DNA from: Dyadobacter fermentans
GTDB taxonomy: Bacteria; Bacteroidota; Bacteroidia; Cytophagales; Spirosomataceae
Assembly (NCBI RefSeq): GCF_019924045.1
Contig: NZ_JAHXBN010000022.1
Location: forward strand, 262,168-326,167
DNA: 64,000 nucleotides
Direction: 5' to 3'
Part shown: in pieces, positions 1 through 64,000 of the stretch
Position numbering within the stretch: the stretch's first letter is position 1
Layout of the letters: each line of letters starts with the position of its first letter
Translations under genes and position numbers: made by a program
The notes under the pieces: model-generated
What the model saw: the letters and a program-made list of their open reading frames with translations, nothing else
What the model was told of the DNA's origin: nothing
Databases searched by the model: none

Positions 1-764
1 ATCACGAACTGTTCCATGTCGATACTTCCCTGGATCATGATCTGACGGGAAATAGGAATGGTTACGCCGCGACGCTCAGGCACCATGCCGAGTGAGCTGA
101 ATAGGATTTCGGCGTCCAGCATTTCCTCGATCTCATCGAGCTCCTGAATTACTGGAACGGTGTCTTGCACAGGAATTTTGAGGTTACCCGTCAAGCCTGT
201 CAAGAAAGTTGCGTCTACTTCTTTCAGGAAGGTATTGGCCTGCAAAACTTCCAAAACGGAGCGTACATCCTCACGGATCAACACACCACCCTGGTCGCCC
301 GGATTGGTTGTCTGGCCCGTCGCAGTCTGACCGCGTTTAGAGAAAACCGAATCCATCACGATGATACCAGCGCCGTTTACCTCAATATTGTCACGTTTGG
401 CGGCCTCCATACCGATTGCCTGAACTTCGGCTTCAACGCCATCCAGTTCCCTCATGTGCAATTTCGAGTCAAGTGCGCGTAGCAAGCTAAATCGTGCAAG
501 GTCGCGTTCGTCCTGCTTCGAAATATCGCGCTGCCCATCCTCGCCAGTACCGACGGATGCAGCCCGGCCCGCATTGAAAGCCTGGATTTGTTGCGCGCTT
601 CTGATCTGCTCGTCGAGATCCTTCACCTCGTTAGTGAGCGTAGAAAATTGGGAGCGTTCATCCGGCGTAAGTGCCCTTGTATCGGACTCCTTCGCAAGGT
701 TCTCCATTTCGCCATACTTGACGGCGCGCTCGTCTTGGAGTTCTTTAAGCGTTTTCTTGGACAT
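1..764 (-). CDS. Phage major capsid protein, HK97 family (partial, C-terminus beyond left edge)
   Basis: The frame stays open from an ATG at 764 to base 1, so about 254 N-terminal residues are present and the rest lies outside. Residues about 1-110 are charged and helix-rich (KKTLKELQDERAVKYGEMEN), like the delta/scaffolding domain that the prohead protease removes in HK97-type capsids. A capsid-like core follows, with GDQGGVLIREDV, LKIPVQDT and ERRGVTIPISRQIM near the edge; this resembles the conserved start of the HK97 fold. It lies directly downstream of the protease and portal genes, the usual order. Assignment rests on motif pattern and synteny. Confidence is high for a capsid protein and moderate for the exact cleavage point. 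Confidence 0.85.
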   Translation of the reverse strand, partial: MSKKTLKELQDERAVKYGEMENLAKESDTRALTPDERSQFSTLTNEVKDLDEQIRSAQQIQAFNAGRAASVGTGEDGQRDISKQDERDLARFSLLRALDSKLHMRELDGVEAEVQAIGMEAAKRDNIEVNGAGIIVMDSVFSKRGQTATGQTTNPGDQGGVLIREDVRSVLEVLQANTFLKEVDATFLTGLTGNLKIPVQDTVPVIQELDEIEEMLDAEILFSSLGMVPERRGVTIPISRQIMIQGSIDMEQFV

Positions 765-770
765 TGCTTT

Positions 771-787
771 GTTTGTTGATGAAATTG
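771..787 (-). promoter_or_regulatory. Conserved start-proximal motif TTTCATCAACAAAC (copy 1)
   Basis: On the minus strand the sequence CAATTTCATCAACAAAC ends six bases before the capsid ATG. Close copies lie before the genes starting at 6331 and 8322. It is not a Shine-Dalgarno sequence. It may be a translation enhancer or a processing signal; the function is inference. Confidence 0.4.
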
Positions 788-790
788 TTA

Positions 791-1393
791 TTAACCATTG
801 ATCATCTGGATCCGCATGCGCGCATACTGACTCAGATATTGCCTTTCTTGCTCTTTAATCGCCTTTATCGCCGCGTCATAAGATCGCTGAGCGACGTCAG
901 TCGTAGTTTGGGTGTAGGCTGGTAAGGTGACCGGCCCGACTTCGAACACCTTTTCAATCCGTGTTACATACCGGAGAATAACACCGTCTCTTTCCTGGCT
1001 AAAATCCCATTCATCGCCATTGTCAGCCGTCGTAAACATGAATGAGCTACCCGTAACATACTCATTGCGAATAGGCTCAATTACCAGGTCTTTGATGGTC
1101 TGCGTCGGCAGCGGTACAGCGTCGTAATGAAAACCCTTCTCATCGATAGTGTAGGTAAGGGTCTTATTCGTCGTCCTGCCCAGCACATAAACCATGTTGT
1201 GATTGAAGCAAGACACGATATCGTCCAGATCGGCGCCATTCAGCGCGCGCGGGTCGATGATTTCGTAAAACCACCCAAGTTTTTGCGACCGCTGATTGAA
1301 TACAATGCCGGTACCAGGGATGTGTACAACGCCATCGGCTCCGGAAACGGCCCGCACTTGACTAAGATTCTGAGGCACTATCCTCGTTTCCAT
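791..1393 (-). CDS. HK97-family prohead protease (peptidase S78)
   Basis: This protein of 200 residues processes the capsid during prohead maturation. The family signature is visible: the FNHN/LGRTT segment, with candidate catalytic His65, and the later GSSF segment, with candidate catalytic Ser117. I chose the ATG at 1393 (METRIVPQN) over an in-frame ATG at 1435, because the longer form adds 14 residues inside the portal reading frame and starts with a lysine-rich run absent from the family. The gene still overlaps the end of the portal gene by 32 bases, which suggests translational coupling. Capsid follows 26 bases downstream. A His/Ser pair with this spacing fits the S78 fold; length is typical. 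Confidence 0.85.
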   Translation of the reverse strand: METRIVPQNLSQVRAVSGADGVVHIPGTGIVFNQRSQKLGWFYEIIDPRALNGADLDDIVSCFNHNMVYVLGRTTNKTLTYTIDEKGFHYDAVPLPTQTIKDLVIEPIRNEYVTGSSFMFTTADNGDEWDFSQERDGVILRYVTRIEKVFEVGPVTLPAYTQTTTDVAQRSYDAAIKAIKEQERQYLSQYARMRIQMING

Positions 1394-2711
1394 TGCTTTT
1401 TTTGTTGTTTTTTGACTGTTTAAACTCCTTTCCAAGTAGAGCGAGTGGACGGTTTGACCCGTTCATGTAAGCCGTGGCTCCGGTACCATCAGGCAGCTTG
1501 TCCATTTCTTCCAAGTCTCGCACTTCGTCGAGCTTAAAGAAGCCAGCGCCGGCCATTTTCGTGTAATACTCTGCTTGTGCCTTTTGGTCGCCTTTCAGCA
1601 ATCCTTTGAAATTGTGTCGGGTGAAAATCCCGGCTAGTATTTCGTCCTTCCGCAGGCACTTGTAGTCGAGCTCCTGCTCGAATTGTGTCGCGATCGGGAT
1701 CAGTACCGAGTTTGTGAGTGCGATAAACATCTGTTCGACGCCGGTTCCCCATGAACTTTGAACTTCGGTATTACCCAAGACCGAAAGTGGTAGCCCGAAC
1801 ATCATCGCGATTTCTTTTGCCGAATGGTTAAAAAGCTCATTCAGCTGCGACTCGACCGGTGTCATGCCGACTTTTGTGAATTTGGTCCCGTGAGAAAGAA
1901 CTACGAGTCCAAAGCCGCCGTCGTCGCCGTCCTGCAACCCTTCGACCATCCTCTTTTTGATGATCTTCGCGGCATCCTCATTTTTTGCGTCGCCGCTCTC
2001 GATGATCCCCCCGACAAAGGTGCTTTTCGACAAAAACTTGTCTTCGAATTGCTTGGCTAGCAGGTTAATTTTGATCGTTTGGGCTTGCCACGCTACAATC
2101 GATCCGCCCCAATTGCCGTCAAAACTCAGGTCTTTTAACCAAATCACATCATCCTCGAAAAGCGTCTTATTGAGGTGAGGGATCTTGAAATAGAACTCAT
2201 CCGAAGAAACGTCATGCAGGATGAACACTTTCGAGCATGGATATGGGATGATTTCGGTTACCCTGCGCAGATAATCACGTTTGATTTCTGCTATTGACCA
2301 GCCATAGACCAGGCAATTCATTAACATTGTTCTGTGCGCTATAAATGGCGACATATGCCGATTCGCACGCTTTGTCAAAACCCAATGGAGCGGATGCTCC
2401 GTGAATTTTTTGCTACCACCTTCCGCCTCTGAACGGTAAACTGTATACGGTAGGCTCGAAAGGATGTTACATATAAACCTGACACACCCGTAAAACGCGG
2501 CGATACTCATCGCGTTCCGTGGCGTCACAGAGACATGCAGCTCATCCAATCCCAATTTCCGCACAAATTCTTCTGCTGAATCCCTCGTGGAAGCAACAGA
2601 ACCTGAGCCGTCCGAAACAGTTGCCGGAGTTACCGACCGCTCTTCAACGGATTCAACGGGTGCGGGCAGGGATCTCTCGCCTGATCGAAAGATGTTATTC
2701 CAAAAGCCCAA
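1362..2711 (-). CDS. Phage portal protein, HK97 family
   Basis: The 449-residue product forms the dodecameric ring at the capsid vertex through which DNA is packaged. Family-like features include SIAAFYGCVRFICNILSSLPYTVYR near residue 70-95, EIIPYPCSKVFI, and the segment MMFGLPLSVLGNTEVQSSWGTGVEQ, which matches the conserved P-x-x-x-L-G region of HK97 portals. The C-terminus is Asn/Lys/Ser-rich (KQSKNNKKSNGNEDSASES), a likely disordered tail. It sits between the large terminase and the protease, the canonical packaging-module order. Length is normal. Confidence 0.9.
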   Translation of the reverse strand: MGFWNNIFRSGERSLPAPVESVEERSVTPATVSDGSGSVASTRDSAEEFVRKLGLDELHVSVTPRNAMSIAAFYGCVRFICNILSSLPYTVYRSEAEGGSKKFTEHPLHWVLTKRANRHMSPFIAHRTMLMNCLVYGWSIAEIKRDYLRRVTEIIPYPCSKVFILHDVSSDEFYFKIPHLNKTLFEDDVIWLKDLSFDGNWGGSIVAWQAQTIKINLLAKQFEDKFLSKSTFVGGIIESGDAKNEDAAKIIKKRMVEGLQDGDDGGFGLVVLSHGTKFTKVGMTPVESQLNELFNHSAKEIAMMFGLPLSVLGNTEVQSSWGTGVEQMFIALTNSVLIPIATQFEQELDYKCLRKDEILAGIFTRHNFKGLLKGDQKAQAEYYTKMAGAGFFKLDEVRDLEEMDKLPDGTGATAYMNGSNRPLALLGKEFKQSKNNKKSNGNEDSASES

Positions 2712-2773
2712 TGAAATATAAGTTTGCTCGAAAGGTACGGAAGCGAAAAACTAAAAATGGTAACTCCCAATAC

Positions 2774-2983
2774 CTACCTTGAAAAAATATTTGATTTTTT
2801 GCCATAATAAGCCGTTTTAAACGACTCAAAAGATGAATAGTAGTTTTTATATCCATCGGCGGAGCAAATCCGGTCAACGTGGTCAAATGCCTTCCTTACG
2901 CTGATTCCCGTAGCTAAATGATCGCTAAACAACTTTAAAAAAGCCGTTCTAGTCAGTTGTAGGTCTGTTTTTTGAATTTTCAT
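2774..2983 (-). CDS. Small hypothetical phage protein between terminase and portal
   Basis: About 69 residues if started at MKIQKTDLQL just after the terminase stop; an upstream in-frame ATG at 3007 would give 77 residues and overlap the terminase gene. The sequence reads FLKLFSDHLATGISVRKAFDHVDR, followed by an aromatic stretch (YKNYYSSFESFKTAYYG). No domain is recognised. Tight placement between terL and portal on the same strand supports a real late gene. Function unknown. Confidence 0.55.
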   Translation of the reverse strand: MKIQKTDLQLTRTAFLKLFSDHLATGISVRKAFDHVDRICSADGYKNYYSSFESFKTAYYGKKSNIFSR

Positions 2984-2984
2984 G

Positions 2985-4745
2985 TCAATAAATGCCGTAT
3001 GATCCATCGTCTTTTGAATCCCCCATTGTTAAATTCCATTTTGAGTAACTGCCCACGCTCATGATCGAGGCTACAATTCCGTCAATTTTATCGACGCTGC
3101 GATCCTTCACCGGCGTGTAGTTTCCATATGCATCAGTCCTGAGCGCGACATTTGCCAGCATCCAGGCTGTAATCGGGTTGCCATCATGGTAAACCAGCCC
3201 GTTCAATACCAACTCTTCGAATAGCTTGGTGGCAGGCGCCATTCCTGCGGCCTTTTGCAGGAATACCTGAACCTTTGCGTAGTAATCCCAATTCAAGGAT
3301 CCGTCCTCGCGAGGAAGTGCCGCCCACCTGGTACCCAGTTCCTCGGCAAGTTCATCCTTGAAGTACGGGGCGGAATACGGGTCATATCCTAAAAACATCA
3401 ACTCCCATTCTTGGGCGGTTTCGAAAATATCGCGCTTGATAAAATTGTAGTCAGTTGTTTTGCCCGGCGTGGCGATCAAATAGCCATCCTCAATCCATTG
3501 CTTGTAATCAATTCCGGACCGTACAGCATTTTCTGCGGCCTCCTCAGCGCAGTAGTGTTTTACAACCAAATAGCCGATCGCTGGCCGGTCCTCGGTTTTG
3601 GGCACAATGTCGGGAAAGAAAGCAGCGAAAGAAGCGATATCCCGGGACTGCCCAAGGTCCAATCCGCCATACCATACTGCCCGGGATGAAAGATTGTGAA
3701 TCAGTTCCGGCTTTGCCAGTGCATTCCACGTTTCCGAGGGTATCCAGGTTACAGCAGCGTCTACCCACATATTCAGCTGCTTCGTCTTGAAATCAACCTC
3801 TTCCCGCCCGTTTTCAAGTGCCTTTTTGAACTTGTCCCGTAGGTATTGAAGCTGCTTCGATACTCCCAAATTGGGGTTTGCTTTATGCCAAACCTTTTCA
3901 TCCTTCCAGTCGTCCCCCTCATCGAGCGTGTAGATCAGTGCGAAAGTATCGGTAATGTCCGACCTCCCTTCCAGGATATTGATACACGTCGTCCGGAATT
4001 CGTAGCACGGCGACTGCTTATTGTCCCCGGCGGTTGTTGGAGTGAAAAGTACCGGCTGAGTCCTCGCAGACATACCCGACTCCAACGACATTTTTAGCTT
4101 ATCGGTGAGGTGTACGTGAAACTCATCATAGATCACGCAATGACTGTTTTTCCCTTCCGAATTTTTCGCATCATGGGATACCGCCGACATGGTTGAATAC
4201 GTCTCCGGCACGCTCATGTTATTGGTCAGTAGCCGGATTTCGCTTCGTATCTCCGGAGACTTCTTAACCATTTCCTGCGCGGCATTGAAACAAAGTTTTG
4301 CCTGGTCTCGGGTGTAGGCTGCCGTATAAACTTGCGCTCCCGCTTCGCCGTCACCAACCATCATAAAGATAGCAACTCCTGCCCCGAGCTCGGTTTTTCC
4401 GTTTTTCTTCGGTACCTCAAAATACACCTCTCGGTAAAGCCGGTATGCCTCTCCGTTATCCGCCCACTTTTTCCAGCCGTACATATTTGCCAGTAGGAAA
4501 CACTGCCAGGGTTCCAGCTTGAAAGGCTTGCCGGCGTGCTGGCCAGCGGTAAAGGAGAGTAATTCAAAAAACGAAAGCACATATTGCGCATCCTCCTCAT
4601 CCCAAAATATTCCCAATTCATCAGCGCGCGCATGCTGATCGAAATATTTATCAACCGCTAACCGGACGTACTTGCAAACAGAAATCGAACCGTCCCGGAC
4701 ACCCTCGGCATACTGGTAAGCGTATTCAATCTTGTTGATCTCCAT
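2985..4745 (-). CDS. Phage terminase large subunit (ATPase and nuclease)
   Basis: This 586-residue motor protein cuts and packages phage DNA at the portal. The N-terminal ATPase domain has a Walker A-type loop VPKKNGKTELG near residues 111-121 and a Walker B-type strand CVIYDEFH near 203-210, with the catalytic acidic pair. The C-terminal RNase H-like nuclease domain begins around GGLDLGQSRD near 361-369, whose Asp would bind metal; PYSAPYFKDEL and KIDGIVASI near the end carry further conserved acidic residues. The start overlaps the end of the small terminase by 20 bases. This is the phage T1/HK97-like terminase class by pattern. Confidence 0.93.
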   Translation of the reverse strand: MEINKIEYAYQYAEGVRDGSISVCKYVRLAVDKYFDQHARADELGIFWDEEDAQYVLSFFELLSFTAGQHAGKPFKLEPWQCFLLANMYGWKKWADNGEAYRLYREVYFEVPKKNGKTELGAGVAIFMMVGDGEAGAQVYTAAYTRDQAKLCFNAAQEMVKKSPEIRSEIRLLTNNMSVPETYSTMSAVSHDAKNSEGKNSHCVIYDEFHVHLTDKLKMSLESGMSARTQPVLFTPTTAGDNKQSPCYEFRTTCINILEGRSDITDTFALIYTLDEGDDWKDEKVWHKANPNLGVSKQLQYLRDKFKKALENGREEVDFKTKQLNMWVDAAVTWIPSETWNALAKPELIHNLSSRAVWYGGLDLGQSRDIASFAAFFPDIVPKTEDRPAIGYLVVKHYCAEEAAENAVRSGIDYKQWIEDGYLIATPGKTTDYNFIKRDIFETAQEWELMFLGYDPYSAPYFKDELAEELGTRWAALPREDGSLNWDYYAKVQVFLQKAAGMAPATKLFEELVLNGLVYHDGNPITAWMLANVALRTDAYGNYTPVKDRSVDKIDGIVASIMSVGSYSKWNLTMGDSKDDGSYGIY

Positions 4746-5241
4746 TTTTTAGTCTCTTATTTCTCTCCATCTTAGCTTTAAGGAGCTTTTGCAACGCGCT
4801 CTCTGTTTCGCCCGCTGGCACGTTGATCCGGGCCCGAGCCGAGGGAGTGAATCCGAATTGATTTGCAAGCGCCTGCGCATTTTTCAACGAAGCGTTTTTA
4901 ATTGCGACCCGCGGGTTTGGCATTTTGTACTCGCCCATTTTCCCCTGAATGGTAATTACCGATCCTTCCCTTTTGATTTTCTTGGTCTCTTCCAGGTAGG
5001 TAGACATTTCGATGCAATACGCGGCAAGCAATCCGAGGTCAACCCGATGCAACATTTTCAGCCGTAACAATTCCTGGCAAACACTATCCCATTCCAATTT
5101 GGCTGCCTTCGAAAGCTCCTTCGGTGCAGTTGGCGCGCTTTCCAAAGTTGACGGCATCATTTCATTTTCGACCGCACGATCAACGCGGAAAGTGCCATCA
5201 ATAATTTTTTGGTTCGTTGGTTTTGCGGGTCTACCTGCCAT
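4726..5241 (-). CDS. Phage terminase small subunit, P27 family
   Basis: The 171-residue product recognises phage DNA for packaging and recruits the large subunit. Typical family traits are the N-terminal MAGRPAKPTN segment, the PPxPxEL-like stretch APTAPKELSKAAKLEWDSV, the LDLGLLAAYCIEMSTYLE helix and a C-terminal LGFTPSARARI-like motif (here QFGFTPSARARINV). The last is characteristic of P27 small terminases. It overlaps terL by 20 bases, so the two are probably translationally coupled. Confidence 0.88.
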   Translation of the reverse strand: MAGRPAKPTNQKIIDGTFRVDRAVENEMMPSTLESAPTAPKELSKAAKLEWDSVCQELLRLKMLHRVDLGLLAAYCIEMSTYLEETKKIKREGSVITIQGKMGEYKMPNPRVAIKNASLKNAQALANQFGFTPSARARINVPAGETESALQKLLKAKMERNKRLKNGDQQD

Positions 5242-5354
5242 TACTCAATCAATCGAAAACATTACAAAAATGGGCATTGCCCGGAAGTACCCCCACCCCT
5301 GAATTTTGACACGACGTTTGTTTGGGGGCGGCGGGCATTGTCACGGGGTTACCT

Positions 5355-5546
5355 TTAAAGTTTTGACCCCTCCCCCGTAGTAGGACTACTACAAGGCTCA
5401 AAATCGGCCTCAGGACGCTGGAAACGGCCTTTTTGCTTTGTCTCAGGCTTGGCCTCTCGTCGAGGCATCACAAGGCTGCATAGACCGCCCAGCACCAGCA
5501 GGTATGCCAATACGAAGCACATAGCCTCGCCTGATGCGCTACTCAT
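5355..5546 (-). CDS. Small phage membrane protein of unknown function
   Basis: A 63-residue product whose ATG overlaps the stop of the preceding gene by four bases (ATGA type). Residues about 9-27 form one hydrophobic segment (MCFVLAYLLVLGGLCSLVM), followed by a basic, proline-rich tail. One membrane helix followed by a short soluble tail could suit a lysis accessory or an anchor, but nothing in the sequence proves this. The spacing to terS is about 110 bases. No family recognised. Confidence 0.5.
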   Translation of the reverse strand: MSSASGEAMCFVLAYLLVLGGLCSLVMPRREAKPETKQKGRFQRPEADFEPCSSPTTGEGSKL

Positions 5547-6331
5547 ACCGCCTTAGGGAAATCCTCCCGATCTGGATTGTAAATCAACATGGTAGGCAAT
5601 TCACCACCTGATCTATCCATATTCCAGGCCTTTATGATCAATGCAATGATTTCCCATTTACTAAGATCGTAGCGTCCCATAGCGGCCTTAGTAAGCTTCT
5701 CCCGAAGCATGCACATGGCTGTGCCTGGTCTAACATTAACACCGAGGCAAAGGGCGTCCATGAACTGTCCTGCATATTTCGCATCGATCATGTACAACAG
5801 GAAGGAGCTAAATGCGATGGTAGTCCGCTGGATTGGCGCGCCTTTATGAAAGAAGCGCTGCGCCATATTCACATGATAGAGCACATCATTAGCACGGCAA
5901 AAGTCGAGGATCTCCTGATTGGTATAACTTCGGCTCTTTGACCTGATCGTCCCATCACGATACATCAGATAGGTTCTCGCTACTGCTGCTTGATCGTACG
6001 GGCTCTTCATATTCTCGATACCCAGTACATCCTTAGCAGAACGCACCTTGCCAGTATCCAAGACAGTGAATACCTCATCAGGAACGTCAGATGCAATGAA
6101 TACTTGAACCGGAATACCGGATTGAATGATCGCGTGCAGCCTATGCTGACCATCCAGAACGCGACCAGCGGAGCTAATTTTAACGGGATCGCCAGTCACT
6201 TGCCATGCGCCGGCTTTTATTTGGTCAGCAAGGAAGCTCACATGATGCTTACTTAGGGGCCGATTGCTCACGTTTCCGGAAAGCAATTCCTCCGCTAGGG
6301 CGGGAGAGACTTCCTGTAAATCGATTTTCAT
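5543..6331 (-). CDS. ParB/Srx-like nuclease-domain phage protein
   Basis: The 262-residue protein carries an N-terminal ParB-type fold: VSNRPLSKHHVSFLADQIKAGAW, then the box VLDGQHRLHAIIQSGIPVQVFI near residues 58-80, equivalent to the DGxHR motif of ParB/Srx domains. Such proteins are common next to phage terminases and may act on DNA ends or as regulators; the exact role is not known. The remainder is helical with no second domain recognised. A conserved motif (6341-6354) lies nine bases before the ATG. Confidence 0.7.
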   Translation of the reverse strand: MKIDLQEVSPALAEELLSGNVSNRPLSKHHVSFLADQIKAGAWQVTGDPVKISSAGRVLDGQHRLHAIIQSGIPVQVFIASDVPDEVFTVLDTGKVRSAKDVLGIENMKSPYDQAAVARTYLMYRDGTIRSKSRSYTNQEILDFCRANDVLYHVNMAQRFFHKGAPIQRTTIAFSSFLLYMIDAKYAGQFMDALCLGVNVRPGTAMCMLREKLTKAAMGRYDLSKWEIIALIIKAWNMDRSGGELPTMLIYNPDREDFPKAV

Positions 6332-6340
6332 GATATGTTG

Positions 6341-6354
6341 GCTTGTTGATGATA
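6341..6354 (-). promoter_or_regulatory. Conserved start-proximal motif ATCATCAACAAGC (copy 2)
   Basis: The minus-strand sequence TATCATCAACAAGC ends nine bases before the ATG of the ParB-like gene. It matches the copies at 771-787 and 8332-8346 in the CATCAACAA core. A fourth copy lies at 17814-17828, upstream of a tRNA-like element, so it need not be purely translational. Confidence 0.4.
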
Positions 6355-6415
6355 AATTTTATTGAACTATTCTAAGTGCAGGTGCGATTCACATGGGATA
6401 CTTTGAATCGTATGA

Positions 6416-6775
6416 TTATTCCGGGCTATACCATTGCGGCTCTGGCAACAATTCTAGCCCGAGAGCCTTTCGAACGGAATTAATGCAACCTGTACTTGTA
6501 GAGAAGCAATAGGCCGCATGAATCCGAGCGCCCTCGTAATTGAAAGTAATGTGTCCGAAAAATCTCTTGGTCGATAAATCCTTCTTATTCGAGCTAGCGA
6601 ACACATCCACCAAAGCATCACTCGGGTGCCCTGCTAAATGATCATTAGACACTCTGTAAATAATGTAATGATCTCCCTGTTCGGCTATTTGAGCAAACTC
6701 GGGAAACAGAGCTTTCGACACATTGGGATAGAATTTATCGAAAGCGTACTTTCGTTTTAATCTAAGTAGTGCCAT
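6416..6775 (-). CDS. Hypothetical phage protein
   Basis: A 119-residue soluble protein beginning MALLRLKRKYAFDKFYPNVSK. It ends with a segment rich in small residues (HAAYCFSTSTGCINSVRKALGLELLP). No recognised domain, signal peptide or membrane segment. It lies five bases downstream of the neighbouring gene at 6781 and on the same strand, so it is probably co-transcribed. Function unknown. Confidence 0.6.
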   Translation of the reverse strand: MALLRLKRKYAFDKFYPNVSKALFPEFAQIAEQGDHYIIYRVSNDHLAGHPSDALVDVFASSNKKDLSTKRFFGHITFNYEGARIHAAYCFSTSTGCINSVRKALGLELLPEPQWYSPE

Positions 6776-6780
6776 ATCAG

Positions 6781-7116
6781 CTATCTAAGTCCGTGTTTCC
6801 TCTTCCAGGCCTTCATATCCTCCTTTTGCGGGGAGGTCTTTTTTATCTCTCCTGCGATCCGCTCAGCCTGGGTGACGCCGATTGGAGTAACGCTGACCTC
6901 AACAGGGCCTTTGCCCGGCAGATCACTGAAATAGCACTCACCGATTACCTTACCGTCGATCATTGCTACGGCGTGTCGGCGGTTACTGTCCTCAACTCTC
7001 TTTTTTTCTGCTTCGAGCGCGACGGCCGAGGCTTTCGTAATGTGCCTTGAAGCTGCCCGAGAGAAAGCCCCAATAGCTGCTGCCATTGCGATACGATTTA
7101 ATGTTTTGTCTTTCAT
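6781..7116 (-). CDS. Hypothetical phage protein
   Basis: A 111-residue, basic protein. The N-terminus MKDKTLNRIAMAAAIGAFSRAASRH is weakly amphipathic. A helical charged stretch (ALEAEKKRVEDSNRR) leads to a short beta-like region (GKVIGECYFSDLPGKGPVEVSVTPIG). No family is recognised. It is part of the leftward late operon. Confidence 0.6.
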   Translation of the reverse strand: MKDKTLNRIAMAAAIGAFSRAASRHITKASAVALEAEKKRVEDSNRRHAVAMIDGKVIGECYFSDLPGKGPVEVSVTPIGVTQAERIAGEIKKTSPQKEDMKAWKRKHGLR

Positions 7117-7132
7117 AATTGATAATTGCGGT

Positions 7133-7600
7133 TTACAATACGATAACTTCGGTTGACGGCATGGTCATGCACCAGCGAACATCGATTGTAGGCTCTTGCT
7201 GGAATATTTCCGACTGTTTAAAAGCACTGAGGAAGCCTGTAAATGCAAGCACATCCACTTTCCCATCTGGCCGCGTCATTCTCGCAATGCACTGATGAGG
7301 CCTTGGATCATAAAATAGTCGCAGGATATCTTTGGAATGGCGCGAGCTTAAACCGTAGGTCCACAGATCAGCCCCTTCCAAAACGGTTTCTGACCCAACG
7401 GCGCAGCTGATTGAAACGAAATTGAAAGTAGCTCGATCTATCGCATACCCATCAATATCAAATTCGAAGGCATTCGGAACCTCATTGAGCTGCTCGATAT
7501 CGGCCTGGTGCTCTACTGGATTTTTTGCCTCAGCCCGCAGAACGGCGGGAGCTACGGCCATTCCCGCGATCAGAGTCTTTAAGAAGTCTTTCCTGTTCAT
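7133..7600 (-). CDS. Exported phage protein with a twin-arginine-like leader, function unknown
   Basis: I chose the ATG at 7600 because it gives a leader MNRKDFLKTLIAGMAVAPAV ending in an AxA-like site. This resembles a Tat-type signal but has RK in place of RR. A longer form starting at 7639 would bury the leader. The mature part of about 130 residues (EVPNAFEFDIDGYAIDRATFNF, VLAFTGFLSAF) looks like a small beta-rich domain. The start lies inside the HNH gene. Exported phage proteins of this kind are sometimes virion or host-surface modifiers; here the role is unknown. Confidence 0.6.
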   Translation of the reverse strand: MNRKDFLKTLIAGMAVAPAVLRAEAKNPVEHQADIEQLNEVPNAFEFDIDGYAIDRATFNFVSISCAVGSETVLEGADLWTYGLSSRHSKDILRLFYDPRPHQCIARMTRPDGKVDVLAFTGFLSAFKQSEIFQQEPTIDVRWCMTMPSTEVIVL

Positions 7601-7877
7601 TGGTTTTTGATTTGTTACGTTCTCTCGCCTCTCCGGCACTTTTGATGGTGTGGCATCGCTTGCACAGGCTTTGCAGGTTCTTAGGATCGAACGGAGCGCC
7701 GCCCACTTCCAATGGCACGATATGGTCTACCTGGACCGCTGGAATTTGCGCACCATTTTTTTTGTCGCAGAGCTGACAGTATGGAAAGTCTCGCAGCTGC
7801 TGAGGCCGCGCCCTGTCGCGCCACTCTCTGCAATCGCGTATTTTTCTTACCTCGGCGGCGGTTCTTGGCACTAGCAT
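7530..7877 (-). CDS. HNH endonuclease
   Basis: A 115-residue HNH nuclease. It has a zinc-binding CQLC pair near residues 34-37, the catalytic VDHIVPLEVGG core near 49-59, and the closing NLQSLCKRCHTIKSAGE near 67-83. Small HNH proteins located just before the terminase module are often required for DNA packaging with HK97-type terminases; that role is inference from synteny. The C-terminal tail is basic and overlaps the start of the next gene by about 70 bases. It overlaps the preceding gene by seven. Confidence 0.85.
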   Translation of the reverse strand: MLVPRTAAEVRKIRDCREWRDRARPQQLRDFPYCQLCDKKNGAQIPAVQVDHIVPLEVGGAPFDPKNLQSLCKRCHTIKSAGEARERNKSKTNEQERLLKDSDRGNGRSSRRSAG

Positions 7878-8050
7878 TTGTAAACTGTCAAAGCCGCCGC
7901 CAAAACGAGGGCTTTGGCAGAAATCCTAACAAAGCTCTCCCTTTCATCTCCGGACTGCGGAACTCCATTGTTTCGGACGAGCGACAATTTCATTTCATGA
8001 ATCGCCGATCCCAATGCCGCTTTCACAGCCTTTGCCTGATCATCGCTCAT
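7871..8050 (-). CDS. Small hypothetical phage protein
   Basis: 59 residues from MSDDQAKAVKAALGSAIHEMK. I used the ATG at 8050 because it shares its A with the TGA stop of the previous gene (TGATG junction), a coupled start; a longer frame from 8143 has an unlikely N-terminus lying within the previous gene. The sequence is one amphipathic helix followed by an Ala-rich helix. Function unknown. Confidence 0.55.
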   Translation of the reverse strand: MSDDQAKAVKAALGSAIHEMKLSLVRNNGVPQSGDERESFVRISAKALVLAAALTVYKC

Positions 8051-8322
8051 CACTTGTAGCGAACGTCGAGGATTTGCAAATGGATATCCGGGAAGGATTG
8101 ATGGTTTGGACCATCGACAATGCAGAGACTGCCGGCGACACATTCCTTGTCGCTGACAGCAAGCGCCTCAACCTCCACCAGTATACGAACACCAGGAACG
8201 AGGCCAACAAGGCGTTGAATATCGGGAGACTGAGCAACTCTCCGCAAACCAGTTTCGGGGAGATTTTTGACTAACTCTTGCTTGCGTGAACGCCTGGGCG
8301 CTCTCGTCGTAGTGGGATTCAT
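8050..8322 (-). CDS. Small hypothetical phage protein
   Basis: 90 residues. A basic N-terminus (NPTTTRAPRRSRKQ) precedes a beta-rich part (GVRILVEVEALAVSDKECVAGSLCIVDG). No known family. The stop is fused to the next start. A CATCAACAA motif lies nine bases upstream of the ATG. Confidence 0.55.
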   Translation of the reverse strand: MNPTTTRAPRRSRKQELVKNLPETGLRRVAQSPDIQRLVGLVPGVRILVEVEALAVSDKECVAGSLCIVDGPNHQSFPDIHLQILDVRYK

Positions 8323-8331
8323 GAAGTATGA

Positions 8332-8346
8332 GTTTGTTGATGAAAG
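8332..8346 (-). promoter_or_regulatory. Conserved start-proximal motif TTTCATCAACAAAC (copy 3)
   Basis: Minus-strand CTTTCATCAACAAAC ends nine bases before the ATG at 8322. It matches copy 1 over 14 bases. The roughly 130 bases further upstream, to 8479, contain no convincing gene. Confidence 0.4.
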
Positions 8347-8479
8347 TTATAAACCTGAAGTGCCGAAGCCGGGCAACAGAAATGCCACATTTGGCGCTCT
8401 TGTTACCCGACTTTTGCGTTTCAGGATGCTTTAAAATCTAGAACTCAAAGATAAAAAGGAGTTATTATAAATACCTGTT

Positions 8480-9322
8480 TTACCGGTACACTAGCTCGTT
8501 TTTGTGTAAACTTGGATGGTGCGGAAGAGTAGCCGCAAAGGTTATTGCTTCGAGCCTGGTCCGAAGGGTTGCCATGAATCCCGAGATGTGGCGAAAGGAG
8601 AAGCCCGGAGCCAATGCTACGGATTCCGGAATAACGTCGATAGCCGTATCAATGGTTTGTATCTGCCATCCGTTCGCATGAGGCATCACTACAAACACAT
8701 GGTCCCGATGCTCTTTCCATACTGTCGAGTACTCGTCAAAAACCGCTACGTTGTTTTCAAGAATTGTCCGCTCCGTATAATGGCGCTCGCTTTCGGCCTT
8801 CTTGATAGCAGAGTATATTTCATTGCGGACAATGGATATCGCAGCCTCGACCGCCTTTGCAAATTGCTGGTCTTGCTCCTCAGCGTTTGTAGGATCCCGG
8901 TTAAACCCTCCGAGAATGCTGGATGTATGCCGGAAGCCGGACGGCAGCTGATCCCACAAATGGTAGATGTGATCGCGGTTTGTGTCGATCGCATCAATGG
9001 AAGAAATCCACTGCGCAAAGTAAAACTGCGCGTCGGCAGGTAGTAGCTCGTCCTTGATCTCCTCGTAAATCAGACCGGCAGCCGACATTAGGCTTTTGTC
9101 CTGATGATGGTCAAAGTTCAGCATTACCGGATCGTAGACCATGCCGGTATCCAGTATCAGAATTTCCGGGCTCCTCAGCGCCTCCTCAACGGCGTCTTTA
9201 TCCCTGGTCCGGGCGAATGCGTACTCCTTGTAACCTGCTACATTCAGAAGCGCTACGGCAATAACATCGTCTGCGTGAAAGGTTGTGTCATGAGTGATCA
9301 ACCGATTGAATTTAAGTTTCAT
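8480..9322 (-). CDS. MYG1-family (UPF0160) DHH-like phosphoesterase
   Basis: The 280-residue protein begins with the MYG1 signature: THDTTFHADDVIAVALL near residues 10-26 (compare THxGxFHxDExxA), then ILDTGMVYDPVMLNFDHHQ near 55-73, where the Asp and the DHH set are metal ligands of the DHH phosphoesterase fold. The C-terminus holds HANGWQIQTI and APGFSFRHISGFMAT, typical of the MYG1 terminal part. Family members are metal-dependent exonuclease or phosphodiesterase-like proteins of cells; presence inside a phage operon is unusual. The substrate here is unknown. Confidence 0.8.
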   Translation of the reverse strand: MKLKFNRLITHDTTFHADDVIAVALLNVAGYKEYAFARTRDKDAVEEALRSPEILILDTGMVYDPVMLNFDHHQDKSLMSAAGLIYEEIKDELLPADAQFYFAQWISSIDAIDTNRDHIYHLWDQLPSGFRHTSSILGGFNRDPTNAEEQDQQFAKAVEAAISIVRNEIYSAIKKAESERHYTERTILENNVAVFDEYSTVWKEHRDHVFVVMPHANGWQIQTIDTAIDVIPESVALAPGFSFRHISGFMATLRTRLEAITFAATLPHHPSLHKNELVYR

Positions 9323-9382
9323 AGTTTGTTATGAATTGATATTTAAAGGTAGTTAATTAATTTGGGCGTATAATTCGAAGCT

Positions 9383-10021
9383 ATGCCAGAAATAATCTCC
9401 TCTATGACTGATTGGATACCCTTTTTGCAGAACTACCCAACTATTGTGAAGGTATTTGCGATTCTTACTGGATTTTGCCTTTTGCTAACTGCCGCTACTG
9501 CATTAATACTCGGGCCTATGAAGTCTAATGCTCCAACACAACAGAGTAACGCGCAGCCATCAAAAGTGACTGAGAAGCCCAAGGGAGACCCGCGAGCCAA
9601 ACTATTCAAAAAAAGTAAATCAAAAACCACTCCCCTCGAAGCGATGGTACAAAATAACGAAACCGGCAAAAACGAACAGAATGTTAACAAGGGCACCAAT
9701 TCGGGAATTATTGGAGGCTCAAACAATACTATCAACAACATTACTAATATTGGCATACAACCCAGAAGAGTAGAACCCGCGATGATTGCAGAATTCCGGC
9801 GAAACTTCCCTGACACCGCGTTACATATTCGCTTCATAGGGTATAACGGAGTAGATGCTGAGATGACAGTCCTCAAAGACAATATTATAGCTTCATTAAG
9901 AGCGGCGGGCTATAATAACATCAATGAGAGTTGGAATCTTATGTATGCTGATGAACCCGCAAGAATTCAGTTTGGGCCAACTGCGGTCGGCGCCACGTTC
10001 TATATTCCGCACAACAGGTGA
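9383..10021 (+). CDS. Membrane-anchored accessory protein (moron) of unknown function
   Basis: 212 residues on the strand opposite to the surrounding phage genes. Residues about 22-45 form one membrane helix (VKVFAILTGFCLLLTAATALIL). A Lys/Gln/Asn-rich linker of about 90 residues follows with an unusual Asn/Gly/Ile patch (GIIGGSNNTINNITNIG), then a folded C-terminal domain of about 80 residues (VEPAMIAEFRRNFPDTALHI to FYIPHNR). It is more A+T-rich than its neighbours. A lone reversed gene in a phage operon usually marks independently expressed cargo, for example against competing phages; that is inference. No known family. Confidence 0.65.
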   Translation: MPEIISSMTDWIPFLQNYPTIVKVFAILTGFCLLLTAATALILGPMKSNAPTQQSNAQPSKVTEKPKGDPRAKLFKKSKSKTTPLEAMVQNNETGKNEQNVNKGTNSGIIGGSNNTINNITNIGIQPRRVEPAMIAEFRRNFPDTALHIRFIGYNGVDAEMTVLKDNIIASLRAAGYNNINESWNLMYADEPARIQFGPTAVGATFYIPHNR

Positions 10022-10022
10022 G

Positions 10023-10238
10023 TTATTTAAAGTAAAAATCGATCCTGCCGTGTTTTCTCAGCTTGACGGTACACTTGTCAGCATCGCTCTTTTCGGCGCG
10101 CTCCAAGGCGGTTTCTGCGTTTTCTTCTCCGACGTACTTACGAAGGGAATGAACACCCACTCCAAAGCGCCTTTTTCCGTCATACAAGCTTCGGTCTTTG
10201 GGTTGAAATACAACACGAATTCGTCTGTTTAGCCTCAT
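10023..10238 (-). CDS. Small hypothetical phage protein
   Basis: 71 residues, strongly basic (MRLNRRIRVVFQPKDRS). It includes GVGVHSLRKYVGEENAETALERAEKS and a closing aromatic tail. It converges tail to tail with the reversed gene at 9383-10021. Possibly a nucleic-acid binder by charge; no domain recognised. Confidence 0.5.
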   Translation of the reverse strand: MRLNRRIRVVFQPKDRSLYDGKRRFGVGVHSLRKYVGEENAETALERAEKSDADKCTVKLRKHGRIDFYFK

Positions 10239-10250
10239 CGCTGTCAGGTT

Positions 10251-10679
10251 TTAAAATCGTTCTTGATTTTCGTCCCATTCCCAAATCATCAGCTGGCCGC
10301 TCGCCGGAATGGGCGTTTGATAAGTCTCCGGCCGAATGCACCAAAACCAATAGCGGTTTGGTGAATAGTCTCCGAGCATCAGCTCTCCCTCATCCGATGG
10401 CTTGCGCTTGTTGGTTGAGTAGACTTGCTCGATTGTTACCGTGCCGAGCACATGGCCGGTAGTAGTGCAGAGCTCCCAGGCGCGGCTACCTTCATAAAAG
10501 ATTTCCGGTTTTAGCTCGCATAGTTGCTCGAAAAGCTTCTTTCCCTCCGCTGGTATCTTGGCGGAGGAGTGCACCGCGATCTTTCCGCGATAGTGGGTAT
10601 TCCAGCTGCGAGTCTCGCAGGTTTTAACGCCAAGGACGAGCAAGCCCGCCCAAGGCTGTTGTAAGGTTATAGCTTTCAT
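10251..10679 (-). CDS. ASCH-domain protein
   Basis: 142 residues. The start MKAITLQQPWAGLLVLGVKTCETRSWNTHYRGKIAVHSS is the ASCH/PUA-like signature: the QPWA motif, then KxxExRxW and RGxIxxH, the surfaces that bind RNA or modified bases. The GHVLGTVTIE segment near residues 73-82 is the usual central strand, and PETYQTPIPASGQLMIWEW closes the barrel. ASCH proteins of phages include RNA hydrolases and base-reader proteins; the ligand here cannot be told. The start overlaps the previous gene by four bases. Confidence 0.82.
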   Translation of the reverse strand: MKAITLQQPWAGLLVLGVKTCETRSWNTHYRGKIAVHSSAKIPAEGKKLFEQLCELKPEIFYEGSRAWELCTTTGHVLGTVTIEQVYSTNKRKPSDEGELMLGDYSPNRYWFWCIRPETYQTPIPASGQLMIWEWDENQERF

Positions 10680-10918
10680 GAATTAACTTCTTTGATGTAG
10701 ATGTAATCGGCATCCATCGCCTGTTCTATGATTTTTTTATGGTCTTTTTCGGCGGCGGGAGACCCGATCCATTGCTTATCCAGGTCAGATAGATTTTCGT
10801 AGATGAAATCAATTCGGTGCTCCCAAGCAAGCTCCTCTAACTCAAAATCATCTGCTACCTCAACCTCGTGAGCTTCGAATACAATCTGCGGGACTAAAAA
10901 CTTGATAACCTTGCTCAT
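10676..10918 (-). CDS. Small acidic hypothetical phage protein
   Basis: 80 residues, rich in Glu and Asp (VEVADDFELEELAWEH). It reads as a beta strand followed by helices. The stop overlaps the ASCH gene start by four bases, so the two are coupled. No family recognised. Confidence 0.55.
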   Translation of the reverse strand: MSKVIKFLVPQIVFEAHEVEVADDFELEELAWEHRIDFIYENLSDLDKQWIGSPAAEKDHKKIIEQAMDADYIYIKEVNS

Positions 10919-10930
10919 ATCTCTGTTGTC

Positions 10931-11113
10931 TTAAACATGCGCCCAATTGATTCCCTTTGCTATCATGTAGATAGCCTGCTTGCCCACTCCAAAACGGTTA
11001 GCTATTTGCTGGTAACTCTTCGTCCCCAACAATGCCCGGATCTTTGGAATGTCTGACTCAGTCAGCACAGACTTGTAGTGCTTTGAGCCTCTTTTGAATT
11101 TGCTGTCGTTCAT
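10931..11113 (-). CDS. Small helix-turn-helix protein
   Basis: 60 residues. Residues about 17-55 (LTESDIPKIRALLGTKSYQQIANRFGVGKQAIYMIAKGINW) fit a helix-turn-helix of the resolvase/sigma-like type, with the turn at RFGVGK and recognition helix QAIYMIAKG. It lies 15 bases after the DNA methyltransferase. It is probably a DNA-binding regulator or accessory factor; the target is unknown. Confidence 0.65.
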   Translation of the reverse strand: MNDSKFKRGSKHYKSVLTESDIPKIRALLGTKSYQQIANRFGVGKQAIYMIAKGINWAHV

Positions 11114-11128
11114 ATAGGTTCGACGCTG

Positions 11129-11962
11129 TTAAAGTGTAGTAATCAGTCTTTCGTATTGGTCGATCGCTCGAAAGAGCTGCATAGCGACTTGGGGCGCTAT
11201 GGCGTTGCCGGCTCCTTTGATGGATTCGAATCGCCAGTCAGATACGGCAATTCCGTCCAGTCGGGAGGGAAACCCATCATCTCCAACCCATACCGGGGAT
11301 TCAGTTGGGAATTCTGCCAATCGATTGAATTCCGGTCGATCCAGGAAGGAGCCGGCAGCAATCCCTGCACGAGAAAGTGCGTCAGGCTCATGGAGTGAAA
11401 TCCCGTCAACGAGACCTTCGAGCTCTTTCTCAAATTCTTTATACCGTGAGCGTCCATTACTGCAATCGTCGGTATTAAGCCGCGATAAGAACCAAATTCG
11501 GTCACGTCTGTGGTCAGCAGCGACGGCACAAGCCGGAAGTAAAAACGGTGTGACTTCGTAGCCCGCAGACTCCAAGTCAGCTTGCACTTCTTCGAATACC
11601 ATCCCGGCATTCCAATTAGTAAGGCCGCTAACATTCTCGCCGATAACCCAGCGCGGTTGAATCTCGCGTACTGCTCTAAGCATTTCCGGCCAGAGGTGAC
11701 GGTGATCTTCCTTTCCAAGCCTCTTACCCGCTGAGCTGTATGGTTGGCATGGGAAACCGCCGGTGAGTATGTCAATGAGTCCTCGGAAAACAGTGAAATC
11801 TGATGTTGTGATGTCATTGAAAGATTTGGCATTCGGCCAGTAATGTTTGAGAATTCGTTGCGCGAACGGGTTCCACTCGCAGTGAAATACATTTGTCCAT
11901 CCCATCCACTGAGCTGCGAGGTCAAAGCCGCCAATGCCCGAGAACAGGCTACCGTGTTTCAT
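11129..11962 (-). CDS. DNA (cytosine-5) methyltransferase
   Basis: 277 residues with the C5-methyltransferase motifs in order: motif I GSLFSGIGGFDLA near residues 4-16 (AdoMet binding), motif IV TGGFPCQPYSSAGK near 67-80 with the catalytic Cys, motif VI GENVSGL, and motif VIII-like DHRRDRIWFLS near 149-159. Motif X-like AIAPQVAMQLF is near the C-terminus. The target-recognition region is short. No restriction enzyme gene is beside it, so it is an orphan phage methyltransferase, probably guarding against host restriction (inference). Confidence 0.92.
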   Translation of the reverse strand: MKHGSLFSGIGGFDLAAQWMGWTNVFHCEWNPFAQRILKHYWPNAKSFNDITTSDFTVFRGLIDILTGGFPCQPYSSAGKRLGKEDHRHLWPEMLRAVREIQPRWVIGENVSGLTNWNAGMVFEEVQADLESAGYEVTPFLLPACAVAADHRRDRIWFLSRLNTDDCSNGRSRYKEFEKELEGLVDGISLHEPDALSRAGIAAGSFLDRPEFNRLAEFPTESPVWVGDDGFPSRLDGIAVSDWRFESIKGAGNAIAPQVAMQLFRAIDQYERLITTL

Positions 11963-12049
11963 AGGGGTTCGACTCTGTTAAGGTTTTGAACTTTGGGTAA
12001 TATTCCGGGTAATGCCCTTTTTCGAGTAGCGACATTACCCGACAATTCG

Positions 12050-12418
12050 CTACTTCGATTTCAGGAATATCTCGCCGTTGAACTCGATGGTCTCCTCATC
12101 CATCAGGCGGCCGAAATTAGGCAGGTTGTTAGGAGCGAAAACCGTGAAATTCGGATGCTCGTAGATGTAGGTGTACTCCTTTTGGAAGTCAGCATACAGG
12201 TATCCGTGATCATCGCGAACGGCAATGTTGACGATGTTCGGGGCCCGGAACGTCAGCACTTTGTAAACATCCCGGTCGCCGGTCCGCACTTCGTACTTTT
12301 TCCAAACCGTGCCGTTTAAGGTGCGTTGCACTGGCACGATTACCGTTTTTTCTTTGCATGAGGCAATGAGGATTGTGAGCGCAAGCGCTAAGCCTGCGAG
12401 AGACAAGAACTTTTTCAT
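12050..12418 (-). CDS. Phage-encoded lipoprotein, function unknown
   Basis: 122 residues with a clear lipoprotein signal: MKKFLSLAGLALALTILIASCKE, lipobox IASC, predicted lipidated Cys21. The mature part (TVWKKYEVRTGDRDVYKVLTF, YEHPNFTVFAPNNLPN) looks like a small beta-barrel domain, similar in style to lipocalin-like or exclusion lipoproteins. Phage lipoproteins often block superinfection or help lysis; which applies is unknown. It stands between DUF4494 and the methyltransferase. Confidence 0.7.
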   Translation of the reverse strand: MKKFLSLAGLALALTILIASCKEKTVIVPVQRTLNGTVWKKYEVRTGDRDVYKVLTFRAPNIVNIAVRDDHGYLYADFQKEYTYIYEHPNFTVFAPNNLPNFGRLMDEETIEFNGEIFLKSK

Positions 12419-12447
12419 GATTGTGACGAATGTTAAAAAGTGGACGA

Positions 12448-12912
12448 TTATGCGAATGGGGCAACGTGGGACTGATCGGCCTCGGGCTCGGATGAGTGAG
12501 GGATTACTTCCAGGATGGGAGTAAGAACGACGTCGGTCACTTCGTAGGGGGTCAGGAAGTTACGCATGCTTTCGTTGATGCGGTCGAGCGCCTGCTGAAT
12601 TCCCTCGGCGTTGACCAGCATAAAATTCACGATCTTCTTTTCCTTGCCGCTCTTCTCATCCACAGAAAAGTAAATGACCTTTGCTTTGAACCACTGCTCT
12701 CCCTCTTCGTAGGTGAAGAGATCCGCCAGACGCATTCTGTTGATCGCGGTTACACTGAAATCACTCGCGTCGGTTACGATCAGTTCGTAACATTTTGCCT
12801 CGGCTTCCGTGAAGGATACCGCATCGATCAAATAAGCCTCCTCAATCGTTTTGAGGCTTCCCGCTTCATCTTCTTTCTGATAGCGGATTTTTGAGAAATA
12901 CCAACTTGCCAT
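12448..12912 (-). CDS. DUF4494 domain protein
   Basis: 154 residues. The pattern WYFSKIRYQKEDEAGSLKTIEEAYLIDAVSFTEAEAKCYELI, then FKAKVIYFSVDEKSGKEKKIVNFMLVNAEGIQQALDRIN, is that of DUF4494. This uncharacterised family is frequent in Bacteroidota phages and conjugative elements. The length and the closing VLTPILEVIPH are typical. Position between the replication genes and the methyltransferase suggests an early or middle role. Biochemical function is unknown. Confidence 0.8.
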   Translation of the reverse strand: MASWYFSKIRYQKEDEAGSLKTIEEAYLIDAVSFTEAEAKCYELIVTDASDFSVTAINRMRLADLFTYEEGEQWFKAKVIYFSVDEKSGKEKKIVNFMLVNAEGIQQALDRINESMRNFLTPYEVTDVVLTPILEVIPHSSEPEADQSHVAPFA

Positions 12913-12938
12913 TTTTATGAAATTGAAATTTGAAATGG

Positions 12939-13295
12939 TTACTTATTGAGCAGGAATTCAATCGTTTTAAGCTGCTGCCTCAGCTTCGGTATGCCTGATT
13001 CTTTCTCGAAGGTTTTTTTTGATTTTTGCCGTTGATGCGGAGCCTGGGCGCTGAAATGTTGCCTTGACAGCCATTTGTCAAACTGCTTGTCGATGTAGAC
13101 TATGTTCGCCTCCAACCGCTTTACCTCCCTCTCCAAAAACTCTTCGGTCGGCGAGGTTTCCAGATACAACACACACTCGTTCAGATATTCAATCCGCTTT
13201 TTGTTCTGCTTGAACTCCTTGTCTTCGGGTTTCAGCTTTACCTGAAAATTTGCGAGATCGAAAATTTCCCGCTTGATATCCGTGGATTTTCTCAT
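12939..13295 (-). CDS. Coiled-coil hypothetical phage protein
   Basis: 118 residues, highly charged (KPEDKEFKQNKKRIEYLNECVLYLE, EEFLEREVKRLEANIVYID). Long heptad-like helices suggest a dimeric coiled coil. No catalytic motif. It lies in the early block, 26 bases from the DUF4494 gene. Function unknown. Confidence 0.6.
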   Translation of the reverse strand: MRKSTDIKREIFDLANFQVKLKPEDKEFKQNKKRIEYLNECVLYLETSPTEEFLEREVKRLEANIVYIDKQFDKWLSRQHFSAQAPHQRQKSKKTFEKESGIPKLRQQLKTIEFLLNK

Positions 13296-13328
13296 GGGGA
13301 TGATATTGAAATGGTGAATAGATACTCC

Positions 13329-13529
13329 TCAGCGCGGCAGCGTGAACAGGTCGAAAACAGTCAGGTCTACCTCGTGGCTTCCGTAGCAGTTCGAATCCTC
13401 AATGTGGATTTCTTGCTCTTCCTCAGCGCAGATTACTTTTTTCTTGCGCTTTAACTCGTTCTTGATTTCTGATAAGTGGGCTTGCAAATCTTTGTAGCTC
13501 TCGCACTCGATTTTGATTGTTGCTGTCAT
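13329..13529 (-). CDS. Small hypothetical phage protein
   Basis: 66 residues beginning MTATIKIECESYKDLQAHLSEIKNELKRKKK, a strand followed by a charged helix. An acidic stretch with His and Cys (EEEQEIHIEDSNCYGSHE) follows. It lies directly downstream of ssb. No family recognised. Confidence 0.5.
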   Translation of the reverse strand: MTATIKIECESYKDLQAHLSEIKNELKRKKKVICAEEEQEIHIEDSNCYGSHEVDLTVFDLFTLPR

Positions 13530-13540
13530 AGCGTTCTGGT

Positions 13541-13969
13541 TTAAAATGGCAGATCGTCGCTCTCATTTTGGGCGGCCATTTCTGCCAACAGGTCTTGATT
13601 AATTCCCTCCGGGTCCGGGTTCACTCGCGATTGTTGGGCCGGCGCTGCCTCAGCGGTTCCCGGAGTGCCGAGCAGCTGTATCCAGTTCGCGGAGATGTTG
13701 ATATCGACTATCGTGGTTCCATCTTCCTTTGCGAATGGCTTTGCTCTAATAGGCCCCTGGACAAATACTTTGGCGCCTTTGGTCAGGTATTGCAGGATAG
13801 CGAGATTCCTGGTTGTCACGCTAAACCAGTCGGTACGCTCAATGCGCTCGCCGTTCATGTTCGTGTAGTCGTCATTCACCGCCACGGAGAAAGAAATGAA
13901 TTCGCTGCCGTTTGAGTTGACAAGTTTTGCATCGCGGCCCAGGTTGCCGATTATCTGAATTTGTTTCAT
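13541..13969 (-). CDS. ssb: Single-stranded DNA-binding protein
   Basis: 142 residues. The OB fold covers residues 1 to about 105 (MKQIQIIGNLGRDAKLV, FSVAVNDDYTN, ERTDWFSVTT, YLTKGAKVFVQGPI). A flexible tail rich in Ala, Pro and Gln ends in the acidic tip DDLPF, which recruits replication and repair partners. The strong match to cellular SSB means phage replication uses its own copy. The start overlaps the preceding gene by four bases. Confidence 0.93.
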   Translation of the reverse strand: MKQIQIIGNLGRDAKLVNSNGSEFISFSVAVNDDYTNMNGERIERTDWFSVTTRNLAILQYLTKGAKVFVQGPIRAKPFAKEDGTTIVDINISANWIQLLGTPGTAEAAPAQQSRVNPDPEGINQDLLAEMAAQNESDDLPF

Positions 13970-14166
13970 TGGTTTGTTGAATTCGGGTTCTCGATCTGAA
14001 CCCAGGTTGGAATTTTCAAATAGGTTTCAAGATGCTCCCTTTTGAGCGGGAAGGGCTTGCCCGTCGCCTTGTGTTTGGCTTCAATGCATGTCGCGTACAG
14101 GTCGAACCCTTTTGTATATACGTGATAGCATGCACCGTCAATTAGCGACCTGTAAAAACCGGTCAT
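13966..14166 (-). CDS. Small hypothetical phage protein in the replication block
   Basis: 66 residues (MTGFYRSLIDGACYHVYTKGFDLYATCIEAKHK...). It is coupled by four-base overlaps on both sides, to the 307-residue gene upstream and to ssb downstream, which argues strongly for a real gene. Compact mixed alpha/beta composition. Function unknown. Confidence 0.6.
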   Translation of the reverse strand: MTGFYRSLIDGACYHVYTKGFDLYATCIEAKHKATGKPFPLKREHLETYLKIPTWVQIENPNSTNQ

Positions 14167-15086
14167 TCCTCATCGGGGTTGTACTGCTCCGGGTCTTTCA
14201 ATTCGATGCACAGATACTCGACGCGTTCGGCAATTGATTCAAGGAGCATCGACTGCTCATCCTCTGGCATGTTCTTGTATGCGGCGAACTTTTCGGACAC
14301 AAGGATCCTCTTTGCCATCGAAACTATTTGCTCGTCTGGCTTCTCGTTTTCCGCTTTCGATATCAGCTCCAATGCATTTTTTACAGCCGATTTCTGCGCG
14401 TTCAAATCCTTGTTTTCGCGAGCCTCGGCGATCATACGTAGCTTTGCCTGATCCATAGCCCTCCATTTGTCCGTGGTCCCGAATCCGAGAAACTCAATCT
14501 TTTCAAGGAAGTTGTAAATCACATTCCCGTAGTCCTCGTATGCTTCGCCATCTAAAACACGCTTCATAATGCTCAGGAAGAACTCATGAGACATTTTCAG
14601 CTTTTCACTATCAGGCGCAGTGAATTCCGCGTCCTTCTGTTGGTGTAGAAGCTGTGCCGCCTTTTTCATGACCGGCTTTTTGGTCTGCTCCACGAACGCC
14701 CGGCACCACTGCACGAAGTTGGAGGGATTGAAAATTATCGGGTCGTCCGGCTTCCGCAGATACATTCCATCCAAACCGTTCTCCAACGCCATCATGATTT
14801 CGCGCTCAGTGAAACCGCTCAGCTTCATGACTAAATCCCGGTTTAGCTCCGTATTGATCATCCGCTGCTCCTCAGCGTCGCGGGCTCTGCTTCCCAGGCG
14901 AATGGCGGCTTTCATGACAATCGCCGTAATGATTCCCGCTATCTGCTTTCCGTCCATTTCGGAAATTCGCGGGTTGTTCTCGTTCGCCACCGTCAGGGCG
15001 GCAATGCTCTTTTCTGTCCGGGATAGCTTTCCGGCTACTTGGTCGGGTAGGGGCTCCGGCTTGTTGAATAGTGTTAAGCTGCTCAT
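14163..15086 (-). CDS. Hypothetical phage replication-block protein
   Basis: 307 residues, mostly helical. The central part (EMDGKQIAGIITAIVMKAAIRLGSR, LSGFTEREIMMALENGLDG, NFVQWCRAFVEQTKKPVMKKAAQLL) recalls the style of phage replisome organiser or helicase-loader proteins, but no motif proves this. The C-terminus is acidic (ELKDPEQYNPDEE). It overlaps the DUF4373 gene by four bases and lies beside ssb, so a replication role is the best inference. Confidence 0.6.
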   Translation of the reverse strand: MSSLTLFNKPEPLPDQVAGKLSRTEKSIAALTVANENNPRISEMDGKQIAGIITAIVMKAAIRLGSRARDAEEQRMINTELNRDLVMKLSGFTEREIMMALENGLDGMYLRKPDDPIIFNPSNFVQWCRAFVEQTKKPVMKKAAQLLHQQKDAEFTAPDSEKLKMSHEFFLSIMKRVLDGEAYEDYGNVIYNFLEKIEFLGFGTTDKWRAMDQAKLRMIAEARENKDLNAQKSAVKNALELISKAENEKPDEQIVSMAKRILVSEKFAAYKNMPEDEQSMLLESIAERVEYLCIELKDPEQYNPDEE

Positions 15087-15976
15087 CGTGTATTGACGTC
15101 GTTGAATGTGAAGTATTCGCCTTCATTGGCTGCCGTTACAGCCGATTTGATTGCCTGGGTAAGTTTCCCGCCCTTGGGCGCTTCTGCCTGCCTCTGCTTC
15201 CATTTCGGGAGCCAGTTCAAGAAATGCTGAGTTGCGTCTTGCTCGCTCTTCCAGCTATGCCGCGTCGCTCGCTTGTCGGCAAAAAACTCCTTCAAGGCTT
15301 CTAAAAACTCAGCGGGAGTCACTTTTTTGCTCATACAGGCCGTTTCCAGCAAAAACCGGTTATCTCTCAATCGCCCCTCGATCTCATCGAGGGTAAGGGG
15401 GGCGGCGCGGAACTCGGGGGGATCACTTTTATTTTTCAAATCGTTGAGTTCTCGCTGCACAAAAGCCGGCGGAGATCCTGATAATGACTCGTCATTATCT
15501 TCTCTTTTATTTTCTTTCTTTTTATTTTCTTTTCTTTGTGCACTTTTTCCGGAGTTTACCGGGGTTTCCTCCGAGTTAACTGGTATTTCCTCCGAGTTTA
15601 TTAGCGAATACTCCGAAATAACTTCCTTTCTTTTGGTCAATGCCGTTACCGTCTTGTAACGCTCCTGGATGCCTTTCGATGTAAGAATTTGATTCTGCCG
15701 GAACAGGTCTGCCGAAAACAGTCCAATGTCGGTGCAGCTATTTATTACCTGGTTCACGTATTCTTCATCATACCCCGTTGCTTCCGAGATCACAAACGGC
15801 AAATCCTCATCCCATTTTAGGTAGTAGCCGCCTTGGTATACTCTGCAAAGTAGGAACGTGTACACAGGTATAGCCCTGCACCCTTGATACTTTATCAGTT
15901 TTCTGACCTTGATATCCTGAAAAAAATCCACGTCAAATGGAAAGTAATCCAGTCCAGTTTTAGAGGGTCGCGCCAT
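15083..15976 (-). CDS. DUF4373 / Lin1244-Lin1753-like replication protein
   Basis: 297 residues. The N-terminal 100 residues (GLDYFPFDVDFFQDIKVRKLIKYQG, VYTFLLCRVYQGGYYLKWDED, YVNQVINSCTDIGLF) match the DUF4373 winged-helix domain found in Gram-positive and Bacteroidota phage replication initiators. A Glu/Lys/Ser-rich linker near 125-175 (EEIPVNSEETPVNSGKSAQRKE) separates it from a C-terminal helical domain that includes FLEALKEFFADKRATRHSWKSE, typical of primosomal proteins. Probably initiates phage replication together with the 307-residue neighbour. Confidence 0.78.
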   Translation of the reverse strand: MARPSKTGLDYFPFDVDFFQDIKVRKLIKYQGCRAIPVYTFLLCRVYQGGYYLKWDEDLPFVISEATGYDEEYVNQVINSCTDIGLFSADLFRQNQILTSKGIQERYKTVTALTKRKEVISEYSLINSEEIPVNSEETPVNSGKSAQRKENKKKENKREDNDESLSGSPPAFVQRELNDLKNKSDPPEFRAAPLTLDEIEGRLRDNRFLLETACMSKKVTPAEFLEALKEFFADKRATRHSWKSEQDATQHFLNWLPKWKQRQAEAPKGGKLTQAIKSAVTAANEGEYFTFNDVNTR

Positions 15977-15983
15977 CGCTCAA

Positions 15984-16349
15984 TCAATTTTGTTTTATTC
16001 TCAGCCCTCGCTTTACAGCCTCATCCATGCTCATTTTGTTATGGATGATATCGTGACAGTTCTGGCAAACCGCCAGAAACGTCGAAACGTCGTTCATGTA
16101 CTTGCCTTGCCCTCGCTTGTGGTGCACCTGATTTGATTTTTCCTCGCAGCCTTCCAGCTTTGCCTGGCACTTCTTGTTCTCTGCGAGAAACTGCTTACTC
16201 AGTGGCCCGTAAATTCTCAGGCGCTCGGCTCGCTTCTTACCGATTGGATTAATTCGCCTCGGCGGGTTCACTATGTACTGGTGCCAAAGGCAATGCTTTT
16301 TCGAAAAGACATTGTGCGTGCATCCCTCGACTGCGCATTGCTTCGCCAT
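15984..16349 (-). CDS. HNH-type zinc-binding nuclease
   Basis: 121 residues. An N-terminal zinc finger-like set (CAVEGCTHNVFSKKHCLWHQ) is followed by an HNH core: CQAKLEGCEEKSNQVHHKRGQGKYMNDVSTFLAVCQNCHDIIH near residues 59-101. It has the HH of the catalytic strand and the CxxCH zinc-binding end. Distinct from the late HNH at 7530-7877. The ATG overlaps the previous stop by one base. It may be a homing or recombination nuclease; the role is inferred only. Confidence 0.75.
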   Translation of the reverse strand: MAKQCAVEGCTHNVFSKKHCLWHQYIVNPPRRINPIGKKRAERLRIYGPLSKQFLAENKKCQAKLEGCEEKSNQVHHKRGQGKYMNDVSTFLAVCQNCHDIIHNKMSMDEAVKRGLRIKQN

Positions 16350-16645
16350 TAAGCCGCTTTTATTAACTTGCCAGGTATCACGCGACCAGAGTCCAGATAA
16401 CGATTCAGGTCGTCGATGCGGAAATAAAGCTTTGCATTCATCTTACTGTGAGGCATGCGATATTTCAACTTGTAGACAAACTCCGTAGAACAGCCCAAGA
16501 ACTCAGCCGTTTGCTCGACAGTCAGATAGGTCCTAGTATCCGCTCCATTCTCATCGGAATACAGATTCTTCAATTCCTGCTTTACGATTTCACGGAACCG
16601 ATCGGTAAGAGCGTCGATTAGTTCACTAAAATTAATACTTACCAT
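16349..16645 (-). CDS. Excisionase-like helix-turn-helix protein
   Basis: 98 residues. Residues about 40-90 (YLTVEQTAEFLGCSTEFVYKLKY, followed by AKLYFRIDDLNRYLDSGRV) are the MerR/excisionase HTH_17 pattern, with the wing ending in a typical FRxxDLxxYL segment. The N-terminal helix (FSELIDALTDRFREIVKQELK) may mediate dimer formation. It may be an excision or regulatory factor. It sits in the early leftward operon. Confidence 0.75.
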   Translation of the reverse strand: MVSINFSELIDALTDRFREIVKQELKNLYSDENGADTRTYLTVEQTAEFLGCSTEFVYKLKYRMPHSKMNAKLYFRIDDLNRYLDSGRVIPGKLIKAA

Positions 16646-16841
16646 TGTGCCTATACGTTTTGTCGCTTTTGCGCTTTCTTAAAAATGTCAGCAGGAACAA
16701 ACCGGAGAGAAAAAGCACCGTAACCAACGGCCAGTTGACATTTTTAGCCGCATATTCGACCAGTGCGCCAATGCTCCCAATTATCGCGAGTACTGGTATC
16801 GAAAATACCAACCCGCCGAAAAGGTTGATCAGCAGTTTCAT
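16632..16841 (-). CDS. Small two-helix membrane protein
   Basis: 69 residues with two hydrophobic segments (about 3-28 and 37-55: GGLVFSIPVLAIIGSIGAL and WPLVTVLFLSGLFLLTFL) and a basic tail RKRKSDKTYRHNGKY. Overlaps both neighbours (14 and four bases). The topology suits an inner-membrane protein of unknown phage function; a holin role is possible but its early position speaks against it. Confidence 0.55.
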   Translation of the reverse strand: MKLLINLFGGLVFSIPVLAIIGSIGALVEYAAKNVNWPLVTVLFLSGLFLLTFLRKRKSDKTYRHNGKY

Positions 16842-17080
16842 ACCTCAGCAAGTTCCTCTTTCAAGATTCCCTCCATTGTAATCACAAGCTGCTCAATAGT
16901 GTCAGGTCCCGCGCTCCTCGGCCTTGTTACAGCGCCGGCTACGTTTCCCATTCGTACATGACCAATGTCCGTTGCGTAGAATGGATTAGCCTCCTTGACC
17001 CTTTTCTTCCAATTTGGGCCGAGCTTTTCCCGTGCACCTGTGAATCGCTTCAACAGGCGCTCTTTAATTGTCCCTTCCAT
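16838..17080 (-). CDS. Small hypothetical early phage protein
   Basis: 80 residues from the ATG at 17080 (MEGTIKERLLKRFTGAREKLG); a longer frame from 17182 runs through a hairpin at 17107-17128 and has no plausible leader. Basic N-terminal half, then GNVAGAVTRPRSAGPDTIEQLVITMEGILKEEL. No family recognised. The stop overlaps the next gene by four bases. Confidence 0.55.
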   Translation of the reverse strand: MEGTIKERLLKRFTGAREKLGPNWKKRVKEANPFYATDIGHVRMGNVAGAVTRPRSAGPDTIEQLVITMEGILKEELAEV

Positions 17081-17106
17081 GTTTGATTGTGTTTTAGAAT
17101 ATAACA

Positions 17107-17128
17107 TCCGGTGTTGCGGCACACCGGA
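17107..17128 (-). other. Hairpin between the tRNA region and the early operon
   Basis: Perfect eight-base-pair stem (TCCGGTGT / ACACCGGA) with a six-base loop. No T run follows on the minus strand, so it is more likely an RNA processing or stability element than a terminator. Confidence 0.5.
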
Positions 17129-17238
17129 AAGCCTTTCTCGTCGGTTTGGGCTGTACGCCTGCCCGCGTCCCTGATCATCCACCTACGTACTGGCGGCCGC
17201 ATACGCGGTTTAGCTGCCTCTGCTTCGCTTTAATGTTG

Positions 17239-17325
17239 CCGCGATCGAAGGATTCGAACCTCCACTCTTGCCCCGTTCACCATTACGTGCATTCCGGTCT
17301 CGTGCCCCAATTACACTATATCGCG
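17239..17325 (-). tRNA. tRNA-like element, anticodon unclear
   Basis: An 87-base segment has a near-complete acceptor stem (CGCGATA / GATCGCG, six pairs), a D arm (GTGT / GCAC around AATTGGG) and a perfect T arm (GGAGG-TTCGAAT-CCTTC). The middle 38 bases do not give a normal anticodon stem in any register I tried; CAC-GTAATG-GTG is the only local stem. Length would suit a class II tRNA. It may be a degenerate or highly modified phage tRNA. The anticodon is not assigned. Confidence 0.45.
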
Positions 17326-17406
17326 AAATGACAGTATCGTTTCTTGCGTCAGCTATCTCGTAGCTCATGGCGTCCGGTCAATTCCCTACGTGTCTCCCTG
17401 TCATTG

Positions 17407-17480
17407 TATGGTAAGCAGGATTCGAACCTGCGACCCCCTCATCCCAAATGAGGTACGCTACCTGACTGCGCTATTACCAT
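17407..17480 (-). tRNA. tRNA-Pro (anticodon TGG)
   Basis: Complete 74-base cloverleaf: acceptor ATGGTAA pairs fully with TTACCAT, D stem GCGC/GCGT, anticodon arm CCTCA-TTTGGGA-TGAGG with anticodon TGG, and T arm GCAGG-TTCGAAT-CCTGC. The discriminator is A and no CCA is encoded. It is phage-encoded, lying in the early leftward operon among other tRNA-like elements, and could support decoding of CCN proline codons. Confidence 0.93.
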
Positions 17481-17559
17481 GTGTGCCGCGCATTCCCGCG
17501 GCATGGGGCCTCCGGCTTTTTACAGCAGCCCGGTTCGGGTCTTTGATTCGTTTAAAGTT

Positions 17560-17582
17560 AGCGGCCAGCAAAACCAGCCGCC
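17560..17582 (-). repeat. Hairpin repeat, copy A
   Basis: Sequence GCGGCCAGCaaaaCCAGCCGCC, shared with copy B at 17932-17955, with the flank AAGTTnGCGG also conserved. On the minus strand the stem has nine pairs including three G-U pairs; on the plus strand those become C-A mismatches. The structure therefore belongs to minus-strand RNA, the same strand as the tRNA-Pro. Confidence 0.6.
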
Positions 17583-17621
17583 AAGGCTTCCTAATACATA
17601 TACTATTCCTTAACCTTTTCG

Positions 17622-17782
17622 TGCACAGAGCAGGATTCGAACCCGCACCAACAAAATGAGTTTCGTCCTCAGTTTCATTGCGTCAAATTAGGACAACTCA
17701 GCTGCACACTACCGGTAGTTGCTGGATCCTGCTGAGTTAACTGCCTATTGCTTGCGACGTCTACCAATTCCGCCACCTGTGC
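17622..17782 (-). tRNA. Leu-like tRNA element with about 76 extra bases between D and T arms
   Basis: Ends pair as a full acceptor stem (GCACAGG / TCTGTGC, discriminator A). The D region GGCG-GAATTGGTAGA-CGTC is that of tRNA-Leu, and the T arm GCGGG-TTCGAAT-CCTGC is complete. Total length is 161 bases against about 85 for tRNA-Leu. The interior contains stem AACTCAGC/GCTGAGTT enclosing palindrome ACTACCGGTAGT, then GTC-CTAATTT-GAC, and a small hairpin TGAG-GACGAAA-CTCA just before the T arm in the place of a variable arm. I found no canonical anticodon arm. It could be a tRNA with a structured insertion, or a decayed one. Confidence 0.45.
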
Positions 17783-17848
17783 GTTTGCCGGCCTACGCCG
17801 GACTTTTTATTTAGCTTGTTGATGAAATACAATTCTGATTGTTGAAAG

Positions 17849-17875
17849 TTGGTAGCAGGAATCTCCCGCTACCAA
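17849..17875 (-). other. Hairpin upstream of the Leu-like tRNA element
   Basis: Eleven-pair stem TTGGTAGCGGG / CCTGCTACCAA with a five-base loop. One pair is G-U in minus-strand RNA and C-A in plus-strand RNA, so it also fits leftward transcription. A CATCAACAAGC motif lies between it and the tRNA-like element (17814-17828). No gene is visible in 17783-18027. Confidence 0.5.
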
Positions 17876-17931
17876 AATGGACAAATACACTTCTACTTCA
17901 ACAAATGAAACTCTTTCGGGCTTTTCAAGTT

Positions 17932-17955
17932 GGCGGCCAGCAAGCGCCAGCCGCC
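17932..17955 (-). repeat. Hairpin repeat, copy B
   Basis: GGCGGCCAGCaagcGCCAGCCGCC gives ten pairs on the minus strand (two of them G-U) with a four-base loop. It repeats copy A at 17560-17582, 372 bases away. The pair brackets the Leu-like tRNA element. Confidence 0.6.
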
Positions 17956-18027
17956 ATTCTTATGTTAACCCTCCTCTATCAGTAAAGACTTTTAAGGATA
18001 TCGAGAGCACCGATCGGGAGACCTCTT

Positions 18028-18285
18028 TTATTTTTCCAGTGCCGACCCCGGGTAGTTGGCATCGATGTATTCCGTTGTAACGAACTGATATGGATGCAAC
18101 CCGTAGAGAATTATCCATCCATCCTGGGAGTAAACATGAACGCCCTGGATGCCGTCAGTTTGCCAAATCATTTCCCCGATTTTCGGTGAATCGATTTCCA
18201 ACTTCTCAGCTTCCGTAAAATTCGGTAGCAATATTCCTCTCAGTTGATTTTGATCCATTTTGACGTATACCGTTAAATCAGACAA
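18028..18285 (-). CDS. First leftward early phage gene, hypothetical
   Basis: 85 residues (MSDLTVYVKMDQNQLRGILLPNFTEAEK...). It is beta-rich, with GVHVYSQDGWIILYGLHPYQFVTTEYIDANYPG at the end. It is the first gene after the repressor-controlled leftward promoter, where phages keep small anti-repressor or host-takeover proteins. No domain is recognised, so that role is only inferred from position. Confidence 0.65.
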   Translation of the reverse strand: MSDLTVYVKMDQNQLRGILLPNFTEAEKLEIDSPKIGEMIWQTDGIQGVHVYSQDGWIILYGLHPYQFVTTEYIDANYPGSALEK

Positions 18286-18337
18286 TTTTTTCTTCTTGAT
18301 CTTCCGTTGTACTTTGCATTTCGTATAGAAGACATTA

Positions 18338-18370
18338 CAAATGTAGAGAATTGCTCAGCACTTATGCAAA
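18338..18370 (-). promoter_or_regulatory. Leftward early phage promoter (Bacteroidota type)
   Basis: On the minus strand TTTG is followed after 21 bases by TACATTTG. This fits the Bacteroidota consensus -33 TTTG and -7 TAnnTTTG, with an exact -7 box. It points into the early operon that begins with 18028-18285. Operator-like TGTAGAGAATT overlaps the -7 box. Confidence 0.7.
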
Positions 18371-18405
18371 TAAAGTGTAGAGAATTTTTCTACATTTTTC
18401 TACTT
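18342..18405. promoter_or_regulatory. Repressor operator-like repeats in the lysis/lysogeny switch
   Basis: TGTAGAGAATT occurs at 18342-18352 and again at 18376-18386. The second is followed by the inverted TTTTTCTACA and a further TTTTTCTAC, so TGTAGA and TCTACA arms face each other. One copy overlaps the -7 box of the leftward promoter; the others lie just before the repressor start at 18409. The layout suits a repressor that blocks the early promoter and controls itself. Confidence 0.65.
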
Positions 18406-18408
18406 TAA

Positions 18409-19212
18409 ATGCAAATGACTGTAAAGGAACGTGTTAGGAGATTTATAGAGCACTTAGGCATAAGCCAACGGCAGTTCGAAAGTCAGTCAGGCCTTTCAAA
18501 TGGATATGTGGGTAATATCTCAAACTCCATTTCTCACGCCAAATTGGAGGGTATCAGCAGGGCCTTTCCTCAGCTCAGCACCTCGTGGCTTCTTCTTGGC
18601 GAAGGGGAGATGCTTAAAACAGAGAGCGAAAGCATAATTAAAAGGGCGTTGCCGGAATCGAGCGCGATTCCAATTCCAATGCCTCAACCAGGCGAGGAGC
18701 ACGAACTGGAACTAATAAGAAAGGAGGACTCTACCGAGTTCAGGCTGGTAGGGGATGGCCAGTACATGATTATCTGCCCTCTCGTAGAACAATCCGCATA
18801 CGCTGGATACGTTGCCGGATGGGCAGATCCTGTATACCTGGAAGAATTACCACGACATTCAATAGTGTTGAGCAAACCTTCAATTGGAGTATACCGCGCA
18901 TTTACCGTGCGAGGTGATAGTATGGATAACGGACTTAGGGGATCTTTTGCCGCCGGAGATATTTTAACAGCTCGCAAGTTGCAACACAAGTATTGGCGGG
19001 GAAAGCTTCACATTCACAAATACAAATTTTTTGTCCTGGTCACCGTCGATGGGATTCAAATTAAGGAAATCATTGATCACAGAGTAGAAGAGGGCATTGT
19101 CGTTTGCCATTCGCTAAATCCCGACAAAGAAACCTATCCCGACTTCGAACTTTCGCTTGCTGATGTTCGCGAGATATACTATGTTAAGGCCAGAACTGAA
19201 CCCCTGGACTAA
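18409..19212 (+). CDS. CI/LexA-type phage repressor (HTH plus S24 peptidase)
   Basis: 267 residues. An N-terminal HTH domain (VRRFIEHLGISQRQFESQSGLSNGYVGNI, residues about 9-37) binds DNA. The C-terminal S24 domain has the catalytic Ser171 in RGDSM and Lys219 in VDGIQIKEI. An Ala132-Gly133 bond in SAYAGYVAG lies about 38 residues before the Ser, the spacing of the LexA self-cleavage site, so DNA damage may trigger induction through RecA (inference). The gene diverges from the early operon across the operator region. The stop shares bases with the next start. Confidence 0.88.
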   Translation: MQMTVKERVRRFIEHLGISQRQFESQSGLSNGYVGNISNSISHAKLEGISRAFPQLSTSWLLLGEGEMLKTESESIIKRALPESSAIPIPMPQPGEEHELELIRKEDSTEFRLVGDGQYMIICPLVEQSAYAGYVAGWADPVYLEELPRHSIVLSKPSIGVYRAFTVRGDSMDNGLRGSFAAGDILTARKLQHKYWRGKLHIHKYKFFVLVTVDGIQIKEIIDHRVEEGIVVCHSLNPDKETYPDFELSLADVREIYYVKARTEPLD

Positions 19213-19424
19213 TGAAGAAGCTATCCTTTATCATAATCATTGCATTTTTACTTTCCTGCGAGGAGGGGGATCCGCTAGGGCCTAAAAAGAGCCCTTGCGG
19301 TGTTGTTGTTCAGGCAAATAATGGAGTATGGGGGACTGTCTACAAAGGCAAATTCGGGAGGTGTTTTATCTACGATGGCAAGAAGAAAATCAATGTTGAT
19401 AAAGAGTATTGCGACTGCAAATAA
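19212..19424 (+). CDS. Small lipoprotein next to the repressor, function unknown
   Basis: 70 residues with a lipoprotein signal (MKKLSFIIIIAFLLSCEEG, Cys16). The mature part of about 54 residues has four further Cys (PCGVVV, GRCFIY, YCDC). The ATG overlaps the repressor stop (TAATG), so it is expressed in lysogens with the repressor. This makes a lysogenic-conversion or exclusion role possible, but no family is recognised. Confidence 0.65.
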   Translation: MKKLSFIIIIAFLLSCEEGDPLGPKKSPCGVVVQANNGVWGTVYKGKFGRCFIYDGKKKINVDKEYCDCK

Positions 19425-19453
19425 ATAATTTCTAACCCTCAATAAGAAAACAC

Positions 19454-19909
19454 ATGCAGGAATTCAAAGGAAGCGGAGCTACTTTACAGGTCTATGAGAA
19501 TAAAATTGTCATTAAAAGACATGGACTGAATTCGTTTTTAATACATGGTAGCAAAGGAGATAAGGAGATATTCATTAAGAACATTACAGCGATTCAGATG
19601 AAAAAGCCTGGTTTTACCAGCGGATTCATACAATTTAGCCTATCCGGCGAGAAGGCGTCAAAGGGAGGGGCTTTTGATGCGGCTAAGGATGAGAACTCTA
19701 TCATGCTTACCTCTGAGCACTATAATAACTTTTTAAGAGCAAAGGAGCTGATTGAATCATATATCAAGCAACGCGATAACCCAACTTCCTCATCCAACTC
19801 CCATGCAATTTCCGTTGCGGACGAGTTGCGTAAACTTGCGGACTTGAAATCAGAAGGATTTCTCACCGATGCGGAATTTCAGGAGCAAAAAAAGAAGTTA
19901 CTTGGGTAG
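19454..19909 (+). CDS. DUF4429/SHOCT-domain protein
   Basis: 151 residues. Residues about 1-105 (LQVYENKIVIKRHGLNSF, KEIFIKNITAIQMKKPGFTSGFIQFSL) fit the PH-like DUF4429 domain. The C-terminal 30 residues (ADELRKLADLKSEGFLTDAEFQEQKKKLLG) are a SHOCT oligomerisation domain. Widespread, function unknown. It follows the lipoprotein by 29 bases and ends before a terminator, so the three genes likely form the lysogenic transcript. Confidence 0.8.
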   Translation: MQEFKGSGATLQVYENKIVIKRHGLNSFLIHGSKGDKEIFIKNITAIQMKKPGFTSGFIQFSLSGEKASKGGAFDAAKDENSIMLTSEHYNNFLRAKELIESYIKQRDNPTSSSNSHAISVADELRKLADLKSEGFLTDAEFQEQKKKLLG

Positions 19910-19931
19910 TTTTTATCCAATCCCAACCAAG

Positions 19932-19954
19932 GCCCGGCACCAACCGGGCTTTTT
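19932..19954 (+). terminator. Intrinsic terminator after the lysogenic genes
   Basis: Stem GCCCGG / CCGGGC with loop CACCAA followed by five T. It ends rightward transcription; the opposing gene (19953-20852) finishes at the same place. Confidence 0.85.
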
Positions 19955-20852
19955 ATAGGTCTATTTCAAGTTGGCCTTTTTCTCCTCTTGGAATATGCCT
20001 CTTTACCTCTCTGATTTCATATCCTTTGATTACGTCATGATCGACCGATGGGTCATAAACTTTTTTGACATCCATCACAACCTCCAATGAGTCGCCTTTC
20101 GAGAATTTGTCACCTCTATCTACATCGTCGTAGAATGACTTGTCCTTAATATATGCCGAGATCTTCCTGCCTTGATAATAGAAGTCGGATTTGTATTTAG
20201 GGTCAAAAGAGAACTTGACAATATTGAGTATGGCGAGTTGGGAGGTGTCGAATGGCTCGACCTCGGTAGTAGGAGAAGGTGTGCTCGCGAGCCCCTCGAA
20301 CTCGTCTCGGTTAACGTGAATCACGGTGCTGCCGTCTTTTGCCAGCAATTCAACAGAATCAATTTGTTCATCCTGTTCCAGGGTTTCAAACTGCTTCTTG
20401 ATTGCTTCATTCACTACTGGATTGTTAGTTGAAATGTCGTACGCCTTCTTCGAAATTTTGATAATAGATCCGTCAGCATTTTCGATTACTATGAAATCGC
20501 CGTCCTGGGTAATTTTTTGAGCTTTTTTGCCCATTAAATGCTTTCTAATCTCAATTACAACCTTGTAAGTCGCGACAATTTCTGATAAGTGATCAAATGG
20601 ATTAAATGGGAGTAATGAAATTATTTGATCCAGCCAAGACTGAAATTCGATGAAAGCCAAAAAGCTACCCCGCTCAAACGCCGTTATTTTAATGACAATT
20701 TTTCTTTCAGGAGCAAGGCTCTTATTGATTTCCTGGATAGTTGTATTGAAATGGATAAGATAATTAACGAAGGTATTTGCATCAATCTGATGCGAATCGA
20801 CTTCAAATCTTATCAAGAATTGCTCTTTCATTAACTGACCGTCAATTTCCAT
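19953..20852 (-). CDS. Uncharacterised 299-residue protein at the prophage edge
   Basis: The N-terminal part (IRFEVDSHQIDANTFVNYLIHFNTTIQEINKSL, then ITAFERGSFLAFIEFQSWLDQI) matches, by pattern, a widespread unnamed group of mobile-element proteins in which a DANxxxNxLxxxNxxxxEIN helix precedes a GSF strand. Two weakly hydrophobic stretches may touch membranes. The C-terminal 110 residues (LNIVKFSFDPKYKSDFYYQGRKISAYIKD...) look like a separate beta domain with a GDSLEVVMDVKKVYD strand. Convergent to the SHOCT gene. Such edge genes are often phage-defence cargo (inference). Confidence 0.65.
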   Translation of the reverse strand: MEIDGQLMKEQFLIRFEVDSHQIDANTFVNYLIHFNTTIQEINKSLAPERKIVIKITAFERGSFLAFIEFQSWLDQIISLLPFNPFDHLSEIVATYKVVIEIRKHLMGKKAQKITQDGDFIVIENADGSIIKISKKAYDISTNNPVVNEAIKKQFETLEQDEQIDSVELLAKDGSTVIHVNRDEFEGLASTPSPTTEVEPFDTSQLAILNIVKFSFDPKYKSDFYYQGRKISAYIKDKSFYDDVDRGDKFSKGDSLEVVMDVKKVYDPSVDHDVIKGYEIREVKRHIPRGEKGQLEIDL

Positions 20853-21100
20853 AATTCACTGTTGGTAGAGAGTTGTACTTGATCGTAAGTTACGGTTACA
20901 AGTCTTATACTCGAACTGCCAGTTAGTAAATTTAAGAAATTACTTCGGTATCTGTTGAGCTTTTTTATTGCAACATTACTTGCAATATTTGAATTTTGCT
21001 GAAATAGTCGATTTATAATTTACTGTAAATCAGATAATTATTTAGGTGGATTGATGTTTGGGTATATTTCACTCATAACATCATCTTAATCCACTTACCT
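20853..21100 (+). promoter_or_regulatory. Gap between prophage and chromosome; leader hairpin before susC
   Basis: No gene is visible. The base composition is A+T-rich, as in a promoter region, but no exact TAnnTTTG box was found. Just before the SusC start, TAGGTGGATT (21043-21052) faces AATCCACttACCTA, whose last base is the A of the start codon at 21101. The RNA could fold across the ribosome-binding region. The prophage attachment site may lie here but no repeat could be tested. Confidence 0.4.
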
Positions 21101-24100
21101 ATGCACATCACAAAAGGATTTTTTACCTCCTTGCGGCGCATGAGCGGAGTATGCATATGTGCGATATGCATGCACCCGCCGGTGCCCGCCAGTGTCGTCG
21201 CGAGTCCGGTCGCGAAGCTCGGCCATGTAATGCAAGCCGAGAAAACTGTCACCGGTACCGTCTCTACCAAAGATGGAAATACGCCCATACCGGGCGTAAC
21301 GGTCGTTGTCAAAGGGACCAACCAGGGCACGACAACCAATGCGGATGGGAAGTACACCATCGAGATTGCCGGCAATTCAGCAGTACTCGTGTTTTCGGCT
21401 GTCGGATATGTCACACAGGAACAGGAAACGGGCAATGCGAGCGTGGTTGACATTTCGCTGGCCACGGACCTGAAAACGCTAAATGAAGTCGTGGTGGTTG
21501 GCTACGGTACGCAAAAGAAACGTGACCTGACAGGTGCGGTATCGCAGGTTAACGCGACACGGCTCGAAAACGAAAACCCGCAATCGGTGCAGGATGTGTT
21601 GCGTGGGAATGTAGCAGGTATGAATGTCGGGTTTTCCACCTCCGCGAAAGGAGGCGGGAATGTCTCGGTGCGCGGTCAGAACTCGATCAATGCAGGATCT
21701 ACCCCGCTGATCGTGCTCGACGGTACTATTTACTATGGTGGTTTGGAAGACATCAATCCCAACGATATCGAAACCATCGATGTACTCAAAGACGCAAGTT
21801 CTTCGGCGGTTTTCGGCGCCAAAGCGGCCAGTGGCGTCATTCTGATCACTACCAAAAAGGGGAAGGAAGGCAAGCCGCTGATCAATATTAACAGTAATTT
21901 CGGGTTTGCCGAAGTGGCTAAAAACCAGCCGGTACTGAGCCCCCAGGGCTTCATCAGCTGGCGGCAGGAGGTCATGCGGAACATCAATGCTACTGCCGAG
22001 CCTGCGCGCTTCGCCGATCCAAACCATCTTCCGGCCGGTGTAACCCTCGACCAATGGCTGGCTTTCGACGGCTCCACGGGCGACCCCACGACGGTTTGGC
22101 TCCAACGCCTGGGAATGCAGCCCATAGAAATCCAGAATTACAAGGACGACAAAAGCGTGGACTGGTATTCCAAAGTATTTCAGAAAGGTTTCAGGCAAGA
22201 CCATACCGTGAGCCTATCGGGCCGCAACGACCGCATTTCCTACTATATGTCTTTGGGATACCTGAACAATGAGGGCATTGTGGTGGGCGACAAGTACAGC
22301 ACGGTCCGCGCGCGGCTGAACCTCGAAGGTAAAGTGAACAAGTTCCTTTCGGTAGGGATGAATACCCAATTTGCGCGTCGTGATGAAAGCCAGGTACCTG
22401 TAAACTATGATCTGGCGCGGACCATTTCCCCCTGGGGCTCAGAGTTCGATGCGAACGGTAACTACGCTTGGCGGCCCAATGGCGAGGCCAGCGGGGGCAA
22501 CCACCCTTATTATGCCCGTCAGTTTATCAAACGCGACCAGGGTGCCCAAACATTGAATTCCGTTTTGTTCGCCAAAGTAAGCCTGCCTCTCGGGTTTACT
22601 TATCAAATCAATTTTACGCCCCGTTTCGACTATACACACCGCTATAATGCCGAATCCGCCAAGCATGCCGAATGGGCTGCCGAGGGCGGCCGGGCCTCAC
22701 GCAAGGACTCGACCGTGTTCAACTGGCAGGTCGACAATATCCTTAAATGGAACAAAACCATCGCCGGAAAGCATCAGATCGACCTTACTTTCCTGGCTAA
22801 TGCCGAACGTTTCAGAAGCTGGCGCGACAGTATTTCCAACAAAGGCTTCGCCCCGACGGACGTTTTGGGTTACCACAACATCCAAGCGGGCGGATTACCT
22901 GTCGTTTACACCGACGATCAGACCAGCACCGCCGATGCATTGATGGCCCGGCTGTTCTATGCATTCAAAGACAAATACATGCTCACGCTGTCGAGCCGGC
23001 GGGATGGTTATTCCGCATTCGGGCAGAAGAACCCGCGGGCTGTATTTTCATCGGCGGCATTGGGCTGGGTATTTACCGACGAGGGATTTTTACATTCCAA
23101 ATGGCTGAGCTACGGGAAACTGCGGGTTTCGTATGGGAACAATGGCAACCGGGATATTCCGCGTTACGACGCCCTCGCCGACCTTACGAGCGGCAAATAC
23201 CTGCATGTGAAGCCGGATGGGACAGTGTACCAGGTAAGCCAGCTGTATGTAAGCCGGATGGCAAACCCGAATTTGAAATGGGAGAAAACCAATGCGCTGA
23301 ACGTCGGGCTCGACTTTGCATTGTTCAACAATCTGGTGGATGGTAGTATAGAGTTTTATAAATCGACCACGAAAGATTTGCTCGTGAAACGCGCGCTGCC
23401 TAATGTGATGGGTTTTGACAACGTTTGGGATAACCTCGGAGAAGTGCAGAACAAAGGGCTGGAAATCAGTTTGAATTCCAACAATATCCGTCGCGAAAAC
23501 TTCACCTGGCGCAGTACATTCAACTTCCAGCTCAACCGCAACAAAATTGTGCATTTGTACGGTAACATGGTCGATATCAAAGACGGCAGTGGCAAGGTCA
23601 CAGGCCGCCGGGAGGCCGACGACGTTACTAATCGCTGGTTTATCGGTCATGCGCTCGACGAGATATGGAACTACCGCATCCTCGGTGTATGGCAGAAGGA
23701 AGAGGAGGCCGAAGCAGCCAAATATGGCGTGAAACCAGGTGATTTCAAGTTGAAAGATGTGAATGGCGACGGCAAGTTCACCAGTGACGACAAGGAATTT
23801 CTTGGCTATACATCACCGCGTTTCCGATGGACGTTCCGGAACGAATTTAAACTCTTCAAGAGCCTGGATGTTTCATTCATGATCTATTCTTACTGGGGAC
23901 AGAAGGGCACATTCAATCAGATGAAGAATCGTGACGGCTTCGTAGACCGCACCAGTTCCTACATATTTCCTTACTGGACCGAACAAAATCGCCAGAATGA
24001 ATGGGCAAGACTCTATTCCAGCGAAGGGTCGGCAACGGGCTATGCGGTTTACAGAAGCAAGTCCTTTGTGCGCTTCGAGAACCTTTCGGTGGCTTACACC

Positions 24101-24298
24101 GTACCGAAAGCCGTTTCGCAGAAAGTGGCCGTACAAAACCTGCGTATTTACGGTAATGTCCGCAATATCGGTTTTTGGGCACCGCAATGGAATTTCTGGG
24201 ATCCCGAGAATGGAACGAATGGGGCAACCAATAACAGCATTGCTACTTCGGTACCAAGCCCGCGCATATACACCATCGGCCTGGATATCACCCTGTAA
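21101..24298 (+). CDS. SusC/RagA-family TonB-dependent outer membrane transporter
   Basis: 1065 residues. After an unusual Cys- and Met-rich leader (about 45 residues), a CarboxypepD_reg domain (VTGTVSTKDGNTPIPGVTVVVKGT) and the TonB-linked consensus VVVGYGTQKKRDLTGAVS lead to the plug (GMNVGFSTSAKGGGNVSVRG) and a long beta-barrel ending IYTIGLDITL. It imports glycans or glycosides across the outer membrane together with the SusD lipoprotein 27 bases downstream. The following isomerase, DUF1080 and oxidoreductase genes suggest sugar derivatives as substrate; the exact ligand is unknown. Confidence 0.95.
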   Translation: MHITKGFFTSLRRMSGVCICAICMHPPVPASVVASPVAKLGHVMQAEKTVTGTVSTKDGNTPIPGVTVVVKGTNQGTTTNADGKYTIEIAGNSAVLVFSAVGYVTQEQETGNASVVDISLATDLKTLNEVVVVGYGTQKKRDLTGAVSQVNATRLENENPQSVQDVLRGNVAGMNVGFSTSAKGGGNVSVRGQNSINAGSTPLIVLDGTIYYGGLEDINPNDIETIDVLKDASSSAVFGAKAASGVILITTKKGKEGKPLININSNFGFAEVAKNQPVLSPQGFISWRQEVMRNINATAEPARFADPNHLPAGVTLDQWLAFDGSTGDPTTVWLQRLGMQPIEIQNYKDDKSVDWYSKVFQKGFRQDHTVSLSGRNDRISYYMSLGYLNNEGIVVGDKYSTVRARLNLEGKVNKFLSVGMNTQFARRDESQVPVNYDLARTISPWGSEFDANGNYAWRPNGEASGGNHPYYARQFIKRDQGAQTLNSVLFAKVSLPLGFTYQINFTPRFDYTHRYNAESAKHAEWAAEGGRASRKDSTVFNWQVDNILKWNKTIAGKHQIDLTFLANAERFRSWRDSISNKGFAPTDVLGYHNIQAGGLPVVYTDDQTSTADALMARLFYAFKDKYMLTLSSRRDGYSAFGQKNPRAVFSSAALGWVFTDEGFLHSKWLSYGKLRVSYGNNGNRDIPRYDALADLTSGKYLHVKPDGTVYQVSQLYVSRMANPNLKWEKTNALNVGLDFALFNNLVDGSIEFYKSTTKDLLVKRALPNVMGFDNVWDNLGEVQNKGLEISLNSNNIRRENFTWRSTFNFQLNRNKIVHLYGNMVDIKDGSGKVTGRREADDVTNRWFIGHALDEIWNYRILGVWQKEEEAEAAKYGVKPGDFKLKDVNGDGKFTSDDKEFLGYTSPRFRWTFRNEFKLFKSLDVSFMIYSYWGQKGTFNQMKNRDGFVDRTSSYIFPYWTEQNRQNEWARLYSSEGSATGYAVYRSKSFVRFENLSVAYTVPKAVSQKVAVQNLRIYGNVRNIGFWAPQWNFWDPENGTNGATNNSIATSVPSPRIYTIGLDITL

Positions 24299-24325
24299 TC
24301 ACTATCACACAAAACTATATGGATT

Positions 24326-26152
24326 ATGTTTAATCAAACATCAAAATATATACTGGCAATAGGTTTGCTCGGAGCGGGCGTGACGATTACCTCCTGCAAA
24401 GAAACCTGGCTGAAACCCGAGCCGCTTTCATTTTACGAGCCGGATCTGACCTTCAAAGATCTCGGCGGGTTAAAAGCGACGCTCGTCGCGTGTGAGCGTA
24501 ACCTGCGGATGGAATGGTACGGAGATGCGATGCCGATGATTACGGAATCCATTTTCTCGGATATCGCCGTGGAAGGGACCACCGATAAATCGGGTCCGGC
24601 ACAGAACCTGAACCTGCTCATCACCCCCGATGCCCAGCTGAACCATATCGATTACAACCGCATCGGCTGGTATTGGCTCGAAGGTTACAAAGGCATTAAG
24701 TATGCTAATACGGCCATTTCCCGCATTGATCTGCCGACTTACAAAAGTGAAGAAGAAAAGAAAGAACTGCTTGGAGCAGCCTATTTCCATCGGGCGGCGC
24801 GCTACTACCGACTCACGCAGCAATTTGGCGATGTGCCGCTCATTCTCAGCGAAATTAATGGCCCGAAACTCGATTTCCAGACGACTAAAAGGGAGGTAAT
24901 CCTCAAAAAAATGAAGGAAGACCTCGAATTTGCCGAACAATGGGTCCCCGCTGTGACAGACAAAGGAACCGTCAACAAAGGCTCGGTGAGCCATTTGCTC
25001 ACAAAGGTCAACCTGGCATTGGGGCTGTTTGACGATGCCATTAAATCCGCGACGAATGTGATCGACGGCGGTACGCACAAGCTGATGACCGCCCGGTTCG
25101 GAGCTACTGCTAATGATGCGAGCAGGAACGTGATCTGGGACCTGCACCGGCCGCAGAACAAGGCGATCGCTGCGAATACCGAAGCGCTAATGCTGGTGAT
25201 CGACCGGCTGAATATCGAAGGTAATGTCGAGGGGGGCATGCTCATTATGCGCAACGCTGTTCCATTCTGGTTTAACAACATCAACACCCCGAATGGAAAC
25301 CGGGGCACGATAGACACCTACGGTATTGAGATCGATCAGGTTGTGAAGTATGGTCGGGGGATCGGACGTTTGCGCCCGACCGATTACTCCCAGAACCAGA
25401 TTTGGGATGATAAAAACGACCTTCGCCATGCGCCGGGAAACTGGACGCGTATGGAGGATATTCTGTACAATAATCCAGCCATTAAAGACAAGGACAGCTT
25501 TTACGGTAAGAATTTACAGCTTAAAAACGCGGAAGGCGTGGTACTGACGATCGACACGATACGCTGCTGGTTCGACTGGCCGAACTACAAACTTTTCATA
25601 GAAGATCCGACGCGCGTCCAGCCCCAGGGAGGGAATTCGGATTGGTACGTATTCCGGTTGGCCGAAACATATCTCCTGCGTGCGGAAGCCTACGCGTGGA
25701 AAGGCGATATGGCGAAAGCCGCCGACGACGTGAATGCGGTACGAGTCCGTGCCAACTGCGCCCCGCTCGCTGCCGGCAAGATCAATATCGGTACCATTCT
25801 CGACGAACGCGCCCGCGAACTGTATTTCGAAGAACCACGGAAGACGGAGTTGACCCGCATTGCCTATATTTTCGCCCAAACCGGCAAACCGGCGCCGAAT
25901 GGCAAGACGTACAGCCTCGACAAATTCTCGGATGACAATTACTTTTATGACCGGGTCATGGAGAAAAACGATTTTTATAACAAAGGTGTGAAAACCCGCC
26001 ACGCCGATGAATACACCATGAGCCCTTACCACGTGTTGTGGCCCATTCCGCAGTCGGCTATCGACGGGAATACGCAGGCGAGGATCAATCAAAACAAGGG
26101 ATATTCGGGGTACGAGAAGAATGTGCCTCCACTGACAGCACTACCGAAATAA
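24326..26152 (+). CDS. SusD/RagB-family nutrient-binding lipoprotein
   Basis: 608 residues. The lipoprotein signal ([18 protein letters not shown], lipobox TSC) anchors it at the cell surface. SusD-like segments appear in order: TPR-like helices ([43 protein letters not shown]) and the C-terminal [22 protein letters not shown] segment ([34 protein letters not shown]), [17 protein letters not shown] and [14 protein letters not shown]. It closes the SusC pore as a lid and binds the ligand. Confidence 0.95.
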
Positions 26153-26161
26153 ATTCACACG

Positions 26162-26188
26162 CAATGGCCCGTAGATAGCGGGTCATTG
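26162..26188 (+). terminator. Hairpin between susD and the enzyme genes
   Basis: Stem CAATGGCCCG / CGGGTCATTG, ten pairs with one G-U, loop TAGATAG, then TTGTTTTAT. It could be an attenuator or mRNA-stabilising element that lowers enzyme expression relative to SusCD. The plus-strand G-U pair supports the rightward RNA. Confidence 0.5.
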
Positions 26189-26240
26189 TTGTTTTATATC
26201 GTCTGGGAGATATGGATTTTTACATTAATCTAAACCTGAA

Positions 26241-27137
26241 ATGAACAGACGGAATTTTCTACAAAACACTTCGCTTGCGATGGCCGCTACCATGGCAGGC
26301 ACCGGCTGGCTCGAAGCCGCTATAAAAAAGGGAGACATTAAAATCGGCTATTCGGCCATTACCTGGGGTGGTAAGGACGAGCAAGCCATGGCCGACCTGG
26401 CAGGCCTGGGCTTCAGGGGCATTCAGCTGCGAGCCAATACTTTCGCACCCTATCGTAGCAAACCCTCTGAGTTGAAAGATGCTCTGGCAAAGAACAACCT
26501 TACTCTCTGCATGTTTTCGAGCGGAAATGTGGAGATCGACCCTGCGAAATTGGAAAGTACCGTGGATACCCACGTCGCGCACGCGAGTTTTGTGAAGGCA
26601 TTGGGTGGTAGTGCCTTGCAGCTTACGAACAGCCTTCGTCCGAAAGACCGGGCACCGTCGGTGGAAGAGCTGAAAAAATTGGCGCAGGTGATGAATGAAG
26701 TCGGTAAGCAAACGGCAGATCTCGGCGTGCAGGCGGTTTATCACAACCATATGAACCAATTGGGTGAGACTCCCGGGGAGGTGGACGTGATCGTGCAGGC
26801 CATGGACCCGCGTTACATTAAACTCTTGCTCGATATTGCGCATTACAAGCAGGGCGGCGGCGAACCGCACGAGGCGATCATCAAGTACAAGGATATTCTG
26901 CATTCATTGCATTTGAAAGATACTAAACCGGCCGAGACCAAAAGCGGCTACAAGTTTGTGGAACTGGGGCAGGGTAGGGTGGACGTGCCAGCGGTTTTCA
27001 AGGCTTTGGATAAAGTGAAGTTCAAAGGCTGGGCGGTTGTGGAACTCGATGGCGTGCCTGACCCGGAGAAATCGCCATTGATTTGCGCCGAAACCAATAA
27101 AAAGTACATCACCGAGGTTTTAAAATATCCATTGTAG
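26241..27137 (+). CDS. Tat-exported sugar phosphate isomerase/epimerase-like protein
   Basis: 298 residues. The start MNRRNFLQNTSLAMAATMAG carries an RRNFL twin-arginine motif and a signal peptide. A TIM-barrel AP-endonuclease-2 fold follows (DIKIGYSAITW, GFRGIQLRA, QAVYHNHMNQ, IKLLLDIAHYKQGGG, SLHLKD, VELGQGRVDVP, GWAVVELDG), with metal-ligand candidates in YHNH, DIAH and VELD. In related loci such proteins act in the periplasm on oxidised or 3-keto sugars. The exact reaction is not proven here. Confidence 0.9.
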   Translation: MNRRNFLQNTSLAMAATMAGTGWLEAAIKKGDIKIGYSAITWGGKDEQAMADLAGLGFRGIQLRANTFAPYRSKPSELKDALAKNNLTLCMFSSGNVEIDPAKLESTVDTHVAHASFVKALGGSALQLTNSLRPKDRAPSVEELKKLAQVMNEVGKQTADLGVQAVYHNHMNQLGETPGEVDVIVQAMDPRYIKLLLDIAHYKQGGGEPHEAIIKYKDILHSLHLKDTKPAETKSGYKFVELGQGRVDVPAVFKALDKVKFKGWAVVELDGVPDPEKSPLICAETNKKYITEVLKYPL

Positions 27138-27252
27138 TCCGAACTGGATTTGTAAGGGTATTCCTATTAATATTTCGTTATAAATGTAATAACTGATATT
27201 AGATAGGAAGCCCTTTCGCATTTTTCAGTTATTCATCATTTTAATCAGCACA

Positions 27253-28620
27253 ATGAAAAAATTCCGATTACCGGTAGTCGCTATGGCCGCGTTCCTGCTC
27301 AGCGCTCCACTCCAGGCCCAGAAGTCGAAAGGTGGCTGGGTAGACCTTTTCAACGGCAAGGACCTCACAGGCTGGAAACAACTCAACGGCCAGGCCAAAT
27401 ATGAAGTGAAAGACGGGGCCATTGTAGGTACTTCCGTGATGGGTACGCCCAATTCATTTCTCACAACTGAAAAAGACTACGGCGATTTTATCCTCGAACT
27501 CGATGTAAAAGTGGACAACAAACTGAACTCGGGTATTCAGATCCGCAGCTTGTCGAAACCCGATTATATGAATGGCCGCGTGCATGGCTATCAGGTAGAG
27601 ATCGACCCTAGCGACCGTGCCTATTCCGCGGGTATTTACGACGAAGCGCGTCGCGGCTGGCTGTACCCGCTCGATTTGAATCCGGAAGGCAAAAAAGCGT
27701 TTAAAAGAGATGCCTGGAATAAGTACCGCATCGAGGCGATCGGTAACTCGATCCGTACATTCCTGAATGGTGTGCCTGTGGCGCACGTGGTGGACGATAT
27801 GACACCCGTGGGCTTTATATGCCTGCAAGTGCATGCGATCGGCAGCAAGGAAATGGAGGGTACCCAAGTGAGCTGGAAGAATGTACGTATTAAGACAACG
27901 AACCTGAAACCAAGCCCGGCTACAAATGTGCGCATTGTAAACCTCATCCCGAACAACCTCGATGCTGCGGAAAAAGCGCAGGGCTATTCGTTGTTGTACG
28001 ACGGCAAATCGGTGGATCAATGGCGGTCTTATGGCGGTACCGACTTCCCTTCCAAAAGATGGAGCTACAATGACGGTACTATTCAGATTTCGAAATCGGA
28101 TGGCTCGGAAACCGGTAATGACATTGTTACCCGCAAACTTTACGGCCCGGCATTCGAATATGAATTTGAATTTAAACTGACCGAAGGTGCCAATAGCGGC
28201 GTCAAATACTTTGTTGACCAAAAATTCAATTCGAACGGCAAATCGGGTATCGGCTGCGAATATCAGGTGCTCGATGACGAGCGCCACCCGGATGCGAAAC
28301 TGGGCAAGAATGGCAACCGTACCATCGCTTCGTTTTACGACGTGATTCCCGCGGACCGTCCCAGGAATGCGGTGAAAAAGATCGGGGAATGGAACCAGGG
28401 CCGTATTGTGGTGCAGAAGGACGGCACCGTGCAGCATTTCCTGAACGGCTATAAAGTGGTGGAATATGTACGCGGCTCCCCGCAGTTCAAGGAGTTTGTG
28501 GCAGGTTCGAAATTCGCCAAATTTGATGGTTTCGGTCTTTCACAGGAGGGTAACCTGCTGTTGCAGGATCATGGTGATAATGTGTTTTTCCGGAGCTTAA
28601 AAGTAAAGGAAATCAAATAG
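27253..28620 (+). CDS. Double DUF1080 (3-keto-glycoside hydrolase-like) protein
   Basis: 455 residues with a signal peptide (MKKFRLPVVAMAAFLLSAPLQAQ). Two DUF1080 domains of the concanavalin-like fold stand in tandem: about 28-215 (GWVDLFNGKDLTGWKQLNG, FILELDVKVDNKLNSGIQIRS, GYQVEIDPSDR) and about 240-455 (YSLLYDGKSVDQWRSYGG, FEYEFEFKLTEGANSGVKYFVD, CEYQVLDDERHPDAK). Members of this family hydrolyse or eliminate at 3-keto-glycosides. The tandem form is less common than the single domain. Likely periplasmic partner of the downstream oxidoreductase. Confidence 0.88.
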   Translation: MKKFRLPVVAMAAFLLSAPLQAQKSKGGWVDLFNGKDLTGWKQLNGQAKYEVKDGAIVGTSVMGTPNSFLTTEKDYGDFILELDVKVDNKLNSGIQIRSLSKPDYMNGRVHGYQVEIDPSDRAYSAGIYDEARRGWLYPLDLNPEGKKAFKRDAWNKYRIEAIGNSIRTFLNGVPVAHVVDDMTPVGFICLQVHAIGSKEMEGTQVSWKNVRIKTTNLKPSPATNVRIVNLIPNNLDAAEKAQGYSLLYDGKSVDQWRSYGGTDFPSKRWSYNDGTIQISKSDGSETGNDIVTRKLYGPAFEYEFEFKLTEGANSGVKYFVDQKFNSNGKSGIGCEYQVLDDERHPDAKLGKNGNRTIASFYDVIPADRPRNAVKKIGEWNQGRIVVQKDGTVQHFLNGYKVVEYVRGSPQFKEFVAGSKFAKFDGFGLSQEGNLLLQDHGDNVFFRSLKVKEIK

Positions 28621-28745
28621 CCCGAATCGCCGGAAAAAAGGTAAAAAAATACAGTAGATAAACGGGCGCCCGACATTTAAAGACGATTGCCCGCAAATCG
28701 ACTCAAAGGCAATCAAAAAGTCAACTTTTATTCAAATCCAATATC

Positions 28746-30086
28746 ATGACCAGTAGAAGGGATTTTCTTAAAAATGCAGCACTGGCTTCTGCGGGTGTCG
28801 CAGTGGGCACTAATGCTTTCAGTGCGGCCAGCTACCGCCGTATCGTGGGAGCGAATGATCGCGTAAGAGTAGGTATCATCGGTTTTTCGGACCGTTTTCG
28901 TAGCTCGCTTGCACCTTCTTTCTCGGATCACGCCAAGGAACTGAACTTTGAGTTTATGGGTGTTTCCGACCTTTGGAACCGTCGCCGCGACGAAGCGGAG
29001 GCATTCATGAAAGGGAAACCCTATGCAGCCAGCGAATTTGTAAAAGCACGGAATAACGAAGAGTTGCTCGCCCGCAAGGATGTGGACGCGGTGATCATCA
29101 GTACTGCCGACTTTCAGCACGCATTGCACTGTGCGGAAGCGGTAAAATCGGGCCGCGATGTGTACGTGGAGAAACCATTTGCCGAAACCCTCGAAGACGC
29201 AAAAGTGGCTTTAAAAGCGGTGGAAGCTTCGAAACAAATCGTACAGGTTGGCTCGCAGCGCCGCAGCGCTCCTAACTACTGGGCGGCTTATGAATATATC
29301 AAATCAGGCAAATTCGGCGACATTACAACGGTTGAGATGACCTGGAATGTGAACCAGCCCGGCCGTTGGAGACGTAAAGAGCTCGTGTCGCAGATCCGCA
29401 AGGAAGATACCGACTGGGATCGCTTCCTGATGAACCGCCCGAAAGTGGAATGGAACCCTCGCTACTACCTCGAATTCCGCTTGTTTTACCCATATTCTTC
29501 AGGCATTCCGGGGCAGTGGATGGCTCACCAAATCGACACCGTACACTGGTTCTCAGGCCTTGATGCGCCGCGCAATGTGGTGGCGAACGGTGGTATTTAC
29601 ACTTGGAAAGACGGCCGTACCAATGTCGATACTTTCAGCGCGGCATTTGAATATGGTCCTTTCGACGACAAGAGCAAAGGCTTCCAGGTGATTTATTCTT
29701 CCCGTTTCAACAATGAGGCTGGCGGCGTGAAGGAATACTACTATTCCAATGGCGGGATGATCAACCTTGACACGAACAAGATCACTTCCGAAGGCGGCTT
29801 GAAGGAAAAAGATGCCAAAGGAATGGGCATGCAGGCGAACTTGCTGCCGGAAATGTCTCTTAAAACAGGCGAGAAAATCGCGACAGATGCCAACACCGGT
29901 GCTGACCCGATGACTTCGCTCCACATGCGTAACTGGATGGAATGTATCCGTAGCCGCAAGGAAACGAATGCACCTGCCCGCGTTGGTTTCAACCACTCAG
30001 TGGCGAATATTATGGCTACCCAGGCGCTGCATACCGGCAAACGGGTGAACTGGGATCCGAAGAAAAAGGAAATCGTGCTTAGCTAA
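28746..30086 (+). CDS. Tat-exported Gfo/Idh/MocA-family oxidoreductase
   Basis: 446 residues. A twin-arginine leader (MTSRRDFLKNAALASAGVAVG) is followed by the NAD(P)-binding fold (VRVGIIGFSDRF) and the family motif VYVEKPFAETLEDA near residues 139-152, whose Lys binds the sugar. The HQIDTVHWFSGLDAP segment is the usual catalytic His region. Related enzymes oxidise C3 of a sugar ring using tightly bound NAD. Together with DUF1080 and the TIM-barrel protein this predicts a 3-keto-sugar route. Confidence 0.92.
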   Translation: MTSRRDFLKNAALASAGVAVGTNAFSAASYRRIVGANDRVRVGIIGFSDRFRSSLAPSFSDHAKELNFEFMGVSDLWNRRRDEAEAFMKGKPYAASEFVKARNNEELLARKDVDAVIISTADFQHALHCAEAVKSGRDVYVEKPFAETLEDAKVALKAVEASKQIVQVGSQRRSAPNYWAAYEYIKSGKFGDITTVEMTWNVNQPGRWRRKELVSQIRKEDTDWDRFLMNRPKVEWNPRYYLEFRLFYPYSSGIPGQWMAHQIDTVHWFSGLDAPRNVVANGGIYTWKDGRTNVDTFSAAFEYGPFDDKSKGFQVIYSSRFNNEAGGVKEYYYSNGGMINLDTNKITSEGGLKEKDAKGMGMQANLLPEMSLKTGEKIATDANTGADPMTSLHMRNWMECIRSRKETNAPARVGFNHSVANIMATQALHTGKRVNWDPKKKEIVLS

Positions 30087-30104
30087 CATTTTAAAGATCG
30101 AACA

Positions 30105-31142
30105 GTGAATTTAAAACATACTGCTTTGGCACTGACCGCCGTAGCCTTTGCCGGAAGCGCATTCGCGCAGAAGGTGGATCTCGTGCGGAACGATAAGGAT
30201 AAAAAAGTGGAGGTGAAAATCGACGGAAAGCCATTTACGGCCTACTATTATCCGGGCGAACAGAAGCTAAAAAAGGCCGTTCTGTACCCGGTAATGACCG
30301 CGAAAGGTACGGTAATCACCCGGGGTTGGCCGCTGGACCCTCGCGCAGGCGAGCGCGTAGATCACCCGCATCACGTGGGTATCTGGCTCAACTATGAGGA
30401 TGTGAATGGTAACGACTATTGGAACAACTCCGACGCCGTGAACCACGAAAAGCGCGCCTACGGGACCATTATCCATACCGGTATTACCTCCGTAAAAAGC
30501 GGTAAAGACAAAGGCGAGCTCACCGTCACCGCCGACTGGGTGGATAAGAACGGTACGCCGACCCTGAAAGAAGTGACCAAATACACTTTCAGCGGCAAAG
30601 GCGATACCCGCATTATCGACCGCAGCACGACGCTCACAGCGGTCTTGCCGGAGGTAAATATGCCTGACGTAAAAGATGGTATGTTCGCGATCCGCGTGGC
30701 ACGCGAACTGGAATTGCCTTCTAACAAACCTGAAATCTTTACCGACGCCAGCGGAATTGCAACCAAGGTGCCTGCGTTGAACAATGAAGGCATTACCGGT
30801 AACTATCGTAACAGCAATGGCATCGAAGGCGAGACGGTTTGGGGCAAGCGTGCGATCTGGTGTAACCTCACAGGGAAGATCAAGGACGAGAACATCAGCG
30901 TTGCGATGATTGACCACCCTAAGAACGTCGGTTACCCTGCCTACTGGCACGCGAGAGGTTACGGATTGTTCGCCGTGAACCCGCTAGGTATGAAAGCGCT
31001 CAGCGACGGCAAGGAAACGCTCAATTTCAAATTGAAAAAAGGCGAATCAACGACCTTCCGCTACCGTCTGGTAATCGCTTCCGAGCATTTGAAAGATGCA
31101 ACGCTAAACGACCTCGCAGCCGCGTACGCGAAGACGGAATAG
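30105..31142 (+). CDS. PmoA-family (DUF6807) protein, periplasmic
   Basis: 345 residues starting with GTG (NLKHTALALTAVAFAGSAFAQ signal peptide). The PmoA-like core shows RVDHPHHVGIWLNYEDVNGNDYWNN near residues 83-107, FAIRVARELELPSN, and GYPAYWHARGYGLFAVNPLG near the end. The His-rich HPHH segment is the most conserved part of the family. Function is uncharacterised, but it is regularly found with Gfo/Idh/MocA oxidoreductases and DUF1080 proteins. It follows its neighbour by 18 bases and closes the operon. Confidence 0.85.
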   Translation: MNLKHTALALTAVAFAGSAFAQKVDLVRNDKDKKVEVKIDGKPFTAYYYPGEQKLKKAVLYPVMTAKGTVITRGWPLDPRAGERVDHPHHVGIWLNYEDVNGNDYWNNSDAVNHEKRAYGTIIHTGITSVKSGKDKGELTVTADWVDKNGTPTLKEVTKYTFSGKGDTRIIDRSTTLTAVLPEVNMPDVKDGMFAIRVARELELPSNKPEIFTDASGIATKVPALNNEGITGNYRNSNGIEGETVWGKRAIWCNLTGKIKDENISVAMIDHPKNVGYPAYWHARGYGLFAVNPLGMKALSDGKETLNFKLKKGESTTFRYRLVIASEHLKDATLNDLAAAYAKTE

Positions 31143-31167
31143 TTTGTATACTAGCAGATTGAAAGGG

Positions 31168-31197
31168 TAGCCAGCGACTTTTCGCTGGCTATTTTTT
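31168..31197 (+). terminator. Intrinsic terminator of the SusC-to-PmoA operon
   Basis: Perfect ten-pair stem TAGCCAGCGA / TCGCTGGCTA, four-base loop, then six T. It ends the operon cleanly. Confidence 0.93.
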
Positions 31198-31219
31198 GTT
31201 ACCCTTAAAGTCTGTGAGC

Positions 31220-31699
31220 ATGGATTTGGAACACTACGAAATAGAGAAATTGGATGAGCGCACCTATCGCTTTTTCAGCACGGGATCGGAAGGCAAATTT
31301 GAAATGCGGGTGAAGTTCACTTACATCTGGCAAAATATTTTTAACCTAGGCTTTGGAGTACTGGATCCGGAAACCGAAGCACTGGATGATCTGATCGAAC
31401 TCAGGAATGGCGACAGTCGGAAAATATTAGCAACGGTGGCCAATACAGTACTTCTGTTTTTGGAGATATTTCCCTCAGTACGTGTCTATGCAACAGGAAG
31501 CACCAGATCGCGTACACGACTTTATCAAATGGGTGTCAATAAAATATTACCACTATTGAGCGATTATACAGTGGCAGGATACAGGTCAAAAAGTGGTCGT
31601 TACGAACATACCGGAGGTGCGATTTTAAGCCGACATGGACAATGGTGTGATATTGAATTGGGAGTTGAGTACGATGCGTTCTTGATTTATAAGGCATGA
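31220..31699 (+). CDS. DUF6934-like protein
   Basis: About 159 residues from the ATG at 31220 (MDLEHYEIEKLDERTYRFFSTGSEG); an upstream TTG at 31196 lies in the terminator tail and is unlikely. The middle holds NIFNLGFGVLDPETEALDDLIELRNGDSRKILATVA and the segment VYATGSTRSRTRLYQMG, which recalls DUF6934. This is a small Bacteroidota family of unknown function usually paired with a very short protein. The 53-residue gene at 31734 would be that partner. Confidence 0.7.
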   Translation: MDLEHYEIEKLDERTYRFFSTGSEGKFEMRVKFTYIWQNIFNLGFGVLDPETEALDDLIELRNGDSRKILATVANTVLLFLEIFPSVRVYATGSTRSRTRLYQMGVNKILPLLSDYTVAGYRSKSGRYEHTGGAILSRHGQWCDIELGVEYDAFLIYKA

Positions 31700-31733
31700 A
31701 TGTTTAACTTGGGATAGCCAAAAAGAGATAGCG

Positions 31734-31895
31734 ATGTCGGTAATTGAAACTAGCAAGATTAAAGTGAAGCAAGCCACCGGTCCGATAGTGCGTCCGGTTA
31801 ACGAGGACGAATTCTTCGAAAAAAAGGCGGCTCAGGCCAGGGCCTTCCTCGAAAAGCACCCCGTCCCCGACCACCTCTTCCAAAAGAAAGCCTAA
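31734..31895 (+). CDS. Very small protein paired with the DUF6934-like gene
   Basis: 53 residues, starting MSVIETSKIKVKQATGPIVRP. A charged middle (NEDEFFEKKAAQARAFLEKH) and a Lys-rich end follow. It starts 34 bases after the DUF6934-like stop, on the same strand, and its stop overlaps the end of the convergent cupin gene. The pair could be a two-gene module such as toxin and antidote, but nothing here proves that. Confidence 0.6.
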   Translation: MSVIETSKIKVKQATGPIVRPVNEDEFFEKKAAQARAFLEKHPVPDHLFQKKA

Positions 31896-32335
31896 CGCTC
31901 CATTGTCCCCGGCGAATGCCAGCTGACAACATGGTAAGTCGCAGGCGTTTTGCCCACGTTCCGGACGGTGTGCATTTGGTTGGAGGCCTGAAAAACGACG
32001 GAACCGGGGCCTAGCTTTTTTTTCTCTCCATTGACAAGGGCCTCTACGGTGCCTTCTTTGATAATAATTACTTCTTCTTCCTGATGTTTGTGGGGCGCAT
32101 GTGCGGCTTCACCGGGATTCAATGTGGTAACGTGGCATTCGAGTTCGTCAGTCGTAGCGGTTGGGGAACGGAAAAACGTCCTGACAGACCCGATGGCAGT
32201 GCCTCTTACGGCGATATTGTTCCAGTCGAAAGCGGTTGATTCAAGGATGCTGCCTTTGGGTTGGGCGATAATGTAGGTCAAGGTACAACAAACAGAGAGG
32301 GTAGCGACGGTAAGGTCTCGTTTAGTGATTTTCAT
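31892..32335 (-). CDS. Exported cupin-domain protein
   Basis: 147 residues with a hydrophobic N-terminal leader (LTVATLSVCCTLTYIIA). A single cupin domain follows: CHVTTLNPGEAAHAPHKHQEEEVIIIKEGTVEAL (motif 1 with two His and a Glu) and GSVVFQASNQMHTVRNVGKTPA (motif 2 with one His). It probably binds a metal. The substrate is unknown. It converges on the small gene at 31734. Confidence 0.85.
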   Translation of the reverse strand: MKITKRDLTVATLSVCCTLTYIIAQPKGSILESTAFDWNNIAVRGTAIGSVRTFFRSPTATTDELECHVTTLNPGEAAHAPHKHQEEEVIIIKEGTVEALVNGEKKKLGPGSVVFQASNQMHTVRNVGKTPATYHVVSWHSPGTMER

Positions 32336-32542
32336 AATAGGGGGTATATTGAGTAGTTTTAGTAGAAAGACTTCTATCCGGTATGTTTACCTTGAATATT
32401 GTGTCAAAATAATTTTAATTTTTATTGATATAATCTTAAAAGAGATGTGTGCATGCCCAGGTGTTTTGATAATGGGTAAATAAGCATTATCCTTGAAGCC
32501 TGAACGCGGAAAACTCTCCGGCGTTCGTTTTGCGCTCAATTC

Positions 32543-32956
32543 ATGGAAGATCAATCAAGAAGGAAGTTTCTGCAAAATGCGGGAATGGCTTCACTCGCCT
32601 CTGTTGCCCCTGTCATCGCCGAGCCGGAAAGGACCAGGGAGTTATTCATTCATCATGTTTTCTTTTACCTCAAAGAGCCCAACAATGCCCAGCATGAGGC
32701 GCAGCTTCTGGAAGGATTGCATAAGCTGGCCAAGGTCCCGACGATCCAGTACGTACATATCGGGAAGCCGGCGGTTACGAATCGCTCGGTGATTGTGAAA
32801 GACTATACGATTTCCTGGATGTGTTTTTTCAAAAATATCATTGAAGAGGAGATCTATCAGACCCACCCCATTCACCTCGATTTTATCGAACATTATGCTC
32901 ACTTGTGGGAAAAAGTGGTGGTTTACGACTCCGTGGGGCCGAAGAAGGTGGATTAA
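32543..32956 (+). CDS. Tat-exported Dabb (stress-responsive A/B barrel) protein
   Basis: 137 residues. The RRKFLQ twin-arginine motif and short leader (MEDQSRRKFLQNAGMASLASVA) precede a ferredoxin-like Dabb barrel (LFIHHVFFYLKEPNNAQHEAQLLEGLHKLAKVPTIQYVHIGKP, DYTISWMCFFKNIIEEEIYQTHPIHLDFIEHYAHLWEKVVVYDS). Dabb proteins include small enzymes and stress proteins. It is followed after 21 bases by an HxlR regulator, so the two may be co-transcribed. Confidence 0.85.
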   Translation: MEDQSRRKFLQNAGMASLASVAPVIAEPERTRELFIHHVFFYLKEPNNAQHEAQLLEGLHKLAKVPTIQYVHIGKPAVTNRSVIVKDYTISWMCFFKNIIEEEIYQTHPIHLDFIEHYAHLWEKVVVYDSVGPKKVD

Positions 32957-32977
32957 ATGCTTTGAAGGAGTAATGCT

Positions 32978-33364
32978 ATGAAAGAGAATTTCAAGGAAAA
33001 TCACCCCGAATGCCGGGAAATGATCCTGCCCGTACGGGACGCGCTGGATGTAATCAGCGGAAAATGGAAGATTTCGATCCTTATTGCCATGTCCCTGGGC
33101 AGCAAGAGGTTCATGGAATTGCAGAATGCCATTCCCAATATTACCCCGCGTATGCTATCGAAAGAGCTGAAAGAGCTGGAAATGAACCTGCTGGTAGAGC
33201 GCAAGGTGTACGATTCGTTCCCGCCCGTGATCGAGTATGAGCGCACTGCACATGCCCGCACGCTCGATCCGCTGATCGAGGAGCTTCGCAAATGGGGCGA
33301 ATACCACCGTCTGGTGATCACGGGTACCAATATCGAACACCCCGTAAAAGAATTACAGGATTGA
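32978..33364 (+). CDS. HxlR-family transcriptional regulator
   Basis: 128 residues. The winged-helix pattern is complete: CREMILPVRDALDVISGKWKISILIAMSLGSKRFMELQNAIPNITPRMLSKELKELEMNLLVERKVYDSFPPVIEYERTAHARTLDPLIEELRKWGEYH. The Cys near the start may sense redox or aldehydes, as in other HxlR members. It probably regulates nearby genes, such as the Dabb gene. Confidence 0.92.
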   Translation: MKENFKENHPECREMILPVRDALDVISGKWKISILIAMSLGSKRFMELQNAIPNITPRMLSKELKELEMNLLVERKVYDSFPPVIEYERTAHARTLDPLIEELRKWGEYHRLVITGTNIEHPVKELQD

Positions 33365-33420
33365 GGTAAACTTGCCCGCGGGGAGACTTTGTGATCTTGA
33401 AATTAAACTGTTTAAGTATA

Positions 33421-35169
33421 ATGAAGTTACTCCCTCATTTAGCGGCTTTGCTGGCGGCTGTTAGCTTGTATTTTTCGCCGGCGTGTGCGCAGCAGCATTC
33501 GGATGCGATTCGCTTGAACCAGATTGGGTTTTACCCGGCTGCACCCAAGGTAGCGGTTGTTGCGGCAGAGGCGGGCGGGGCATTTGAGGTGAAGGAGGCT
33601 AAGTCAGGGAAAACAGTTTTAAAAGGTGCGCTCGGGGATGTCCGGACGAGCCAGCATTCGGGGAAGCACACCCGTTTGGCGGATTTTAGCGCGGTACGGA
33701 AGCCGGGGACTTATGTGATTGAAATAGCAGGATTGGGAAAATCGGCTGCATTCAGCATTCGCAACCGTGTCCATCGAAATGTTGCCGAGGCGGCATTGAA
33801 AGGATTCTATTACCAGCGTGCTTCTATTGACCTTCCCGAAAAATATGCCGGCAAATGGGCGCGTCCCGCGGGGCACCCCGATGAGCACGTTCTTATTCAC
33901 GTATCGGCGGTTTCAGACGGGCGGCCGGAAAATACTGTAATTTCCTCGCCGAGAGGTTGGTATGATGCCGGCGATTATAACAAATACATCGTCAATTCCG
34001 GCATTACGATGGGAACATTGCTCTCGTTGTACGAGGATTATCCGCTCTATTTTGAAGATTTCAATACCAATATTCCCGAGAGTAATAACGGTGTACCCGA
34101 TTTGCTCGACGAGGTCGTCTGGAACCTGCGGTGGATGCTTACCATGCAGGACCCTGCCGATGGCGGCGTTTACCATAAGCTTACCAACCCGCGCTTTGAT
34201 GGGACGATTATGCCGGATGCCGCGAAAAATCCCCGCTATGTGGTGCAGAAAGGCACCGCAGCAACGCTCGATCTGGTAGCGGTGATGGCACAAGCCTCGC
34301 GGATATTCAAAAACTTTGACAACAAACTTCCAGGCTTGGCCGACTCGTGTGCGACAGCGGCTGTCAAAGGCTGGCAATGGGCTGAAAAGAATCCTGAGGT
34401 GATGTACAACCAGGGTGCGATGAACAAGGAGTTTGATCCCGACGTGGCGACCGGTGCTTACGGCGACCGGTCTGTGAAGGACGAGTGGATTTGGGCTGCG
34501 TGCGAGATGTATGCCACCACAGGCAAGCCGGAGTACATCCAAAATATTGATCTGGAATTGCAGCAGCCCATGGCTTTGCCTACTTGGAGCCAGGTGAAAA
34601 CTTTGGGGTACTACACTTTGCTTCGTTCGGCGGAGACCGTGAAATTACCTGCCGGGCAGTCCGGGGCATTGCGGGAAAACATCCTGAGTTATGCGAGCAA
34701 AATCGTGACCGACCTGGAAACTCAACCATACCATACCGTAATGGGCAAAACCGCGCAGGACTACGCCTGGGGCAGCAGTTCGGTAGCGGCCAACCAGGGT
34801 ATTGCATTACTGTATGCCTACCGGTTGTCAAACGACAAGAAATATCTGCACGCAGCGTTGGGCAACCTCGACTACCTGCTCGGTCGCAATGCAACCGGCT
34901 ATTGTTTCCTGACCGGCTTTGGCTCGCGGCGGATCATGCACCCGCATCATCGCCTTTCGATGGCGGATGGAGTCGCCGACCCGGTGCCGGGCTTGCTTTC
35001 CGGCGGGCCTAATCCAGGGCAGCAGGATAAATGCGCCGGATACCCGAACAAATTTGCGGACGAGTCGTTCACCGATAACGATTGTTCATACGCTTCCAAT
35101 GAGATCGCCATCAACTGGAATGCACCCATGGTTTATCTCGCCGCCGCATTGGAAGCAACGATGAAATAA
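33421..35169 (+). CDS. Glycoside hydrolase family 9 (endoglucanase-like)
   Basis: 582 residues from the ATG at 33421 (signal peptide MKLLPHLAALLAAVSLYFSPACAQQ); an earlier start at 33391 adds an odd ten residues. An N-terminal Ig-like CelD_N domain (LNQIGFYPAAPKVAVVAAEAGGAFEVKEAKSGKTVL) precedes the GH9 barrel. Catalytic residues are visible: DAGDYNKYIVN (two Asp, the base), HPHHR near 510, and the acid Glu in NEIAINWNAP near the C-terminus. It likely cleaves beta-1,4-glucans or similar beta-glycans outside the cytoplasm. It has no SusCD of its own nearby. Confidence 0.9.
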   Translation: MKLLPHLAALLAAVSLYFSPACAQQHSDAIRLNQIGFYPAAPKVAVVAAEAGGAFEVKEAKSGKTVLKGALGDVRTSQHSGKHTRLADFSAVRKPGTYVIEIAGLGKSAAFSIRNRVHRNVAEAALKGFYYQRASIDLPEKYAGKWARPAGHPDEHVLIHVSAVSDGRPENTVISSPRGWYDAGDYNKYIVNSGITMGTLLSLYEDYPLYFEDFNTNIPESNNGVPDLLDEVVWNLRWMLTMQDPADGGVYHKLTNPRFDGTIMPDAAKNPRYVVQKGTAATLDLVAVMAQASRIFKNFDNKLPGLADSCATAAVKGWQWAEKNPEVMYNQGAMNKEFDPDVATGAYGDRSVKDEWIWAACEMYATTGKPEYIQNIDLELQQPMALPTWSQVKTLGYYTLLRSAETVKLPAGQSGALRENILSYASKIVTDLETQPYHTVMGKTAQDYAWGSSSVAANQGIALLYAYRLSNDKKYLHAALGNLDYLLGRNATGYCFLTGFGSRRIMHPHHRLSMADGVADPVPGLLSGGPNPGQQDKCAGYPNKFADESFTDNDCSYASNEIAINWNAPMVYLAAALEATMK

Positions 35170-35176
35170 GCCCGGT

Positions 35177-35383
35177 TCAGGCCTTTTTGCCCTTTACCGG
35201 AACCGTTTCAGGCGTTTCATTATAGCCCTTCTTTTGGGTCATATTCACCTTCTCCGATTTCCGGATGGATTCCTGTTTGAGGAGTCCCGAAGGTTTCAGG
35301 CTATCGTCCTTTTGTTTCGACTTGCCTTTTGGGCCGCCCTGGCTTGGCGAACCTCCTTCCACATTGTTGGTTTGCGTTTTCAT
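35177..35383 (-). CDS. Small Lys-rich hypothetical protein
   Basis: 68 residues, low complexity (Gln, Ser, Gly and Lys: MKTQTNNVEGGSPSQGGPKGKSKQKDD...). Probably disordered. It ends eight bases from the GH9 stop on the opposite strand. It may be a nucleoid- or stress-linked small protein; not recognised. Confidence 0.5.
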   Translation of the reverse strand: MKTQTNNVEGGSPSQGGPKGKSKQKDDSLKPSGLLKQESIRKSEKVNMTQKKGYNETPETVPVKGKKA

Positions 35384-35505
35384 GGTTTTTCAGGTTTTGG
35401 TCGATCCTTGCAAATTCCGTTCCCGCCGGCGTTACTTTTTTAATGCTGTGCAGTAGAACGGCCTGCGGAGCCGACTCTTTATCACATCACAATCCAACAA
35501 ACCAG

Positions 35506-36864
35506 ATGAACCTTTTCAAATCGATTTCTCAGATACGCGATCTCCTCAAGTCCATCGATATCGATGCCGTTGCGAAGCTCTCACGCAAAGTGGACCTTAA
35601 CCAGTTAATGGGTGCAGTCTCCAAAATGAGTGAAGAGGACCTGGGCAAAATGCTGAAATTCATGCAAGCCGGTGCGAGCAAAAGGAAAGAGCCGCCCGTC
35701 GTGAATGGTGATTTTTATGAGCTCAGCGCTACGCTCAATCCCGAGGAACGTGAAATCCAGCTCAAAGTGCGGGAATTTATGGAAACGGAAATCCGGCCGA
35801 TTGCTAACTATTATTGGAACAATGCGCAGTTTCCCATGCACGTCATACCGCTGATGGCCAAGCTGAATATCTGCGGCCTTACTTACCACGGTTATGGCTG
35901 TGCCGGACGGTCGGCGTTGCTGGAAGGGTTTATCGCGATGGAAATGGCCCGCGTCGATTCATCGATTTCGACATTCTTCGGCGTGCATAGTGGCCTGGCA
36001 ATGGGCTCGATTTACCTTTGCGGCTCGGAGGAACAGAAACAGCAATGGCTGCCCGTCATGCAGCGCATGGAGCTGATCGGCGCTTTCGGACTTACCGAGC
36101 CTGAGGTAGGTTCCGGTGCCGCTGGCGGGCTCACCACCACCTGCAAGCGGGAAGGCGATGAATGGGTCATTAATGGGCAAAAGAAGTGGATCGGTAATGC
36201 CACTTTCTCGGACATTACGATTATCTGGGCGCGTAATGTGGACGATAACCAGGTGAAAGGATTTATCGTTCGCAAAGAAAATCCCGGTTTTAAAACCGAG
36301 AAAATGGAGGACAAAATGGCCCTGCGTACCGTGCAGAATGCATTGATTACTTTGACTGACTGCCGTGTGCCGGAATCAGATCGCCTTCAAAATGCGAACT
36401 CATTCAAAGACACTGCCAATGTCCTGCGTATGACGCGCGCAGGAGTAGCGTGGCAGGCAGTTGGCTGCGGACGCGGCGCGTACGAGCTGGCATTGAAATA
36501 CACCATGGAAAGAAAGCAGTTCGGGCGGCCGATAGCCGGTTTTCAGTTGGTACAAGACCTCCTGGTAACGATGCTCGGCGACCTGACGGCCATGCAGACG
36601 ATGGTTTACAGGTTGTCCCAATTGCAGGACACGGGCAATCTCGCCGACGAGCACGCGTCGCTCGCGAAGGTATTCTGCACGTTGCGCATGCGATCCATCG
36701 TGGACCATGCGCGCGAGCTGTTCGGGGGCAACGGCATATTGCTCGAATACGACATTGCCCGGTTCGTGGCCGATGCCGAAGCCATTTATTCTTACGAAGG
36801 CACGAAAGAAATCAACTCGCTGATCGTCGGCAGGGCAATTACAGGGGAGAGTGCGTTTGTATAG
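35506..36864 (+). CDS. Acyl-CoA dehydrogenase, glutaryl-CoA dehydrogenase-like
   Basis: 452 residues from the ATG at 35506 (MNLFKSISQIRDLLKS); the frame opens earlier but has no sensible leader. It starts with about 60 extra helical residues before the acyl-CoA dehydrogenase fold. Motifs are GAFGLTEPEVGSGAAGGLTTT (FAD and substrate loop), KKWIGNATFSDITIIWAR, ERKQFGRPIAGFQLVQ and the base EYDIARFVADAEAIYSYEGTKEINSLIVGRAITG. The YEGT-Glu and the IxxxxLIxGRAITG ending resemble glutaryl-CoA dehydrogenase. The true substrate cannot be told from sequence alone. Confidence 0.88.
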   Translation: MNLFKSISQIRDLLKSIDIDAVAKLSRKVDLNQLMGAVSKMSEEDLGKMLKFMQAGASKRKEPPVVNGDFYELSATLNPEEREIQLKVREFMETEIRPIANYYWNNAQFPMHVIPLMAKLNICGLTYHGYGCAGRSALLEGFIAMEMARVDSSISTFFGVHSGLAMGSIYLCGSEEQKQQWLPVMQRMELIGAFGLTEPEVGSGAAGGLTTTCKREGDEWVINGQKKWIGNATFSDITIIWARNVDDNQVKGFIVRKENPGFKTEKMEDKMALRTVQNALITLTDCRVPESDRLQNANSFKDTANVLRMTRAGVAWQAVGCGRGAYELALKYTMERKQFGRPIAGFQLVQDLLVTMLGDLTAMQTMVYRLSQLQDTGNLADEHASLAKVFCTLRMRSIVDHARELFGGNGILLEYDIARFVADAEAIYSYEGTKEINSLIVGRAITGESAFV

Positions 36865-36867
36865 TGT

Positions 36868-36906
36868 GAAAACAGGTACATGGGCCACTATAATGTGCCT
36901 GTTTTC
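36868..36906 (+). terminator. Bidirectional terminator-like hairpin
   Basis: GAAAACAGGTACAT faces ATGTGCCTGTTTTC (13 of 14 pair plus one wobble) with an 11-base loop. It lies between the convergent acyl-CoA dehydrogenase and thioredoxin-like genes and overlaps the stop of the latter. Confidence 0.75.
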
Positions 36907-38297
36907 ATTTTGTTAAGGCGTATTTCAAAGGATTCGTAGGCCATACCGGAAACCTTCTGCGCTTCTACCGCTTTGGTTTGCCATTCGATGGCGTCCTCTT
37001 TTCGGCCTAGTTTATAAAGTATGTGTGCATAGGTATCAATAAAATTCGGATCGCCCAGCCGATATGGGTTGGCAGCATTTGATCTTTTGGCATTGGATAA
37101 GTCCATTGATTTTTTGGACCAGGTCAATGCCTTTTCAAGCAATTCCTTATCACGCGTCAGCTCATAGAAATGATAGGCATGTTCATTGAGTTCCAGATAA
37201 ACGAACTGGGATGGTGGTGCTATGGCCATGGACATTACCGTTATGTCACGTTCCCGTTTGCCGCGTTTAGACATAAAAAAGGTTTGCTGCGCTTTAAAGG
37301 CAGCATCGTCCATAGCATTAAGGGAATCGACAGTTAACGGCATGTATTTGCTTTCGATCAGCTTTGCAGCGTTTTCAAAATACCGCCGCGTATCACCGAT
37401 CCGATAGTAGTATTTGACCATCCATTTGGCCGAATCGATTTCACCTTGAGACCGGTTTTTTCCCTGAGCTTCCCTGGCAAATTCAGCGATTTGCGAGGCC
37501 ATTTTATCGTCCCGCTTATGCACCGCTATACGGAATGAATTTTGAATGATTCCATCATTTATTGCCTTGCGGTCATTGGGTTTGGCTGAATTGAATATAC
37601 TGTCGGTTATCGATTTTGGTGTTTTGCTTTTGATCGTCTGATAGGCCAGGCTATTTACTGCGGGGAAAAATTCAAATATCCCTTTGACAATCTGAAAATT
37701 GCCAAGCGAATCGGGACTGAGTGAGGCAACATATTCGTCGAGAAGGTCATCGATTGCCATAGACGATTCCTGTTTCTTAACCATATATTCCCTCATGAAA
37801 GCGGATGTACGCACACCTGCTTTGTATTCTCTTTCGTAGTCGGGCAATTGCTTTTTCCCTTTGCGATCGAGTGCGAGTTCCGCACCGTTTAAATAAGTAT
37901 AGGAATCGCCGGTAGAGCCATTGTTTACATGCAGGATATTTCCCTCGGAATCTACATAAAGCGACATCAGCGAACTCATTATCCGGAACTTCTGTGCCAG
38001 ATTTTGACCGTTAAAGGTGCCTACATTGCAGCGAATGGAAATGAATTCTTCGTCGAAGGTCTTTTTAAGGATCGGGCTGCTAAAACCCATGGAAGCTACC
38101 TCGTTACACTGGACGCATTCACTGTTTTCGAAATGGATAAAAATAAGCTTATCCTGTTCTTTCGCTTGCTTGGAGAGTTGTCGCCAGGGTGTATTGGTAT
38201 CGATGAAAGTAATTTGAGCGCGACATTGAAAAGAGATTATCAGCGCAAATGCCAGTATAATTTGTCTCATTGACAACCGGATTGAAGTGTTTTTCAA
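36888..38297 (-). CDS. Thioredoxin-fold protein with helical repeat region
   Basis: 469 residues. A leader (MRQIILAFALIISFQCRAQ) suggests export. Residues about 40-140 are a thioredoxin-like domain (QDKLIFIHFENSECVQCNEVASMGFSS) with a CxxC pair at Cys61/Cys64, resembling DUF255/thioredoxin_7 proteins. The rest is alpha-helical, with repeated aromatic/Leu helices and a TPR-like end (DTYAHILYKLGRKEDAIEWQTKAVEAQ). Probably a periplasmic disulfide-linked or chaperone protein; the partner is unknown. Confidence 0.8.
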   Translation of the reverse strand: MKNTSIRLSMRQIILAFALIISFQCRAQITFIDTNTPWRQLSKQAKEQDKLIFIHFENSECVQCNEVASMGFSSPILKKTFDEEFISIRCNVGTFNGQNLAQKFRIMSSLMSLYVDSEGNILHVNNGSTGDSYTYLNGAELALDRKGKKQLPDYEREYKAGVRTSAFMREYMVKKQESSMAIDDLLDEYVASLSPDSLGNFQIVKGIFEFFPAVNSLAYQTIKSKTPKSITDSIFNSAKPNDRKAINDGIIQNSFRIAVHKRDDKMASQIAEFAREAQGKNRSQGEIDSAKWMVKYYYRIGDTRRYFENAAKLIESKYMPLTVDSLNAMDDAAFKAQQTFFMSKRGKRERDITVMSMAIAPPSQFVYLELNEHAYHFYELTRDKELLEKALTWSKKSMDLSNAKRSNAANPYRLGDPNFIDTYAHILYKLGRKEDAIEWQTKAVEAQKVSGMAYESFEIRLNKMKTGTL

Positions 38298-38435
38298 ATG
38301 TAATTTAAATTTTGTAACCGAATGTTAAAATAATATAAACCTCGCGTCAAGGCAAAAGAGCATGCCTGACTATTTACAACCGTTTTGATAAATACAGTGT
38401 CTCGTTTTCAAATCACCTACACCTGTTCCCGACCC

Positions 38436-38801
38436 ATGAAAAAACTTCTCCTTTCTCTTTTTCTGGTATTTGCATTTTCCTGCAAAGAAAAAACGGTCTC
38501 GTCGACGCTCGAAGTCTGCGGTGTAAAAGATCCCGTTCGCAATCTTCCATGGCTGAAAGCGAAGATCGATTCGTTGAAGACGGAAAAACAGGATCATATG
38601 CTCACGGTGACGGTCGGGGAGTACAAAGGCGAAATCATTTTTGATTACACCATACTTTATATGTCTTGCAACATTTGCACGGTGTTTCGCTGCGACGGCA
38701 CCCGCGTCGACCTTTCGAAACTGACACAAGAAGAAATGCAGGAATTTACGAAAACGGTCCGGGGAGATAGGCGGGGTCCTGTAATCTGGCCGCAGAAGTA
38801 G
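38436..38801 (+). CDS. Small lipoprotein of unknown function
   Basis: 121 residues from the ATG at 38436. The lipoprotein signal MKKLLLSLFLVFAFSCKEK (Cys16) is clear. The mature part (SSTLEVCGVKDPVRNLPWLKAKIDSLK, then FDYTILYMSCNICTVFRCDGTRV) has Cys at CNIC and RC. The DPxxNLPWLKxxID pattern is frequent in Bacteroidota lipoproteins of unknown role. Confidence 0.75.
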   Translation: MKKLLLSLFLVFAFSCKEKTVSSTLEVCGVKDPVRNLPWLKAKIDSLKTEKQDHMLTVTVGEYKGEIIFDYTILYMSCNICTVFRCDGTRVDLSKLTQEEMQEFTKTVRGDRRGPVIWPQK

Positions 38802-38867
38802 CCCGCATTCTTGCCTTTCCGCAGCGCCGGGTGTAATTTGTGCCGCTCAACTCAACCCGTTACCAAA

Positions 38868-39314
38868 GTGCGCCAACCCATTACCATCCGCCGCGCATCC
38901 GCTGCCGACCGTGAGATCCTTTATCATATGATATGCAGCCTCGAAAATACGATTCTCGACCGGCCGGGATTCGACGCAGCTTTTGATCGCAACGTGGCAA
39001 ACCCGAATATCAGTTACTTCCTCGCCGAACTGGATGGGAAGCCCATTGGAATCGTTAGCTGCCACATTCAGCCGCTTTTGCATCACGCTGCGCTGGTGTC
39101 GGAGATCCAGGAGATGTATGTTGAACCGGAATATCGCTCGCAACAGGTGGGGAAAGCATTGATGGAGCACGTCACAGCATTTGCAAAAGGAGAGGGGGCC
39201 ATTCAAATGGAAGTCACTTCACGCGCCACGCGGGAGCAGGCGCACAGGTTCTACCAGCGCGAGGGGTTCGAAAAGTCGCATGTAAAGCTGGTCAGATATT
39301 TCAAAAACGAGTAA
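38868..39314 (+). CDS. GNAT-family N-acetyltransferase
   Basis: About 148 residues from the GTG at 38868 (VRQPITIRRASAADREILYHMI); a longer open frame from 38811 adds an unlikely Cys-rich start. The GNAT fold shows the acetyl-CoA loop EIQEMYVEPEYRSQQVGKALMEHVTAFAKGEGAIQMEV and the closing AHRFYQREGFEKSHVKLVRYF. Substrate unknown. A terminator follows at once. Confidence 0.9.
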   Translation: MRQPITIRRASAADREILYHMICSLENTILDRPGFDAAFDRNVANPNISYFLAELDGKPIGIVSCHIQPLLHHAALVSEIQEMYVEPEYRSQQVGKALMEHVTAFAKGEGAIQMEVTSRATREQAHRFYQREGFEKSHVKLVRYFKNE

Positions 39315-39347
39315 AAAAAGCACCGGGCCAACGTCCCGGTGCTTTTT
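39315..39347. terminator. Bidirectional intrinsic terminator
   Basis: AAAAAGCACCGGG pairs with CCCGGTGCTTTTT around CCAACGT. With A and T runs on both sides it can terminate the GNAT gene and the convergent gene at 39385. Confidence 0.93.
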
Positions 39348-39384
39348 GCATTACCCTAAACCTTCAACTATAACCTTTAAAATC

Positions 39385-39777
39385 TTAGTATCTGTCTCTG
39401 TGACGACCATCGCGGGACCAACGGTCGCGGTCGCGGCTCAGGCGGCGGGTATCCGACATCAGCTCGTGCAGGTCGTTGCGGAGAATTCTTTCCTCACGGT
39501 TCGACAAGCGACCGTGGCGGGCAAAGTGGCGTTCCTTGTCTTCGATATTCTCGTAGCGGTTCATGAGCATGTTCGCCTCACGGGAAGTGAGGGTACCCCA
39601 TTGCACACCGTTGGCTATATTTTGTCGTGCTTCTCTTTGAAGTCTGTTGATGTCAGACATTCTTTCACGGCTGTAACCGTCGCGGTAGCCGTCACGATCG
39701 TAACGGGGACCATATTGGGCGGAAGCATTGGTGAATCCTAATGCGAGAACCACTGCGGCAAAAAGTATCTTTTTCAT
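39385..39777 (-). CDS. Secreted Arg/Asp/Tyr-rich small protein
   Basis: 130 residues with a signal peptide (MKKILFAAVVLALGFTNASA). The mature part is a charged, repetitive helical protein (YDRDGYRDGYSRERMSDINRL, SREANMLMNRYENIEDKERHFARHGRLSNREERILRNDLHELM). It resembles small periplasmic stress-linked proteins of Bacteroidota without a named family. Function unknown. Confidence 0.7.
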   Translation of the reverse strand: MKKILFAAVVLALGFTNASAQYGPRYDRDGYRDGYSRERMSDINRLQREARQNIANGVQWGTLTSREANMLMNRYENIEDKERHFARHGRLSNREERILRNDLHELMSDTRRLSRDRDRWSRDGRHRDRY

Positions 39778-39895
39778 AACCCAAAAGTTTTAATGTTTGT
39801 GGGTTAGAGGGCTACCGGCCGCAGAGGTTTAAAAGGGGATTGTTAACGATTGTTAAGCCAATATAAGGCCTTGAATGCCAGTAGCAGTTGGAAGA

Positions 39896-40651
39896 TCAAG
39901 ATCTCACAGCAACCGATTCGGGCTGGATTACCTTCCTGATTTCTTCCTGGGTCTGCGCCAGTACTTCTTCCACTTTCCTTCCGGCGGGTTCGATGCCGGG
40001 GAGTACCGTGAAACTTAATCTGCAGAATGATTTCAGGGGGAAAATGCCCTTTGGATTCATTGCGCCTGTGCCATCGATCGCAACCGGAACAATGAGCGCG
40101 TCCGGAGCGCGTTTGAGCAAAGTCGCTACCCCGCCCGACTGGAACTGTTTCATGTCGCCGCTGGCAGTTCGGGTTCCTTCGGGGAAAATAATCGCCGAAG
40201 CCTTTTCATCATGGATCAGCTTGCCGAGGCGCGCGATTTCGGTAATGGCTTGCTTGCCGTCTTTGCGATTGATCAGCGCCGCGCCGCTCTTCCGCAGGTT
40301 ATAGGAAATGCTCGGAACGCCTTTTGCGAGCTCTATTTTGGAAACGAACCGCGGGCTGTATTTCCGCATGTACCAATAAATGGGGGAGATGTCGTAGCTG
40401 CTCTGGTGGTTGGCTACGAATATAAGCGGCCGGTCGTTGGGCAGCTGGGCAAGGTTTTTGAGCTTAATACTCGCACCGGTCAGATAGAGGCCGAATGTGA
40501 GGGAAAAATTAAGCCAGTCGACCGACACTTTGTGCGCCTTTTTGCCGAAGACGTTGAATGCGATGACCTGTATAACGTGGAAAACTAATAGGGTAATGCC
40601 GAAATGGATCAGGTAGAGGGCACTCAGAACGTAATCGAGGATTTTTTTCAT
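39896..40651 (-). CDS. plsC: 1-acyl-sn-glycerol-3-phosphate acyltransferase
   Basis: 251 residues. N-terminal membrane segment (VLSALYLIHFGITLLVFHVIQVIAF). Acyltransferase motif I is NHQSSYD near residues 81-87 (catalytic HxxxxD), and motif III is IIFPEGTRTASGDM near 152-165. It makes phosphatidic acid in phospholipid synthesis at the inner membrane. It is divergent to the desaturase across a palindrome-containing promoter, so joint control by a lipid sensor is likely (inference). Confidence 0.88.
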   Translation of the reverse strand: MKKILDYVLSALYLIHFGITLLVFHVIQVIAFNVFGKKAHKVSVDWLNFSLTFGLYLTGASIKLKNLAQLPNDRPLIFVANHQSSYDISPIYWYMRKYSPRFVSKIELAKGVPSISYNLRKSGAALINRKDGKQAITEIARLGKLIHDEKASAIIFPEGTRTASGDMKQFQSGGVATLLKRAPDALIVPVAIDGTGAMNPKGIFPLKSFCRLSFTVLPGIEPAGRKVEEVLAQTQEEIRKVIQPESVAVRS

Positions 40652-40713
40652 TCTTATTTTTTTTGCAAAAATAGTCTAAATCTGTTTTGGTTACTCCAAA
40701 TTCTAAAACGCGA

Positions 40714-40729
40714 AATGACAATTGTCATT
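40714..40729. promoter_or_regulatory. 16-bp palindrome AATGACAATTGTCATT in the plsC/desaturase promoter
   Basis: A perfect two-fold palindrome lies in the 141-base divergent gap, 62 bases upstream of plsC and 63 bases upstream of the desaturase. TGACAATTGTCA-type sites suit a dimeric TetR-like or similar repressor. Both neighbours make membrane lipids, so a fatty-acid-responsive regulator is a good guess. Confidence 0.6.
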
Positions 40730-40792
40730 CAAAACTTACGTATAATTCACGTTATTTGTAAAATAGTCAATAGTGTTTAAATCGAAATACCA

Positions 40793-41782
40793 ATGGATAT
40801 TACGCTTTCAGCTGAAAGGCTTGAAGTAATGAAACATATAGGCAAAGACCTCGACGGGCTGATTGGAGAATACCTGAAACCGATCGAGGAAAACTGGCAA
40901 CCAGCTGATTTTCTGCCCGATGCTACCCGGGAGAATTTTTTGCATGAAGTGAAGCTTTTGCAGGAAAGCTGCCGTGATTTGCCTTATGACTACATTGCCG
41001 TGCTGATCGGGGACACGATTACGGAAGAGGCGCTGCCTACTTACGAATCCTGGCTGGTGGATGTGATCGGTGTCAACCAGGTCGACGAGCCGGAATCCGG
41101 CTGGGTGAAGTGGGTGCGTGCCTGGACGGCCGAAGAAAACCGCCACGGCGACTTGCTCAACAAGTACCTCTACCTCTCGGGCCGTGTGAATATGCGTGCG
41201 ATGGAGGTTTCCACACAGTATCTCATCGCCGATGGTTTCGATATCGGCACCGACCGTGACCCTTACCGGAACTTCATTTATACTTCATTCCAGGAGCTGG
41301 CGACTAACGTTTCGCACCGTCGCACGGCTACGCTCGCGAAGAAATTCGGGAATCCGCATTTATCGAAAATATGTGGTGTGATCGCTTCCGACGAAATGCG
41401 GCATGCGAAGGCTTACAAGACGTTCGTAACCCGGATCCTGGAAGTCGACCCATCGGAGCTGATGCTGGCTTTGGAAGATATGATGAGGAAGAAGATCGTG
41501 ATGCCGGCGCATTTTATGCGGGAAACCGGTGTGAAAATGGGCGAGACTTTCTCCCACTTCTCCGACGCCGCACAACGCCTGGGCGTATATACGACGCTGG
41601 ACTACATCGATATTCTGGAAGACTTATTGAAAGAATGGAATATCGGCTCCGTGCGCGACATGAACGAGAAAGCAGAAAAAGCGAGAGACTATCTGATGGC
41701 CCTCCCCGCGCGACTCAGAAGAATAGCAGACCGTACCCGCATTCCGGATCTCGCATATGAGTTTAGCTGGATAAGCCGGTGA
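40793..41782 (+). CDS. Acyl-ACP desaturase (stearoyl-ACP delta-9 type)
   Basis: 329 residues. The diiron box is complete: two ExxH units, EENRHGD near residues 111-117 and DEMRHAKAY near 202-210, plus the matching Glu of the helices before them (EEALPTYE, FQELAT). This is the soluble di-iron plant/actinobacterial class, forming monounsaturated fatty acids on ACP with O2. It shares a divergent promoter with plsC, which fits lipid-membrane adjustment. Confidence 0.92.
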   Translation: MDITLSAERLEVMKHIGKDLDGLIGEYLKPIEENWQPADFLPDATRENFLHEVKLLQESCRDLPYDYIAVLIGDTITEEALPTYESWLVDVIGVNQVDEPESGWVKWVRAWTAEENRHGDLLNKYLYLSGRVNMRAMEVSTQYLIADGFDIGTDRDPYRNFIYTSFQELATNVSHRRTATLAKKFGNPHLSKICGVIASDEMRHAKAYKTFVTRILEVDPSELMLALEDMMRKKIVMPAHFMRETGVKMGETFSHFSDAAQRLGVYTTLDYIDILEDLLKEWNIGSVRDMNEKAEKARDYLMALPARLRRIADRTRIPDLAYEFSWISR

Positions 41783-41790
41783 AGAAACAG

Positions 41791-41859
41791 AATGGTCTAT
41801 GGTCCATGGTCTGTGGTCGGTTTACGAACGCGACCATGGACCGCAGACCATCGACCATT
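41791..41859. repeat. Inverted repeat with heptamer arms (ATGGTCn)
   Basis: Left arm: four 7-mers ATGGTCT, ATGGTCC, ATGGTCT, GTGGTCG (41792-41819). Right arm: four 7-mers CGACCAT, GGACCGC, AGACCAT, CGACCAT (41831-41858), with an 11-base loop. It lies between the convergent desaturase and T9SS genes and may work as a terminator. The tandem make-up of both arms is shared with elements in the iol operon. Confidence 0.75.
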
Positions 41860-41870
41860 GCCTTACTTCA

Positions 41871-43862
41871 TTACTGCAACAACATTACCGCCCCCTTCTT
41901 ACTGATGATCTTCCCTTTGGTTGATACTCCTTCGATTTCCCACACGTAGTTACCCGAAACGGCTGTGCTGCCGTTGAAAGAGCCATCCCAGCCGGTGTTG
42001 AGCTGGTTGGTGAAAAAAACTACTTGCCCCCAGCGATTGAAAATGCGGAAGTAGCGGATCGATTCGATATCGTTCACGACCGGTACCAATACTTCGTTCT
42101 TGCCGTCGCGATTGGGCGAGAATGCGGTGGGAATTATAATGCTCTCCTGGCGGGTAATGGACAGGTTCACCTGGCCGGTGCCTTTGCAGCCCGTCTCCGA
42201 TACAACATCTACCGTATAAGACTGATTTTCCCGCAAAACTGCCACCGGGCTCTGAATATTAGCGTTGTTCAGCCCGATTGCCGGCGTCCAGAGAAACGTG
42301 GCCGCTGCGTAATTGCGAATCTGGGGCGAAGTAGCATTGAGCTGGAAAGGGACATTATATTCGATCAGGGCGTCGGGCGTTACATTCACTTCGATTTTCG
42401 GGGATACCGTGACGCGCACGGTATCCGTTTGGGTACAAAAGCCCTTCGTGGCAGTAATAACATATTCCGTAGTGGTTTCGGGACTAGCCACCGGCTCCAA
42501 CATGCTGGCATTATCCAGTCCGTTTTGCGGCAGCCATGAAAACGCCTGGCCATTGCTGGTAGTAGCGAGTGCGACAGATTGCCCTGTGCAAAGGGTAGTG
42601 TCCGGCATGGTACTGACGATAATATCGCTGGTAAACGTCACATTAGCATCCTGCGCGGTGGTGCAGCCGTTGTAGTCTTTGACAAACACCCTGTAATGCC
42701 CTGCCGGCACCTGAAATGTGTTGGACGCGAGGTAATTAACGGAGTCGATAGAGTATTGGTAAGGCGAAGTGCCGTCCGCTGCTGTAAGCGTGATCGTACC
42801 ATCGGTGCCGGTATCGCAGCTGCCCGATGCCACTTCGGCTGTGAGCTTCGGCCTTCCGATGACAATCTGCTTGCCGTTTTCGAGGGTGTTGCCGCATGCC
42901 TGGCTGGTGACGGCAAGTGTAACATATTTTGGACCACCGGTTGACCATTTTAATACGTAGGGGCCCATTCCGGAGCCGGAGATAACCTGAGCACCGTCCC
43001 AGCCCCATTTGAAATCATAGCCGGTGCCGGGTGCCGGAATAGGGCCGGTGTATTTTACCTCAACGTTTTTTGAAGGGTCACAATCCGGGCTGGCAATGAT
43101 GGAAAAATCCGCATACGGGTTAATGTTGGCCTCAAAGCAGATTTCCGCAGCGGATTTATTCACAGCTGCCTGCGGAAAATACTCACGCCGAAAAGACAAG
43201 TAAGCGATATTCGCTTCGCCGGATTCACAGGAAACTACGTTATCATCCCGAAAAACATAAATCGGTACCCCGGCTTTACCGACGTAGTTTTTGTTGGCGT
43301 CGATGAAGCTCGTAAAAAGGTTGTTGCCAACATAAATATCCATTCTTCCGGTAGCACCATCGCGCGTGAAAGTCAGCAGGTAGTAAGTGGCCGAATCAAA
43401 ATAAGGGCATTCTCCGATAACACCGTTTGGAGTTAATTCCAGGCAATGGCTGTTATTTCCCGGAGTAGTTTTGAAATAAATACCTTGATCGCGGGTGCCA
43501 TTCGAAAAATCGATGATCCTGGCCCTGGTTTGGCCCCAGTCGGTCACTTTCAGGTAAAGCTGAATGGTGTAGGTTTCGGAGACGAGCCCGTCGGGATTGG
43601 GGTACATTAGGCCCCAATTCATATTAGTATGATAGACAGCCCGCCGCTCGCCGCAAGGAAGGACTTCCGAAACAGACCTGCCTCCCGAACTCCCGGCATT
43701 GCATGAGCCGCCCGATTTTACCTGTACAAGGTCGGGCCCGCATTCCGGCTGTGCCACAGCGAATTCGTTTCTAAAACGATAGGTTTGTTTGCCGGTCTGC
43801 GCGTGAGCAAAAGGCAGGAAAGAGCAGAAAAAGAAGAGGATATATAAAGCGCTCGCCTTCAT
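41871..43862 (-). CDS. T9SS-associated surface protein with gliding-motility C-terminal domain
   Basis: 663 residues. A signal peptide (MKASALYILFFFCSFLPFAHAQ) starts it. A laminin-G/concanavalin-like part (YTIQLYLKVTDWGQTRARIIDFSNGTRDQGIYF) follows. PKD/SprB-like repeats come next (CDTGTDGTITLTAADGTSPYQYSIDS, VTVSPKIEVNVTP). The C-terminus carries the gliding/T9SS B-type signal IPTAFSPNRDGKNEVLVPV, then FRIFNRWGQVVFFTNQLNTGWDGSFNG. It is secreted by the type IX system to the surface, perhaps as an adhesin; no ligand is known. Confidence 0.9.
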   Translation of the reverse strand: MKASALYILFFFCSFLPFAHAQTGKQTYRFRNEFAVAQPECGPDLVQVKSGGSCNAGSSGGRSVSEVLPCGERRAVYHTNMNWGLMYPNPDGLVSETYTIQLYLKVTDWGQTRARIIDFSNGTRDQGIYFKTTPGNNSHCLELTPNGVIGECPYFDSATYYLLTFTRDGATGRMDIYVGNNLFTSFIDANKNYVGKAGVPIYVFRDDNVVSCESGEANIAYLSFRREYFPQAAVNKSAAEICFEANINPYADFSIIASPDCDPSKNVEVKYTGPIPAPGTGYDFKWGWDGAQVISGSGMGPYVLKWSTGGPKYVTLAVTSQACGNTLENGKQIVIGRPKLTAEVASGSCDTGTDGTITLTAADGTSPYQYSIDSVNYLASNTFQVPAGHYRVFVKDYNGCTTAQDANVTFTSDIIVSTMPDTTLCTGQSVALATTSNGQAFSWLPQNGLDNASMLEPVASPETTTEYVITATKGFCTQTDTVRVTVSPKIEVNVTPDALIEYNVPFQLNATSPQIRNYAAATFLWTPAIGLNNANIQSPVAVLRENQSYTVDVVSETGCKGTGQVNLSITRQESIIIPTAFSPNRDGKNEVLVPVVNDIESIRYFRIFNRWGQVVFFTNQLNTGWDGSFNGSTAVSGNYVWEIEGVSTKGKIISKKGAVMLLQ

Positions 43863-44027
43863 ATCGTTGCCTGCATACCGAACGTGAGTAAAAATTGGGA
43901 TTCAAAATTACGGTAAATACAACTAAAACGATGCCAGTTCGCTGCTTTTTTGATGGAGCGGCTAGAAAACGGACGGGGCCCGCAAATGCAGGCCCGGTCG
44001 AGTGAACAATATGTATGTGAGAGTATA

Positions 44028-45476
44028 TTATGGGATTGCTCTTACGTTTCCGCGGCGGATCATGAGATTGTCCTTCGTTTTGAGGTCATCATGAAGCATT
44101 TTTCGGAAGCTGTCGACGCTCTTCGTGGCTGCAAGGCGTTGTCCTTCCGGAGCCGGAATCCCTATAATGTCGAGTGCTTTGCGGAGCAGCGTTTCATTTT
44201 CATCACCAAATGGCAGGTAAGGCACGGTAGAGTCTTCTACTTCGTAATCCGGCGTCATACCATTCACTGTACCATAATCCGACTCGCCGTTGGCATTGGT
44301 AGTTTGCCCGAGCATGATATAGGCGCCCCATTTCCATCGCTCCTGGTCGTCGCTGACCAGCGAACCGAACAGGTTTTTGCCGGCAGTATGTTCGCCGATC
44401 TTGATCACGTTCATGTATGGTTTCAATCCATTTATTACCAGTTCGCTGGCTGATGCCGTGCCATTGGATGTAAGCACAAACACGCGGTTCAATGTGCTGC
44501 CGATATTGTTCGCTTCGTTGAGGAACGAATAGTTGAGTGCATCGGCTCCCTGTGTTTTCTGCCAGTAAGCAGTGTATTTATCGTTCCATTGCTCCTTATA
44601 GAAAATTTTAGAGTTGGAAACACCGGTCCCGATGAGCGATGCGAGCGTTTCTGCCGAACTGATATATCCCCCCGGATTGAACCGCAAGTCAAGTACCAGT
44701 TCATTGACGCCCTTACTTTTAAAATCCGCGAATACCTGGCGCAACTCATTGTCGTACTTCGATGCGTCGGTTTCGGTACCCGGTACGAATTGCGTGTAAA
44801 CCAGATAACCGATTGTTTTGCCATAAGTGGGTTTTGAAATAACCGTGGAAAACAGAACGGGGTCTTCGCTTACCTCCGCCTTGGTCATGGTGATGGTCTG
44901 GCTGCTTGCCACAATATCGGAACCCGAGACTTCTCCCAGCGTGAAAGTAGCCGTTTCGTTGCTGCTGAGGAGTGACGTGTAGTTGCTGGAAGTAAGTTGT
45001 GTGCCATTCACTTTCATGAGAATATCTCCGCGTTTCAAGCCTGCCGCTTCTGCCGGGCTGCCTTTTACCACGTAGTTCAGGAAGGCGGCAATGTTGGACT
45101 TCCCATTATCGATGTAAGACAATGAATAGCTGATGCCGAAAATTTTGCTGATGCCATTGAACTCGTCCTGCAAGGCATCAATATCGTCGGTAACCATCGA
45201 GAACCGGTCGACGGTTGTCCGTTGATAGACGAGTTTCTCAAAGTAATCGTGAGGATCAATGGTGTTATCGAGCGTGCTTTCGGCCGGGAGGTTTTTGTAC
45301 CAGAAATATGCGTCGTCCATCACGTCGTAAAGCCAGCTGTTTATTTCGGGATAATCCGCCGCCGTGGTGGAATCGACTTTTGCGATGGCCGGATCGACAT
45401 CCTTATCGTGACAACCCACCACCGCCAACGCAAATATCAGGACATAGAGCAGATGTAATTGTTTGAAATTTAACAT
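44028..45476 (-). CDS. S41-family (C-terminal processing) peptidase lipoprotein
   Basis: 482 residues from the ATG at 45476 (MLNFKQLHLLYVLIFALAVVGCHDK, lipoprotein Cys22); an upstream frame has no leader. An N-terminal helical part is followed by a PDZ domain (YVVKGSPAEAAGLKRGDILMKVNG) and the S41 core. The catalytic Ser is in FVLTSNGTASASELVINGLKPY and the Lys in GEHTAGKNLFGS. It probably clips exported proteins at the envelope. The downstream gap (43863-44027) holds no gene. Confidence 0.9.
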   Translation of the reverse strand: MLNFKQLHLLYVLIFALAVVGCHDKDVDPAIAKVDSTTAADYPEINSWLYDVMDDAYFWYKNLPAESTLDNTIDPHDYFEKLVYQRTTVDRFSMVTDDIDALQDEFNGISKIFGISYSLSYIDNGKSNIAAFLNYVVKGSPAEAAGLKRGDILMKVNGTQLTSSNYTSLLSSNETATFTLGEVSGSDIVASSQTITMTKAEVSEDPVLFSTVISKPTYGKTIGYLVYTQFVPGTETDASKYDNELRQVFADFKSKGVNELVLDLRFNPGGYISSAETLASLIGTGVSNSKIFYKEQWNDKYTAYWQKTQGADALNYSFLNEANNIGSTLNRVFVLTSNGTASASELVINGLKPYMNVIKIGEHTAGKNLFGSLVSDDQERWKWGAYIMLGQTTNANGESDYGTVNGMTPDYEVEDSTVPYLPFGDENETLLRKALDIIGIPAPEGQRLAATKSVDSFRKMLHDDLKTKDNLMIRRGNVRAIP

Positions 45477-45669
45477 AGTGTTCAGTTTAAAGTAATGTGT
45501 AAACTGATTCCATAGGCCGCAATGCAATGTAGGTTAATCGGTAATATACTGCTGTTACGTAGGGTGGAGGGGAAATGTGGCGGTGGGAGATGCTATTTTT
45601 ATTCAAAAAACGGAGTAACTGCCCCGGGAGGGGCATCCTGTTTATAGAATTACCATTCATAAAACGGAA

Positions 45670-45721
45670 ACCGGCTCCGGAGGAGCCTCCTAAGTTATCA
45701 GGAGGCCCCTCCGGAGCCGGT
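45670..45721 (-). repeat. Long inverted repeat downstream of iolE
   Basis: ACCGGCTCCGGAGGAGCCTC and its complement form a 22-base stem with one mismatch around an eight-base loop (AAGTTATC). The arms are themselves made of short GGAG/CTCC palindromes. Likely the iol transcript end or a protective 3-prime hairpin. Confidence 0.75.
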
Positions 45722-45748
45722 TAAATGGGTGCGTATTGATATACTGTA

Positions 45749-45773
45749 AACAGGTGGGCCCGCCGGGCCTGTT
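45749..45773 (-). terminator. Second hairpin downstream of iolE
   Basis: AACAGGtGGGCCcgcCGGGCCTGTT folds into an imperfect nine- to ten-pair stem. It lies 66 bases after the iolE stop. Without a strong T run, so a stability or partial termination element. Confidence 0.5.
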
Positions 45774-45839
45774 CCCGCAATTGTTGCTTGTTAAATGCCG
45801 CAGACCTTGAATAATGTCGGCGCTTGAACTACTGAAATC

Positions 45840-46742
45840 TTAAATCCCTGTTAATCCCCTGAAAAAATTCCTTGCAATGATAGCGTATTCGAGCGGGTTT
45901 GCTTTGGCGGGGTCTTGTTCGGCTTCGAGGACGATCCAGCCCGCATAATCGCTTTTTTTGATGATTTCGAAAAGCGATGGGAAATCAATGCAGCCTTCGG
46001 AATCGCCGGGGACGGTGAAAACGCCGTTTTTAACGGCCGTCAGAAAGCTCAGGCGCTCGTCATGTACGCGTTGCAACACGTTCGGGCGTACGTCTTTCAG
46101 GTGTATGTGCGCTGTGCGGCCGATGTACTTGTTTAATGCGGCTACCGGGTCTTCGCCGGCGAAATGGAAATGCCCGCAGTCGTAGTTCAGGAACACGTAG
46201 TCGGGATTGGTTTCGTTGAGCAGCCGGTCGGTTTCTTCCACGGTTTGAATGCAAGTACCCATATGATGGTGAAATGCGAGTTTCATGCCCCGGTCGCGGG
46301 CGATTTTGCCGAGCTCATCCAGGCCGTAGGTGAAATTGTCCCAGTCTTCACGGGTATTCAGCATTCCTTTGCCTTCGAATACCGGGACATCCATCTGGCC
46401 CTGGCAGCTGTTACCCGTTTCGCCACCACCGATCACCTTCGCCCCCATTATTTCCAGGAAATCGAGCAGTTTCGTGAAGTTTTCGCGGTTTTCAGCGAAG
46501 GATTTCGTTGTCAGCTCGTAGCTGTTCCATTGATTACAGATCTGCAAGCCGCGGAGTCCCAGTGCTTTTTTCAGGACATTGGTATCGCGGGGAAATTTGT
46601 TGCCGACCTCGCAGCCAGTAAATCCGGCCAGCGCCATTTCGCTCACACATTGCTCAAATGTATTCTCGCCGCCGAGCTCCGGCATATCGTCGTTGGTCCA
46701 GTTGATAGGAGCAACCCCCAGTTTGATGTTTTCGAAGTTCAT
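45840..46742 (-). CDS. iolE: 2-keto-myo-inositol dehydratase
   Basis: 300 residues of a TIM-barrel sugar isomerase/epimerase fold. IolE signature segments are IKLGVAPINWTNDDMPELG at the start, GFTGCEVGNKFP, LKLAFHHHMGTCIQT, and YVFLNYDCGHFHFAGEDP with FIHLKDVRP-like AHIHLKDVRPNV. Metal ligands lie in the E/D/H/E set of these segments. It dehydrates scyllo-inosose to 3D-(3,5/4)-trihydroxycyclohexane-1,2-dione in the cytoplasm. It is the last gene of the iol operon. Confidence 0.92.
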   Translation of the reverse strand: MNFENIKLGVAPINWTNDDMPELGGENTFEQCVSEMALAGFTGCEVGNKFPRDTNVLKKALGLRGLQICNQWNSYELTTKSFAENRENFTKLLDFLEIMGAKVIGGGETGNSCQGQMDVPVFEGKGMLNTREDWDNFTYGLDELGKIARDRGMKLAFHHHMGTCIQTVEETDRLLNETNPDYVFLNYDCGHFHFAGEDPVAALNKYIGRTAHIHLKDVRPNVLQRVHDERLSFLTAVKNGVFTVPGDSEGCIDFPSLFEIIKKSDYAGWIVLEAEQDPAKANPLEYAIIARNFFRGLTGI

Positions 46743-46748
46743 TTTTTT

Positions 46749-46843
46749 GGAAAGGGATGAAGGGGATGAAAGGGAGGATGGAGGAAGGGGAGGATGGAGG
46801 AGAAAAATTCATCCTCCCTTTCTTCCCTTTCCTCCTTTCTCCC
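46749..46843 (-). repeat. Purine/pyrimidine inverted repeat between iolD and iolE
   Basis: The left arm is a G/A run with repeats of GGATG and GGAGG (46749-46802). The right arm is its pyrimidine counterpart, CATCCTCCCTTTC and CTCC repeats (46809-46843). GAAAGGGAGGATG and its exact complement occur. The arm ends at the iolD stop codon. It can form a hairpin in the RNA between the two genes, or a purine triplex-like structure in DNA. Confidence 0.7.
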
Positions 46844-48708
46844 TATAAAAAGATTCGTTGCGTTTTTTTGTTCTCGCGATAAGTTTCAAATGCTTTTTGC
46901 ACCGATGCCGATGTCGATATTTCGGCCACAGGCACTTCCCACCATGCGTGGTAGCCCTTCACGGTGCGGTAGAGGCTCGTTTCGATGTAAATGACGGTCG
47001 TCCGGCCGGCGGTTTTGGCTTGTGCCAATGCGTTTTCAAGCGACTGCCTGTCGGTAGCGCGGATGACGTTGGCGCCGAGGCTTTCCGCATTTTTGGCAAG
47101 GTCCACCGGCAAAAATCCGCCCGACAGCTGGCCGGTTTCGTTTTCGCGGTATTTGTACATGGTTCCAAAACGCTCGCTGCCGATGCTTTCTGACAACCCT
47201 CCGATACTCGCGTAGCCATTGTTATTCAAAAGCAAAATCGTGAAGCGCACACCTTCCTGAATGGCCGTTACGATCTCGTGGTTGTTCATCAGGTAACCGC
47301 CATCACCACAGAGTACGTACACTTCGCGGGTAGGATCAGCCATTTTAGCACCCAGCCCCGCAGCGATCTCATAACCCATGCAGGAGAAACCGTATTCCAG
47401 GTGGAAGTTCTTAGGATCGGTGGCGCGCCAGAGCTTGTGCAAATCCCCCGGAGCGCTGCCCGATGCGTTGATCATCACATCGCGATCGTCCATGAAGCTG
47501 TTCAATGTACCTATCACCACCGCCTGATCGATCGGTGGAACGGTGCCGTTACCGTCGGCGTAGATTTGCGTTACTTCATCATCCCACGCCTTGTTGATAT
47601 CAGCCATATGCTGGCGATAATCCGCCGCGACTTCATGGTTACTCAAAAGTCCCGCGAGTTCTTCCAGGACGGCCTTCGCATCCCCGATCACGGGTAATGC
47701 AGCGTGTTTGAAAGCATCAAACTCGCTGATATTGATATTGATAAAACGGACATCCGGGTTTTTGAAGATCGACTTGGAAGCCGTCGTAAAATCGCTGTAA
47801 CGCGTGCCGATACCGATGACGAGGTCGGCCTGGTTGGCCACATCGATAGCATATTTGGTGCCGGTAGCGCCCAAGCCGCCAATGCTGTACGGCGCATCGT
47901 AGCGCACGGCACCTTTTCCGGCGAAAGTTTCGCCGACAGGAATGCCGGTTTTGGAGGCAAATTGATGAAGTGTTTCAGCTGCACCGCTGTAAATAGCCCC
48001 GCCACCTGCCACAATCACCGGTTTTTGAGCAGATTTGATCCATTCAGCCGCCTTTTGCAAAGTTACCAGGTCAGGACGAGGCCGGCCGACGTGCCATACG
48101 CGTTTTTGGAACAATGAATCAGGAAAATCGTAGGCGTGAGTCTGGACATCCTGCGGCATGGAGAGCGTCACCGCACCCATTTCGGCCTGTGAAGTAAGTA
48201 CGCGCATTACTTCGGGCAAGGAGTAAATAAGTTGCTCTGGGCGGTTAATGCGGTCCCAGTACTTGGAAACCGGTTTGAAACAATCATTTACAGAAATATC
48301 CTGTGAAGCCGCGCTTTCGAGCTGTTGCAAAACCGGGTTAGGCTCGCGGGTAGCGAAAATATCGCCCGGGAGAAGCAGTACGGGCAACCGGTTAATGGTT
48401 GCCAATGCGGCGCCTGTGATCATATTGGTAGCGCCGGGGCCGATGGACGTTGTACAGACGAATGCGCCCAACCGGTTCTTCACCTTCGCATAAGCGACCG
48501 CGGTATGGACCATCGATTGCTCGTTACGGCATTGGTAGTAACGGAAATCCGGGTTTTCCTGCAATGCCTGGCCCAGTCCGGCCACATTGCCATGCCCGAA
48601 AATGCCGAAACAGCCGCCGAAATAGAGCTCCTCGACGCCGTCGCGTTCGATGTACTGGTTTTTTAGAAACATGATGGTAGCCTGTGCTACCGTGAGTCGT
48701 TTGGTCAT
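46843..48708 (-). CDS. iolD: 3D-(3,5/4)-trihydroxycyclohexane-1,2-dione hydrolase
   Basis: 621 residues of the thiamine diphosphate enzyme family. N-terminal Pyr domain (GCFGIFGHGNVAGLGQALQ), central domain (WIKSAQKPVIVAGGGAIYSGA) and C-terminal PP domain. ThDP is held by CGDGGYLMNNHEIVTAIQEGVRFTILLLNNNGYASIGG near residues 438-475. It opens the ring of the diketone to 5-deoxy-D-glucuronate. It belongs with iolE and iolB in the operon. Confidence 0.95.
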   Translation of the reverse strand: MTKRLTVAQATIMFLKNQYIERDGVEELYFGGCFGIFGHGNVAGLGQALQENPDFRYYQCRNEQSMVHTAVAYAKVKNRLGAFVCTTSIGPGATNMITGAALATINRLPVLLLPGDIFATREPNPVLQQLESAASQDISVNDCFKPVSKYWDRINRPEQLIYSLPEVMRVLTSQAEMGAVTLSMPQDVQTHAYDFPDSLFQKRVWHVGRPRPDLVTLQKAAEWIKSAQKPVIVAGGGAIYSGAAETLHQFASKTGIPVGETFAGKGAVRYDAPYSIGGLGATGTKYAIDVANQADLVIGIGTRYSDFTTASKSIFKNPDVRFININISEFDAFKHAALPVIGDAKAVLEELAGLLSNHEVAADYRQHMADINKAWDDEVTQIYADGNGTVPPIDQAVVIGTLNSFMDDRDVMINASGSAPGDLHKLWRATDPKNFHLEYGFSCMGYEIAAGLGAKMADPTREVYVLCGDGGYLMNNHEIVTAIQEGVRFTILLLNNNGYASIGGLSESIGSERFGTMYKYRENETGQLSGGFLPVDLAKNAESLGANVIRATDRQSLENALAQAKTAGRTTVIYIETSLYRTVKGYHAWWEVPVAEISTSASVQKAFETYRENKKTQRIFL

Positions 48709-48739
48709 GTCTTTTGAATATTTACTGTTCGAAACAGAG

Positions 48740-49690
48740 TCAGCTGATAATGTCGCTGAAATCGCCCGCCTTGCCCGTGCAACCGAACAGGTCGAATTTT
48801 TTCAGCATAAACTTCTTGTATTCCTCCATAAAAATCTTCCCCGGGGTAGTGGGGGCGAATTCGTCGGGGCGGTCGCGGAAAAACTCCCGGTTGACCATCG
48901 TCCATAGCAAACGCGTGTCGGTGGCAATGTTAATCTTGCAGATTCCCAGCGGAATGGCCTTCCTTACTTCTTCTTCCTGCACACCTTTGGCATCGGTTTT
49001 CAATCGGCCGCCGGCTGCATTAATGCGTTCTATCACTTCCGGCACCACATTGGAGCCGCCGTGCAGCACAAGCGGGAAGCCCGGCAAGCGCTGCCGGATT
49101 TCCTCGAGAATATGGAATTGCAAACCCTGCCCACCCGAGAATTTGTAGGCACCGTGGCTGGTACCGACGGCAATGGCCAGGCTGTCGCAATCAGTAGCAT
49201 GCACAAAATCCTCGACTTGCTGAGGATTGGTATAAAATGAATGCGCGGCGTCTACGGTCAGATCATCTTCCACACCGGCCAGCACGCCAAGTTCAGCTTC
49301 CACACTAATGCCTTTGGCATGTGCTGCGGCCACTACGGCTTTGGTACGGGCTACATTTTTTTCAAAATTGTCGTGCGAGGCATCGATCATCACGGAGGTG
49401 TAGCCGCCTTTGTCGATAGCATCGAAAATGTGCTCTTCATACCCATGATCCATGTGGATCGCATACGTCACGTGCGGGTAAATGCGTGCCGCCGCACCTA
49501 TCATTGACAGGAGCATATCCGCATTCGCGTAGTCACGTGCGAAGGGCGTAGTTTGTACGATGAAAGGAGCATTGGCCTCTTGTGCTGCGGCGAAAAGGCC
49601 ATGGATTTCTTCCATGAAAAACACATTCACGGCCGGTATCGCGTAGCGGCCATAGCACTTTTCGAATAATTGTTTCGTCGTCAGAAGCAT
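48740..49690 (-). CDS. iolJ: Class II aldolase of the inositol pathway (IolJ/FbaA-type)
   Basis: 316 residues. Zn-binding His residues are in AIHMDHGYEEHIFDAIDKGGYTSVMIDASHDNFEKN and FPLVLHGGSNVVPE; the GNxxGS-like phosphate loop is AVGTSHGAYKFSG. The family includes fructose-1,6-bisphosphate aldolase; in an iol operon the likely substrate is 2-deoxy-5-keto-D-gluconate-6-phosphate, giving DHAP and malonate semialdehyde. The assignment to IolJ rests on context. Confidence 0.85.
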   Translation of the reverse strand: MLLTTKQLFEKCYGRYAIPAVNVFFMEEIHGLFAAAQEANAPFIVQTTPFARDYANADMLLSMIGAAARIYPHVTYAIHMDHGYEEHIFDAIDKGGYTSVMIDASHDNFEKNVARTKAVVAAAHAKGISVEAELGVLAGVEDDLTVDAAHSFYTNPQQVEDFVHATDCDSLAIAVGTSHGAYKFSGGQGLQFHILEEIRQRLPGFPLVLHGGSNVVPEVIERINAAGGRLKTDAKGVQEEEVRKAIPLGICKINIATDTRLLWTMVNREFFRDRPDEFAPTTPGKIFMEEYKKFMLKKFDLFGCTGKAGDFSDIIS

Positions 49691-49700
49691 CTGGTTAGTG

Positions 49701-49840
49701 GCTTTCGGCTGTCGGCAATCGACAGTCGATCATTGGTGGTATGGCCGTTTTTTTTTATCAATACATTTCCCCGAGAACTAAACGCTCCGGACTTCGCTTA
49801 TCGCCGACAGCCGACAGCCGACAGCCGACAGCCGACAGCT
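49701..49840 (-). repeat. Inverted repeat with heptamer arms (GCCGACA), transporter/aldolase gap
   Basis: The right arm holds five exact GCCGACA units in a row (49803-49837), ending at the transporter stop codon. The left arm has four degenerate units GCTTTCG, GCTGTCG, GCAATCG, ACAGTCG (49701-49728), the complement type. The loop is about 75 bases. Period 7 in both arms allows pairing in several registers. Confidence 0.8.
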
Positions 49841-51449
49841 ACCAAAATATCGTGTATAAAGCTGCCAGCACACCGCATATCAGCACCGAGCCGATCACGA
49901 AACTCTTGCCGGGCTGGAACATCGACGCCTCGATTTTCAGGCCCTTCGGATTGTCCTTGCTTTTCGGATCGGCCAGGGAAACGGCGACGATCACGGCGCA
50001 GAGGATCAGGAAGATGTAGCCCATACGGTCGAGGAACGGGATTTCAGGATACCTAAATTTCCCTGCTGTCGACAACGGGATCGTCAGCAATGCGGCTGTG
50101 AGAGCCGCAGCGGATGTAGTCCGTTTCCAGAACATGCCCAGGATGAATATGGCAAACACACCCGGGGTAATAAAACTGCTGTATTCCTGAATGAATTGGT
50201 AAGCCTGGTCGAGCACCCTCAGTTGCGGGGCAATGAGTATACCGATCCCCATGGCGACGTAGATCGTGTAGCGGCCTACGCGCACAAGCTGGCGTTCGGT
50301 AGCGTGTGGAGCGATGTATTGTTTGTAAATGTCTAATGTAAATATCGTTGAGATACTGTTTGCTTTACCGGCCAATGACGCGACAATAGCAGCGGTTAAC
50401 GCGGCAAATGCCATTCCTTTTAGGCCTGCGGGCAGGAGGTTGAGCAAAACGGGGTAAGCATGGTCAGGTTTCACCGCATTACCATCGAGCATTTCCTGCT
50501 GGAACATGCCGTTTTGGTACAAAACAAATGCGGCGATGCCCGGGATTACGACGATGATCGGGATGAGCAGTTTGAGCAACGCAGCGAAAAGGATACCTTT
50601 CCGGGCCGTTGGTAAGCTCGCACCAAGGCTTCGCTGGATAATGTACTGGTTGCAGCCGAAATAAGCGAGGTTGTTGATCCACATTGCACCGATGATCACC
50701 GACAGACCGGGAAGATCTTTATAAAAAGGATGCTCTTTCGGCAGGATCATATGGAAATGCGAACCGGCCTGTTCGCGGAGCAACGCTAGCGCATTAAAAA
50801 GACCCGGCCTGTTAAAATGTTCCGAAACGAGGTCCAAAGCAAGGTAAGTCGTGGCCAGACCTCCCATCACGAGCACTATTACCTGTACGACATCCGTATA
50901 CCCGATTACTTTCATCCCACCGATCGTGATCACGATCGCAAACAGGCCGAGTCCCACGATGCCGTAGTTGAAATCGAGGCCGGCGGTCACTTCGAGTGCG
51001 AGTGCGCCGAGGTAGAGGATGGATGTCAGGTTTACAAATACATACAATAGGAGCCAGAAAACTGCCATGATTGTCGCCACCGTGGGACTATACCTTTCCC
51101 GCAGGAATTGTGGCATGGTGTAGATCTTGTTTTTAAGATACACCGGCAGGATAAACAATGCGACGACGATCAGTGAGGCCGCAGCCATCCATTCGTAGGA
51201 AGAAATGGCCAGGCCAATGGCAAATCCCGATCCCGACATCCCGATAAAGTGCTCCGCCGAAATGTTGGAAGCGATGATGGAAGCACCGATCGCCCAGAAC
51301 GTCAGCGAGCCCTCTGCAAGGAAGTAGTCGGTTGAACTAACCTCTTTCGAGCTTTTCTTTTTATAAATCCAGTAACCGTAAGCGGAAACGCCTATCAGAT
51401 AGATGAAAAATACTATGTAATCCAGCGATTGCAGACCGGTAGTGGACAT
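49839..51449 (-). CDS. Sodium/solute symporter (SSS family), probable myo-inositol transporter
   Basis: 536 residues with about 13-14 membrane helices (LDYIVFFIYLIGVSAYGYWIY, SNISAEHFIGMSGSGFAIGLAISSYEWMAAASL). SSS signatures include the unwound helix SIIASNISAEHFIGMSGSGFA and the Na+-site region GKANSISTIFTLD. SLC5-like inositol/sugar transport fits the location in the iol operon. Substrate specificity is inferred from context. Confidence 0.9.
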   Translation of the reverse strand: MSTTGLQSLDYIVFFIYLIGVSAYGYWIYKKKSSKEVSSTDYFLAEGSLTFWAIGASIIASNISAEHFIGMSGSGFAIGLAISSYEWMAAASLIVVALFILPVYLKNKIYTMPQFLRERYSPTVATIMAVFWLLLYVFVNLTSILYLGALALEVTAGLDFNYGIVGLGLFAIVITIGGMKVIGYTDVVQVIVLVMGGLATTYLALDLVSEHFNRPGLFNALALLREQAGSHFHMILPKEHPFYKDLPGLSVIIGAMWINNLAYFGCNQYIIQRSLGASLPTARKGILFAALLKLLIPIIVVIPGIAAFVLYQNGMFQQEMLDGNAVKPDHAYPVLLNLLPAGLKGMAFAALTAAIVASLAGKANSISTIFTLDIYKQYIAPHATERQLVRVGRYTIYVAMGIGILIAPQLRVLDQAYQFIQEYSSFITPGVFAIFILGMFWKRTTSAAALTAALLTIPLSTAGKFRYPEIPFLDRMGYIFLILCAVIVAVSLADPKSKDNPKGLKIEASMFQPGKSFVIGSVLICGVLAALYTIFW

Positions 51450-51500
51450 GCTTATGAAAGGGTTAGTTGGTTAAATGTTACGGTAATTGATGTCGGGAAT

Positions 51501-51710
51501 CGGTGTTGGTCAGGCATTGTCAAGAGTAGTCAGGTGTTGTCATGCATTGTCAAGTGTAGTCAGGTCTGGTTGTTTATGTGGGCCAAACTTATTCATTTTC
51601 CACTACACCTGATATTCATGATTACAAATGACAATACTTGACCATTCATGACTACAATGACAATACCTGACCACCCCTGACTACAAATGACTACGTTTGG
51701 CTATTCCTGA
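51501..51710 (-). repeat. Inverted repeat with decamer arms (TGAC/GTCA), iolG/transporter gap
   Basis: Left arm: six units ending in GTCA at exactly ten-base spacing (ends at 51512, 51522, 51532, 51542, 51552, 51562). Right arm: about eleven units starting TGA/TGG at 9-10-base spacing (51610 to 51708), running into the last codons of iolG. The arms are complementary in content (GTCA against TGAC). The loop is about 45 bases. The 251-base gap holds no gene. Confidence 0.8.
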
Positions 51711-52738
51711 GCCGCGGCTGCGTAATGCAGCACCTCGTCCAATTTTACGCTTCTGCCCTCGGTCAGCGACTTCATGGCAGCGATACCGATTGCCGTCGCC
51801 ATGAGACCATCGTGCGCATCCACCGGTGACGGGGTGTCTTTCAACACGCAATCGATGAACGTTTTAAGGCACACGCGATAGGCGGTTTCATATCTTTCGA
51901 GGAAGAAATGCAGCGGCAACGAGCTGTGGCCACCATTGCTGTCGAAATGAATGAGTGTATCGGTGGTATTGTTTTCTGCTTTCGCCATGCCTTTAGAACC
52001 GAAAATTTCCAGGCGCTGGTCGTAACCATAAACGGCCTTGCGGCTGTTGTCGATGACACCTATCGCCCCGTTTTCGAAGGTTAACACGATAACTGCTGTA
52101 TCGATATCACCGAATTCCCTGATCTCCGGGTGAATGAGCGCGTCGCCTTTCACGAATACCTCTTTTATCTCGCTTCCCACTATGTAGCGCGCCATATCGA
52201 AGTCGTGGATGGACATATCGAGGAAAATCCCGCCCGAAACTTTCAGGTATTCTACCGGCGGCGGTGCCGGGTCACGGCTGGTAATGCGGAGAATGTGCGG
52301 TTCCCCGATTTTTTCATTCGCGACCAGGTGCCGTACATTCATAAAGTTGGCATCGAAGCGGCGGTTGAAACCGAGCATTAGTTTCACATTGTTGTCCGAC
52401 ACCGCTTTTTCGGCAGCCTGAATCGCTTCCAACGTTACATCCAGGGGCTTTTCACAAAAAACGTGTTTCCCTTTTTCAGCAGCGGCTACGGTGTAAGGCA
52501 CGTGAAAAGGAGTGGGCGAGCATATGATTACCGCCTCTACGCCGGGGTGGTTGATCACATCGTAGGCATCCGTAACGACCTCGGGTACGCCCAGGTCACG
52601 TGCGAATGCGTGTGCAGCAGGCGAGAGGTCGGAAGCGATGATCACTTCCGCGTCGGGCATATGGTGCACAAGGTTGCTAAGGTGGATCTGGCCAATCCGG
52701 CCCAGTCCGATCACACCGGTTTTGAGTTTTTTTGTCAT
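51701..52738 (-). CDS. iolG: Inositol 2-dehydrogenase
   Basis: 345 residues, Gfo/Idh/MocA family without an export leader, so cytoplasmic. NAD-binding GLGRIGQIHLSNL at the start, the sugar-binding EKP motif (HVFCEKPLDVTLEAIQ), and SGGIFLDMSIHDFDMARY, where the Asp and His are catalytic. It oxidises myo-inositol to scyllo-inosose, the first step. Neighbouring genes support this over scyllo- or chiro-inositol use, though those remain possible. Confidence 0.92.
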   Translation of the reverse strand: MTKKLKTGVIGLGRIGQIHLSNLVHHMPDAEVIIASDLSPAAHAFARDLGVPEVVTDAYDVINHPGVEAVIICSPTPFHVPYTVAAAEKGKHVFCEKPLDVTLEAIQAAEKAVSDNNVKLMLGFNRRFDANFMNVRHLVANEKIGEPHILRITSRDPAPPPVEYLKVSGGIFLDMSIHDFDMARYIVGSEIKEVFVKGDALIHPEIREFGDIDTAVIVLTFENGAIGVIDNSRKAVYGYDQRLEIFGSKGMAKAENNTTDTLIHFDSNGGHSSLPLHFFLERYETAYRVCLKTFIDCVLKDTPSPVDAHDGLMATAIGIAAMKSLTEGRSVKLDEVLHYAAAAQE

Positions 52739-52764
52739 TTTCTAGTATTGCGAGCGAGTTGCAT

Positions 52765-52852
52765 CCGTCGACTAAAGTCGACGGTCAAAAGATTATACAA
52801 GATTTCTTATCGGATCATTTGTCAATTCCTTGCCGTCGACTTAAGTCGACGG
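52765..52852. repeat. Paired palindromes CCGTCGACTwAAGTCGACGG, iolA/iolG gap
   Basis: Two 20-base palindromic units (52765-52784 and 52833-52852) differ at one position. Each can form its own hairpin, and the two can also pair with each other. The second is extended by TCAATTCC/GAATTGA flanks. A period-10 tract (GAATTGATTA, GAATTGAATA, GATTAGAATT) follows to about 52882. Confidence 0.75.
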
Positions 52853-52891
52853 GAATTGATTAGAATTGAATAGATTAGAATTTTTTAATTT

Positions 52892-54358
52892 CTAAAACTT
52901 CCTGTTCCATTCTTTCAGCCAGCGCTCGATCACCACTTTGGTTTGGGTGAAGAATTCGACCGCATGCCTGCCCTGGCCGTGGAGGTCGCCGTAGAAGCTA
53001 TCCTTCCAGCCCGAGAAAGGAAATTGCGCCACAGGAGCGGCGACACCGATATTGATACCAATATTCCCCGCCTCTGCTTCATGACGGAAACGGCGGGCAT
53101 TCAAGCCGCTACTGGTGAAAATACAGGCCATATTCCCATACTTGCCGGAATTGATAAAGCGGATCGCTTCGTCGATGGTATTAATATGCACTAGGCTTAG
53201 CACCGGTCCGAAAATCTCGGTAGCCGCCAGCTCGCCATCCAGCGGAATGTCTTCAATGATGGTTGGGGCGATGAAGTTACCGTTTTCATAGCCATCGATT
53301 TTCGCATTACGCCCGTCTACCAGCAAGCGGCCACCTTCATGCAAGCCCTTGTCGATGAGGCTGTGAACTCGGTTTTTGCTCTCTGCAGTGATGACGGGCC
53401 CCATTAACACATCCGAATCCAGGCCGAAACCCGTTTTACGGTTCCGTGCCGATTCCACCAGGCTTTCGGTAATATCTTTATGTTCGCCCACAGTGATGAT
53501 CGTCGAAGCAGCGAGGCATCGCTGACCAGCGCAGCCGTAAACGCTGTCGATGACGATCTGTGAAGTCATGTCGATATCCGCATCCGGCAACACGATCACC
53601 GGGTTTTTGGCGCCTCCCTGTGCCTGCACACGCTTACCGTTGGCCGAGCCTTTGGCGTACACATAGCGAGCCACATTGGAAGAACCTACGAAGCTGATAC
53701 CTTTGATTACAGGGTGTTCGAGAATCGCATCCACCGTCTCACGCGCGCCTTGCACGAGGTTCAATACCCCTTTCGGAAGATCCAGTTGCTCCATGAGTCC
53801 AACAATCTTGGTCATGGTCAGGGGCACCTTTTCCGAGGGTTTGATAATGTAGCTGTTCCCGCAGGCGAGTGCATAGGGGAGGAACCAGAACGTGATCATC
53901 CCCGGAAAGTTGAACGGCGCGATACATGCGCACGGGCCTAGCGGTTGGCGGATCATGTATTCGTCGATGCCCTTGGCAATATCTTCCGAAAACTCGCCCT
54001 GAATAAGCGTGGGCATACCACACGCATTTTCGACATTCTCGATCGCGCGCACCATTTCGGCCTTCGCTTCGATGAACGTCTTACCCGATTCGAGGGTGAT
54101 GGTTCGCGCGATGTCGTCGGCGTTGTCTTCGAGTATTGTTTTAAGTTTAAACAAATATTGCACACGCTTCGAAACCGGCGTATTTCTCCATTCCTGAAAG
54201 CCTTCCTGGGCAGCCGCAGCGGCATCGGCGACGTCTTGCGCATTACCGTAGGGCACTTTCGCCAGCACTTCCTGGTTGGCGGGGTTCACCACATCCACAT
54301 AGTTGTCGGAATGGCTGTCGACCCAGCGGCCGTTGATGTAATTCTGTAATTTTTCCAT
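52892..54358 (-). CDS. iolA: Methylmalonate/malonate-semialdehyde dehydrogenase (CoA-acylating)
   Basis: 488 residues of the aldehyde dehydrogenase superfamily. Catalytic Cys in [14 protein letters not shown] near residue 285; the NAD region [14 protein letters not shown]. Like MMSDH, the general-base Glu loop is replaced by [14 protein letters not shown] and the CoA-acylating form is expected. It turns malonate semialdehyde into acetyl-CoA and CO2, the last step of inositol breakdown. Confidence 0.92.
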
Positions 54359-54372
54359 TTGTATTTTAAAAC

Positions 54373-55380
54373 TTATAATCCTCCGTATCCTTTCACGAAC
54401 TCCATCACCTCGTCATAGACCGGCATGAAATTCGCGCAGCCTTCACGAGTCACGATGATCGCCCCGCAAGCATTGCCCATTCTCACGCTTTTGTACAAAT
54501 CCCAGCCCCGAAGCAGTCCGAACGAGAAGCCGGCGCAGAACGCGTCGCCAGCGCCCAGGACATTCAGTACCTCCACCGGGAAACCGGGTACTTTCACTTC
54601 TTCCTTACCCGGCTGGAAAATGGACGCACCGTCTTTACCGCGCTTCACGACCAGCGTCTCCACGCCCGAATTCAAGATTTCCTGGATGGCATTCTCAATA
54701 TTCCCGCGGATTTCGGGTGCTGATATTTGCTGATGTTTAATGAGAAGCTGTTCCTTATCAGTCAAAAACGTAGCGAGGATCTCTTCCTCGGTTCCTACCA
54801 CGATATTGAAGCTACCCAATGCCGCTCGAATGGTTACGCCAAATGCACGCGGATCAAACCACTGGTCAGCACGGAAATCGATGTCAAGCAATCGCGTAAC
54901 ACCATTCTTTTTCGCCAGTTCAAGGGCATAGAACATCGCAGTACGGCTCGGGTCCTTGCTGAATGCCGTGCCTGAGAACGCAGCTGCTTTGAAATCCTGG
55001 AACGGTATGGAGGATACGTGATCGATATTCAGGTTGATATCCGCACAGTTCTCGCGGTAATACACCAGCGGGAAACGGTCGGGCGGCTCGATACCCAGCA
55101 CGACGGCCGAGCTGCGGGTACCTTCGATAACCGGAACCCATTCGGTAACAATACCTTCGTTGTCGAGGAAATGCTTGATGAAGTTCCCGACCTGATCGTT
55201 GCCGATGCCGGTCAGGATAGCCGTTTCCAGGCCCAGGCGACGGCTTCCCGTGGCGATATTGAGCGGACAGCCGCCTACGAATGCATTGAATGCCTCGATT
55301 TTTTCAAAAGGGCTACCCACGTTGGCCGAGTAGAGGTCAATGGACGAGCGGCCAAGGGTAAGAAGATCGTATTTGGGCAT
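54373..55380 (-). CDS. iolC: 5-dehydro-2-deoxygluconokinase
   Basis: 335 residues of the PfkB ribokinase family. The start [40 protein letters not shown], and the C-terminal signature [26 protein letters not shown] with the catalytic Asp, are characteristic. It phosphorylates 5-dehydro-2-deoxy-D-gluconate for the aldolase step. Starts 14 bases before iolA. Confidence 0.94.
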
Positions 55381-55393
55381 GTCTTTTTTGTAC

Positions 55394-55484
55394 TTCGGCT
55401 TTCGGCAGTCGGCCGTCGGCCCTTGTTTTTCGTTATGTTATCTTAATCACCAACAGTCCGACAGCCGATAGCCGACAGCCGAAG
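55394..55484 (-). repeat. Inverted repeat with heptamer arms (TTCGGCn/GCCGAnn), iolB/iolC gap
   Basis: Left arm: TTCGGCT, TTCGGCA, GTCGGCC, GTCGGCC (55394-55421). Right arm: TCCGACA, GCCGATA, GCCGACA, GCCGAAG (55457-55484). Four 7-base units each, loop 35 bases. GCCGACA is the same unit as in the array at 49803. Confidence 0.8.
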
Positions 55485-55490
55485 TTCCCT

Positions 55491-56354
55491 TCATCCATTC
55501 ATCTCCGCCGTCACGATCGGTAGTCTCGGATCGGCGCCTTTCCACGTTCCGTAAATCCAGTCGTGGTCGGGGTCGGAGGTGTTGGCGAGCGACTGGTCGC
55601 TTCCTGCGAGGAAATTGAGGTAATATACGTTATAGCCATGTCCGGCTACTACCGGGTGGTAGCCTTTGGGAACGAGCACCGCCTCATTGTTTTTCACGCG
55701 GATGATCTCGTCGAGCGAGCGGTCTTCGGTATAAACCTGCTGGATGGCGTAGCCCTGCGGTTTGTCGATTTTGTAGAAATAGATTTCTTCAAGATTCGCT
55801 TCGAGCAAAGTGCCATCCCCGGCTACCTTGCGCTCGTCGTGCTTATGCGCAGGGAAAGAGCTCCAATTGCCGGAAGGCGTGTACACTTCCACACAAACTA
55901 TCTTGTGGCAGCCGAAGCCCGGTTCGAGCAGGCTGTTGATCTGGCGGTTGGCATTGTCACCACCACGGTATTCGATCGCAGCTTCCTCGGGACGCTTCAT
56001 GCGTGGCGGGTGGTCTTCGTCGGACAATACTTTGCAAATCGCAATGTCGGTACCGGGCGACTGCGCCGTAAGTACGAACGGCGTGCGGCGCGAGAGGTAC
56101 ATCGCATGCCCGATCCCGCTGAACACATCCTTGCGGCCATTGCCCGTTTCCCAGACTTGCCCGGCGGCTTCTATCTTGAAATTTCCGCCCAGCAATGCGA
56201 AGCAATATTCATATTCGCCCGTATCTCCCACGATTTGTTCGCCTGCTTCCAGTATTTTAGCTTCGAAGTTCAGGTAGGTCCAGCCAGCCTGTTCGGCGGT
56301 GAGAGAATGATAGGTCTTGTCGTGTGTTTGGGGCTTGATCAGCAGGTTACTCAT
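55491..56354 (-). CDS. iolB: 5-deoxy-glucuronate isomerase
   Basis: 287 residues from the ATG at 56354 (MSNLLIKPQTHDKTYHSLTAEQAGW); a longer frame adds an improbable leader in the promoter. The double cupin of IolB is visible (GDTGEYEYCFALLGGNFKIEAAGQ, GNWSSFPAHKHDERK, YYFKID-like EIYFYKIDKPQGYAIQQVYTED, KGYHPVVAGHGYNVYYLNFLAG) with metal-binding His and Glu. It converts 5-deoxy-D-glucuronate to 5-dehydro-2-deoxy-D-gluconate. First gene of the operon. Confidence 0.95.
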   Translation of the reverse strand: MSNLLIKPQTHDKTYHSLTAEQAGWTYLNFEAKILEAGEQIVGDTGEYEYCFALLGGNFKIEAAGQVWETGNGRKDVFSGIGHAMYLSRRTPFVLTAQSPGTDIAICKVLSDEDHPPRMKRPEEAAIEYRGGDNANRQINSLLEPGFGCHKIVCVEVYTPSGNWSSFPAHKHDERKVAGDGTLLEANLEEIYFYKIDKPQGYAIQQVYTEDRSLDEIIRVKNNEAVLVPKGYHPVVAGHGYNVYYLNFLAGSDQSLANTSDPDHDWIYGTWKGADPRLPIVTAEMNG

Positions 56355-56433
56355 TGTGGTAAATCCATTACATTTGCACAATGATAGTGTTGTATAAATT
56401 AAACACAAAATGTAAATATGTTAATATTGAATG

Positions 56434-56443
56434 CAAACGTTTG
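56434..56443. promoter_or_regulatory. LacI-type operator CAAACGTTTG in the iolB/lacI promoter
   Basis: A perfect ten-base palindrome with the central CG typical of LacI-family operators lies in the 126-base divergent gap, 80 bases upstream of iolB and 38 upstream of the regulator. It is the likely binding site of the adjacent LacI protein. No second copy was seen elsewhere in the window. Confidence 0.7.
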
Positions 56444-56480
56444 AAAAAATTTCAAAGAATTAATTGTCCTAATCCCACCC

Positions 56481-57512
56481 ATGAATTCCTCACGTCCTGT
56501 TACGATCAAAGACATTGCACGCCGTTTCCGGTGCTCTCCATCCACTGTTTCCCGTGCGCTCAACGACCACCCGGCCATCAATGAAGACACCCGGAAAAAC
56601 ATCCAGGAATATGCCAAAGAGGTAGGTTACCAGCGTAACGAAGTGTCGCTGAGCCTGCTCAACAAAAAGACCGCATCGCTCGGTGTAGTGGTGCCGACGA
56701 TCAGCAATTATTACGAAACAGCGGTCATTGAAGGCCTGCATACGGTGTTGCAACCCATGGGTTACACGCTCAATATTTGCGTAACCAACGAAAGCTACCT
56801 GCTTGAAAAGGAATCGTTATCTAAACTGCTCTCCAACCGTACTGAAGGGATATTCCTGTCGGTTTCTCAGGAGACTTACGATGCCGGTTACTACGAGCAT
56901 CTCGAAAGCGTGATCCAGCGCAAAACCCCGCTTATTTTCATCGATCGGGAGTATGAGGATTTCGAAACAAGCCGTGCCACGGTGGACGATTACCACGGTG
57001 CATTTGCGGCCGTAGAGCATTTAATTTCAATAGGTTATAAGCAGATTGCACATTTAAAGGGGCCTAATGGCCTTACCGTGTCGGAGCAGCGTTTCAAAGG
57101 CTATATCAATTGCCTTAAAAAGTACAATATGCCTATCCGCGAAGACCTGATCCTCAATACAAACTTCAACGTAGAGAGCGCCATTCTGCCCACCAAGCGC
57201 CTGCTCGAACTCGCGTCCCCGCCCGACGCGATCTTCGGTGTGAATGACCAGGTAGCGATCGGCGCCATGCGTGTGGCCAAAGACAAAGGGCTTCGCATTC
57301 CGCAGGATATCGGGCTCGTGGGCTTCGACAATTCACCCATTTCGGCGTACACATTTCCGTCGCTTACCACCGTCCACCGCCCGGGGCGGAAGATCGGGAT
57401 GGAGGCATCCCGTTTGTTTCTCAACCAGTTGAACGGTTCGGGGGATTTCGCGCCGGAGAGCATTGTATTGCCGTCGGAACTGGTGATCAGGGAGTCTTCG
57501 CTGCGGATTTGA
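56481..57512 (+). CDS. LacI-family repressor, probable inositol-operon regulator
   Basis: 343 residues. N-terminal HTH (VTIKDIARRFRCSPSTVSRALNDHPAINEDTRKNIQEYAKEVGYQ) and a periplasmic-binding-like effector domain (LGVVVPTISNYYETAVIEGL, AVEHLISIGYKQIAHLKGP, DAIFGVNDQVAIGAMRVAKDKGLRIPQDIGLVGFDN). Transcribed away from iolB, so it probably represses the operon until inositol or a breakdown product is present. The effector is inferred. Confidence 0.92.
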   Translation: MNSSRPVTIKDIARRFRCSPSTVSRALNDHPAINEDTRKNIQEYAKEVGYQRNEVSLSLLNKKTASLGVVVPTISNYYETAVIEGLHTVLQPMGYTLNICVTNESYLLEKESLSKLLSNRTEGIFLSVSQETYDAGYYEHLESVIQRKTPLIFIDREYEDFETSRATVDDYHGAFAAVEHLISIGYKQIAHLKGPNGLTVSEQRFKGYINCLKKYNMPIREDLILNTNFNVESAILPTKRLLELASPPDAIFGVNDQVAIGAMRVAKDKGLRIPQDIGLVGFDNSPISAYTFPSLTTVHRPGRKIGMEASRLFLNQLNGSGDFAPESIVLPSELVIRESSLRI

Positions 57513-57615
57513 GGTTTTGTTATTTTGCGGAATTAAATAGCGCGTAACTGTCAGATACTTTGAGGAAATATTGATAGCTTAGGCGATCTGTAACTCTTCT
57601 ATCTGATTTATTAAC

Positions 57616-60258
57616 TTGACTTTTACATTCCGTCCAATCCGACTTTTCCTGTCCGTATTGTGTGTGCTTGCTATGTGCGCGGGCGAGCTCCGGGCAGCTC
57701 CTTCCATTGGTATCAAGCCAGTTCCTTCGTGGGTGGTGCCTGTTACTCCGGGCGGGAAACCGCCGTCGGCGAAAGACTTTTCCGGAGGGTATTATCTTTC
57801 TTTTATCGATAAGCAGGTGAACCTCGCATCAAAGAGTACTTACCAGCGGTTCGTAAGGCAAATTGTTTCGGAAAGCGGCATTCAGAATGGGTCAGAGATT
57901 TCGGTCACATTCGATCCGGCTTATGAGCGGGTAGACTTTCATGAAGTGACTGTCTGGCGGGGAGGGCAACGTATTTCCCATTTGAAGCAGGGGGATTTCA
58001 AAGTGATGCCCGTTGAGTCCGAGCGGCAGCGCTTTATTTACAACGGCTTTCATTCTGCCTCGCTGGTATTGAAAGACATCCGTAAAGGCGACCGGATCGA
58101 CGTGGCTTATTCGACGACCGGCTGGAACCCGGTTTTCATGAACAAATATTCCGATTTTCTGTATTTCAACGCCTATGACTACATCGCGCATATCCACAAC
58201 TCCATTCTCTCGCCGGCTGGAAGGGTGCTGCATTTCAAGGACTTCAACAAACCTCCTGTAAGAACCACACGGAACCTCAGCGGAAATACGCTGTACGAAT
58301 GGGATGCACGTAACGTTAAAAATAACACCTACGACGACTATGTTCCGGGTTGGTACGGCAAGGAGCCGTCGGTCCAGGTGACCGAATTCGGGAGCTGGAA
58401 AGAAGTGGTGGACTGGGGGCTGTATTTCTATCAGGTACCGGTGCCTGGGGGAGCATTGAAAGCGAAGGTCGACGAATGGAAGTCGCAAAGTGAGAGTACG
58501 CTGGACTTTATCGGAAAGGCGGTGCGGTTTGTTCAGGACGAGATCCGCTATCTGGGCATTGAAACCGGTGAAAATTCACATCGGCCTCATAAACCGGAAG
58601 AAGTATTTGCGCAACGATATGGTGACTGTAAAGACAAGACATTCCTGCTTTGTGCCATTTTGAGGTCGAATGGTATCGAATGTGATCCGGTAGTGGTCGA
58701 TTCCTATAAGCGTTCGCAGATAGCGGAAAACCTACCCTCACCTGCGGATTTCAACCACGTGATTGCCCGTGTGCGTGTGCAGGAGAAGACTGCGAAGGAC
58801 AGCGAGTTCAGTTTTACGTTCATCGACGCCACGATGTCATTGCAGGGAGGAGCAGTTCCCCAAATGTATTGCCCGCCGTATGGTAAGGGCCTGTTACTGA
58901 AAAGCGGTCAGACGCAGCTAGTTACGATCCCCGACCATAATGGCGGAAATGTCGACATCATCGAGGATATTTACCTGCCGGAGACGGGCGATTCAACAGC
59001 GGAAGGCCGGATTCAAGTAAAAACGGCCTATTACAAAGGAGATGCGGACGACTTCCGGGCGCAGTTTCAGGAAGGCGATGTGTCGGAAACGGAAGAGAAT
59101 TATCTCAATTTTTATAAAGATCTCTTCAAACACGCTGTGGTGGAAGCTACGGATACACTGGAATACTATGATCAACGCGAAGGCAACAGTTTCTCATTGG
59201 TAGAGCGATATTCTCTCAAAAACCCCTGGAAACGCGATAGCGCCAGCGGGAAGTTCTATTTTGAGGTCTTTGGCAAGACACTTTACACTACGCTGAACAT
59301 TCTGCCTGGCCGCCCCAGGAAAGATCCGGTTTCGCTCAAATTCCCGTCCGATCAGAACTACACGATTAATGTACATATGCCGGATGCCTGGAATGTTCCC
59401 GCGGATAAATGGGAAATTAAACGCAACTCCTACATCATCAGTTTTGAATCAAAATATCTGCCTGAGGAATATACCTGGCAACTTAAATACCAATTTAAAA
59501 CACTGAAAGACCATGTGCCGGTAGAGGAGGCTAAACAATTCAAGGCAGATATTGATAAACTGGTAGAAAACCTCGAATATCAACTCACAGAGCCGAAATC
59601 GGCCGGGTTTGATGCATCCGACATCAACGGCTGGATGGTCGGGTTATTGATAGCCGTCGGCATATTTGCGGTTACATTTTTCAGGAGGTTGTACCGGTAT
59701 TCGCCGGGTTACAGGCAATACCATGAGTCGGGGGTTATTTTGGGCGGCTGGTTGATTTTACTGGCAATTTCAGTTGGATTTGCGCCGCTTACACTGGTGG
59801 TTCAGTTCGTCGGCCAGCAACTGCCGGTTTATGTTTCTTCGACCTATTGGGACGCAATGGAAGCCAGGGGTATGCTCATTTCGACAGCGTACCGCGCATT
59901 GCTGGTCTTCGAACTGTGTTTTAATGGTGCGATGATCGGCTACGCGGTACTGGTTGCGGTTTTGTTCTTTAAAAAGCGGGATTCGTTTCCGACACTCTAT
60001 ATCTACTTTTTAGGAATTAATCTGTTGGGAATTATTCTTGACACTTGCCTTAGCTCGGCATTGACAGGGGATATGGTTGGTGGCGAGCTGAACAACACAA
60101 TCGCCGCGATAGGCCGGGCGATGTTTTTCTCCGCTGTGTGGATTCCCTACCTGATCAAGTCTTCGCGTGTGCAGCGAACGTTCGTGAATACCTACAACGA
60201 CCAGCCCGTTGAGAAGGAGTTGAGCGAAGGCGCAGAGGTAGCAGAGCCACTGGAATAG
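57616..60258 (+). CDS. DUF3857/transglutaminase-core protein with C-terminal membrane helices
   Basis: 880 residues, TTG start followed by a signal peptide (RPIRLFLSVLCVLAMCAGELRA). Residues about 60-240 are DUF3857; a transglutaminase-like domain follows with Cys in QRYGDCKDKTFLLCAILRSNG near 340, His in FNHVIARV and Asp in FIDATM. About four to five membrane helices lie after residue 670 (INGWMVGLLIAVGIFAVTFF, LGGWLILLAISVGFAPLTLV). This is a Bacteroidota envelope protein of unknown substrate. The catalytic triad is intact. Confidence 0.88.
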   Translation: MTFTFRPIRLFLSVLCVLAMCAGELRAAPSIGIKPVPSWVVPVTPGGKPPSAKDFSGGYYLSFIDKQVNLASKSTYQRFVRQIVSESGIQNGSEISVTFDPAYERVDFHEVTVWRGGQRISHLKQGDFKVMPVESERQRFIYNGFHSASLVLKDIRKGDRIDVAYSTTGWNPVFMNKYSDFLYFNAYDYIAHIHNSILSPAGRVLHFKDFNKPPVRTTRNLSGNTLYEWDARNVKNNTYDDYVPGWYGKEPSVQVTEFGSWKEVVDWGLYFYQVPVPGGALKAKVDEWKSQSESTLDFIGKAVRFVQDEIRYLGIETGENSHRPHKPEEVFAQRYGDCKDKTFLLCAILRSNGIECDPVVVDSYKRSQIAENLPSPADFNHVIARVRVQEKTAKDSEFSFTFIDATMSLQGGAVPQMYCPPYGKGLLLKSGQTQLVTIPDHNGGNVDIIEDIYLPETGDSTAEGRIQVKTAYYKGDADDFRAQFQEGDVSETEENYLNFYKDLFKHAVVEATDTLEYYDQREGNSFSLVERYSLKNPWKRDSASGKFYFEVFGKTLYTTLNILPGRPRKDPVSLKFPSDQNYTINVHMPDAWNVPADKWEIKRNSYIISFESKYLPEEYTWQLKYQFKTLKDHVPVEEAKQFKADIDKLVENLEYQLTEPKSAGFDASDINGWMVGLLIAVGIFAVTFFRRLYRYSPGYRQYHESGVILGGWLILLAISVGFAPLTLVVQFVGQQLPVYVSSTYWDAMEARGMLISTAYRALLVFELCFNGAMIGYAVLVAVLFFKKRDSFPTLYIYFLGINLLGIILDTCLSSALTGDMVGGELNNTIAAIGRAMFFSAVWIPYLIKSSRVQRTFVNTYNDQPVEKELSEGAEVAEPLE

Positions 60259-60279
60259 TAGTTCCGGTTAAAGCAAAAC

Positions 60280-60319
60280 AAAAAAGCCGGTCGGAGACAT
60301 GTCTCTGACCGGCTTTTTT
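60280..60319. terminator. Bidirectional intrinsic terminator
   Basis: GCCGGTCGGAGACAT pairs with ATGTCTCTGACCGGC (14 of 15) between A and T runs. It separates the convergent DUF3857 and SusD genes. Confidence 0.95.
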
Positions 60320-60332
60320 GTCAACTCAAATA

Positions 60333-62027
60333 TCAATACCCATCATTCTGCTTCAAATACCCCGGCAAATTCGACGCGCCGTCGATAGCCGTTTGCGGGA
60401 TCGGAAAGATGCGCTTCTTCACGTCGGTGTTGGTTTTTTCGGTCCATTTACCTTCGTATTTGCCGAAACGGATCATGTCCGGGCGACGGAGCATTTCCCA
60501 GTAGAACTCGAAGCCGCGTTCGCGGAAGAGGAGGTCGAGGTTCATGGTGGTCAGCGCGGGAGGTGCGAGCGTTTTCGTGCGCGATGCGCGCACGAGGTTT
60601 ACGTCGGCCAGGGCGCCGGCTGCGTCGTTGCTTTTGCGCAGTTTCGCTTCGGCACGCATCAGGTAGATGTCAGCCAGACGTGCGATCACGATATCGGCTT
60701 CGCCACGGTTACGGCCGGTGTTCGACTTGCTGCTGAACTCGTATTTCTCCACGCGATAGCCGGTGTTGTAGTTACTTCCGGCCGTAGTGAAGTCGATCAT
60801 TTCAGAGAAACTCACCGGCAAATCGGCGCGGTTGCGCGTTACGTAGCTCAGCTTTCCTACTTTCAGCTTGCCATCGGGGCAGCGCAGGAAAGCACCGTTC
60901 ACACGCAATGCTCCATATTGCTGGCCTCTCAGGATACCGCGGTTGATTTTGTAGTCAGCGTCAGCGACACAAGTATCAGCGGCATTGGAGTAAATGGACA
61001 TATTTTGCTGATAAAAACGCGGGTCACGCGAGGGGTCCACCGCTCCGTAGGCTTGTACCCACGATTGATAGAAATCAGAGGTGATGGCCGGACCGTCGGT
61101 GCCGTTCGCAGCAGGGAATTCAGCCAGCGGGAACTGGTCGCCTGAAATCGAGAAGTAGGCCATACGGTTGTGACCATTCAGCTCGGCACGCTGGTCTACC
61201 GCGAAAATGATCTCTTCGTTGGTATGGTTGTTGTTGCCGAAAATCGCGAAGTAATCAGCCGAGAGTTTCGCCTGGCCTGAGTTGATCACCTTGTCGGTGT
61301 ACTGGATCACCTTGTCCATATCCTCAGCTTTGAAATCGAATGTGGCGCCGTAAATGTTGCGATAAACGGCGGCATTCAGGTTCAGGCGAGCCAGTAAGCT
61401 CCATACGGCAGCCTGGTTCAAACGGCCGGGGCCCACCACCGATTTTGGTTGCACCGTTGGCTCAACAGCCAGCAATTCACTTTCGATGTATTTGACAGCC
61501 TCGTCGCCGCGGATAATCTTCGAAGTAGTTCCCGGGTCGTCCTTCACAAACGCAATCCCGAACAAATCGAGCATAACCATATTGTAATAAGCGCGCATAC
61601 CGCGGGCCTCGGCGGTGTAAAGTGCCGCGTTGGGCGAGGTAGCAGTTTTAAGACCTTCGATAGCCGTGATACACCGCGAGATAGACTGTACCAGCTGGTT
61701 CCACGTGTTGTTTACGTTCGGATCGGTGCTGGTGGTATTGTGGCCGTGTAATGCGATGTAAATACCGTTATCACCCCAGTCGGTTCCGCCGCGGTAGGGG
61801 AGAATAGCCTCGTCGGTAGAAATTTCCTGCAATGCAAAATAGGTAGTATGCTGGAAAAGGTTGGGCAGTAATGCATAGGTAGGTGCCAGGAGCCCGTTGA
61901 CTGTCTCTTCTTCTGAAAGTTTTGCCGTGAGTGTTTCGTCCAGCACTTGCTCTTTCAGGTCGGTACAGGCGTTGCTGAACATCAGCAGGCCGGTTACCGC
62001 AAATATGGTTGATAGTTTCTTCTTCAT
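60333..62027 (-). CDS. SusD/RagB-family lipoprotein (second pair)
   Basis: 564 residues with a lipoprotein signal (MKKKLSTIFAVTGLLMFSNACTDLKE, Cys21). SusD repeats: NTWNQLVQSISRCITAIEGL, EARGMRAYYNMVMLDLFGIAFVKDD, LADIYLMRAEAKLRKSNDAAGALADVNLVRASR, RERGFEFYWEMLRRPDMIRFGKYEGKW and IFPIPQTAIDGASNLPGYLKQNDGY at the C-terminus. It acts with the SusC just upstream. Ligand unknown. Confidence 0.95.
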   Translation of the reverse strand: MKKKLSTIFAVTGLLMFSNACTDLKEQVLDETLTAKLSEEETVNGLLAPTYALLPNLFQHTTYFALQEISTDEAILPYRGGTDWGDNGIYIALHGHNTTSTDPNVNNTWNQLVQSISRCITAIEGLKTATSPNAALYTAEARGMRAYYNMVMLDLFGIAFVKDDPGTTSKIIRGDEAVKYIESELLAVEPTVQPKSVVGPGRLNQAAVWSLLARLNLNAAVYRNIYGATFDFKAEDMDKVIQYTDKVINSGQAKLSADYFAIFGNNNHTNEEIIFAVDQRAELNGHNRMAYFSISGDQFPLAEFPAANGTDGPAITSDFYQSWVQAYGAVDPSRDPRFYQQNMSIYSNAADTCVADADYKINRGILRGQQYGALRVNGAFLRCPDGKLKVGKLSYVTRNRADLPVSFSEMIDFTTAGSNYNTGYRVEKYEFSSKSNTGRNRGEADIVIARLADIYLMRAEAKLRKSNDAAGALADVNLVRASRTKTLAPPALTTMNLDLLFRERGFEFYWEMLRRPDMIRFGKYEGKWTEKTNTDVKKRIFPIPQTAIDGASNLPGYLKQNDGY

Positions 62028-62037
62028 GGGTCAATGA

Positions 62038-64000
62038 TTAAAAGCCGAGATTGATCGAGAAAATGACGGTTTTCGCTTTCGGATAGCTTAGGTAGTCGAT
62101 ACCGTAAGAGGTGATACCGGCGATGGAACGGTCGTTGTTAACTTCCGGGTCGTAGCCATTGTATTTGGTCCACAATGCCAGGTTCTGGCCGGTAACCGAA
62201 ATGCGGGCCGTCTGTACCCATCTGTTGATGCCAAGCTTGGCGGTATTGAGGTTGTAACCCAACACAAGGTTGTTCAGCCTGAGGTAAGCACCGTTTTTAA
62301 GATACCTCGTAGAAACCCCCGCTGAGTTGTTAACCGATTCTTCCGGTGAAGCAAGCGCCTCCGGTGTTACGTTCACACCTTTCGACAATTTCAGTTTGTA
62401 GAAATTCGAATTAGCTGTGTTGTCATACACTTTGTTACCCGCAACGCCATTGAAGTTTGCCGACAGATCAAAGCCTTTGAAGCTCACATTTCCATTGAAA
62501 TTGTACATGCGGGTAGGCAATGCGGTACCGGCCACAATCCGGTCGGCGTCGTTGACAATACCATTGCCGTCTACGTCGCGGAACTTGCTGATGCCGTTTT
62601 CATCAAACCCGATAAACTCTTTCAGGTAGAACGAGCCGATGGCTTCACCATTGATATAACCGTTGATCGTCGCCGATGTCAGACCCGATCCTTGTGCCGA
62701 ACCCGACGGAATTACGGTGTAAGGTGAATGCTCCACACGGTTTTTGATGAAAGTAATGTTTCCGCCCAATGCATATTTCAGGCCGTTTTCGAGTGCCTTG
62801 CGGTAGTTCAAGTCAAACTCCAAGCCCTGGTTGATGATCTGCATGTTAGGTACATTGGTCCAGAAAGTACCGGCTGGCTGAACAGGGTCGGCGGGGATTA
62901 CTTCGAGGAGGATTTTTTCAGACACTTTTCTGAAATAATCGATTTCTCCGGTCAATGCACCTTTGAACAAGCCGAAATCAAGACCTAAGTCTGTTTGTTT
63001 GGAAACCTCCCACTGAATGTCGGGGTTAGCCAGACGTGTATAAGTAGTCCCGCCAGGGTAGGTGGTACCGGCGTCTAACGGATAGCTGGCTGTTCCTGAA
63101 ACCACCGATGTGAACCTCGCCTGGGTAATTTTGGAAGGGATTTCCTGGTTACCCGTAGATCCCCAGCCTGCGCGGAGTTTCAGTTCCGAGAATGGCGACG
63201 ATTTCATGAAAGGTTCCTCGGAGATTCTCCAACCTGCCGAGAATGAAGGGAAAGACCCGTATTTGTTGTTAGAACCAAACTTGGAAGATCCGTCGATACG
63301 CAATGTCGCGGTGAGCAGGTATCTGTCTTTGAAACCATAGCTCGCACGGCCAAAGAAAGATTGCAGCTCATTGATAGTGGCAAAACCGCCAGGCTGGTTC
63401 AGTGTCAATGAAAGATCCTGTCCGAGACCTGGATTGTAGATTGGCTCGATATCCGAAATCGGGAACTTATTGATGCTGAAATTCCTGCTCTGGATGAAAA
63501 TGCGCTGGTAGGAATGCCCCAGTAACGCTGTAAGGCTGTGCACTTTGGTATTCAGTGTGTAAGTCAGGTAGTTTTCGATCAGCCTGTTGGTATTGCGCAG
63601 GCCGTAGGTTTCCAGACGTCCGATTTCCGCTGGGATTGTGCTCGGCAGCAATTGCTTATCCTGGGTAGCCGTTGAATTATCGATACCGAAGTTCAACTTG
63701 TAAACCAGCCCGTCGATAATCTTCACCGAAGGCGAAATACTTGCAAGTACGCGGTTGGTAGTCAGCTCTTCCTTGTACTGTTGCAGGGTAAACAAAGGGT
63801 TGGTAAAATCCTGATATTGAATAAGCTGCCCGTTTGCGTCATAAGGCGCATACGTAGGGTTGATCGTCAGCGCGCTACCAATTACCCCCTGGTTGTTGGG
63901 GCGCGTGTTTTTGGTATTCGTGGCGTTCAGGTTGAAATCGAGCGTTACACGGTCTTCGAATAGCTTTTGAGAAAGGTTCACACGACCCGTATAGCGGTTT
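62038..64000 (-). CDS. SusC/RagA-family TonB-dependent transporter (partial, N-terminus beyond right edge)
   Basis: The C-terminal roughly 650 residues of a SusC barrel are present and the frame stays open to the right edge. Beta-barrel features include LLTATLRIDGSSKFGSNNKYGSFPSFSAGWRISEEPF, LRAGWGSTGNQEIP, GLEFDLNYRKALENGLKYALGG and RDVDGNGIVNDADRIVAGTALPTRMYNFNGNVSFKGFDLSANFNG, ending YPKAKTVIFSINLGF. TonB box, plug and signal lie outside. The SusD gene follows ten bases later. It is distinct from the pair at 21101. Confidence 0.93.
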   Translation of the reverse strand, partial: NRYTGRVNLSQKLFEDRVTLDFNLNATNTKNTRPNNQGVIGSALTINPTYAPYDANGQLIQYQDFTNPLFTLQQYKEELTTNRVLASISPSVKIIDGLVYKLNFGIDNSTATQDKQLLPSTIPAEIGRLETYGLRNTNRLIENYLTYTLNTKVHSLTALLGHSYQRIFIQSRNFSINKFPISDIEPIYNPGLGQDLSLTLNQPGGFATINELQSFFGRASYGFKDRYLLTATLRIDGSSKFGSNNKYGSFPSFSAGWRISEEPFMKSSPFSELKLRAGWGSTGNQEIPSKITQARFTSVVSGTASYPLDAGTTYPGGTTYTRLANPDIQWEVSKQTDLGLDFGLFKGALTGEIDYFRKVSEKILLEVIPADPVQPAGTFWTNVPNMQIINQGLEFDLNYRKALENGLKYALGGNITFIKNRVEHSPYTVIPSGSAQGSGLTSATINGYINGEAIGSFYLKEFIGFDENGISKFRDVDGNGIVNDADRIVAGTALPTRMYNFNGNVSFKGFDLSANFNGVAGNKVYDNTANSNFYKLKLSKGVNVTPEALASPEESVNNSAGVSTRYLKNGAYLRLNNLVLGYNLNTAKLGINRWVQTARISVTGQNLALWTKYNGYDPEVNNDRSIAGITSYGIDYLSYPKAKTVIFSINLGF

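Follow-up and report, generated by a model that had tools for sequence, protein, structure and literature searches.

Inverted repeats with arms of degenerate heptamers at gene ends of the iol locus and other gaps of Dyadobacter fermentans and its relatives

Heptanucleotide repeats are known from bacteria in several forms, among them a hairpin in Nostoc on which the original work is said to be that of Costa et al. 2002. As far as the available part of its description goes, this P6b-type hairpin is built of heptanucleotides, varies in copy number and comprises two repeat classes; whereas it occupies one tRNA-Leu intron site in cyanobacteria, the elements reported here lie in many operon and convergent gaps between protein genes, and that part does not describe orthologous gaps in which many different units replace one another, such as we find in Dyadobacter. 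The STRR sequences of filamentous cyanobacteria resemble the Dyadobacter elements in being tandem heptamers of several kinds per genome but, in the portion of their literature at hand, are not described as inverted hairpin arms.

Two further families share single aspects with the present case. The heptamer arrays of Xanthomonas (GGGAATC/GGGANTN) and Nostoc (GGGGA(C/T)T), for which DNA-polymerase slippage is cited as a proposed cause in a source that also mentions three tandem heptanucleotides in Calothrix (PMC4692102), are, like ours, mostly intergenic, made of fixed and free positions and nearer to the ORF on their 5' side than to the one downstream; unlike ours, they are G-rich, quadruplex-forming direct arrays in which each group has a single unit type, most are found between the same pair of genes in both of two related species, and the accessible text of that source describes no inverted hairpin arms. 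The TAACTGA repeats of Beggiatoaceae, Cyanobacteria and five Bacteroidetes are likewise intergenic, with shorter gaps and no obvious repeats in Bacteroidetes relatives and with other heptamer direct repeats in some gaps, but they are direct, of one unit and, in the main genome, mostly placed just upstream of start codons, with one inverted pair, according to the sections available (PMC4679880). Heptanucleotide repeats as such, hairpin-forming ones in Nostoc included, are thus known; a Bacteroidota hairpin family with inverted multi-unit heptamer arms was not found in the open literature, most subscription papers lying outside the search.

Repeat elements of the window

The window, that is, the whole stretch of 64,000 nucleotides analysed (contig NZ_JAHXBN010000022.1, positions 262,168 to 326,167), holds an iol operon and, outside it, a convergent gap with a related element (Table 1). 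Repeat and tandem scans recovered the heptamer inverted repeats that an initial annotation had placed at 41791, 49701 and 55394; their arms consist of degenerate pairing heptamers, as in the P6b type, and, as in heptanucleotide tandem repeats generally, the seven-base period stands above chance and above neighbouring periods and the elements are mostly intergenic. The annotation as a whole holds, with some corrections. The repeat at 41791 had been counted as part of the iol operon, but its gap lies between the convergent desaturase and CHU_C genes; the ten-base units read at 51501 exist as a sub-period (lag 10 identity 0.48) of arrays whose main units are longer; and the different arm designs noted at 46749 and 52765 are indeed different, the latter being a pair of palindromes and not tandem arms. 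Contact of the arm with the upstream stop codon, claimed for three gaps, was found at iolD-iolE, where pairing begins at the first base past the stop, and nearly so at transporter-iolJ, where the array begins at the first base and pairing at the third, but not in the remaining gaps, where 4, 5 and 8 unpaired bases precede pairing. All gap folds are stronger than those of their own dinucleotide shuffles (z from -3.0 to -8.2), and an Rfam search of the window returned tRNA matches only (n = 2, at 17239-17480).

Table 1. Genes and repeat elements of the window. RNA was folded on the minus strand for operon gaps and on the plus strand for the convergent gap; iolJ is a label given by position to the class II aldolase gene.
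Feature	Position	Strand	Details	RNA fold
Fatty-acid desaturase gene	40793-41782	+	Left flank of convergent gap 41783-41870	
Heptamer-armed inverted repeat, unit ATGGTCN	41791..41859	.	Convergent desaturase/CHU_C gap; inverted repeat 41792-41851; 7-bp tandem array 41792-41818	-42.5 kcal/mol, z -6.4
CHU_C-domain gene	41871-43862	-	Right flank of convergent gap 41783-41870	
iol operon	45840..56408	-	iolB (56408), iolC, iolA/mmsA, iolG, SSS transporter, class II aldolase, iolD, iolE (45840)	
iolD-iolE inverted repeat	46749..46842	-	Inverted repeat 46749-46843; 5' arm purine-rich (GGAGGAAAGGGA type), 3' arm pyrimidine-rich; 9/16/17 bp tandem units within 46749-46844	z -3.0
Transporter-iolJ heptamer-armed hairpin	49700..49838	-	Inverted repeat 49695-49845; 7-bp array 49803-49839; sense 5' arm 49838-49803 (CTGTCGG x5), sense 3' arm 49728-49700	z -5.3
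iolG-transporter inverted repeat	51502..51691	-	Arms of degenerate ~10 bp units (GTCANNNNNN); inverted repeat 51519-51710; tandem 30 and 29 bp units within 51502-51565 and 51607-51691	z -4.8
REP-like palindrome CCGTCGACTAAAGTCGACGG, first of pair	52765..52784	.	iolA-iolG gap	
REP-like palindrome CCGTCGACTTAAGTCGACGG, second of pair	52833..52852	.	iolA-iolG gap	
iolB-iolC heptamer-armed hairpin, unit TCGGCNN	55392..55485	-	7-bp array 55453-55482	-53.7 kcal/mol, z -8.2

The pair at 52765 is a different element of RAYT type, RAYT being the label under which we presumptively place matches to PF01797 (Y1_Tnp), a family that also includes IS200-type transposases. Its palindrome occurs in nine copies at ≤1 mismatch in 1.264 Mb of the own genome, and four copies surround the Y1_Tnp gene at G000:C9:176926-177267 on both sides; around the second own gene, C9:956572-956916, none lies within about 400 nt either side, the check having covered two of the three own Y1_Tnp genes. 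The earlier idea of one process behind all the gaps must accordingly be given up, as the heptamer arrays do not share this association. Being small, paired and present beside a Y1_Tnp gene at another genomic site, the palindrome fits the CGTC-tagged class of REP palindromes, for which Bacteroidetes are among the groups listed in the available part of the source (PMC3733652); to link it to RAYT and to read it as CGTC-tagged is, however, our own step and not taken from that source. The arms of heptamers and of 9-bp or 10-bp units do not belong to this class.

Frequency, units and turnover

The heptamer-armed repeats prove genuine and greatly exceed chance expectation. Lag-7 tandem arrays occupy 28/756 gaps of the own genome (1.264 Mb) against 0.6 after shuffling, and 0/105 gaps in an E. 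coli control, so that the element survives the comparison with shuffled sequence and an unrelated genome on which the initial annotation had staked it; the excess comes with lags 14 and 21, and the next commonest period, lag 10, is found in 12 gaps. A minimum score of 13 leaves 32 arrays, of which 30 are intergenic, one is coding and one straddles a boundary, in a scan whose bases are 89% coding, and a strict inverted repeat accompanies 60/94 lag-7 gaps versus 348/1912 other gaps. Hairpins of varied seven-letter units also occur in gaps of many relatives.

Several unrelated heptamer cores coexist in one genome, and the two arms of one element mostly belong to one unit class. Within a class, arms of orthologues pair about equally well with each other and with their own partners, which rules out an exact co-evolution of the two arms. 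The 5' arms are G-rich in 45 cases to 6, a ratio inflated by the many homologous iol loci among the rows; elsewhere it is 17 to 7 (p 0.064), and since a palindrome has the identical 5' arm on both strands, a strand polarity tied to transcription is weakened as an account of it. A greater regularity of 5' than of 3' arms was not seen (17 vs 23; halves 29 vs 48).

At orthologous gaps of related species the elements come and go or have their units exchanged. The transporter-iolJ gap measures 148 nt in the window but 8 nt in the nearest species, and 5-8 nt in loci L001-L006 and L048; the iolB-iolC gap measures 21 nt, without a hairpin, in L001-L004, L006 and L048. On a tree of 37 rows, namely the window, 35 Dyadobacter-titled loci and L036 (Pseudarcicella), with L027 and the remaining named loci left out and with L057 omitted at iolB-iolC and L008 at iolD-iolE, where these loci are cut, the heptamer state changes at least seven times at iolB-iolC (arrays in 10/36 rows) and at transporter-iolJ (12/37 rows). 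Empty orthologous gaps in close strains had been named beforehand as evidence against the element, and in the species compared such gaps are often empty; since this comes about through repeated changes among species, it speaks for turnover and is no argument against the elements being real. The row nearest to the window is 88% identical over the tree genes, and no birth event between near-identical strains was caught among the rows compared, although the two-unit, loop-free hairpin of L016 at iolB-iolC may represent an early stage.

At the convergent gap an inverted repeat beyond 95% of shuffles is kept in 19/23 species, despite replaced sequence. In the clade of the window the gap carries inverted repeats that are heptamer-armed in 8/9 species, with changing units, L005 having a short inverted repeat only, without a lag-7 array; in other Dyadobacter species a short terminator-like stem was judged by eye to be present in 9/14, although in three of these (L014, L029, L057) the stem stays within the range of 95% of its own shuffles. 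This pattern suggests a 3'-end role for the heptamer repeats at this gap.

Origin and role of the heptamer arms

The units are specific to each gap while the architecture is common, so the repeats are not copies of one element, as the initial annotation had already suggested. The reading we prefer, to which we would give about an even chance, is that they are products of a DNA-level process and are kept mainly after stop codons. A short seed behind a stop codon would be expanded by seven-base slippage, and fold-back (template-switch) synthesis would then supply a second, inverted copy, after which the arms would expand and vary independently; the elements would persist mainly 3' of stop codons, where they should be least harmful, might replace an ordinary terminator as the 3'-end hairpin at a convergent gap, to go by the one orthologous junction, and would have no role inside operons beyond that of a loose RNA barrier or a spacer. 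Against slippage with fold-back it can be said that plain slippage and random mutation would not predict variation concentrated at certain positions, the excess of which is weak under the stricter test, and that the model leaves the G-rich 5' arms unexplained.

It is possible, if rather unlikely, that the repeats are instead RNA elements under selection, i.e., post-stop stem-loops that would terminate transcription or block 3' exonucleases and set expression steps along the operon. The strong predicted folds and the inverted repeat retained at the convergent gap are in keeping with this, and so are the position of the stems, which start a median of 8.5 nt from the stop codon versus 24 nt in other hairpins (p 0.003), and the few own arrays in divergent gaps (2/146, compared with 17/517 co-directional and 9/93 convergent ones), distances and gap types carrying some error because ORFs of unannotated sequence came from a simple ORF caller; for heptamer arrays alone, however, the contrast of co-directional plus convergent with divergent gaps is not significant (p 0.14), and orthologous operon gaps often lack any hairpin. 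At co-directional non-orthologous gaps, moreover, G-U and A-C mismatches stand at 45:49 in heptamer hairpins (n = 28) and 49:62 in lag 8-10 hairpins (n = 26) versus 215:111 in other hairpins (n = 265, p 9e-9); the contrast belongs to this set and not to that of the iol locus, whose other co-directional hairpins have no excess (114:120). A control of 192 terminator-like hairpins gave 132 G-U vs 66 A-C. A T-tract 3' of the stem was found in 2/28 co-directional heptamer hairpins vs 77/265 others and, in a second count, in 0/42 vs 16/128. Lacking a G-U excess and having few T-tracts, the heptamer hairpins bear no visible mark of RNA pairing; selection for pairing at the RNA level, from which a G-U excess is expected, was rejected on this count, intrinsic termination is not borne out by the T-tracts, and the mRNA protection proposed at the outset is not favoured as a selected role.

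An array-binding protein is improbable; it would recognize a core repeated every 7 bp in which all but two or three positions are fixed (e.g. TCGGCNN, TAAGCNN, NNGGTCN). Variation within arrays is uneven over the seven positions (247.2 vs 202.6, sd 3.3, 70 arrays), and units from one genome resemble each other somewhat more (4.65/7) than do those of different Dyadobacter genomes (4.37), of other genomes (3.89) or of shuffled sequence (3.79); yet the former figure was obtained with the own genome left out and drops to 4.44, hardly above the genus level, when it is included, the unevenness is a weak excess under a stricter null (228 vs 212.2, sd 7.8, 28 arrays; in a second set 257 vs 249.1, sd 8.5, 42 arrays), leaving the fixed-core unit strong by the first test and weak by the stricter one, and several unrelated cores share one genome. 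More doubtful still is the view that a transposase such as RAYT moves the repeats as small mobile elements, REP-like or of another kind: Y1_Tnp genes are present in 47/48 Dyadobacter genomes, the 52765 palindrome is of REP/RAYT type and genome G032 has many sites that share some GTCGGC-type 20-mers letter for letter, but units change from site to site, the number of Y1_Tnp genes does not follow the counts of one heptamer class over the 48 genomes (rho 0.07, p 0.66) and 0/8 Y1_Tnp flanks examined carry lag-7 arrays, which largely refutes RAYT as the mover. It would be a long shot, finally, to regard the repeats as scars of end extension, in which broken or nicked 3' ends would gain templated, mostly G/T-rich seven-base repeats and be joined into facing arrays. 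Arms matched in class but not unit by unit would be explained thereby, as would the G-rich 5' arms and, also found, the arrays that have a single arm and the gaps whose arms belong to different classes; the bacterial reverse transcriptase DRT10, which in the available part of a preprint adds 9-nt repeats to cDNA (PMC12632851), offers a precedent only.

If the repeats are indeed products of a DNA-level process, several Bacteroidota groups would carry fast-moving hairpins at gene boundaries in which the period is fixed and the letters are free. Such hairpins would change the 3' ends of genes among species of one genus, and could replace a terminator-like hairpin, without an obvious mobile element, and they would offer a countable natural experiment both on why seven-base repeats abound among the long simple repeats of bacteria and on how inverted repeats are born at gene ends.

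Heptamer arrays in and beside the iol operon

The minus-strand iol operon runs iolB, iolC, iolA, iolG, sodium:solute symporter, class II aldolase (here called iolJ), iolD and iolE, and inverted repeats occupy six gaps in and beside it, all of whose RNA folds are better than those of their own shuffles (z from -3.0 to -8.2). The initial annotation had described these repeats as running through the operon, which holds for the operon gaps but not for the one at 41783, lying as it does outside the operon; likewise, its 7-bp units are recovered in three gaps and its ~10-bp units in one, whereas the element at 52765 is a palindrome pair that reads as REP-type.

Repeats of the iol region (window coordinates), with minimum changes of heptamer state on a tree of 37 rows and the rows holding arrays
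Gap	Position	Repeat	State changes	Rows with arrays
between convergent genes	41783-41870	7-bp units		
3' of iolE	45669-45722	palindrome, 23-nt arms, 96% complementary		
iolD-iolE	46743-46842	9/16-bp units	at least 4	7/36
iolJ-iolD	48709-48739	CTGTTTCGAACAG-like palindrome		
transporter-iolJ	49691-49838	7-bp units	at least 7	12/37
iolG-transporter	51450-51700	~10-bp units	at least 1	1/37
iolA-iolG	52739-52891	pair of 20-bp palindromes	at least 6	9/37
iolA-iolG	52765 and 52833	the same pair: palindrome CCGTCGACTNNAGTCGACGG, copies elsewhere in genome		
iolB-iolC	55381-55490	7-bp units	at least 7	10/36

The heptamer repeats are real, have a period of seven and are mostly intergenic. The comparison with shuffled and unrelated sequence proposed at the outset favours them: in 1.264 Mb of this genome, made up of the window and a further 1.2 Mb, lag-7 arrays (tandem 7-bp units) occur in 28 of 756 gaps, against 0.6 in shuffles, and in none of 105 gaps when 200 kb of E. 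coli K-12 is passed through the same pipeline. Among the 756 gaps, lags 14 (22 gaps) and 21 (18 gaps) come next, as multiples of seven, and lag 10 is seen in 12, against 0.2 shuffled; a strong inverted repeat is present in 85 gaps, against 5 in one shuffle each. A score of at least 13 is reached by 32 arrays: 30 intergenic, one coding and one straddling.

That units differ from gap to gap is confirmed by the several classes (ATGGTCN, TCGGCNN, GCCGACN, TAAGCNN, GAGTTTA, GGAGGAA) coexisting in this one genome. Units are slightly more alike within genomes (4.65 of seven positions, or 4.44 with the window's own genome included) than between them (4.37 within the genus, 3.89 for others, 3.79 shuffled); one test finds that variation within arrays falls preferentially on some of the seven positions, which under a stricter test holds only weakly.

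The CCGTCGACTNNAGTCGACGG palindrome is a different element. It is also paired at positions 186068 and 186149 of another contig (C17) and flanks a Y1_Tnp (RAYT-type) gene (contig C9, 176926-177267) on either side, and we take it to be REP-type; CGTC-tagged REPs are reported from Bacteroidetes among other phyla (PMC3733652). Across 48 genomes, the number of Y1_Tnp genes does not correlate with heptamer counts (rho 0.07). As to other palindromes, the one 3' of iolE is the top terminator-like match of the region; palindromes containing CTCCGGAG, also found on contig C9, may be another REP family; and that of the iolJ-iolD gap, kept in several close relatives, is possibly a regulator site.

Turnover and spread among relatives

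Units are gap-specific and turn over between species. The transporter-iolJ gap measures 148 nt in the window and 281 nt in L013 (a relative's iolD locus); L001-L006 and L048 have 5-8 nt there, and L007, L010, L011, L016 and L017 have 5-7 nt. Other rows carry hairpins of TCGGCNN, TTRGCNN or TAAGCNN units, repeats of other kinds, or 39-49 nt in which no such array occurs. In L001, the nearest row, with 88% identity across the genes of the tree, the repeats are missing from this gap and from iolB-iolC; the expectation of arrays in orthologous gaps is borne out in some rows and not in others. Since the window and L013 share, by eye, a loop sequence at transporter-iolJ, the repeats may just as well have been lost or exchanged in L001 and others as gained. 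The iolC-iolA and iolJ-iolD gaps hold no heptamer arrays on this tree. At iolB-iolC, the 42-nt gap of L016 bears a two-unit, loop-free TCGGC hairpin directly 3' of the stop codon, a candidate early stage that does not occur in this form in L007, L010 or L011. In other Dyadobacter species, repeats of CGCAAAGT and CACGAAT type take up two of the gaps instead: transporter-iolJ in L021, L027 and L030, and iolD-iolE in L023, L024, L026 and L058. In L013, at 8739-9019, the assembly has a run of N within the heptamer array, and long arrays may be under-counted in draft genomes.

At the convergent gap, compared with orthologues in 22 further loci (gaps below 420 nt; the longer L022, L030 and L032 left out), the heptamer repeats of the window's clade occupy a site at which several other species have a terminator-like hairpin. 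Eight of nine clade members carry lag-7 inverted repeats, with differing units (ATGGTCN, GCCGACN/GACCGCC, TCGGCNN); L005, the remaining member, has a short inverted repeat. Nine of the 14 other species (L009, L014, L015, L017, L018, L019, L029, L047, L057) have a gap of 47-77 nt whose short stem is terminator-like by eye, most clearly in L018 and L019, where A- and T-runs flank it on either side, although three of the nine stems do not surpass 95% of their own shuffles; L007, L010, L011 and L016 show other palindromes and L012 no clear one. Because 19 of the 23 gaps hold an inverted repeat beyond 95% of their shuffles, a hairpin tends to be retained at this site as the sequence changes.

Around iolD (59 named, partly orthologous loci), lag-7 gaps number 7/113 in eight close relatives, 24/417 in other Dyadobacter and 31/162 in twelve loci, mostly Chitinophagaceae/Sphingobacteriales, with 0/65 in Emticicia/Pseudarcicella and 0/32 in six distant records. 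Further genomes give 7/45 (G092), 5/137 (G123), 4/118 (G322), 3/123 (G064), 1/117 (G044) and 1/26 (G118), or zero (G017, 0/121; G035, 0/132; G181, 0/15; G256, 0/11; G219, 0/13; G178, 0/19; G274, 0/21). Counted genome-wide (three units, at most two mismatches, overlapping places counted apart), the GTCGGCN class occurs at 186 places in the window's genome, where its reversed control occurs at 36, and at 432 places in G092, which belongs to the same order but a different family. It is patchy even inside the genus, ranging from 0 to 393 places across 47 other genomes and absent from five (G001, G007, G008, G022, G046); of 296 genomes drawn from across the phylum, 56 had any match, mostly one or two. 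As the reversed control reaches 433 places in G322, against 12 for the pattern itself, a heptamer class peculiar to that genome is probable. Four genomes of 2.5-3.0 Mb from outside the window's class (genus g122, family f36: G239, G289, G305, G363) hold 17 to 44 places each, with GTYGGCA-type arrays among the matches listed.

Arms and RNA pairing

For arms of one unit class, a left arm pairs about equally well with its own right arm and with that of another species; between classes such cross-pairing fails, pointing to a common class but no unit-by-unit common history; at iolD-iolE the test is not significant (p 0.063). A strict inverted repeat is present in 60 of 94 lag-7 gaps and lacking in 34, and in a few gaps arrays of two different classes face each other. 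Unpartnered arrays in co-directional gaps are G-rich in the 5' half (12/17) and C-rich in the 3' half (12/16), background halves being 332:333 and 206:453 (G>C:C>G), respectively.

Selected RNA hairpins on the sense strand should tolerate G-U but not A-C, and heptamer hairpins lack this signature. In non-orthologous gaps, G-U:A-C is 45:49 for heptamer and 49:62 for lag 8-10 hairpins, against 215:111 for other co-directional hairpins (p 9e-9). Across these data, 192 terminator-like hairpins give 132:66, and co-directional hairpins of E. coli 24:12 (p 0.065). In the partly homologous iol-locus set the contrast is weakened, since other hairpins (114:120) show no excess either, next to 59:93 for heptamers. 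Heptamer stems have a T-tract in 2 of 28 cases, against 77 of 265 other hairpins, and lie nearer the stop codon (median 8.5 versus 24 nt, p 0.003).

Origin of the repeats

Heptanucleotides are over-represented among long simple repeats in many bacterial genomes according to an earlier survey, which suggested as the cause slippage along the segment that DNA polymerase contacts (summarised in PMC4679880 and PMC4692102). Slippage in seven-base steps combined with fold-back copying is the favoured candidate for the source of the heptamer-armed repeats; a much less probable reading, templated end extension followed by joining of the extended ends, would be consistent as well. Under slippage and fold-back copying, the repeats would be tolerated 3' of stop codons and may occasionally be co-opted as 3'-end structure.
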